Made by a program: the position numbers and the translations under genes. The notes below the pieces were generated by a model. It was not told the origin of the DNA. It was given only the letters and a program-made list of their open reading frames with translations, and made no database searches. Positions 1-34,931 of a DNA stretch of 34,931 nucleotides are shown here, one piece after another (the first letter of the stretch is position 1; every line of letters starts with the position of its first letter). This DNA comes from a virus: positions 1 to 34,931 of the IMG/VR virus record IMGVR_UViG_3300037137_001020. One strand, 5' to 3'.

Positions 1-165
1 ATCAATGTGACGGCTGTCGCGGAACTCCAGACCGTCGGGGGTACGCTTCGCACCCTGGCCAATGAGGTGAAGGCTGACCTCGCCGAGGCTCGGGCGATTG
101 CCAACGAGGTCAGGACGGACCTGAACGCCCTCGGCTCTGCGACCCTGAAGACGACCAAGGGTTAG
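1..165 (+). CDS. C-terminal end of an unknown phage protein (5' truncated)
   Basis: An open frame runs from the first base of the window to a TAG at 163-165, giving 54 residues of a protein whose start lies outside the window. The visible part is rich in Ala, Leu, Glu and Val with regularly spaced hydrophobic residues (for example TLRTLANEVKADLAEARAIA), which suggests a helical or coiled-coil tail. It lies directly upstream of the portal gene, where a terminase subunit often sits, but nothing in the visible segment supports that. No function is assigned. Confidence 0.55.
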   Translation: MNVTAVAELQTVGGTLRTLANEVKADLAEARAIANEVRTDLNALGSATLKTTKG

Positions 166-200
166 CCGGGGCGTTCGTAACCCGAAGTTGGGGCGGGGCG

Positions 201-216
201 CCTCCGCCCTCGGAGG
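201..216 (+). promoter_or_regulatory. Hairpin enclosing the portal ribosome binding site
   Basis: CCTCCG (201-206) and CGGAGG (211-216) form a perfect 6-bp stem with a CCCT loop. The right arm is also the Shine-Dalgarno sequence GGAGG for the portal gene. Folding would hide the ribosome binding site, so portal translation may depend on an unwinding event or on an RNA-binding factor. It could instead only mark the end of the upstream gene, but no T-run follows. The stem is short, so a regulatory role is inference. Confidence 0.4.
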
Positions 217-221
217 TGGCC

Positions 222-1886
222 TTGAAGACATCCTCTGCCTCAAGCATTGTTCTCGACGCTATCGACAAAGGCGGCGTCCGTCGCGAGGTACGCCTTCGCG
301 CCGTACCAATTGGCCCGTCCCCGGCTGCGATCCGGAAGGCGGAGGCCGAGAGCGATTCTCCAGACGCCGCCACATCCAACGCCGACCAGCAGGACCCGTT
401 CGCCAAGGTGTCCCTCGGCCAGCTGCGCCTGATCGATCCGCCATACCCGTTGCAGTGGCTTAGCTCACAGCGGGAGAACAACACGGAACTTGGTCAGTGC
501 ATCCGGGCGATGGTCGTTAACACCGTGGGCTTTGGTTGGACTATCCGCGAGCGCCCGATGGCTGAGGGGGTCCGCTCCGATCTGTCGGTCGATATTGAAG
601 CGGAGCGCCTTGTGTTGCAAGCCAAGCTAGAGGCTGTTCACCCGACCGAGTCTCTGGACATGATCTTGGAGAAGGTTAAGGACGACCAGCATTCTTGCGG
701 CAATGGCTACGTTGAAATGATCGAGGACGCCACGGGGGAGCTGGTCGGCCTCAACCACGTGGTGGGGCACGCCGTTCGTCTGACCGAGAAGATGCCACGG
801 CCAGTGAAGGTCAAGATGAAGCTGGTCCAGCCAGCCCAGAACTTTGAGCTGGCGGACGTCCCGATGTGGCATCGGTTCAGGCGTTTCGCCATGGTGTCTG
901 GCACAGGGAAGGTGATGTGGTTCAAGGAGGCCGGGGACCCCAGACCGATGGACAAATGGACGGGGGAGTTCGCGGACATCATACCTACCCAGCGTAGGGC
1001 AACCTCGCTCCTTCATTTCAAGGGCTACAACCCGCTGTCCGCCTACGGGGTCACGGGGTGGATAGGCAACCTCTTCTCTATCCGAGGCAGCCGACGTGCC
1101 GAGGAGATCAACTTCAACACCCTTACCAACAATGCTATCCCCTCCATGTTCGTGATCGTGGAGAACGGCGCATTGACCGAGGCTTCCATCGACCGTCTAC
1201 AGAAGTGGACAGAGGAGCAGGTACAGAAGGGTATGAACTATTCCCGGTTCCTGCTGATGGAGGGCGAGACGGTGGAGGACGGCACGCCTAACCCGCAGAG
1301 CTTTCGCATCCGCGTCATGCCGCTGGCTCAGTACCAAAAGGACGACCAACTGTTCCAGAAGTACGATGGCAACAACCGGGAGAAGGTCAGGCAGTCCTTC
1401 CGCCTACCGCCCATCTTTGTTGGCAGGACAGAGGACTACACCAGAGCCACAGCCGACACGAGCCGTGCGGTCGCGGATGAGCAGGTCTTCGCCCCTGAGC
1501 GCAACAAGGACACGTTCGCGGTCAACCGGTTCGTCCTCGCGCGGTGGGGCGCCCGCTTCCACACCTTCAAGCTGAATAACCCGAACGTCACCGACGACAT
1601 CCAATTGATCACCCTGATGGGCATGGCAGAGCGATCCGGAGGCATGACTCCAAGGCGAGCAGACCGCATCATCCGAGACGTGTTCGGCGAGGACATCGGG
1701 CCTATGCCGCAGGGGGTGCCGCTGGACGTGCCATTCTCGGTCACCTTCGCTCAAGCACAGTCAGGGCTTGGGTCGGGTGGCGGGGCGCCCAGTGGAGACA
1801 CGGCTCGCCGCGTGATCGATGGGATGCTAGACCTTCGCCGGAGGATCGAGAAGGAGCTGGATGACCGCTTCTTCCTTACCGAATAG
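222..1886 (+). CDS. Phage portal protein (PBSX/P2-like family)
   Basis: The portal is the dodecameric ring at the unique capsid vertex through which DNA is packaged and ejected and to which the tail attaches. The family is recognised from the early block with DPPYPLQWL followed by an asparagine-rich helix and a GFGW-type turn. Further support is a central segment around LLHFKGYNPLSAYG and the late segment FRLPPIFVGRTEDYTRATA, a typical portal signature. The length of about 554 residues fits. The longest frame begins at GTG 216, but the Shine-Dalgarno GGAGG (212-216) overlaps that codon. TTG at 222 has proper 5-nt spacing and is chosen. Gene order (MuF-type protein, protease and capsid gene downstream) agrees with the call. 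Confidence 0.88.
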   Translation: MKTSSASSIVLDAIDKGGVRREVRLRAVPIGPSPAAIRKAEAESDSPDAATSNADQQDPFAKVSLGQLRLIDPPYPLQWLSSQRENNTELGQCIRAMVVNTVGFGWTIRERPMAEGVRSDLSVDIEAERLVLQAKLEAVHPTESLDMILEKVKDDQHSCGNGYVEMIEDATGELVGLNHVVGHAVRLTEKMPRPVKVKMKLVQPAQNFELADVPMWHRFRRFAMVSGTGKVMWFKEAGDPRPMDKWTGEFADIIPTQRRATSLLHFKGYNPLSAYGVTGWIGNLFSIRGSRRAEEINFNTLTNNAIPSMFVIVENGALTEASIDRLQKWTEEQVQKGMNYSRFLLMEGETVEDGTPNPQSFRIRVMPLAQYQKDDQLFQKYDGNNREKVRQSFRLPPIFVGRTEDYTRATADTSRAVADEQVFAPERNKDTFAVNRFVLARWGARFHTFKLNNPNVTDDIQLITLMGMAERSGGMTPRRADRIIRDVFGEDIGPMPQGVPLDVPFSVTFAQAQSGLGSGGGAPSGDTARRVIDGMLDLRRRIEKELDDRFFLTE

Positions 1887-1895
1887 GAGAACCAC

Positions 1896-2246
1896 ATGGA
1901 AGGATATGTTCAAGTTAGCAAGGTGGACCTGGTCGAAGGGGAGGAGCTGATGGACCTCGCCAAGAAGGTCATGGCTGCCATCACTCAGAACAAGGGCAAG
2001 ACCAATCGAAGCCTCGGCCTAATGGGCATCTTCAAGGACCACATCGTGGTGAGGGACTTCGAGGACGGGAAGATGTTCAGGATGGAGATGAAGCGGGACG
2101 AGACCGGCAGTGTCTTGTTGGATGGCATGGAAGAGGTCCAGCAGAAGTTCGTCCCGGTCAAGCCGAAGGCAACAAAGGAAGAGGAGGAGCAGGGCAAGGG
2201 GGAGACCACGAAGCGGGACGGAGGGCTGTGGCGCGGCATCTTCTAG
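1896..2246 (+). CDS. Small acidic phage protein with C-terminal GLWRGI motif
   Basis: This 116-residue protein has a well-placed AGGAGA ribosome binding site just before ATG 1896. Residues about 15-85 look like a small alpha/beta domain with the pattern 'IVVRDFEDGKMFRMEM ... VQQKFVPV'. That resembles a short domain often found in XkdF-type phage head proteins, where dGkxyRv is followed by eVxxxYVP; this is recalled by pattern and not confirmed. The last 35 residues are highly charged (KEEEE, KGE, KRD) and end in GLWRGIF. The same ending, GLWSGILD, closes the scaffold-like protein at 10616-11770. It sits between the portal and the minor head protein, so a head assembly role is likely. The exact role is unknown. 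Confidence 0.7.
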   Translation: MEGYVQVSKVDLVEGEELMDLAKKVMAAITQNKGKTNRSLGLMGIFKDHIVVRDFEDGKMFRMEMKRDETGSVLLDGMEEVQQKFVPVKPKATKEEEEQGKGETTKRDGGLWRGIF

Positions 2247-3244
2247 ACCTATCCCTCCTCCCTGTTGAGGCGCTGGCAGACCTTCGAGAGGCTACCGATG
2301 GGCTTCTATGCCGGGTGACCAAGGTCAACGCCCGCCGCCTTGCCATGGCGATAGAGCGGAAGATGGGGGCGTCCATCTCACAGGCATGGAAGGCAGGCGC
2401 AGCATCCGGCTTGCAGACCGGCATCGGGCGGCTAGCCGCCGGGCCATTCACCGGGGCGGCCATCAGCGCCTTCCTTCGGGGGCTAGGGATCCAGCTGTCC
2501 ACGCCGCTCACGCCCCAACAACAGCAGGTGGTAGAAGGCAACCTGCGGTCCATCTACAGGGTCAGCAAGCAGGACGCGGTCACTGCGGCGCGGGGCAGGT
2601 TCATGTTTGGTGAGCCTGACCAGCTGGCCATTGCAGCCTCTGGCAACCAGCAGATGTTCTGGGTGGACAGCTTCTACAGTGAACAGCTGTCCACCCGCGT
2701 GTCTGCGGTGAGCCGGGACGTGTTGTTAGAGCAGGGGCTTAGTCACCGGGAGGCTGGCCCGGTTCTCCACAAGGCGCTGCGGCAGGAGTTTGGGCTTGTG
2801 CCAGGGCAGGCGGCCTCGCCCTTTGCTCCGTCCGTGCCAGCGCGGTACGCAGGCAACCCGGACTTCTACTTCCAGCAGGTCTCGTCCGTCGCAGGACACC
2901 AGTCCCGCATCTTCGGCAAGATGACAGGCTACAACGATGCCGGGGTGCGGAGGGTTCAATTGGTCAACCCGAACGATGAAAGGACAGGGACCCTTTGCCA
3001 ACAGATGAATGGGCAGGTATTCACGGTCAACGCGGGCATGGCTAGGATGTCCAAGATCGTTGGAGCCGCGTCTCCAGACGAGGTCAGAGAGGAGGCCCCG
3101 TGGCCAACGGCAGACACTGTGGCTGATGAACTAGCAGGGACCCGGCCGGGTAGCCGGGCTGCCACAACCGCGCTGGAGGGGATGAACACGATCCTGCCCC
3201 CATTCCACCCGTTGTGCCGAACAGAAGTGGTCATCCTGGACTAG
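2228..3244 (+). CDS. Minor head protein, MuF (SPP1 gp7-like) family
   Basis: MuF-type proteins bind the portal and are carried into the procapsid. The C-terminal part shows the family signature: NPNDERTGTLCQQMNGQVF at residues about 247-265, then PPFHPLCRT at about 324-332. These two Asp/Cys/His-containing segments are the conserved core of the MuF domain. The N-terminal two thirds is helical and variable, including an Ala/Gly-rich stretch at about 55-85. The gene starts with GTG 2228 and overlaps the previous gene by 19 nt. A GGAGGG sits only 2 nt before the start, so the start is somewhat uncertain. At 338 residues it is a normal length. Its TAG stop is the first triplet of a 27-bp palindrome. 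Confidence 0.85.
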   Translation: MARHLLDLSLLPVEALADLREATDGLLCRVTKVNARRLAMAIERKMGASISQAWKAGAASGLQTGIGRLAAGPFTGAAISAFLRGLGIQLSTPLTPQQQQVVEGNLRSIYRVSKQDAVTAARGRFMFGEPDQLAIAASGNQQMFWVDSFYSEQLSTRVSAVSRDVLLEQGLSHREAGPVLHKALRQEFGLVPGQAASPFAPSVPARYAGNPDFYFQQVSSVAGHQSRIFGKMTGYNDAGVRRVQLVNPNDERTGTLCQQMNGQVFTVNAGMARMSKIVGAASPDEVREEAPWPTADTVADELAGTRPGSRAATTALEGMNTILPPFHPLCRTEVVILD

Positions 3245-3268
3245 GATGCTCAGACTTTGAGCATCCTA
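3242..3268 (+). repeat. 27-bp palindromic element, copy 1
   Basis: Perfect 11-bp arms TAGGATGCTCA (3242-3252) and TGAGCATCCTA (3258-3268) flank the loop GACTT. The first three bases are the stop codon of the minor head protein gene. A second copy at 33616-33642 has identical arms and the reverse-complement loop, so the two copies are the same element in opposite orientation. No T-run follows, so a classic Rho-independent terminator is not clearly supported. An operator, an RNA-processing hairpin or a small mobile palindrome are alternatives. It separates the head genes from the queD-dpdA operon. Confidence 0.8.
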
Positions 3269-3289
3269 CGAGCGAAAGTGAGGAAGCGA

Positions 3290-3694
3290 ATGTGGACCCT
3301 GAAACGAGCCTTCAGCTTTGAGGCCGCCCACTACTTGCCTAACCACGATGGCAAGTGTAGCCGCTTGCATGGCCATAATTGGAAGGTCTGGATCATGCTG
3401 GAGAGCCCTGCGCTGGTGGGGCGTGGGCCATCCACGGGGATGGTGATAGACTTCTATGACCTGTGGCGTGTGGTCAATGAGACGGTAGGCACCCTTCTTG
3501 ATCACCGCGCATTGAACGACGTGCCTGGACTGGAGAACCCCACCTCGGAGAATATCGCCAAGTGGATTTACGACAGGTTGTTGCCCGTGTTGTCTTGGAC
3601 TGAGCCTGATCGCCAGTTGCGTTACCCGCTGGAGCTGCTGGCAGCAATTGAGGTCGAGGAGACGCCTGGCTGCTCCGTCACGTACCGTCCATGA
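3290..3694 (+). CDS. queD: 6-carboxytetrahydropterin synthase QueD
   Basis: QueD converts dihydroneopterin triphosphate to 6-carboxy-5,6,7,8-tetrahydropterin, the second step towards 7-deazaguanine bases. Numbering from ATG 3290, the zinc ligands are His14 in FSFEAAH and His27/His29 in RLHGHN, with the catalytic Cys23 in between (GKCSRLHGH). The acidic segments near DHRALND and the Glu-rich end fit the T-fold enzyme. The frame can be extended upstream to 3257, but that start lies inside the palindrome. ATG 3290 follows GAGGAAG at good spacing and gives the usual beginning (MWTLKRAFSFEAAHYL) and length (134 residues). It overlaps queE by ATGA. A pterin-synthase relative (PTPS) is the only serious alternative. 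Confidence 0.9.
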   Translation: MWTLKRAFSFEAAHYLPNHDGKCSRLHGHNWKVWIMLESPALVGRGPSTGMVIDFYDLWRVVNETVGTLLDHRALNDVPGLENPTSENIAKWIYDRLLPVLSWTEPDRQLRYPLELLAAIEVEETPGCSVTYRP

Positions 3695-4302
3695 CCAAGC
3701 GATACCCAATAAAGGAATGCTTTCTCTCCTTGCAGGGGGAGGGGGTGCGGGCTGGCACGGTAGCTGTGTTCCTCCGCTTTGCGGGATGCAACTTGAACTG
3801 CAAGAAGGAGACGGTAGGGTGGGATTGTGACACCGACTTCAGTGGTGGCGATGCATTGTCACTGCCGGAGGTAGTTAGCCTTGTAACTCGGACAGCTGGA
3901 AAGTCGGCGAGGGTTCCAGCACATTCGTGGATCGTGTTGACAGGAGGTGAACCAGCCCTGTTCATGGATGCTGACCTGTCTGTTGCGTTGAGGATCTCTC
4001 ACCGGCTGGCGATAGAGACCAATGGAACGATACCACTGAACTTCGCCCCAGACTGGATCACCGTGTCACCGAAGCCGGGTGCTCCTGTTGTCGTGCCCGG
4101 GGCAGACGAGGTCAAGGTGGTGCTACGGGCTGGGGATGCGATCCCTGCTGTTGACGTGAAGGCGGGCGTCCACTTGCTAAGCCCTGCTTTTGAGGGGGCT
4201 ACCCTCCCAGAGGCGAACCTGCGACACTGCATCCAGTTGTGTTTGGAGAACCCACGATGGAGACTGTCCGTCCAACTTCACAAGCTAGTGCGGATCAGGT
4301 GA
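3691..4302 (+). CDS. queE: 7-carboxy-7-deazaguanine synthase QueE (radical SAM)
   Basis: QueE rearranges 6-carboxytetrahydropterin into CDG using S-adenosylmethionine and a 4Fe-4S cluster. Visible family marks are the N-terminal LSLQGEGVRAG, FLRFAGCNLNC, CDTDF, the SAM-binding TGGEP (residues 84-88), IETNGT, and SPKPG. The C-terminal 'VQLHK' is also typical. The cluster cysteines are Cys33, Cys37 and Cys46, spaced C-x3-C-x8-C. This is not the standard radical SAM C-x3-C-x2-C, but QueE is known to vary here. At 203 residues it has family length. The start ATG overlaps the queD stop by 4 nt, showing translational coupling. The end overlaps the next gene by 46 nt. Confidence 0.9.
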   Translation: MTKRYPIKECFLSLQGEGVRAGTVAVFLRFAGCNLNCKKETVGWDCDTDFSGGDALSLPEVVSLVTRTAGKSARVPAHSWIVLTGGEPALFMDADLSVALRISHRLAIETNGTIPLNFAPDWITVSPKPGAPVVVPGADEVKVVLRAGDAIPAVDVKAGVHLLSPAFEGATLPEANLRHCIQLCLENPRWRLSVQLHKLVRIR

Positions 4303-5609
4303 GGCCGCTGGTCATCATCCAGCCTGTCTCATGGGACCGCGTCCAGGCTGGGGTCTGGTATCAGCCCTCGTGGCTGCATGCCTCCGCCACGTTCAATGGG
4401 CGGGAGTCCTACTTATACGAGGACGCGGACCTCTTTGCTGTGGACGCGATATTCGCGGGGCACGGACCTCAAGCTCAGTACGTGGTTGACTTGTCGTCCT
4501 ACCCGCAGCTGGACCTGGTCCGCCAGATCCACAGGGAGCGCACAAGGTCCTACGACGTCCGCTTTATGGGGCTTGACCCACTGCTTAGGGAGCACGGCGT
4601 CGGTCCCCTAGCGGACGCTGGGGACTATCAGCTGGACTTAGCGGAGGGGGCCTTTGAGTACCGGCGGATCAACTTGTCTATGGCCAGACGGCACGCGGAC
4701 GACTATGACGGTCACCTGCGGTCCTTCGATAACGGCCAGCCTTGGTGCCCCGCCTTTTTCAGCGTGGGTTGTGATCGTCGGTGCCCCTATTGCTACGTTG
4801 GTTACGTGTCCTTCCCTCGGGCCTTCTCCTCCGTCAGGCAAGCGGAGGACACTATCCGATGGGCTGCGGAGTCCGGCGTCAACCTCCACTTCTATGATGA
4901 GGACTTCTACCTGCACCCCGAGCTGGACACCATCTTGGCTATGCTGGAGGGCAGCGGTGTGAAGTGGATCGCTCTAGCCACCAGCGTGTCCTTGGCCGCA
5001 GCCATCGAAAAGTACGGAGAGGACACGCTGGTCGAGTCCGGCAACGTCCTCAACGAGGTTGGAGTGGAGACGGCTGACCCTAGCGTCTTGGACAAGCGCC
5101 AAGACCTACGGGCCATTCTTGCCGCGAGGTCCATCCGCGTGTTCTGGCTGACCGTGACCTTCTTCCCCAAGGAGACGTTGACCAGTCGCTTCAAGACTGG
5201 TCAGTTCCTTCAGCGGCACGGCTATGACTTTGACCAACTGATGCCCCGGCTGGTGGGGAACAGCTCCCACGGCGGGCTCGGACAGTTCTATGTGCCGTAC
5301 CACGGCACGCCTTGGTTCGAGTCCGCTCCAAGGAAAGGGGTGTTCCTAGAGGGCAGGCCGACCCGCCTGTGGCCGGGCTACGTTCCTCACTCCTTCTTGG
5401 AGGACGTCCCAGTTCAGACCGGGGGGTCCGTAGAGGACCTGCGCTGGTTCGACATCTACCACGGTGTCGCTGGTATCTGGGAGGAGATGCTGGCTGGCTG
5501 CGACGGTCGCAGGACGGTCGGGGATATCTGTGAGCGGCGACAGTCTGACCTGGTTGCTATGGCACAGCTTGCCCAGCTTGGGCTGGTGAGGAGTTGCAAT
5601 GAACCCTGA
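4257..5609 (+). CDS. Radical SAM enzyme with a winged-helix-like C-terminus
   Basis: The protein carries the canonical cluster motif C-x3-C-x2-C (CDRRCPYC) at residues 172-179. A barrel-like region with [11 protein letters not shown] (about 205-215) and [13 protein letters not shown] follows, typical of the MiaB/HemN-like radical SAM fold. About 165 residues precede the motif and show no clear cobalamin-binding signature. The last ~45 residues ([15 protein letters not shown], then AQLAQLGLV) resemble the small winged-helix/PqqD-like modules seen at the ends of peptide- or cofactor-modifying radical SAM proteins. ATG 4257 with GGAG 8 nt upstream is preferred over GTG 4239. It lies between queE and folE in one overlapping operon, so a role in modifying a deazaguanine product is possible. 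The substrate is unknown. Confidence 0.78.
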
Positions 5610-6177
5610 GCATCGGATACGTGCGGAGGCTCTGGTTAGGGAGCTGATAGCTATCATCGGCGACGACCCCACGCGCCCGGGTCTGCTGGATACGCCGCAT
5701 CGTGTGGTCAAGTCCTGGGGGGTGTTGTTCTCCGGGTACGAGCACAAGACCGAGGAATTCGTCCGGGTGTTCGAGGAGTCCTACGACGCCATCGTGGCGG
5801 TCAAGGACATAGACTACTTCTCCGCTTGTGAGCACCACATGCTCCCATTCTTTGGGAGGTGCCACGTAGCCTACCTGCCAGCTATCAATGGGGACAGGGC
5901 GGGGAAGGTGCTGGGCGTCTCCAAGCTCGCCCGCATCGTGAACAACGTGGCGAGGCGGTTGCAGATCCAAGAGCGGATGACCCGGGAGATCGCTGAAGCC
6001 ATTGAACAGGCGGCTCACCCCAGGGCCGTCGCGGTCATCGTGGAGGGGACGCACCTCTGCATGGTGGCCAGGGGCGTTAACCAGCAACACGCCGTCATGC
6101 GAACCAGCGCCATGCTAGGCGACTGGCTGGAAGACCATCGCGGTAAGGACGAGGCCATGCGCCTCTTGGGGCTATAA
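5599..6177 (+). CDS. folE: GTP cyclohydrolase I (FolE)
   Basis: FolE opens GTP to dihydroneopterin triphosphate, the substrate of QueD, and so supplies the first step of 7-deazaguanine synthesis (and of folate). The zinc ligands are visible: Cys77 and His80 in [10 protein letters not shown], and Cys154 in [11 protein letters not shown]. Other family marks are [15 protein letters not shown] near the start, [20 protein letters not shown], and [12 protein letters not shown]. The length of 192 residues is standard for the single-domain enzyme. The gene starts at ATG 5599 with GGAG upstream and overlaps the radical SAM gene by 11 nt. Together with queD and queE it makes the pathway from GTP to CDG complete in this operon. 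Confidence 0.95.
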
Positions 6178-6179
6178 CC

Positions 6180-6926
6180 ATGAACATCGTCTTGGCACCC
6201 CACCTGGATGACGAGGTGATCGGCTGCTACTCCGTCCTGGGTTCCATCGACCAGATCTACTATTTCACCACCGACCACCGCGAGGCGTGCATCGCCGGGG
6301 ACCACCGGTATGCTAGGTGGTCTACGGTAGAGGCCGCTGGTATCCGTGACTCCGACGTGGTCTACATCCCCAGCTCCTTTGACTGGCACCCTATGCACCG
6401 CAAGGTGAACAGGGTGGGGCTTGCCCTCCCTGGGTCCAAGTGGTTCTACAGTGTGGAGATGAATACGCCTTGGCTTGAGGAGGAGCCGGACTGGCAGGGG
6501 AAAAAGGCGATGTTGGAGAGGTGCTACCCTGGCGAACCCCTCCTGGAGAAGTGGTGGAGGTTCCGTTCCATCCAGTCCTTTGACGAGGTGATCTGGGCTA
6601 GCGTCCTCCTGACCTTCGAGGGCAAGCACCGATGGCTGGATGCCCCGGTCATGGTCGAGTTCCTTCGCCACCTCCACCGACATGTGTTCCACGTGCGAAC
6701 GGACGTCCAACAGATGGAGGGCGATCGGGAGCTGGAGTATTTCATCCTCCGAGGAGTGGTGAAGGCTGCGCTGGATGACATCCTCCACACCATGTGGAAG
6801 GAAGACGGTATGTCGTGCGAGGCGTTCGCCCGGGAACTCAAGCGGAGGATGGAGGTCGCCTTTGACGACCGCTTGGTTCGGGTGGCCGTATCAGAAGACG
6901 GAGAAAACGGATGCCTAGCGGAGTAG
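6180..6926 (+). CDS. PIG-L/LmbE-type deacetylase fused to a conserved phage domain
   Basis: Residues 1-130 match PIG-L family zinc deacetylases, which remove acetyl groups from N-acetylglucosamine-type sugars. APHLDDEVIGC (residues 6-16) supplies His8 and Asp11, and HPMH (70-73) supplies the second histidine site. Residues about 139-225 form another domain, with FEGKHRW, HLHRHVFHV (165-172), GDRELEYFIL and SCEAFARELKRRM. By memory this pattern occurs as a stand-alone phage protein of unknown function with an HRHxFHV core. The histidine-rich beta pattern recalls the T-fold of QueD, but that is a guess. The gene begins 2 nt after folE and overlaps the methyltransferase by 16 nt. It may act on a sugar added by the neighbouring glycosyltransferase. 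Confidence 0.75.
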   Translation: MNIVLAPHLDDEVIGCYSVLGSIDQIYYFTTDHREACIAGDHRYARWSTVEAAGIRDSDVVYIPSSFDWHPMHRKVNRVGLALPGSKWFYSVEMNTPWLEEEPDWQGKKAMLERCYPGEPLLEKWWRFRSIQSFDEVIWASVLLTFEGKHRWLDAPVMVEFLRHLHRHVFHVRTDVQQMEGDRELEYFILRGVVKAALDDILHTMWKEDGMSCEAFARELKRRMEVAFDDRLVRVAVSEDGENGCLAE

Positions 6927-7450
6927 ACTTTGATTCCGCCTACTACGACCGCGTCCAGTGGTCAGTCCCAGACACCCTCAAGGACGTCCTGTCCTCTGCC
7001 TGTGCGGGGCTGTCCGTTTTGGACGTCGGGTGCGGGATTGGCGTTGTAGGCGAGGTTGTGGTGAGGGTCGCTGCCAAATACACGGGTGTGGACATCAGTG
7101 CCCACGCCGTGTCGGTCTGCACAGCTAAGGGGCTGGAAGCCTTCTGCGCGGACGCAATGGCCGTGGACATGAGTGGATACGACCTCGTCCTTGCCCTTGA
7201 GGTTCTGGAGCACCTCAGCAACCCTGCGGGCGCCGTTGAGAGGATGGCCGCTGCACCGCGCTCCATCGTGACCGTGCCTCGTACCGACGACCCCACCAAA
7301 TACGATGACCCTACCCACGTCTCCCTGCTGACCGCGCCCGCGTGGTTGCGCCTGTTCGCCGCAGCGAACCTATTCCCTGACCGCTGGTTTGAGGTGGACT
7401 GGGGAGACCGTTCGGTGTCCGTGGGTTGGGGGTTGAGGAGGATCGCGTGA
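6911..7450 (+). CDS. Class I SAM-dependent methyltransferase
   Basis: A 179-residue protein with a Rossmann methyltransferase core: motif I VLDVGCGIG at residues 36-44, GVDIS at 59-63 at the end of the second strand, CADA at 79-82, and LEVLEHL at 96-102 (motif IV region). The rest is short, without an obvious target-recognition domain, so a small-molecule, sugar or base substrate is more likely than sequence-specific DNA. ATG 6911 follows GGAG at 7 nt and lies within the end of the deacetylase gene. The stop overlaps the next start as GTGA. Placement between queE and dpdA suggests a part in decorating the modified base or its sugar. That is inference from context. Confidence 0.8.
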   Translation: MPSGVDFDSAYYDRVQWSVPDTLKDVLSSACAGLSVLDVGCGIGVVGEVVVRVAAKYTGVDISAHAVSVCTAKGLEAFCADAMAVDMSGYDLVLALEVLEHLSNPAGAVERMAAAPRSIVTVPRTDDPTKYDDPTHVSLLTAPAWLRLFAAANLFPDRWFEVDWGDRSVSVGWGLRRIA

Positions 7451-8511
7451 TCTACTACCTCCCGATCGAGCCGTTGGATGAACGCTACACGGAGCAGTGG
7501 TACAGGTGGTTCCCTGCCGAGTTCCAGCGGCAGGGCCTCGCCTACCAGGTTATCGATGGAGAGCCTCTTGTGGACGAGGTGCAGGTAGGCACGTTCCTGG
7601 ACGTCAACTCCACGCTTCACTACAAGGCAGAGCAACTCAAACGGGTGGCCCGCCTCTTTCACGGCAAGCAGGTGAAGGACGGGGACGTCTTCCTCGTTGC
7701 CGACGTGGAGTTCTGGGGGATCGAGAGTATCCGTTACCTCGCCGTGCTCAACAAGGTGAACGTACGGATGGTCGGCTTCGTGCATGCGGGAAGCTACACG
7801 GTAGAGGACTTCATGGAACCGTGCGCCCCGTTTGCCAGCCACTACGAATGCGCCTGGGGAGCGGTCTTCGATGTCCTGTGTGTAGGCAGCGATTACCACA
7901 AGAAGGCACTTGTGACCAAGCGTGGGGTCCTTGAATCCAAGATACAGGTGACCGGCAACCCCTATGACCTATCTGAGGTGAAGGCGCTTGTGGGACCTCT
8001 GGGGACGTCCAGGGCCCGTGTCATTCACACCAACCGGCCGGACCCTGAGAAACGCCCGGGGTTGACGCTGGACCTGTTCGAGCGCCTGCACCTCGCCCAC
8101 CCCACGTGGGAGTTGATGGTGACCACGAGCCGCAAGACCTGGGGACGTGGCGCCTTGCGTGAAAGGGCCTTGGCGTTGCAGGATAGGGGGGTGGTCGTTG
8201 TTCGTGAGGCTATCTCGAAGGCGGAGTACCTGGGACTGCTGGCCGGGAGTCGGGTCATGACAGGCAACACGATAGAAGAGAACTTCGGCTATTGTGTTCT
8301 GGAGGCCATGGCCTTGGATACCATCCCTGTCATCCCTGACCTGGGTAGCCACCCCGAGCTTGTGGATGGCGACTCCCGCTGCCTCTTCCGATGCATGGAA
8401 ATGCAACAGGCATTGATCGGGCGGGCGATGAAACACCCGTTCCCGGTCGCGGGCTACGCCGAGAAGTACCGTGGGAGTCTGTCCAAAATCGTTGACCTCT
8501 GCAAAGGGTGA
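7447..8511 (+). CDS. GT-B fold glycosyltransferase (GT4-like)
   Basis: The C-terminal half shows the GT4-type donor-binding region: TNRPDPEKRPG, a segment leading to AEYLGLLAGSRV, then EENFGYCVLEAMALDTIPVI. The last is the E-x-FG-x3-LEAMA signature that binds the nucleotide of the sugar donor. The N-terminal half (YYLPIEPLDERYTEQW, DVFLVADVEFWG, GFVHAGSYT) fits the acceptor domain. The longest frame starts at 7426, but GTG 7447 has GAGGAGG 5 nt upstream and makes a GTGA overlap with the methyltransferase stop, so it is preferred. Related phage enzymes glycosylate DNA bases or virion proteins. Here the operon context, 3 nt before the DpdA-like gene, favours a DNA base. The target is not proven. 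Confidence 0.8.
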   Translation: MIYYLPIEPLDERYTEQWYRWFPAEFQRQGLAYQVIDGEPLVDEVQVGTFLDVNSTLHYKAEQLKRVARLFHGKQVKDGDVFLVADVEFWGIESIRYLAVLNKVNVRMVGFVHAGSYTVEDFMEPCAPFASHYECAWGAVFDVLCVGSDYHKKALVTKRGVLESKIQVTGNPYDLSEVKALVGPLGTSRARVIHTNRPDPEKRPGLTLDLFERLHLAHPTWELMVTTSRKTWGRGALRERALALQDRGVVVVREAISKAEYLGLLAGSRVMTGNTIEENFGYCVLEAMALDTIPVIPDLGSHPELVDGDSRCLFRCMEMQQALIGRAMKHPFPVAGYAEKYRGSLSKIVDLCKG

Positions 8512-8514
8512 CCC

Positions 8515-10548
8515 ATGTTTCGGTGCTACCAAGTCGCCAACAACCCAGATCGCATCCATCTCCTGCTGGAGGAGGGGGTGAAGGACATCCTCGTCTCCTA
8601 CGCCTACGCCCGCCGTGCAAAGGGCTACTTGGAGGGGATGAAGGTGGCGGCCAAGAAAGGAGTCAAGCTCCTCATTGATTCTGGCGCCCATTCCAACATC
8701 CAGCACCCTGGGACCGTGGTGCTCAAGGAATACATGGCGTGGCTCAAGGAGAACAAGCACCTCGCCCACGAATACATAGTGTTGGACGACCCATTGAAGA
8801 GGGAGAACACGATCAAGGCGTACGCGGAAATGCGGTCGGCCGGGCTGAACCCGTTGGCTGTGGACCACATGTGGTTCAAGGTCGCGCCTCAGATCATGCC
8901 CTGGTATACCAAGGGAGGGCGGCTATGCTGGGCTGGGTTCTTGATCGGGGATAGGACCCCCATGGGCCAGTGGGCTAAGAATGAAGAGGTCCAGAAGAAA
9001 ATGCCCGAGGGATACGCCTCCCACTTCCAGACCACGGCTCAGTGGCTTGCTGTGGCGAAGCGGATCCATGAGAGGCGCGCCCACGCGATGAAGGCGCCAG
9101 TCAACCGCATCCACCTCCTAGGGGTGGGGAGCGCGATCCGCAAGTTCCTCCCGTACCTCGACGCCGTGGACAGTTTTGATGCCGCGTCCGTCTTCATCGC
9201 GGCGGGCTACGGGCGGGTTATCTTGTGCAGGGCACCGAAGCATGAAGGCGGACCGCCCCGCTGTAGTGGGTTCCCGGTTGGGCGAGGCCGCCCAACCCCG
9301 CCAGAGGTCAAGGTGCTGGCGTCCAAGTGGAAGCTGAACCTTGACGTAGAGGTGGACCGTCGACGGTTCAACATCCGGGAGATGCGGAAGTTCCATGAGG
9401 ACCTCTGGGAATACTACCAGCGCGAACACAAGAAGGGCCACGACCACTTGGTGGCGATGTCCATCAAGAAGTCGGATGAGGATGATGACCTCTATCCCTC
9501 CCGCCCATTGATCGTCCAGGTCCCTATCGCTTTGAGTGATGCCTGGGGCGAGTGGCTGGAGCTGGAGGAGATGGAAGAGGTGTGTGCCCAGGCTCGGATG
9601 AAGGTGTCCGACGTGTCCCCTACCCGCATCTCCAAGATGCCGGACCCCAGCCTGTTGCTCCTGCATGAGGAGATACACCTCGCGCCCCTGGAGGCAGCTG
9701 GCCTACGGGAGGCCCACCTCTTCATCGTGCAAGAGATGGCCAAGAGGGGGCTGACCCACGCACTAGAAGAGGTGGACCTGCTGGCGGTTTCAACCCGGGA
9801 GCTGGCCGCGGAGCTGGGGCTGGTGGCAGAGGAGTTGGAGACACTGGGGCTGGTCGAGAAACAGATGGTCATCCAGTCCCTCATCCTCAGTAAGGACAAG
9901 TTCAAGACCCAGGCGGAGGTTACCAAGTGGATCAAGGACCACGGGTTCACCGTCCTGAAGGGCGACGAGGTCGAGATCACCAAGCCCGGGGTGGATGAGA
10001 CCACGCAAAGCTGGAGGGTTCGGCAGCGGGACCCGGAGGACTTCCAGCCTGGGTCTTTCCGTACCATCGACATCGCCGATGGCGTCAAGGCCGTGGTTGG
10101 GAAGTTGAAGCCTGGGGTGGAGAAGTCGGATGGTGACCTCTTCAACCCGGTGATTGACCTCTTCAACCCGGTGATGCATGCGAAGCTACTCCCGGTGGAC
10201 AAGGCAGACGAGGATCGTAGGCTAGTCCTCGGAGTGGTCCTTGAGCCTAACAGCGTGGACACCCAGGGTGACACCATCGCTCCGGAGGAGATAGAGCGGG
10301 CAGCCCATCTATGGCTGGCCCGGTTTCAGGACCGGGGGTTCATGCATCGGCAGATCGTCAACAGCAAGTTGGAGATCTACGAAAGCTACCTAGCACCGGC
10401 CGACTTGACCATTGGAGGGCAGAGGGTTAAGAAAGGGAGCTGGCTCCTTATGTACCATGTCGTGGACGATGTACTCTGGGCAGCTGTCAAGCGCGGTGAC
10501 CTGACCGGGTTTTCTATGGGGGGCTTTGCTCGGAGGGTAGCCGCGTAG
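8515..10548 (+). CDS. Fusion of a DpdA-like DNA-guanine transglycosylase with an XkdF-type head protease
   Basis: One unbroken 677-residue frame. Residues 1-310 resemble DpdA, the TGT-fold enzyme that inserts 7-deazaguanines into DNA: LLIDSGAHS (52-60), YIVLDDP (87-93), NPLAVDHM, CWAGFLIGDRT, HLLGVGS (200-206), and VDSFDAASVFIAAGYG (218-233). Residues about 375-425 (LLLHEEIH, then HLFIVQEMAKRGLTH) and 460-535 (FKTQAEVTKWIKDHGF, WRVRQRDPEDF, GVKAVVGKLKPG) are segments common in phage head proteins. Residues 568-674 match the XkdF putative serine protease: VVLEPNSVDTQGDTI, FMHRQ (His611), YES (Glu623), GDLTGFSMGG (Ser667). ATG 9457 (residue 315) could be an internal start but lacks a close ribosome site. 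The protease may cut the two halves apart. The domain calls are by motif only. Confidence 0.75.
   Translation: MFRCYQVANNPDRIHLLLEEGVKDILVSYAYARRAKGYLEGMKVAAKKGVKLLIDSGAHSNIQHPGTVVLKEYMAWLKENKHLAHEYIVLDDPLKRENTIKAYAEMRSAGLNPLAVDHMWFKVAPQIMPWYTKGGRLCWAGFLIGDRTPMGQWAKNEEVQKKMPEGYASHFQTTAQWLAVAKRIHERRAHAMKAPVNRIHLLGVGSAIRKFLPYLDAVDSFDAASVFIAAGYGRVILCRAPKHEGGPPRCSGFPVGRGRPTPPEVKVLASKWKLNLDVEVDRRRFNIREMRKFHEDLWEYYQREHKKGHDHLVAMSIKKSDEDDDLYPSRPLIVQVPIALSDAWGEWLELEEMEEVCAQARMKVSDVSPTRISKMPDPSLLLLHEEIHLAPLEAAGLREAHLFIVQEMAKRGLTHALEEVDLLAVSTRELAAELGLVAEELETLGLVEKQMVIQSLILSKDKFKTQAEVTKWIKDHGFTVLKGDEVEITKPGVDETTQSWRVRQRDPEDFQPGSFRTIDIADGVKAVVGKLKPGVEKSDGDLFNPVIDLFNPVMHAKLLPVDKADEDRRLVLGVVLEPNSVDTQGDTIAPEEIERAAHLWLARFQDRGFMHRQIVNSKLEIYESYLAPADLTIGGQRVKKGSWLLMYHVVDDVLWAAVKRGDLTGFSMGGFARRVAA
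10135..10176 (+). repeat. 21-bp tandem duplication inside the DpdA-XkdF gene
   Basis: Two adjacent 21-base units (10135-10155 and 10156-10176) agree at 20 of 21 positions and encode DLFNPVI then DLFNPVM. They sit in the linker just before the protease domain. The near identity, including codon use, points to a recent slippage duplication. The frame is kept. Confidence 0.85.
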
Positions 10549-10560
10549 GCGGGGTGTGGT

Positions 10561-10590
10561 TTGCTATCTCCAAAAGGGTTGGCGTAGAAT
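10561..10590 (+). promoter_or_regulatory. Candidate sigma70-type promoter for the scaffold/capsid genes
   Basis: TTGCTA (10561-10566) and TAGAAT (10585-10590) are separated by 18 nt and match the -35/-10 consensus at 4/6 and 5/6 positions. They lie in the 67-nt gap before the scaffold-like gene, one of the few real gaps in the window, and would start transcription about 20 nt before ATG 10616. This would allow capsid genes to be expressed without the upstream modification operon. The call is by consensus only. Confidence 0.4.
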
Positions 10591-10615
10591 AGGTCCATTC
10601 ATCCAGGTAACGTAA

Positions 10616-11770
10616 ATGGCACATAAGACACCAAATGCCGCGGAGGCGAAGCTCACCGACTTGGACGTTCGTGAAGTCTCGGTCGTGGACCGCCCCGCCA
10701 ACAAACGCCGCTTCCTCATCGTCAAACGGGATGAGGGGCTGGCAGTAATTCGTACGGAGGAGACGATGTCCAGAACAGCCATCCCAAGGGCAGAGGCGGA
10801 GGAATTCGGTCACATCCTGCTGTCCGACGACGGGGCGGTAGGTATCCTTAAGGACGAGGACCTCGCGGAACTCGTTGGCGCGGATGACGGGGATGCCGAA
10901 GCCGAAGAGGACGAGGACGTGGATGCGGAGGACGAGGTCATCGAAAAGGGCGCGGTATCTGACACCGTCAGTATCGCCAAGGCCGCCCTCGCCAAGCTCA
11001 TGGCAGTGGTCAACAAGCTCAAGAAGGAGAAGGAGGCTGGCGGCAAACCGGACTCCTCCGTCCTGTCCGTGGTGAGGCAGGTCGCGGCGGCTCTGACCGC
11101 CCTCGTGGAGAAGCTTGGGGACTCCGATGGAAAGGGGAAGGACAAGGACAAGGAAGAGGACACCACGGAGAAGGCGGCCAAGGATGCCCTGGCTGTCTGC
11201 ACCGCCGCCATCGGATCGTTGACCAACGCCATCAACCAACTCAAGGACGCGGAGGCGGATGGCGACGTTCCCCCGCCGGTCATCAATGTCCTGCGTGCCG
11301 TGGCTAACGCCCTGAGTGGTTTGGCCGGGGGCGATGGTGGCAACACGGAGGAGGAGGGCAAGGGCAAGGGCAAGGGCAAGAAACCACCAGTGGAGGAGAC
11401 GGAGAAGCAGTCCCGCCTGGAGGTCTTTATGAAGCGGGGCGACGAGTCCGCCGACCCCGAGGTCATGATCAAGGTTGGCACCAAGATGAAGCGGACGCGG
11501 CTCAGCCTGTTCAAGAAGGCTGTGGAGATGCTGGCTGACATCTTGAAGGAGTTGTCCCCATCGGACCAAGACCGGGCGAAGGGGTCGAAGGCCAATCAAG
11601 ACTTCCAGCGTGCCATGCTGGAGAAGCTGGATGGGATTGGCGCCTCCGTGGGGAAGGTCGTCAAACGGGTGGATGAGTTGGAGGCTGGCGGTCGACCTGC
11701 GGGAGCTGATGATGACCCGAAGGTCGTGGAGAAGAAACAGAAGGGCTTATGGTCCGGCATCCTTGACTAA
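10616..11770 (+). CDS. Scaffold-like head protein (XkdF-associated C-terminal region)
   Basis: A 384-residue charged protein. Residues 13-40 (LTDLDVREVSVVDRPANK, then RRFLIVKRDE) match a segment that normally follows the protease domain within XkdF-type proteins. Here it begins a separate gene. The rest alternates acidic runs (about 90-108), Lys/Glu-rich linkers (about 197-208, 242-255) and Ala/Leu helices, and is of scaffold type. It ends in GLWSGILD, close to the ending of the protein at 1896-2246. The start ATG 10616 has CAGGTAA upstream, and the major capsid gene follows after 47 nt. The likely job is guiding capsid assembly, with removal by the protease encoded just upstream. Scaffold function is inferred from composition and position. 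Confidence 0.65.
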   Translation: MAHKTPNAAEAKLTDLDVREVSVVDRPANKRRFLIVKRDEGLAVIRTEETMSRTAIPRAEAEEFGHILLSDDGAVGILKDEDLAELVGADDGDAEAEEDEDVDAEDEVIEKGAVSDTVSIAKAALAKLMAVVNKLKKEKEAGGKPDSSVLSVVRQVAAALTALVEKLGDSDGKGKDKDKEEDTTEKAAKDALAVCTAAIGSLTNAINQLKDAEADGDVPPPVINVLRAVANALSGLAGGDGGNTEEEGKGKGKGKKPPVEETEKQSRLEVFMKRGDESADPEVMIKVGTKMKRTRLSLFKKAVEMLADILKELSPSDQDRAKGSKANQDFQRAMLEKLDGIGASVGKVVKRVDELEAGGRPAGADDDPKVVEKKQKGLWSGILD

Positions 11771-11817
11771 CCATCAACAAGGCGGCCGAACCCGCCAATA
11801 TAGCTAAGGAGACAGAA

Positions 11818-13011
11818 ATGACAAACCGAGAGTTGATCGCCAAAGCGACGATCACGACCGACGCGATGGCCGCCGTTGGTCTGCTACTCCCAGAGCAGGC
11901 CGACAAGTTCATTGACTACGTGGTCGATGAGACGGGCATCAAGGACATGAGCCGGATCATCAGGTTCAAGCCGTCGCAGAAGTACATTGACAAGATCTCC
12001 GTCGGTCGCCGCATGGCCGTCCCGAAGGAGGAGGCAATCGACCCGGGTGTTCGGCGAGGCGTGTCCACGTCACGGCTCGTCCTCGAGCACCGGGAGATCA
12101 TGGTGCCGTTCGAGATCTCTGATGTCGTGAAGGAGGAGAACATCGAAGGCGACGCGGTCGAGGAGCATGTTATCAAGATGATGGCGACGACCTTCGCCAA
12201 CAACATGGAGGAGATGTTCTGGGATGGGAATACCCTCGGCCCAGCGGCTGTCGAGGCTGACCTCTACGAGGGCGGGTCCAGCCTGTGCATCAAGGACACG
12301 CTCCTGGCCCTGTTCCCGGGCTTCCTCAAGTTGTCCGAGGGCGGGCATGTGATCGATGCCGCAAACGAACCTATCACCCCCAGCCTCATCAGCCGGGCAC
12401 TCAACGCCATGCCCAACAAGTTCCGCAAGAACAGGGCAGCCATGAAGTTCCTCATGAGCCCGGACCACGAGCAGGTCTACCGGGAGAAGATCAGCACCCG
12501 TGCGACCCAGTCCGGGGATTCAGCACTGGCCGCCACGGGGAACATCCCGAGCTTCGGTGTGGAGCTGGTTCCGGTCGCCCTGCTGTCCTCCACTCCGCCG
12601 TATTGCGAAAACAGCGTGGCCAACACCGACGGAACCACGGCAACGGCCCTGAGCTACGGCCCCATCGATGACCTGGTGCTGACCCCGACCACGCTCGCCA
12701 AGATCCCTACGGCGCCCTACATTCTGAACACGGACTACACCGTGAACGAGACCGCGGGCACGTGGACCAGGCTCGCTGGCACGGCCATCGGCTCGGGCGC
12801 AACCGTGAAGGCGACCTACAAGACGGCTGGCCGGATCGTCCTCACCAACCCGCAGAACCTGATCGTTTGCATCGGTCGGGACATCCGGATCGAGAAGGAC
12901 AGGAACATCTTCAAGGGCGTGAACGAGTTTGCCATCACTGGCAAGGTTTGGTGCGCCATGGAAGAGACGGACATGGTCGTAGTGATCAAGAACGTTGCGG
13001 TCCCGGCCTAA
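11818..13011 (+). CDS. Major capsid protein
   Basis: A 397-residue protein at the capsid position, right after the protease and scaffold genes, with a strong AAGGAG ribosome site. The N-terminal helix (RELIAKATITTDAMAAVGLLLPEQADKF) and following region with FEISDVVKEENIEGDAVEEHVI and NNMEEMFWDGN resemble HK97-fold capsid proteins: N-arm, E-loop, then spine helix. The FLMSPDHEQVYREKI block and the end (NLIVCIGRDIRIEKDRN, ETDMVVVIKNV) fit P- and A-domain strands. Residues about 282-338 (NTDYTVNETAGTWTRL, GATVKATYKTAG) look like an inserted small beta domain on the capsid surface. A cleavage site for the protease cannot be placed by eye. High expression is expected. Confidence 0.85.
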   Translation: MTNRELIAKATITTDAMAAVGLLLPEQADKFIDYVVDETGIKDMSRIIRFKPSQKYIDKISVGRRMAVPKEEAIDPGVRRGVSTSRLVLEHREIMVPFEISDVVKEENIEGDAVEEHVIKMMATTFANNMEEMFWDGNTLGPAAVEADLYEGGSSLCIKDTLLALFPGFLKLSEGGHVIDAANEPITPSLISRALNAMPNKFRKNRAAMKFLMSPDHEQVYREKISTRATQSGDSALAATGNIPSFGVELVPVALLSSTPPYCENSVANTDGTTATALSYGPIDDLVLTPTTLAKIPTAPYILNTDYTVNETAGTWTRLAGTAIGSGATVKATYKTAGRIVLTNPQNLIVCIGRDIRIEKDRNIFKGVNEFAITGKVWCAMEETDMVVVIKNVAVPA

Positions 13012-13050
13012 GCCTGAGGCCACTCCCAAACACCAGTAGTGGTAGGCTTA
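13009..13050 (+). terminator. Weak stem-loop after the capsid gene
   Basis: TAAGCCT (13009-13015, beginning with the capsid stop codon) pairs with AGGCTTA (13044-13050), and inside it CCACT (13020-13024) pairs with AGTGG (13038-13042). The two helices are joined by an uneven bulge, and no T-run follows. It could act as a partial terminator or protect the capsid transcript's 3' end. Support is structural only. Confidence 0.3.
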
Positions 13051-13079
13051 GCACAGCCCGCCGATAGCAAGGAGTGACA

Positions 13080-13346
13080 ATGAAAGCGGAGATTACCTAC
13101 AACACCGGCCGGTCTTGCACCGTCAAGTCCACCAAGTTCCTCCAGGGGCAGACCCGGATCGTGATCGACCCGTTCATCATCGAGCTTTGCCGGAACACCG
13201 CCGGTTTCGCCGTCCGGGTTCTCAGTGAGCGGGCAGAGAAGAAGGTGATGCCTGTGGAGCGACCGGCCCCGGTCGAGAGAGCCCGACCCTCGGTCGCTGA
13301 GACCGATGGGGAGGAGCCCGCGGAGCCCCGCCGTTACAAGCGGTAG
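13080..13346 (+). CDS. Small protein of unknown function after the capsid gene
   Basis: An 88-residue protein. AAGGAG at 13069-13074 sits 5 nt before ATG 13080, which is preferred to the in-frame GTG 13074 that overlaps the ribosome site. Residues 1-50 (MKAEITYNTGRS, FLQGQTRIVIDPFII) suggest a short beta-rich domain. Residues 55-88 are Pro/Glu/Arg-rich and look disordered, ending in RRYKR. It could be a head-associated or decoration protein by position, but no family is recognised. Confidence 0.7.
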   Translation: MKAEITYNTGRSCTVKSTKFLQGQTRIVIDPFIIELCRNTAGFAVRVLSERAEKKVMPVERPAPVERARPSVAETDGEEPAEPRRYKR

Positions 13347-13358
13347 GGCACACACCGT

Positions 13359-13703
13359 ATGGTGGTGGCTAACACTACCCGAGGTGTAACCCATACCTTT
13401 GACTTGACCAATCCTTCAAGTCTGGCTGACCTTCTAGACCTCACCCTGTCTGGGCAAATTACCGCCCTCTCCATTCTTCGTGCTGGTGTCCAGCACACCC
13501 TCACCATGCCATGCGGGTTTCGTAGCCCGACCTTTGGCGCGGAAGCCGTGGTCAATGGCGGGCGAGGCGTGATAGGGGAACGCGTCTTTGTGCAAGCCGG
13601 GGACACTAGGCTGTCACTGACCGCGACCTTCAATGGCAATGTGGTCCGTACCGACCTCGTCCGAACTGGCGTTATGCGGTACAATCCGCTGAAAGCTCGA
13701 TAA
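13359..13703 (+). CDS. Unknown small virion-region protein
   Basis: A 114-residue protein starting at ATG 13359, 10 nt after GGTAGGG. It is rich in Thr, Val, Leu and Gly with alternating hydrophobic residues (HTFDLTN, QITALSIL, TRLSLTATFNGNVVRTDLV), suggesting a beta-sandwich. It lies 9 nt before the collagen-like fibre gene and 12 nt after the preceding gene, in the same operon. A structural part near the capsid or fibre is plausible. No family is recognised. Confidence 0.65.
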   Translation: MVVANTTRGVTHTFDLTNPSSLADLLDLTLSGQITALSILRAGVQHTLTMPCGFRSPTFGAEAVVNGGRGVIGERVFVQAGDTRLSLTATFNGNVVRTDLVRTGVMRYNPLKAR

Positions 13704-18995
<5,292 letters not shown>

Positions 18996-19005
18996 AGGAG
19001 CGACC

Positions 19006-19368
19006 ATGGCGGATGGGCCAGCGGCAATCCTCCACGACACCAGCGGGAATGAAAAGGGCGTAACAGCCAACCCGGTGACCATCGTGGTTGTCCCGGCGGC
19101 AACGCCCGCCTGCACCAATGTGTCGGCGGCCGTGGCCGACACCGCTCTCCTAGCGGCAAGTTCCACCCGATTGTGGAGCGCCATCTTCAACGACTCCGTG
19201 GCCACCCTCTACCTGAAGCTCGGGACCGGGGCGAGCACGACCTCGTTCACCATCGCCCTCGGGCGGTACGACTACTACGAACCCCCCGCGCACTACACCG
19301 GGGCGATCAACGGCTACTGGAGCGCGGCCTCGGGGAGCGCGCGGGTCACCTCGCTGTCGATTGCCTGA
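19006..19368 (+). CDS. Small virion beta-sandwich protein
   Basis: A 120-residue protein with AAGGAG 6 nt before ATG 19006. The block RLWSAIFNDSVATLYLKLG, then GRYDYYEPPAHYTGAINGYW and ARVTSL, is a pattern I recognise from small phage structural proteins near fibre genes. Its exact role is unknown. Ala- and Val-rich strands precede it. It follows the collagen gene by 10 nt and its stop overlaps the next ATG by one base. Likely part of the fibre or capsid surface. Confidence 0.72.
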   Translation: MADGPAAILHDTSGNEKGVTANPVTIVVVPAATPACTNVSAAVADTALLAASSTRLWSAIFNDSVATLYLKLGTGASTTSFTIALGRYDYYEPPAHYTGAINGYWSAASGSARVTSLSIA

Positions 19369-20060
19369 TGCCCCCACGCCGCAACATACTGGAGGGTTGG
19401 AGGAACCCAGATCACGGCTACGTGCCGCAAGCAGATCGGTCTAGGTTCTACTTCTGGGATGACTTTGACGGGGGGAACTGGGACCAGCGGTGGTGGCGGA
19501 CGGGCGGAGGGCCTGGGTACTCCTTCTTCACGATGGACACCATCACGACCGGGATTGCCGGTGTCCTCCGTGGGATCGTCTCGTCCACGGCAACGAGGAC
19601 CTCCTACATCGACCAGAACACGGTCAAGGGCTTCAGCCTGAATAGCGCCGCTGACATCGCGAGGCTCGACCTCACGTGGCGGGTCCAGCTCGTGCTGGTG
19701 ACCTACCTCTCCTTCACGATGAGCTTCTACATTGACGCCACTCACTTTGTGGACATCCAGCTCGACACCGCCGTGGGCGTCAACTGGCTCATTCGTTCCT
19801 ACAATGGCGCTTCCAACACCACGACGGACACGGGGGTTGCTCCGGCGGCGGCCACTTGGTACAAGCTCCAGATCACCGGGCTCAAGGACGGGAGTGGGTT
19901 TGACTTCTTTGCGAACGGGGTGCGGTTGGGGACCATCACAACCAACATCCCGACGGGGGAGGCGGGCATCCAGATCCTGGTCACCAGGAGAACTGGCGGG
20001 ACTGGGACGAGGACGTGGTACATGGACTGGGTTCAAGCGACCGGGGCGAGGGTAGCTTAG
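19368..20060 (+). CDS. Virion beta-sandwich protein, first of three tandem paralogues
   Basis: A 230-residue protein. ATG 19368 overlaps the previous stop (TGATG); the longer upstream extension lies inside the previous gene and is not used. The layout is a leading RFYFWDDFDGGNWDQRWW, strands with FSFYIDATHFVDIQL-like content, then ITGLKDGSGFDFFANGV, and the close TTNIPTGEAGIQILV followed by MDWVQ. This is what laminin-G/concanavalin-like lectin folds look like. The next two genes repeat the same plan: aromatic 'DDF' start, TTxxPT turn, then (T/L/M)DW(V/I)(E/Q). It may bind glycans on the host surface or decorate the fibre. The fold is inferred from pattern. Confidence 0.72.
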   Translation: MPPRRNILEGWRNPDHGYVPQADRSRFYFWDDFDGGNWDQRWWRTGGGPGYSFFTMDTITTGIAGVLRGIVSSTATRTSYIDQNTVKGFSLNSAADIARLDLTWRVQLVLVTYLSFTMSFYIDATHFVDIQLDTAVGVNWLIRSYNGASNTTTDTGVAPAAATWYKLQITGLKDGSGFDFFANGVRLGTITTNIPTGEAGIQILVTRRTGGTGTRTWYMDWVQATGARVA

Positions 20061-20702
20061 ATGCCCCTCATCCGCAGGCTGCGCCAGCGTCAGGACCTCG
20101 ACCGGTTCTACCTGTACGATGACTTCGCAACCTGCATGGACCCGGGCGAGACCCTCCAATACTGGGGTACGGCAAAGTCGGCAAGCTCGACGGTGCTGCC
20201 CATATCCGACGGGTCGCTGGAATTCCACGTGGCCAACGGGGACGCCGCTGGGTTTGCGACCCTCCACAAAATGCACAAGGGTCAGTACTCCGTCGCCAAG
20301 CGCGCCCAGATGAGAGGGCGGTTCAAGCTCAGTCGCGCCACGGACATCAATTGCCAGATCGCGTTCTACGGGACCGCCGCCAACGCCAGTGTGATGCTGA
20401 CCTATGACACCCAGATCAGCGTAGTGGACCCGACCCACTGGATCTTCATCACGGACAACGCCTCCAGCAACGAGAAGCACGACAGTGGGGTTGTGGCGAC
20501 CCCCACCGTCTGGCACGAGTTTGAGATCAAGTGCCTGGCGTCGAACAAAGCGGAGCTGTGGCTCGACGGAGCGTTGATCTGCACGAACACCACGTACATC
20601 CCGACCCAGGTCATGGAGCCGTCGTTCACGGTCAGCACCTACACGACCACGGGACCGTACATGTACTTGGACTGGATAGAGTTGGAAGGGGACAGGCTCT
20701 AG
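20061..20702 (+). CDS. Virion beta-sandwich protein, second tandem paralogue
   Basis: A 213-residue protein that begins at ATG 20061 directly after the previous stop, with GAGGG upstream. It starts MPLIRRLRQRQDLDRFYLYDDF, has WHEFEIKCLASNKAELWLDGA in the middle, and ends with TTYIPTQVMEPSFTV followed by LDWIELEGDR. These match the plan of its two neighbours. Spacing of the shared motifs is nearly the same, so gene duplication is likely. A lectin-like (LamG/ConA) fold and a surface or fibre role are inferred. Confidence 0.72.
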   Translation: MPLIRRLRQRQDLDRFYLYDDFATCMDPGETLQYWGTAKSASSTVLPISDGSLEFHVANGDAAGFATLHKMHKGQYSVAKRAQMRGRFKLSRATDINCQIAFYGTAANASVMLTYDTQISVVDPTHWIFITDNASSNEKHDSGVVATPTVWHEFEIKCLASNKAELWLDGALICTNTTYIPTQVMEPSFTVSTYTTTGPYMYLDWIELEGDRL

Positions 20703-20703
20703 C

Positions 20704-21312
20704 ATGCCCCTCCGTAAGTTCGACCCCGCCTCCGCCGTGGGCGGTCACCAGTGGATCACCGATGACTTTGGCGGGGCCCTGTATGATTGCTACATGTGGG
20801 GCTTGGTTGGGGGCTCTGGGTCCATTCCGGTTGTGGCCTCCGCCGTCGGCGGGCTGATCGTGGTCAGAGCGGACGCCAGCAACTACTACGAGCTGGCCGC
20901 GCTGTACCCGCAGTTCACGGTGGCCAGGAACTTCCAGATCACCTGGCGGGGCAAGCTCGAGTCCCTCACGACCAGCCGGGCGGCTTGGGGGTTGCAGACG
21001 GACGTTAACAACCGGGTCGAGTGGATCTACGAGGCGGCGCTAGGGGCGAACTGGCGATGCCGATCCGTGGCCAGCTCAACGGACACGGTCGTGGCGTCCG
21101 CCGTTGCTGCGGATACCGCCTTCCACGAGTTCACGATGGTGAGCGCCACGGGCTTGGTTCACTTCGCCCTGGACGGCGTTCCCATCACCACTATCACGAC
21201 CAACCTCCCAACGGGGGCCCTTGGTCCGTTCATCCGCTCGACCAGCACTGCGGCCGGGACGCGGGACGTGACGACGGACTGGGTCGAGGCTTTCTGCGAC
21301 AGGACGGCGTGA
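20704..21312 (+). CDS. Virion beta-sandwich protein, third tandem paralogue
   Basis: A 202-residue protein with ATG 20704 one base after the previous stop; AAGGGG lies about 12 nt upstream. It opens MPLRKFDPAS with WITDDFGGALYD, carries FHEFTMVSATGLVHFALDGV, and closes TTNLPTGALGPFIRS with TTDWVEAFCDR. The closing block is clearly the same as in the first paralogue (TTNIPTG...MDWVQ). The N-terminal half is the most divergent of the three. Lectin-like fold inferred. Replacement of strands at the likely binding loops would suit host-range variation. Confidence 0.72.
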   Translation: MPLRKFDPASAVGGHQWITDDFGGALYDCYMWGLVGGSGSIPVVASAVGGLIVVRADASNYYELAALYPQFTVARNFQITWRGKLESLTTSRAAWGLQTDVNNRVEWIYEAALGANWRCRSVASSTDTVVASAVAADTAFHEFTMVSATGLVHFALDGVPITTITTNLPTGALGPFIRSTSTAAGTRDVTTDWVEAFCDRTA

Positions 21313-21321
21313 CAAGACCTA

Positions 21322-21351
21322 TTGCCTGGGAAGACCTCCGTATCGTATGGT
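21322..21351 (+). promoter_or_regulatory. Candidate weak promoter before the second accessory group
   Basis: TTGCCT (21322-21327) and TATGGT (21346-21351), 18 nt apart, each match 4 of 6 consensus bases. They lie in the 73-nt gap between the third beta-sandwich gene and the tiny membrane protein, a natural place for a new transcription unit. The match is weak and the call rests on position as much as sequence. Confidence 0.25.
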
Positions 21352-21385
21352 ACCTTCGAGTGGACACAACACCGAGGAGGAAATC

Positions 21386-21526
21386 ATGCTGCTATTGATC
21401 CTGGTCTTGCTGCTAGCCCTTTCCACCATACTGGTCGGCGCCCCGAGCTGGAAGAGTCCTCCCGTCGGCGTGGGGATGGCGCTCGCTGCCATCTCCGCTG
21501 TGGTCTGCACTCGGGTTCGGGCATAG
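21386..21526 (+). CDS. 46-residue protein with two membrane segments
   Basis: A short frame with the strongest ribosome binding site of the region (GAGGAGGAAATC before ATG 21386). The product opens with a very hydrophobic helix (MLLLILVLLLALSTILVG, residues 1-18), then a short polar loop (APSWKSPP), then a second hydrophobic stretch (VGMALAAISAVVC, about 29-41) and a basic end (TRVRA). This is a two-pass membrane protein or a leader peptide plus anchor. Holin-like or membrane-anchoring roles are possible, but it is not next to a lysis cassette. No family is recognised. Confidence 0.6.
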   Translation: MLLLILVLLLALSTILVGAPSWKSPPVGVGMALAAISAVVCTRVRA

Positions 21527-21536
21527 GTAGGTCGTG

Positions 21537-22667
21537 ATGTTCCGATTCCACGTGGTAGGGTTCCCGCACACCGCAACGTCCAAACACGCGTTCCTGCACT
21601 GCGGCTACACACAGAAGGTCCTCAACTTCTGCAAGATGATGCTCGCCCGAGGGCACACCGTTTATCACTACGGTGGGGAAGGCTCGGATGTGGAGTGCAC
21701 CGAGCATGCCCAGATCGCAACCAGGGCAGAGCGGGAGGGGTGGTTCAAGTCCGACTGGGACAAGGGCGAGTTCCCGGACATGGAGTTCAACCCCGGCAAG
21801 CCCTACTGGCAGACCTTCAACTCCCGTGCGGTCATGGCCATCCATGACCGAATCCAGCCGCGTGACTTCATCTGTTTGATCACGGGCGGCACTCAGAGGT
21901 CCATAGCGGATGCCTTCCCCAAGAACCCTTCCGTCGAGTACGGCGTCGGGTATGAGGGCATCTCTCTCCCGTTCAGGTGCTTTGAGAGCCGTGCATGGCA
22001 GCACCACGTCTATGGACTCTACGGCATCAGGAACGGGGTTTGGTACGACACGGTGATCGGCAACTACTACGACCCCACTGACTTCCCGATGGGCAAGCGA
22101 CAAGGTGACTACTTCCTCTTCCTGGGCAGACTGATCCAGCGCAAGCTCCCTCATGTCGCTGCCGACGTATGCAAGCGGATCGGTGCAAGGCTCCTCATCG
22201 CAGGCCAGGGCGTGACCCTCAAAGAGCCGGGGAAGATCTACTCGCGGGAACTGTGCGTGGTCGGGGACCACGTGGAGCACGTGGGGGTCGCCAATGTGGA
22301 GCGCCGGGCTGAACTGTTGGGCAACGCCAGGGCGTTGTTCGTGATGACCCAATACATAGCACCGTTCGAGGGCGTCCACATCGAAGCCAACCTGTGTGGC
22401 TGCCCTGTCATCACAACCGACTGGGGCGTGTTCCCGGAGACCGTGGAGAACGGGGTCAACGGCTATCGTGTTCGCACGATGGGCGAGGCTATGTGGGCCG
22501 CCCAGAACGTGGCCAAGCTCAACCCTGACAGGATCAGGGAACGGGCGATAACCCGGTTCTCGCTCGAGGCTGCTGCTCCGCAATACGAGGAATGGTTCCG
22601 CAGGATCGACGGGTTGCATGTACCCGGTCACGATTGGTATGACCAGAGCGCAGGCAGGTTCGAGTGA
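21537..22667 (+). CDS. Glycosyltransferase, GT4-like
   Basis: A 376-residue GT-B enzyme. The N-terminal domain shows HTATSKHAFLHCGYTQKV with MLARGHTVYHYGGEGS, a pattern common in phage glycosyltransferases. The C-terminal domain has YFLFLGRLIQRKLPHVA, GARLLIAGQG, and the donor site EGVHIEANLCGCPVITTDWG followed by GVNGYRV. The EGxxxxEAxxxGxPVI-type signature supports retaining GT4 chemistry. ATG 21537 is preferred to GTG 21534; AGGTAG lies upstream. The stop overlaps the next start as GTGA. Its place just after the fibre genes suggests glycosylation of fibre or host-like glycans. A DNA target is also possible. Confidence 0.82.
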   Translation: MFRFHVVGFPHTATSKHAFLHCGYTQKVLNFCKMMLARGHTVYHYGGEGSDVECTEHAQIATRAEREGWFKSDWDKGEFPDMEFNPGKPYWQTFNSRAVMAIHDRIQPRDFICLITGGTQRSIADAFPKNPSVEYGVGYEGISLPFRCFESRAWQHHVYGLYGIRNGVWYDTVIGNYYDPTDFPMGKRQGDYFLFLGRLIQRKLPHVAADVCKRIGARLLIAGQGVTLKEPGKIYSRELCVVGDHVEHVGVANVERRAELLGNARALFVMTQYIAPFEGVHIEANLCGCPVITTDWGVFPETVENGVNGYRVRTMGEAMWAAQNVAKLNPDRIRERAITRFSLEAAAPQYEEWFRRIDGLHVPGHDWYDQSAGRFE

Positions 22668-23902
22668 GGGTCCTGCTGGTCAACCCGCCCTTCTTCCGCT
22701 TCAGCGGCCTGGAACAGGACTACGTCCCTTTGGGCTTGCAGGCCGTCGGCTCACAGTTGGCCGAGGACGGCCACGAGGTAGCGGTCAAGAACCTTGAGGT
22801 GGGCTCTGGCCTCGGTTACCAGGGTTATGAGGCCCGTGCCAGCGGGTTCGACCGCTACCTCGCGGCCCTCACCGACCCCGAGCACGCGGTATGGCAGGAG
22901 CTACGCCAGACGATAGAAGCTTGGAAGCCGGACAAGCTTGGCGTGAGTGTCCTCAACGTCAAGCACCGTGCATTCCGGGTCATCCATCACATCGCCGTGG
23001 GGTACGGGCTGCCTGTGTTCGTTGGAGGACCCCACACGGTCATCGACCCTGGAGCATACCCGCCCGGGGTTGAGGTGATGCCTGGGGAGTTCGAGTCACA
23101 CGGGGGTCGGCTCGCGAGTCTCGACCAGACTCCAATGCCAAACTTCGATATCCTGCTGGATAGTTACTCGCCAGACGCCCACGCCCACTTGATGACTTCC
23201 AGGGGCTGCCCGTTCCGTTGCAGGTTCTGCTCCTCGAAGGCTCTGTGGAAGCGGCGGGTCACCTACAAGTCCGTGGATCGCATCCTGGCTGAGATGCAAC
23301 AGGTCCACGACCGCTATCGACCCGAGTGGTTCACCTTCTGGGATGAGACCTTTACCGCCCACAAAGGCCGGTTGCAGGAATTCTGCTCCCGTTACTTCCT
23401 GTCCACGGCCTGGCGATGCGACACCAGGGCAGACCGCCTTGACGACCTGACGGTGAAGATGATGGTTGCCGCAGGCTGCGGTCAGATGAGCATTGGCATC
23501 GAAAGCGGGGTTGACCGCATCCTGAAGTACGTTTGGAAGGACGAGACCACGACACACCTCAGGCGGGCGGCCGAGGTGTTGAACAAGCACCGCGTGAGAT
23601 GGAAGGCATACCTCATCATCGGGTTCCCCGAGGAGACGGAGGAAGACATCCGGGAGACCGTCGCGTTTGCCAAGAGCCTACAGCCGTTCCGCATCACCCT
23701 CAGCTTGTTCACGCCCTACAAAGGGACACCGCTGTTTGGTGAGTGTGTGGAGCGGGGGCTCATCACGGACAACTATGATGTCAACGACCTGTTCCACCAG
23801 CGGTCCAGCGGGTTCTGCCCTGACCTGACACCAGCCTTACGAGAGGAAGCGATGAAGGATGTGGACGAGTACAATGCGGAAGCGGTGCTGACATGGAAAT
23901 GA
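22664..23902 (+). CDS. Radical SAM enzyme with cobalamin-binding-type N-terminus
   Basis: A 412-residue protein with the class B layout. Residues 1-145 look like a Rossmann B12-binding domain (MRVLLVNPPF, YVPLGLQAVGSQLAEDGHEV, LGVSVLNVKHRAFRVIHHI, PVFVGGPHTV, GEFE). The radical SAM barrel follows, with the cluster motif CPFRCRFC at 182-189, FTFWDETF, GCGQMSIGIESGVDRIL, and KAYLIIGFPEETEEDI. This set is typical of B12-dependent radical SAM methyltransferases and ring-forming enzymes. The start is GTG 22664 in a GTGA overlap with the glycosyltransferase, and the end overlaps the methyltransferase by 10 nt. The substrate is unknown; a sugar or small molecule linked to the flanking enzymes is likely. 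Confidence 0.85.
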   Translation: MRVLLVNPPFFRFSGLEQDYVPLGLQAVGSQLAEDGHEVAVKNLEVGSGLGYQGYEARASGFDRYLAALTDPEHAVWQELRQTIEAWKPDKLGVSVLNVKHRAFRVIHHIAVGYGLPVFVGGPHTVIDPGAYPPGVEVMPGEFESHGGRLASLDQTPMPNFDILLDSYSPDAHAHLMTSRGCPFRCRFCSSKALWKRRVTYKSVDRILAEMQQVHDRYRPEWFTFWDETFTAHKGRLQEFCSRYFLSTAWRCDTRADRLDDLTVKMMVAAGCGQMSIGIESGVDRILKYVWKDETTTHLRRAAEVLNKHRVRWKAYLIIGFPEETEEDIRETVAFAKSLQPFRITLSLFTPYKGTPLFGECVERGLITDNYDVNDLFHQRSSGFCPDLTPALREEAMKDVDEYNAEAVLTWK

Positions 23903-25050
23903 CCTGGGATGACCACCAGCGGTGGGAGTTGGACTGCTGGAACAACCTGTACAACCGATGCTGTGCTACCTTCGACGAGGAGCAGAAACAGCAAGCCTAC
24001 GCCCCGCTGATGGGTCTCACGTTGGACCGGCTCTACCGGGTGACAGGGTGCGAGGGCAAGACGATCCTGGACCTCGGTGGAGGGCCGGTATCCTTGTTGC
24101 TGAAGACCCCCGGGGTGCTAGGTGTTGTTGTTGACCCGTGCCTCTACCCAGACTGGGTGAGGTCAAGGTACGCCGCCCTAGGCATCGAGCAGGTCGTTCT
24201 CCCAGCGGAGGGGTACACCGGCAATGGCTTTGACGAGGTGTGGATCTACAACGTGTTGGCACACGTGAAGGACCCTGAGGCAGTCATCCACACCGCGAGG
24301 CGGGCAGCCAAGGTGCTGCGGCTGTTTGAGTGGGTAGGGTATGGGCCAGGCCCTGGCCACCCTCATGCGTTGTCGGCTGAGGTGTTGTCGCAGTGGGTTG
24401 GGCACGTGTGTGAGGCGACACTTGTCACCCATTCCACGGGCTCAGGGAATGCCGTGCACGGCCATTGGGAGGTGACCCCGTCTACCCACCTGGGCGGCTA
24501 TCTGGCCAAGGATGATGCCCACCCCAACGGAGACCCGTGGACCTGGACCCCAGACCTGTGGCAGTTCCTGCTAGACGCCCTGCGGCCTAAGACATTGCTC
24601 GACCTCGGGTGCGGCGAGGGGCACTCGACCAAGTGGTTCTACGACCATGGCGTGGACGCGTTTGGAGCGGACGGGTGCCCGTCCGCTAAGGCCGCCACGG
24701 TACTCCCCTCTGGACGCTTTATTCTCCTCGACCTCACGACCGAGACGCTTCACAGCCAGGTGGACATGGTCTGGTGTTGCGAGTTCCTGGAGCACGTGGA
24801 AGAGAAGTACCTCGGCAACGTGCTGGAGGCGTTCAGCCGATCGAACGTGGTGTGCCTCACCCACGCCTTCCCTGGGCAACAGGGGCACCACCACGTCAAC
24901 TGTCAGCCCCGGGAGTACTGGGTGGCCAAGATGGCGTCCATTGGGTTCAAGTTGGACGAGCGGTTGACGCTGGGTTCCCGGGTCTTCACCCCACCTCCCA
25001 TGCATTGGGGCAGAAGTGGTATGATCTTCCGAAGGGCTTGGGATGGCTGA
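23893..25050 (+). CDS. Protein with two fused SAM-dependent methyltransferase domains
   Basis: A 385-residue protein with two Rossmann methyltransferase cores in tandem. The first has motif I ILDLGGGP at residues 58-65, VVDPCLYPDW, and EVWIYNVLAHVKDPEAVI. The second has LLDLGCGEG at 235-243, FGADG, FILLDLT, and MVWCCEFLEHVEEKYL. Domain 2 keeps the complete EFLEH motif; in domain 1 the matching site reads NVLAHV, so one domain may be regulatory. A linker (about 180-215) rich in Gly, His and Pro joins them. The end resembles FkbM/type 11-like methyltransferases. It is coupled to the radical SAM gene by a 10-nt overlap. Confidence 0.8.
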   Translation: MEMTWDDHQRWELDCWNNLYNRCCATFDEEQKQQAYAPLMGLTLDRLYRVTGCEGKTILDLGGGPVSLLLKTPGVLGVVVDPCLYPDWVRSRYAALGIEQVVLPAEGYTGNGFDEVWIYNVLAHVKDPEAVIHTARRAAKVLRLFEWVGYGPGPGHPHALSAEVLSQWVGHVCEATLVTHSTGSGNAVHGHWEVTPSTHLGGYLAKDDAHPNGDPWTWTPDLWQFLLDALRPKTLLDLGCGEGHSTKWFYDHGVDAFGADGCPSAKAATVLPSGRFILLDLTTETLHSQVDMVWCCEFLEHVEEKYLGNVLEAFSRSNVVCLTHAFPGQQGHHHVNCQPREYWVAKMASIGFKLDERLTLGSRVFTPPPMHWGRSGMIFRRAWDG

Positions 25051-25273
25051 CCCTTCGTACAAAGCGGTACGGGAGTTGTTTGCCCAGCTTCTGGAGAAGC
25101 TGTCGGTCATCGAGGAACGGCTGGTCATGCTGGAGACCAACGGGACGCTAGTCCAGAATGCGTTAGCTAGGCATGGTCGGAGGATTGAGGAGTTGAATAG
25201 CAGGTGTATTGAGCGCCTGGGCAAGCTCTGTCCTATGAACGGCATGGACGAACCAAAGGGCGAGGGGCAATGA
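25043..25273 (+). CDS. Short coiled-coil protein
   Basis: A 76-residue protein that begins 8 nt inside the methyltransferase gene and ends in an ATGA overlap with the next. The middle (VRELFAQLLEKLSVIEERLVML to about residue 55) has leucine/isoleucine heptad spacing typical of a short coiled coil. The tail is polar with two cysteines. It might be an oligomerisation or adaptor protein for the fibre. No family is recognised. Confidence 0.62.
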   Translation: MADPSYKAVRELFAQLLEKLSVIEERLVMLETNGTLVQNALARHGRRIEELNSRCIERLGKLCPMNGMDEPKGEGQ

Positions 25274-25950
25274 GCGAGATTGAGACCGGAAGTACCGAAC
25301 CTATCGTGGCCTTCGTCCTCGACCAGCTAGGCGCCCCCTTGACCGGACAGGCTGACCTCAAGGCGAAGGTCTGGCGTACCTCCGACGGCGAATACCTGGA
25401 CTGGGCTGACATGACCTTCCGCCCCGCTGGTGCGGTTGTCAGCATGCTACGGACCTTGGCAGAGGTCAGCTCCACAGCTTCGCCGGGCGAGTACCGGCTT
25501 GACTTCGATACCTCAGCCATCGTCAACCCGACTGCTGATGACACCTACGAGGTGACTGTGGTGCAGGACGGACCACTCCTTGCCTCCAACCTACCCCAGG
25601 TCGGCGAGGTCCGGGTCGGGCAGTGGGTTGACAAGGTCGCCCTGCGATCATTCCTCGTGATGCAATCCTACAGCTACGACCCATTGACCGAGACCATCAC
25701 GGGGCTTGTGTGGCTCGAGCACGGCACCCTTGTCTACGCCGCACCGACCTCGTGTTCGGTGTCGTGGTACAACGATGCTGGTGTCCTGCAATTCACGGTC
25801 ACCGACGCGATCCCCGACACCCAGGGCTATTTCAAGGTCACGCAGGTGATTCCCCTCTTGACCAACTGTTCCTACTACACGGTGGCGCACGTGGTCGTCC
25901 CTGGTATCGGGACTGTCTCTGGTGGTAAGGGCATATTCACGGTGGGCTGA
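25270..25950 (+). CDS. Fibre/baseplate accessory protein with BppU-like beta domains
   Basis: A 226-residue protein. Residues 5-120 follow a pattern I associate with proteins near phage collagen-type fibres: VAFVLDQLGAPLTGQADLKAKVW, YLDWADMTF, a SSTASPGEYRLDFDTS turn, and VGEVRVGQWVDKV. Residues 125-226 form another beta-rich domain (TETITGLVWLEHG, SCSVSWYNDAG, IFTVG). The two may be immunoglobulin-like modules. ATG 25270 overlaps the preceding stop by ATGA. A tail-fibre or receptor-binding complex role is likely by context. Confidence 0.68.
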   Translation: MSEIETGSTEPIVAFVLDQLGAPLTGQADLKAKVWRTSDGEYLDWADMTFRPAGAVVSMLRTLAEVSSTASPGEYRLDFDTSAIVNPTADDTYEVTVVQDGPLLASNLPQVGEVRVGQWVDKVALRSFLVMQSYSYDPLTETITGLVWLEHGTLVYAAPTSCSVSWYNDAGVLQFTVTDAIPDTQGYFKVTQVIPLLTNCSYYTVAHVVVPGIGTVSGGKGIFTVG

Positions 25951-26267
25951 TGCAGCTGGCGGCCTACGAGGACAGGTCGTCGCAGGCCCTTCATCTGACC
26001 AGGGCCCGCCCGAGGTTCATGGTCACAGACCGTGGCCCTCAGCCCCTGTGGGTCGTGGAGCGCACCTACGACGCCTGCGCGGTAGTTGTGTTAGGGCTGG
26101 AGGGCGAGGTATCCTTGGTGCTAGCCAATGAGGCGCAGGCAGAGATGGCTATCTCTACCGAAGCAATGGCGGAGGTAGTCATCCTTTCGGAAAGCGAAGC
26201 CACGCTGGAGGTCAAGTCCGAGGCCGCTGTAACCCTGGACATCCACCGTTGCTTGAGGAGGCTTTAG
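25950..26267 (+). CDS. Unknown protein, likely virion-associated
   Basis: A 105-residue protein whose ATG overlaps the previous stop by one base. The first half is basic (DRSSQALHLTRARPRF). The second half is unusually Ala/Glu/Val/Leu-rich with alternating strand-like repeats (VSLVLANEAQAEMAIS, EVVILSESEATLEV, EAAVTLDI), perhaps a beta-solenoid or repeated beta-hairpin. It abuts the next gene's GTG directly. No family is recognised. Confidence 0.6.
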   Translation: MQLAAYEDRSSQALHLTRARPRFMVTDRGPQPLWVVERTYDACAVVVLGLEGEVSLVLANEAQAEMAISTEAMAEVVILSESEATLEVKSEAAVTLDIHRCLRRL

Positions 26268-26687
26268 GTGAGTATAGACTACGACATCACCGCAGAAGCC
26301 TTGTCCGGCCTGAACTACCGTCGTCTCCACGCTGGGGACGACTATGACTTCCGCTTCAACCTCATCCGCAACTCCGTTGCCTTCCCGCTGACCGGCGTCG
26401 GTGTCAAGGTCTGGTTGACAATCAAAGAGGCGTCACTGAAGGCCGACGCGGACGCCAAACTCCAGCTCACCTCGGCGGTCAGCGGTGAGGTGGAGATCAC
26501 CGACGCCACCAATGGCCGGTTCGTGGTGAAGTTCAGGGCTGGGGGCAGCAAAGGGACAGACGACCTGGAGGGGACCTGGCGGTACGACCTTCAGGTCAAG
26601 GCATACGTGGATGGTGTCCTGAAGGTCGTCACGGTAGCCGAGGGGTTGATCGAGTTCCTTCCAAACCTGACCAGGGCCATTGCCTAG
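26268..26687 (+). CDS. Baseplate upper protein-like (BppU N-terminal-like) domain protein
   Basis: A 139-residue protein starting with GTG 26268 right after the previous stop. The run RLHAGDDYDFRFNLIRNSVAF, LTGVGVKVWLTIKEASLKADAD, then a GRFVVKFRAG and GTWRYDLQVKAYVDG, and finally VAEGLIEFLPNLTRA, is the pattern of BppU-type N-terminal domains. These attach fibres or receptor-binding proteins to the baseplate. Whole-protein length equals one such domain. The role as a small adaptor is inferred. Confidence 0.7.
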   Translation: MSIDYDITAEALSGLNYRRLHAGDDYDFRFNLIRNSVAFPLTGVGVKVWLTIKEASLKADADAKLQLTSAVSGEVEITDATNGRFVVKFRAGGSKGTDDLEGTWRYDLQVKAYVDGVLKVVTVAEGLIEFLPNLTRAIA

Positions 26688-26696
26688 GAGACGCTG

Positions 26697-27116
26697 ATGA
26701 ACAATTCACAACTCAGGAGCAAGCCGTTCTACATTCGCCACCGCGAAGTGGATGGGGCCCCGGTCGCAGCCGACAGCGCAACCCTTGCCACTGTCCTCGC
26801 TGCTAACCCAAGGAGCACGGCTGACTGTGCGGGGTACAAGACGATCAAGGGCTTCGTCCGGCTCACAGGAGGGGCAGCGCCGACCGTGGTGCTCCAACCG
26901 CTGGAACTGGTGAAGTACCCGGAGGGGACCGACTTCCTCGTGGTAGCCGGGGCAAACACTGCTGCGCTTGCAAGCGGCGACGCTTTTGACGTGACGGTCA
27001 ATGGGGCCTTCCTGTTCCTCCGGCTCAACACCATCGCCAACAACCCGACGAAGGTGGAGATCTTCCTTGCGGGGGCCGAGACCATGTGCGGCATGCCGGG
27101 AGCTGGAAGGAGTTAG
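26697..27116 (+). CDS. Unknown small beta-rich virion protein
   Basis: A 139-residue protein with AGGAG 8 nt before ATG 26697. Residues 45-130 contain TIKGFVRLTGGAAPTVVLQPLEL, DFLVVAG, FDVTVNGAFLFLRLNTI and KVEIFLAG, alternating strands of a jelly-roll or Ig-like fold. It lies between the BppU-like gene and the head-tail adaptor, so a head decoration or neck role is plausible. No family is recognised. Confidence 0.62.
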   Translation: MNNSQLRSKPFYIRHREVDGAPVAADSATLATVLAANPRSTADCAGYKTIKGFVRLTGGAAPTVVLQPLELVKYPEGTDFLVVAGANTAALASGDAFDVTVNGAFLFLRLNTIANNPTKVEIFLAGAETMCGMPGAGRS

Positions 27117-27119
27117 GCC

Positions 27120-27833
27120 GTGGGCAACTACGCCACAGAGGCCGAGGTGAGGGCAGAAGGGGCGACCGCCACGTCTGCCCGGATCAACGCCAGGATCGAA
27201 AAGTGGGAAGCCATCGTGGAGAAGGTCACGGGCAACTACTTCCGCGTCCTCGCCCCAGGTGAGTTGATCTTTGATGGCAACAACATGACCACACTATTCT
27301 TCAGCCTCGCCCTTGTTGCGGTCACGTCGGTCAAGATCAACGGTGAGACCGTGGCGCTTACGGCTGACGAATACCGGACGTTCGCGGGGCGGGTCCCGCC
27401 TGCCGACGACCGATACAACCCCAAGATCCAGCTGACACCAACTGGTATCATCAGCACCATCTTCCGTCCGGAGCCTGCCATTTTCCTCAAGGGCTACGAC
27501 CAGCGGATCACGGCTACATGGGGCTTCGTGGATGACGACGGCGTGGGCGGGTTCAAACCCCCACGCCCCATCAAGGACGCGGTCATCCAGCTGGTCGTCA
27601 TGGACTTGGAAGGCTACCTGGATCGCGGGGCTAGTGCTGGACGTGTCATTGCCAGCGAGACCACGGATGGGCACTCCGTTACCTACGAACAATCCAGCGG
27701 GGGCGGTGGTGCGTGGACAACTATCCCTGACCAGATCATGGACGTGTTGAAGTTGTACCGCCGTCCGTGGAAGATCACGATGCCCGACTCGGTTGTGTTT
27801 GAGGACCCCTCTGCCGCTATCGCGGGCTGGTGA
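27120..27833 (+). CDS. Head-tail adaptor (gp6/YqbG-like connector)
   Basis: A 237-residue protein beginning with GTG 27120, preceded by AAGGAGTT. The early part (YATEAEVRAEG, then an amphipathic helix with WEAIVEKVTGNYF, then ELIFDGNNMTTLFFS and VTSVKINGETVALTADEYRTF) is typical of connector adaptors that bind below the portal. The middle GYDQRITATWGFV and PRPIKDAVIQLVVMDLEGYL provide the helix bundle. Position in the operon, followed by head closure and tail completion genes, matches PBSX-type order. The C-terminal ~40 residues vary. Confidence 0.72.
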   Translation: MGNYATEAEVRAEGATATSARINARIEKWEAIVEKVTGNYFRVLAPGELIFDGNNMTTLFFSLALVAVTSVKINGETVALTADEYRTFAGRVPPADDRYNPKIQLTPTGIISTIFRPEPAIFLKGYDQRITATWGFVDDDGVGGFKPPRPIKDAVIQLVVMDLEGYLDRGASAGRVIASETTDGHSVTYEQSSGGGGAWTTIPDQIMDVLKLYRRPWKITMPDSVVFEDPSAAIAGW

Positions 27834-28270
27834 TCGTGCTCCCCAATCTCATCCATCCCGTCCCGGTCTTTCTCCGCAAGGCGGAGAAGGCATTGACGGC
27901 CGTACAGGACGACAACCTGCACGAGCCAGTGGGTCAGGTCAGGCGCCAGCAAGCCCCCACCCGTTTCCTCGCCCAGGTGTCATGGGGCAAGGACCAGAGG
28001 CAGGACCAAGTGGCTGGGGGTGCCGCCTCGGCGTCGGACGGCTACCTGCTGTTCAGGCCAGCTGACCTTCGTGGCAGGCACTTTGAGATAGAGGTCGGGG
28101 ACTGCGTCGTCCAGATTGGTGAAGGCAACGCGGCTCGATCAACCGATCTTTACGTGGTGGCCCTGACGTGGATGGGGCACTACCCTGACCAGAATGGCGC
28201 CTCGTTGGTCAGGGCCTACTTCGAGGACCGCTCCCCGTCTCGGGCTAGCAGGGGCAGCACATGGGGATGA
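27830..28270 (+). CDS. Probable head closure/neck protein (XkdH-like position)
   Basis: A 146-residue protein whose GTG start overlaps the adaptor stop by GTGA. It is basic at the N-terminus (VFLRKAEKALTAV, GQVRRQQAP) and beta-rich later (DGYLLFRPADLRG, DLYVVALTWMG, ASLVRAYFEDRSPSR). Order (adaptor, this gene, tail completion protein) and size fit a head closure protein that plugs the connector. The sequence itself gives only weak family signal. Confidence 0.6.
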   Translation: MIVLPNLIHPVPVFLRKAEKALTAVQDDNLHEPVGQVRRQQAPTRFLAQVSWGKDQRQDQVAGGAASASDGYLLFRPADLRGRHFEIEVGDCVVQIGEGNAARSTDLYVVALTWMGHYPDQNGASLVRAYFEDRSPSRASRGSTWG

Positions 28271-28839
28271 AGCTCATCCTGACCGGGTTCAAGAAGTTGG
28301 CGAGCATTCTCGACCCGGCCAAGACCAACGCCAGGATGCGGAAGCATGTCCAGGTGGCCACGAATAGGAACGCGCTCCTTGGGGCGAGCGAGGTGGTCCG
28401 AGCAATCTACAGCGGCCGCTTCCAAGCCAACTCCCCGTTGACCGCGGCGCTCAAGGGTAGCAGCCGCCCTCTGGTAGACACCGGGGCGCTGGCTAGCTCC
28501 GTGTCAGGCAAGGCGACAAGCTGGAATGAAGCGGTGATCAGCGCCAATCGCAACCGCCAGCGGACAGGCCGCGAGAAGGGCAGGAAGAGGCAGCCAGCTA
28601 CCAACATAGCCTTGCTCCTCTATCGCGGAGCTACGATCAAGGTCACCGAGCCCATGCGAAGGCTGTTCTACGCCATGTCCAGGGAGAACCCGCAGGTCCG
28701 GCCGCTGAAGAAAGGGACCACGGTCATTGTTGTCCCGCCACGCCGTTACATGGACGCGGCATTGACCCCGCCACTTCTGGCGAAGTACAAGGAGAACTGG
28801 GAAGGTGCTATCCGTTTGGTCATGCTAGGGGTCGCCTGA
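28261..28839 (+). CDS. Tail completion/virion morphogenesis protein (Mu gpG/HK97 gp10-like)
   Basis: A 192-residue basic protein. RFQANSPLTAALKGSSRPLVDTGALASSVS (about residues 55-85) is the key mark: 'plvDTGaLasSv' is shared by the gpG/gp10 family of tail terminator and completion proteins. Further on, IALLLYRGATIKVTEPMRRL and PPRRYMDAAL complete the pattern. It overlaps the previous gene by 10 nt and the next by one base. ATG 28267 is an equal start candidate. The likely job is sealing the top of the tail at the neck. Confidence 0.78.
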   Translation: MGMKLILTGFKKLASILDPAKTNARMRKHVQVATNRNALLGASEVVRAIYSGRFQANSPLTAALKGSSRPLVDTGALASSVSGKATSWNEAVISANRNRQRTGREKGRKRQPATNIALLLYRGATIKVTEPMRRLFYAMSRENPQVRPLKKGTTVIVVPPRRYMDAALTPPLLAKYKENWEGAIRLVMLGVA

Positions 28840-30119
28840 TGAGCCGCGAAAAATTGACCATCCCGTTCGTATTCGAGGAGGCGAACCGCGCTAGGCTTAC
28901 TTTCAGCGATACAACCAAGGTTCGACTCAACCCAATCACGAACAGGATCGAGCTTCGCAGCCAGGGCTACGACCCGGTCACCGGGCTGCCGACGTACCCC
29001 GTCTTGCCTGCTCGACCGTGGGTCAGGACGTGGGCGGTCACCCCGGAAGCGATGCGCCAGTGGCTTTCGTTCTGGTGCGAGGCACAGCTCCCGACCAACA
29101 CCTCCGTGATGTTCCGGCTCAACAATGGGACGGCTGACTACTTTTGGAACACCGCCCCGCCAACCCCAGCTTGGACGGTGGTCGTCACCGAGGCGACCGA
29201 CTGGAGTACCCATGATGCGGTGGCGGAGCACATAGCAACCTTCCCTGTCACGTCAGGCCAGATAGCGGTCGTGGTCGGGCTAGGCACAACCAATGCATCG
29301 GTTACTCCGCAGGTCCAGTACGTGGATGTGCTGATGGATTGTGAGCTGGAGTGGTTCTACAGCATCCTGGCCGCGACCGTCCTGCCCGAGCTGAGGGAAC
29401 ATCTCCAAGTCCCCGTGGACTTCTCCCTGAACGCCCCTGGCGGGCTGCGGGTATCCTTGCTGGATGTGGAGACCCCGTTCAACATCCTGTCGGTTGGGGC
29501 GGTGTACGATCACCAGGCTGACCCTCACCACCGCACCAGCCTGCTATCGACCTACGATGCTACCAGCCGAAGCATCCTCTTGACGGTGAGCGTGGCACGC
29601 GGCGTTCCACTGTGGATCGTCTTCATTGCGGAGCCCGAGGTCGTTGTCAATTGGGCTAGTCAGGACTACGTGGAGGTGGAGAAGATTCCGGCTGTGGTCA
29701 TAGACGGGATTGAGCCCACGATCTACCAGAACTTCGCCGAGCAGCACACCAAGAACATCCACACCAAGACAGCGGTCGTCCGCAGGAGGCCGCTTAGACT
29801 TACCGTGCGCTTTGAGGTAGTATTGCTGGCAGAGAAAACCCGGACCTTGCTGGCGATGATGGGACAGGCGCTGAAGTTCATTTCCAGTCACCCCGTGCTA
29901 CGGTGGAGAGACCTAGACCAGGACGTCTCCCTGCATGGGTTCGGGCCTGCCTTATCTGGGCGCCCCAACCTGAGTGACAAGCACGAGGCCGTGGCGAAGT
30001 TCGCGCTGGAGAACCTGTACCTCTGGGTGGCACCCGAAGAAACACCGCACCTTGTCGAGCGGCTCAACCTTTCTCTCAGCCACACGGCACAGAGTGGTCC
30101 GCTCTGGCCTGGGGCATAG
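28839..30119 (+). CDS. Unknown tail-associated structural protein
   Basis: A 426-residue protein whose ATG overlaps the preceding TGA. Sequence is beta-rich through most of its length (for example EANRARLTFSDTTKVRL, PTNTSVMFRLNNGT, TPAWTVVVTEATDW, VPVDFSLNAPGGLRVSLLD), then AEKTRTLLAMMGQALKFI near residue 335 and an acidic C-terminal part. It lies directly before the tail sheath gene, at the position of XkdJ or a tail terminator, but is far longer than those. It may be a neck, collar or tail terminator protein with additional domains. No family is recognised. Confidence 0.62.
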   Translation: MSREKLTIPFVFEEANRARLTFSDTTKVRLNPITNRIELRSQGYDPVTGLPTYPVLPARPWVRTWAVTPEAMRQWLSFWCEAQLPTNTSVMFRLNNGTADYFWNTAPPTPAWTVVVTEATDWSTHDAVAEHIATFPVTSGQIAVVVGLGTTNASVTPQVQYVDVLMDCELEWFYSILAATVLPELREHLQVPVDFSLNAPGGLRVSLLDVETPFNILSVGAVYDHQADPHHRTSLLSTYDATSRSILLTVSVARGVPLWIVFIAEPEVVVNWASQDYVEVEKIPAVVIDGIEPTIYQNFAEQHTKNIHTKTAVVRRRPLRLTVRFEVVLLAEKTRTLLAMMGQALKFISSHPVLRWRDLDQDVSLHGFGPALSGRPNLSDKHEAVAKFALENLYLWVAPEETPHLVERLNLSLSHTAQSGPLWPGA

Positions 30120-30133
30120 CGAAGGAGAAACAG

Positions 30134-33100
30134 ATGGCCCAGAAACGGTTTGGACCAACTCAGGATGCAGGCACGGTCATTCTCGAGAAGGAAGCCGAGA
30201 AGACGATCCAGGCGCATACCCTAGGGTCGACGGCCTACGCGGGTATCCTGGAACGCGGGGCGGTGGGCAGCCTCATCATCACGTCCGGCAAGCGGGACCT
30301 GCTGGCCAAGACCGGAGGACTTATCCCTGACAGTCTACTGCCGGACGCGGCACAGCACTTCTGGGATCACTCCAAGGGCGCGGGCATCCTGTTCCTATAC
30401 CGCGTGGACGACGGCTCAGGGGTCCGTTCCAGCTTGACCTTGTGGGACCGCAAGAACCCCCGCAACAAGGTCATCCGTGTTGACGCCAACAACGTCGGCA
30501 AGTGGGCGGGGAAGAGGGACACGGTTGTGGTCGACCTGACAGCGGTGCCAGGTGACATCACGGCTACCGTCATCACCCTGCCGATGGGATACCTCGTCCC
30601 GAAGAACAAATGGAAGGGTGGCCTCCTGAAGCTGACAGGCTCGGGGGTGTCCTATTCCATCGTCTCCAACACAGCCGGGACGGCTGGCGTCCGTGCCACG
30701 GTCACATTGGCAGGCGACAGCCGGGCCCTGACGGACTTCGGGCTCGCCACGGACAGGGAGTGCACCCTCACCCTGGACAACCTGAACGAATGGGGCCTCG
30801 AGAAGAAACTGGCGGTGGAGGTCCTGGATGGTCAGCTTCACCCGACCACGGAGTGGGGGCTCAAGGTCTACGTCAACGATGAACTGGTAAGGAACTACCC
30901 CGACCTCTCTTCGGACCCGAATGCTGCCAACTACTACGTGGGCGTGATCAACAAGGACACGTCCAACGTGTTCATCACGGTCACCGACCTGTGGACTGGA
31001 GCCAACACGGCAGACGTACGCCCGGCCAACTGGTTCGGGGCGGTCGCGTCCACGGCCATCACCGCGCTAGCGGCTGCGCTCAACACCTTGTGTGTGCGCG
31101 TGGACAGCAGCCTGGCTGGGCCGAACACCATCGCCCTCTTCACCTACGGCACCGAGGTCATCCCAGACACCTACGAGCTGGAGGTGATGTCGACAGGCCC
31201 GACGGTCTGGCGACTGAAGTCCCTCGACAAGCAGGCGACGCACACTTTCACCGCACCAGCGGACACCGTCGCCTACGCGGCAGACAACCCCAAGTCCATC
31301 GGTTTCACGGTGACAGGGGGTGGCGTCGCGGCCGCGACCCTGCTCGGCACGCTGCCGGGCCCGTGGAACCTGGCCCCAGGTGACACCCTCGTAGGCGCGG
31401 TCGACAGGGCGGCAGACCAGACCGCTACGTTCACGGCGAGCGGGGCAGCCCGGGAGAACGCACCCGCCGAGACCTACCATATCGACAACCTCTGGACGCT
31501 TCTGGTGAAGGTCGACGGGGGCGCGGTTCAGACCATCGTGTTCACCGCTGCCACGGACTTCGTCGACCACGCTGCGGCCACAGCGGAAGAGGTGGCCGCT
31601 GCTATCAACCGCCAGATCGTCGGAGCGAGCGCAACCGCTACCACGGCCGGGACCAAGGTGACGATCACCAGCGACAAGAAGGGCTACGGCTCCTTCATCG
31701 AGGTCACGGGCGGTACGTCCAATGGCGTCCTTCTGTTCAACACGGCTGAGACCCGGGGCATCGGGAATGACGGAGCTGGACACAACTTCCTCGATATCGA
31801 TGCGGTCACCTTCGCTGAGTTGAAGCCCATCCTCGAGACCGCTTTCAGTAATGCTGGAGGTGTGGTGTGCACCGAGGTCGCTGGGTGCCTCAGGATCACG
31901 ACCCATGGAACAGGCGCTGGGATGTACCTCCAGGTCCAGGCGGGGTCCAGTTGTGAGGGCATCTTCGGGCTCTCCACTGTCGAGGTCGAGGGTTCCGGTG
32001 GCGTGCCGACACCAGGGGAGAAGTTCACCATATACGTCCTCCCACTCCTGGAGGACGAGGCGATCAACGGGCGAATCTTCTACCCGGACGTTGCCCTGGC
32101 GCCGAAGGCCGGTTGGATCGTTTCCGACAACACGGAGGTCGGGGTCTCCATCGCAACCGGGGACCTGACCATCGGCGGGACCATCGGTGGAAACGTGAAG
32201 GTCAGACTCCAGTACCGCCAGACCCTGATGGGTGGGTATGACGGGATCCATGACCTGGCGTCCCATGACTTCAGCCCTGCTTACGACCCGAGCACCTCTC
32301 CGTTCAACCAGACGGAGGGGCAGGGGTACGGGCTGATCAAGCACGCCACGCCGGGCATCTGGAAGATCGGCGGGAACGTGGACGCGACCACGGTGCAGAA
32401 GGCTGGCCAGGCGTACGCCGACCAAAAGAACCACCAATTCCGTTTCGAGTTCCAGGACACGATCACCGACGAGTTTGTCGCCAAGGCGTACCTCGACACG
32501 ATCGGGAGGAGCGATTACGAGAAATGCATATTCCCGAGTTACGCCAGCATCGCTGACCCTGTGAAGGACGGGGTCCTCAAGCTGGTGTCGGTCACGGGCA
32601 TGGTTCATGGGGTCGAGGCAAGGACGGCGAAGGACTACGACGGCTACCACAAGGTGGCGGCTGGCATCTACGCCCAGCTACCACTCATCAAGGAACTCCC
32701 GATTGGGGACGTCAAGCTGAACGGCGAGGTGCTCAACCCGGCAGGAATCCCGAGGATCGAGCGCAAGGGTGGCAACTACATCATATGGGGCGCTCGGCTG
32801 CCGTCGCTCGACCTCGGCTGGAAGTGGTGTCAGCAACGGGAACTGATGTCCTACTATGAGCACGTCCTGTCCGAGTCCTTCGACTGGATCATCTTCGCCA
32901 TCAACGATGAGTTGGAGCAACCTGCGGCTGTGGCTGCTCTCCAGAGCTTCTTCCAGCCGGAGTGGAGGAAGCGGGCGCTTCGAGGCGCCACGTTCGAGGA
33001 GGCGTGTGAGATCAAGATGGATGCGGAGAACAACACCAACGCCACCAGAGCTGCCGGGGACATGAATGTGGAGATCAAGCTGAGGCTCCCCGATACCGTG

Positions 33101-33160
33101 GAGCGGTTCATCATCACCATGTCCAAGATGGGCATCTTTGAATCCACGGCGGCAGCGTAG
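30134..33160 (+). CDS. Tail sheath protein, enlarged by inserted domains
   Basis: A 1008-residue protein. The C-terminal 250 residues carry sheath features: DGYHKVAAGIYAQLPLIKEL (836-855), LNPAGIPRIERKGGNYIIWGARLPS (867-891), QQRELMSYYEHVLSESFDWIIFAINDE (900-926), then an end with NNTNATRAAGDMNVEIKL and DTVERFIITM. The N-terminus (ERGAVG, GGLIPDSLLP, GAGILFLYRVDDG) fits the handshake domain. Ordinary sheaths are 350-700 residues. The extra length comes from beta domains at about 150-440 and two similar modules at about 445-540 and 548-616 (WTLLVKVDGGAVQTIVF, EEVAAAINRQI, VTITSDKKGYGSFIEVTGG). It proves a contractile tail. ATG 30134 has AAGGAG upstream. Confidence 0.87.
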   Translation: MAQKRFGPTQDAGTVILEKEAEKTIQAHTLGSTAYAGILERGAVGSLIITSGKRDLLAKTGGLIPDSLLPDAAQHFWDHSKGAGILFLYRVDDGSGVRSSLTLWDRKNPRNKVIRVDANNVGKWAGKRDTVVVDLTAVPGDITATVITLPMGYLVPKNKWKGGLLKLTGSGVSYSIVSNTAGTAGVRATVTLAGDSRALTDFGLATDRECTLTLDNLNEWGLEKKLAVEVLDGQLHPTTEWGLKVYVNDELVRNYPDLSSDPNAANYYVGVINKDTSNVFITVTDLWTGANTADVRPANWFGAVASTAITALAAALNTLCVRVDSSLAGPNTIALFTYGTEVIPDTYELEVMSTGPTVWRLKSLDKQATHTFTAPADTVAYAADNPKSIGFTVTGGGVAAATLLGTLPGPWNLAPGDTLVGAVDRAADQTATFTASGAARENAPAETYHIDNLWTLLVKVDGGAVQTIVFTAATDFVDHAAATAEEVAAAINRQIVGASATATTAGTKVTITSDKKGYGSFIEVTGGTSNGVLLFNTAETRGIGNDGAGHNFLDIDAVTFAELKPILETAFSNAGGVVCTEVAGCLRITTHGTGAGMYLQVQAGSSCEGIFGLSTVEVEGSGGVPTPGEKFTIYVLPLLEDEAINGRIFYPDVALAPKAGWIVSDNTEVGVSIATGDLTIGGTIGGNVKVRLQYRQTLMGGYDGIHDLASHDFSPAYDPSTSPFNQTEGQGYGLIKHATPGIWKIGGNVDATTVQKAGQAYADQKNHQFRFEFQDTITDEFVAKAYLDTIGRSDYEKCIFPSYASIADPVKDGVLKLVSVTGMVHGVEARTAKDYDGYHKVAAGIYAQLPLIKELPIGDVKLNGEVLNPAGIPRIERKGGNYIIWGARLPSLDLGWKWCQQRELMSYYEHVLSESFDWIIFAINDELEQPAAVAALQSFFQPEWRKRALRGATFEEACEIKMDAENNTNATRAAGDMNVEIKLRLPDTVERFIITMSKMGIFESTAAA

Positions 33161-33174
33161 GAAGGAGTTGACCT

Positions 33175-33618
33175 ATGTCGATCAAGAACGTGGTACAGCC
33201 CAACCGGGTGCAGGTGAACAAGTACCAACTCATCGTGCAGCCTGGGGTCGGCTCTGTCCTCCTCGTGTCGATCGGCGGACTGGAGGAAGAGCTGGACAAG
33301 GTCGACCTCCCCGACCGAACCTCCCGCAGTGGTGGGAGGGAGAAGCAGGGCGAGACGGAGATCGTCCAGCCGATGCACCATGACCTCGAGGTGCTGGCGA
33401 TGGAGACGTGGTATCGGATGTGCAAGAACACGCTCCCGCTCTACCTCAAGCTGGGCATCCTGATGATCTTTGACGAATGGGGTAGCCCACGCAAACGCTA
33501 CACCCTGCCCAATTGCTGGCTGAGCAAGCGCAAGCACGCTGACCTCGAGCTGGACAACGACGGAGAGATGGCGACGATCACCTGGACGATGAATTACGAC
33601 CAGATCATCCCCATGTAG
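33175..33618 (+). CDS. Tail tube protein (T4 gp19/XkdM-like)
   Basis: A 147-residue protein directly after the sheath gene with AAGGAG 7 nt before its ATG. Tube family marks are DKVDLPDRTSRSGGREKQGETEIVQPMHH, EVLAMETWYRM, LPLYLKLGILMIFDEWGSPRKRYTL, and the end MATITWTMNYDQIIPM. The tube forms the inner hexameric pipe surrounded by the sheath. Length is typical. The TAG stop begins the second copy of the 27-bp palindrome. Confidence 0.88.
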   Translation: MSIKNVVQPNRVQVNKYQLIVQPGVGSVLLVSIGGLEEELDKVDLPDRTSRSGGREKQGETEIVQPMHHDLEVLAMETWYRMCKNTLPLYLKLGILMIFDEWGSPRKRYTLPNCWLSKRKHADLELDNDGEMATITWTMNYDQIIPM

Positions 33619-33642
33619 GATGCTCAAAGTCTGAGCATCCTA
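33616..33642 (+). repeat. 27-bp palindromic element, copy 2 (inverted)
   Basis: Arms TAGGATGCTCA (33616-33626) and TGAGCATCCTA (33632-33642) flank the loop AAGTC. The whole is the exact reverse complement of the copy at 3242-3268. As there, the first triplet is a stop codon, this time of the tail tube gene. A further small stem-loop, ACGCC-gct-GGCGT (33668-33680), follows in the same 79-nt gap. No T-run is present. Confidence 0.8.
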
Positions 33643-33697
33643 TCTACCGCCCCTCCGTCCTTCACAAACGCCGCTGGCGTAATTGGGAGGACGACCG

Positions 33698-34522
33698 ATG
33701 AAGCGAACCACCATCAAGGAACAGGGTCTACGGCTTCCTATCGGGGAGCTGAAGGACGGGAAGCTGGCCAAGGAGTTCACCCTCCGCCCGTACAAGGGCA
33801 AGGTGGACCGCTTCCTCAACACCTACCGGGAGGCTAACGAAGGCCGGAGCATCGCGTACCTCGCCGCGAAGTACCTCAGCATGATCGTGGAGACCGCTGG
33901 TGGGGTGGCCTACCCACTGTTGGAGACAGGGGACTCGTCACCGGAGCAGGAGAGCCGGATGCATGATTGGTTCTTCGCGGACTTCCTCTATGCCTACGTC
34001 TATTCCAGGATCGTCAATGTCTCGGAATGGATCGAGGTGCCAGCGGTCTGTCCATCTCCAAAGTGCCACTATAAGGGCACGCCACGTGCCGACCTCTGGA
34101 CGACCGACGTAACCGTCTTTGATGACCCCGGGGAGCTGCACACCTGGATCAACCTTCGCGATGGCATCAGGGTTGGGGACAGGGTGTCCAAGCGGATCAA
34201 GCTGCAAGCTGTCCGCTACCGCGCCATGCTGTTGAGCGGGGCACAGGATGTCAACAGCGTCTCCTATTCCCAGCTACGGGAGGCCATCGTGGAGATCGAA
34301 GGGGTGCAGCCCGGCTACGTCCCAACCGACACTGACCTGGACGCGTTATCCAAGTTCGACCTTCTTCGCATTGACAGGCAGGCTGGGGTCGTTGCTGCCG
34401 GACTGGACCTGCGGACGGTCATCCAGTGCCCCAAGTGCGGTATGGACATCCGTGGCGTGTTCAGCTGGGCTTTCGACCCTTTCTTCGATACTTCAGTTCC
34501 GTTGGACATCCTGACCGCCTGA
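33698..34522 (+). CDS. Tail assembly chaperone/baseplate hub-type protein with Cys pairs
   Basis: A 274-residue protein at the chaperone position between tube and tape measure. ATG 33698 with GGGAGG 7 nt upstream is preferred over GTG 33683. Residues 1-50 are basic (MKRTTIKEQGLRLP, LKDGKLAKEFTLRPYKGK). The middle has helices ending in FLYAYVYSRIVNVSEW. Two cysteine pairs, CPSPKC (about residue 117) and CPKC (about 245), could bind a zinc ion together. VGDRVSKRIKLQ and the CPKCGMDI context resemble the T4 gp26/gp28-like family that acts in baseplate and tail assembly. The gene overlaps a -1-frame extension, as in many chaperone pairs. Confidence 0.62.
   Translation: MKRTTIKEQGLRLPIGELKDGKLAKEFTLRPYKGKVDRFLNTYREANEGRSIAYLAAKYLSMIVETAGGVAYPLLETGDSSPEQESRMHDWFFADFLYAYVYSRIVNVSEWIEVPAVCPSPKCHYKGTPRADLWTTDVTVFDDPGELHTWINLRDGIRVGDRVSKRIKLQAVRYRAMLLSGAQDVNSVSYSQLREAIVEIEGVQPGYVPTDTDLDALSKFDLLRIDRQAGVVAAGLDLRTVIQCPKCGMDIRGVFSWAFDPFFDTSVPLDILTA
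34477..34483 (+). other. Candidate -1 ribosomal frameshift heptamer
   Basis: C CCT TTC in the zero frame (X XXY YYZ form) lies 36 nt before the stop of the chaperone gene. A -1 shift here would enter the downstream frame, which is open to TGA 34662, and would add about 59 residues. Tail chaperones of many phages use this trick. The heptamer is not one of the most efficient bacterial sites, and no strong downstream structure is seen. Confidence 0.35.
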
Positions 34523-34542
34523 GGGAGGACATCCACACCCTC

Positions 34543-34662
34543 ATGTACTTTGGGCACGGCTTCACGTTTTCGGATATCCTAGAGCTGACGGAGAAGGAAC
34601 GAGCGTGGTTTATGAAGCGTCTTCTCCGTCAGCTCAGGACTGAGGCAAAGAAGAGGACGTGA
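34543..34662 (+). CDS. Second tail assembly chaperone frame (downstream/-1 product)
   Basis: A short frame in the -1 register relative to the chaperone gene. From ATG 34543 it encodes 39 residues (MYFGHGFTFSDILELTEKER, then FMKRLLRQLRTEAKKRT), and the frame stays open upstream past the candidate slip site at 34477. The phrase 'GFTFSDILELTEKERAWF' resembles small phage chaperone extensions. GAGGGAGG lies 14 nt before the ATG, which is far for direct initiation. It could be made by frameshifting, by coupling, or by both. Its stop overlaps the tape measure ATG. Confidence 0.6.
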   Translation: MYFGHGFTFSDILELTEKERAWFMKRLLRQLRTEAKKRT

Positions 34663-34931
34663 TGGCAGACCAACTCGGCTTGAATGCGAAGCTGACCTTC
34701 GACGGCACCCAAGCTGTTACTGGGATGCAGAAGACCAGCACGGCCTTTACCGCCATGCAGGCCCAGATGGGGAAGGTGCGGGCAGGCTTTGGGCAGGTGA
34801 AGGCTGGGCTGGGCGGGCTGAGGATTGGCGGGATCATCGCTGGCGTGGGCATTGGGGCTGCCATCCGGGGGTACGCCAAGTTCGATGCAACGATGGCTGG
34901 GGTCAGGGCACAGCTAGGGATTGAGGCGAGC
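34662..34931 (+). CDS. Tail tape measure protein, N-terminal part (3' truncated)
   Basis: ATG 34662 overlaps the previous TGA and the frame runs to the end of the window (90 codons). The tape measure sets tail length and is ejected with the DNA. The start MADQLGLNAKLTFDGTQAV, followed by repeated amphipathic helices with Met, Gln and Gly (MQAQMGKVRAGFGQVKAGLG), a hydrophobic glycine-rich patch (GGIIAGVGIGAAI) and YAKFDATMAGVRAQLG, is typical. The position after sheath, tube and chaperones is also typical. Confidence 0.85.
   Translation, partial: MADQLGLNAKLTFDGTQAVTGMQKTSTAFTAMQAQMGKVRAGFGQVKAGLGGLRIGGIIAGVGIGAAIRGYAKFDATMAGVRAQLGIEAS

Follow-up and report, generated by a model that had tools for sequence, protein, structure and literature searches.

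The window, by which we mean the whole stretch of 34,931 nucleotides of viral DNA analysed here, encodes enzymes of a 7-deazaguanine pathway in the middle of its head genes. A portal protein, a small protein and a MuF-like protein are followed by QueD, QueE, a radical SAM enzyme, FolE, an unknown protein, a methyltransferase and a glycosyltransferase, after which come the fused DpdA-XkdF gene, a scaffold-like protein and the major capsid protein (Table 1). QueC was not found within the 34.9-kb window. The scaffold-like protein has an N-terminal tag (VREVSVVDRPANKRRFLIVK) known from classic XkdF proteins. Its tail, KQKGLWSGILD, resembles that of the small protein encoded after the portal gene (1896-2246), KRDGGLWRGIF; tails of this type, which close scaffold homologues in many relatives, possibly constitute a capsid-binding C-terminus.

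Further downstream, a collagen-like protein of 1,760 residues with G-T-G/G-P-T/S repeats is encoded at 13713-18995, and the 1,564-residue open frame on the strand opposite to this gene is probably a by-product of the repeats. Three similar proteins of about 200-295 residues with a lectin- or jellyroll-like look, apparently tandem duplicates, lie in a row at 19173-21312. A second group of modifying enzymes, consisting of a glycosyltransferase (PHROG 3408, E 2.3e-78), a radical SAM enzyme and a methyltransferase-like protein, is located at 21534-25050.

Table 1. Features in and around the fused gene, with positions in the window.
Feature	Position	Strand	Basis or remark
Portal protein	216..1886	+	
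MuF-like minor head protein	2228..3244	+	PHROG 9907, E 2.5e-5
QueD-like (6-carboxytetrahydropterin synthase)	3257..3694	+	PF01242, E 3.9e-33
QueE-like radical SAM enzyme	3691..4302	+	Weak Pfam match; assigned by sequence reading and conserved place between QueD and FolE
Radical SAM enzyme, role unassigned	4239..5609	+	PF04055, E 3.6e-9
FolE (GTP cyclohydrolase I)	5599..6177	+	PF01227, E 8.3e-63
Uncharacterised protein	6180..6926	+	Kept in several DpdA-XkdF operons
Class I methyltransferase	6911..7450	+	PF13489, E 4.9e-13
Glycosyltransferase	7426..8511	+	PF13692, E 1.6e-6; adjoins DpdA also in L028 and L037
Fused DpdA-XkdF gene	8515..10548	+	ATG start, 677 residues, single open frame
DpdA/TGT-fold domain, residues 1-312	8515..9450	+	PHROG 887, AlphaFold2 model, Foldseek, alignment
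Variable middle region, residues 313-464	9451..9906	+	
XkdF-associated module, residues about 465-537	9907..10125	+	
XkdF head maturation protease domain, residues 561-675	10195..10539	+	Pfam, PHROG; H611, E623, S667
Scaffold-like protein	10616..11770	+	PHROG 3017 at positions 3-32, E 3.1e-7
Major capsid protein	11818..13011	+	PHROG 1623 'virion structural protein', E 1.6e-67

The two enzyme halves of the fused protein

The DpdA-XkdF fusion of 677 residues in the window is confirmed to be real. The initial annotation had described it as one uninterrupted frame with a DpdA/TGT-like N-terminal half and an XkdF-like protease featuring His611, Glu623 and Ser667, and all of this is borne out by the gene model, the profiles, the fold and the conservation of the catalytic positions. 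The identity of the C-terminal half as XkdF (PF14550, Peptidase_S78_2) is beyond doubt and proteolysis is predicted from its sequence. PF14550 matches residues 561-675 with E 3.2e-25 (89 bits vs. a curated cut-off of 24), PHROG 3017 'head maturation protease' matches the XkdF half with E 1.9e-33 and, across 53 diverse XkdF proteins, H611 and S667 are invariant while E623 is nearly so.

Identification of the DpdA half (residues 1-312) by sequence is weaker than that of the XkdF half. In a profile search, residues 17-91 match PHROG 887 'queuine tRNA-ribosyltransferase' (E 1.6e-9); a Pfam match was not found for this half by itself, and tblastn of residues 1-307 against phages yields only marginal E-values. 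Setting aside those labelled 'hypothetical protein', the tblastn matches with an informative annotation are TGT/DpdA genes, among them that of the ChristophMerian phage DpdA. A profile search of PDB sequences with the DpdA half returned nothing relevant, and only the comparison of folds succeeded. Fold prediction and structural search, suggested at the outset for the N-terminal half and run on residues 1-312, reveal a TGT/DpdA fold: the AlphaFold2 model (pLDDT 84, pTM 0.85) finds archaeosine and queuine TGTs (tRNA-guanine transglycosylases) as its best PDB matches in Foldseek, and VIA-align gives Z 18.1 over 261 of the 312 residues for 1iq8 and Z 16.9 over 261 residues for 7ui4, the DNA preQ0 insertase DpdA. 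An alignment of 14 domains, taken from the window, from fused relatives and from five stand-alone phage DpdAs, shows no variation at D55-S56-G57, D91, H200, S220 and D222, although the fused DpdA is no more than 23-27% identical to the stand-alone phage forms. With a fold matching over the whole domain, catalytic aspartates, a DSG motif and deazaguanine synthesis genes nearby, residues 1-312 are, on the evidence of the model, an intact domain of the TGT/DpdA superfamily with a predicted capability of base exchange in DNA.

Between the two enzymes lies the variable middle region, which is partly common to the N-terminus of the DpdA-less XkdF proteins of L026 and L028, followed by the XkdF-associated module, which is lacking in L005, lies within the XkdF protein of L006 and forms a gene of its own in the L028 virus. 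The AlphaFold2 model of the full-length fusion (pLDDT 60, pTM 0.47) is too poor to judge domain contacts. L005, whose protein is 75% identical to that of the window and likewise fused, allowed the estimation of selection at a dS of about 0.95. Judging from dN/dS values of 0.13 for DpdA, 0.08 for XkdF and 0.35 for the middle, purifying selection on both enzyme halves is clear, while it appears much weaker on the connector.

DpdA-XkdF in other viruses

Three more assemblies in IMG/VR contain the same frame (L002, 100%; L003, 99%; L004, 98%). The search for other fusions proposed in the initial annotation was successful, as DpdA precedes XkdF in seven diverged lineages, namely that of the window and six further viral ones with chains of 644 (L024), 538 (L037), 918 (L039), 714 (L055), 1301 (L069) and 2226 residues (L103/L132). 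L024 is accompanied by QueD, QueE, FolE and QueC, and the L069 protein also harbours an ATP-dependent ligase. The longest chain combines DpdA, D12 methylase, ligase and XkdF and has QueE-like and QueC genes just upstream; its DpdA assignment in L132 relies on conserved catalytic columns and on a profile match that is weak (E 7e-4 in one search, 2e-6 in another). Outside the window's own group, the DpdA halves of the other lineages are 28-38% identical to that of the window. The fusion is not unique to the window but one architecture within a larger class of multi-enzyme proteins terminated by XkdF.

In every lineage whose upstream sequence was examined, deazaguanine synthesis genes (QueD, QueE, FolE, sometimes QueC) are present just 5' of the fusion, inside the head operon. 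Nine records, most of them fragments, gave a DpdA match, and in every case it is the only one and is accompanied by a single match to XkdF. All fused cases stem from uncultivated viruses, and none of the cultured phage records covers 80% of the DpdA-XkdF chain.

L006, L026 and L029 possess the same head genes and an XkdF without DpdA, the cassette being missing; these sequences are most simply explained by insertion of the deazaguanine cassette immediately in front of xkdF. In L028, a 95-kb virus, the gene for the small XkdF-associated module is found on the far side of the cassette, which is consistent with an insertion within an older xkdF gene. DpdA and XkdF of this virus are encoded by separate genes overlapping by a few bases, the second of which has a perfect Shine-Dalgarno sequence, and two contigs have this arrangement in common (2 mismatches in 6410 bases). 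A permanent tether between DpdA and protease is hence dispensable in L028. At the dpdA/xkdF junction of L028 (L028:4340-4363) and of L027 both frames taken together resemble the middle region of fused chains, a picture that the splitting of a former fusion would produce.

On the XkdF tree the pairing of DpdA with XkdF changes at least six times. A single origin was rejected by means of a one-clade constraint (p-AU 4.5e-38) in a test relying on a group defined by architecture, few columns, a quick tree and a single model. Since the fused DpdA domains cluster together, apart from stand-alone phage DpdAs (support 96/93), the exchange of cargo by recombination is just as probable as repeated new fusion.

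XkdF as the C-terminal domain of multi-enzyme proteins

Scans of IMG/VR, of one genome per prokaryote species and of added phage records led to 71 clusters of XkdF proteins at 90% identity, 37 of which have at least 300 and 20 at least 600 residues before XkdF. XkdF is the C-terminal domain of a large set of viral proteins with up to 2,226 residues, and these multi-enzyme proteins apparently had not been described previously. Among 53 non-redundant XkdF proteins, Pfam identifies an ATP-dependent DNA ligase in 16, a D12 adenine methylase in eight, a class I methyltransferase in about six, uracil-DNA glycosylase (UDG) in three, a 2H phosphoesterase in two and the Thoeris inhibitor Tad3 in one. 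LigD-type phosphoesterase motifs, for which there is no Pfam match, were recognised in several XkdF proteins by reading the sequence. XkdF-terminated chains of 1,200-2,226 residues (L031-L033, L062, L065, L073, L103/L132, L120) contain DNA ligase, methyltransferases (D12 or class I) and UDG, and repeated LigD-phosphoesterase-like motifs.

The genomic surroundings of the long XkdF genes are those of head genes: a scaffold homologue lies within 5 kb downstream in all 28 cases with enough sequence and a capsid homologue downstream in 24 of these, while upstream MuF is present in 18 and portal in 15 of 24. The sisters L069 and L072 differ in that the former bears an N-terminal DpdA and the latter, as far as can be read from its 5'-cut sequence, an apparent D12-type methylase, so that the cargo looks modular. 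The repeated joining of enzymes to XkdF suggests that these viruses may have a general means of directing DNA-protecting or DNA-repairing enzymes to the head during its assembly.

A D12 methylase-XkdF fusion (L049:3032-6340) has QueD and QueE directly upstream, and this 36.7-kb record yields no DpdA match, which is what a replacement of DpdA by the methylase would look like. None of the cultured phage records covers 80% of a methylase-XkdF chain. The assumption of such a fusion in cultured phages, which derived from PHROG 1530 'DNA methyltransferase', was abandoned, as the inspected genes encode protease-sized products of 134-155 residues. XkdF genes bear the name 'DNA methyltransferase' in many phage records (e.g. 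L007:2950-3411, L124:2504-2923, L126:2465-2869), and on a protease-sized XkdF it looks like a misannotation. The portal gene beside XkdF in L009 (Arthrobacter phage Mufasa8; about 1,000 residues; MutT/NUDIX hydrolase in the RefSeq copy) possibly represents another enzyme fused to a head protein.

Sequence tests for cleavage sites did not clearly set the N-terminal regions apart. The candidate motif [IV]xK-A-[DE] occurs there eight times vs. 2.1 times after shuffling, the controls amounting to 9 vs. 2.6, and the motif taken from the N-terminal edge of XkdF, at 0.27 per 1000 residues in N-terminal regions vs. 0.16 in controls from the same contigs, is not clearly commoner. Several Shine-Dalgarno-like sites might serve as an internal start for a free protease, none of which is kept across all members.

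Proposed function of the fusion and comparison with known systems

The best reading of the fusion, which we put forward tentatively, is that of a polyprotein made late and directed to the head, from which its own protease would free the DNA-modifying cargo at the procapsid. The DNA-guanine transglycosylase would be exchangeable N-terminal cargo, and the C-terminal XkdF head maturation protease would carry the chain to the assembling procapsid and cleave the variable middle while processing head proteins. Late in infection, DpdA would then work at the head or close to it and swap guanines of the phage DNA for the deazaguanine provided by the neighbouring enzymes. In favour of this reading we count the intact catalytic motifs and purifying selection in both halves along with the relaxed middle, the recurrence of the fusion across seven diverged lineages, immediately preceded by synthesis genes, the fact that none of the records yielded a DpdA or an XkdF besides the fused copy, the position of the gene between MuF/portal and scaffold/capsid genes, and the repeated joining of XkdF to DNA-acting enzymes with a scaffold homologue after 28 of 28 long genes. 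Against it stand the split in L028, cleavage motifs inseparable from controls, the origin of all fused cases from uncultivated viruses and the absence of QueC from the window. The scenario of the initial annotation, tethering to the procapsid or portal or else proteolytic release, is plausible, and the late timing proposed there fits the deazaguanine synthesis genes, which immediately precede the fusion within the head operon. With slightly greater reserve, the reading may be extended to XkdF as a general C-terminal domain for loading and releasing cargo: DpdA, D12 methylase, DNA ligase, UDG and Tad3, as exchangeable DNA-modifying, repair and anti-defence enzymes of many uncultivated viruses, would enter the procapsid, be freed inside it and, while the genome is packaged or delivered, modify or repair it.

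According to a rather unlikely alternative, which follows the polyvalent-protein model, the enzymes are packaged, cut free in the capsid and injected, DpdA acting mainly at the start of the next infection. XkdF partners such as ligase, UDG, D12 methylase, 2H and Tad3 would suit early protection or repair of incoming DNA, and Iyer et al. 2017 (PMC5512222) argue in this sense for polyvalent proteins and note their C-terminal assemblin-like peptidases. Yet, incoming DNA should be modified already, and the synthesis genes share the head operon with the fusion, from which it seems likelier that the base is used around the time of packaging, late in the cell that produces the virus. The companion cargo (ligase, UDG and Tad3) points instead to delivery into the next host. 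A single design could accommodate both: a C-terminal protease would bring the chain to the procapsid and free the cargo there.

We consider it marginally less probable still that insertion of the cassette before xkdF simply joined two frames, with DpdA free or attached in the cytosol and the protease devoid of a targeting role. This would agree with L006, L026 and L029, where the cassette is missing from the same set of head genes, and with L028, which works with separate genes. The changes of pairing on the XkdF tree and the rejection of a one-clade grouping speak against it, and accident alone poorly explains why unrelated DNA enzymes repeatedly occur on the same side of XkdF. Its low identity to stand-alone phage DpdAs might suggest that the DpdA half is a non-catalytic DNA- or protein-binding part of a head protein. 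This is very improbable in view of its dN/dS of 0.13, the invariance of every catalytic-type position and the retention of the synthesis genes nearby. An artefact of assembly or gene calling, of which a single 34.9-kb metagenomic record and the separate genes of L028 could raise suspicion, is rejected for practical purposes and a join between the halves ruled out, since the fusion recurs in three more assemblies at 98-100% identity, in another at 75% and in six additional lineages that have diverged further.

The fusion is real, recurrent and probably undescribed, though conceptually it adds a new protease and new cargo to the idea of polyvalent proteins. Through it, the modification of DNA bases is linked directly with the assembly of the capsid, and the testable question arises of where and when phage DNA gains its 7-deazaguanines. 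The wider set presents the head protease as a hub for DNA-protecting enzymes, and reading what is fused before XkdF offers a simple route to undescribed virion-associated anti-defence enzymes.

The presence of 7-deazaguanines in phage DNA and the part played by DpdA were established by Hutinet et al. 2019 (PMC6884629), in the text of which a search revealed Gat-QueC as the only fusion. Stand-alone DpdA (PMC6884629; 7ui4) and the fused form are alike in fold, catalytic-type positions and neighbouring FolE, QueD, QueE and, in part, QueC; the fused form differs in being joined to a head protease inside the head operon, whereas the inspected stand-alone phage dpdA genes sit with biosynthesis or replication genes, three of them adjoining a DNA polymerase clamp gene. 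The XkdF chains have in common with polyvalent proteins (Iyer et al. 2017, PMC5512222) unrelated enzymes, proximity to head genes and a C-terminal peptidase of virion-assembly type; in polyvalent proteins, according to that paper, the assemblin-like peptidases invariably take the C-terminal position. The chains studied here unite unrelated enzyme domains (two in the window, four in L132) and are encoded together with virion genes. Unlike that of polyvalent proteins, their cargo is mostly DNA ligase, D12 methylase and DpdA, and the main text of the paper mentions neither XkdF nor queuine or deazaguanine. According to excerpts of a jumbo-phage survey (PMC7824862), XkdF has no relationship to the S77 prohead peptidase, and an enzyme-XkdF fusion is not reported in them. 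The initial annotation knew of no described DpdA-XkdF fusion, and neither this nor any other enzyme-XkdF fusion was found in the literature searched, which, consisting of open-licence papers only, provides weak evidence on this point.

Classic XkdF (PF14550) agrees with the fusion in the domain itself, in the positions of the His and Ser residues and in its place before the capsid gene. It consists, however, as in L018-L020, of a short N-terminal tag, the protease and a C-terminal scaffold-like part, whereas in the window tag and scaffold form a separate gene and enzymes fill the N-terminal side. Alt and the internal proteins of T4 are packaged cargo processed by the head protease, cargo and protease being encoded by separate genes in T4. 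The XkdF chains would resemble them if their cargo rides in the head and is cut by the protease, and they differ from them in that cargo and protease are combined in one chain.
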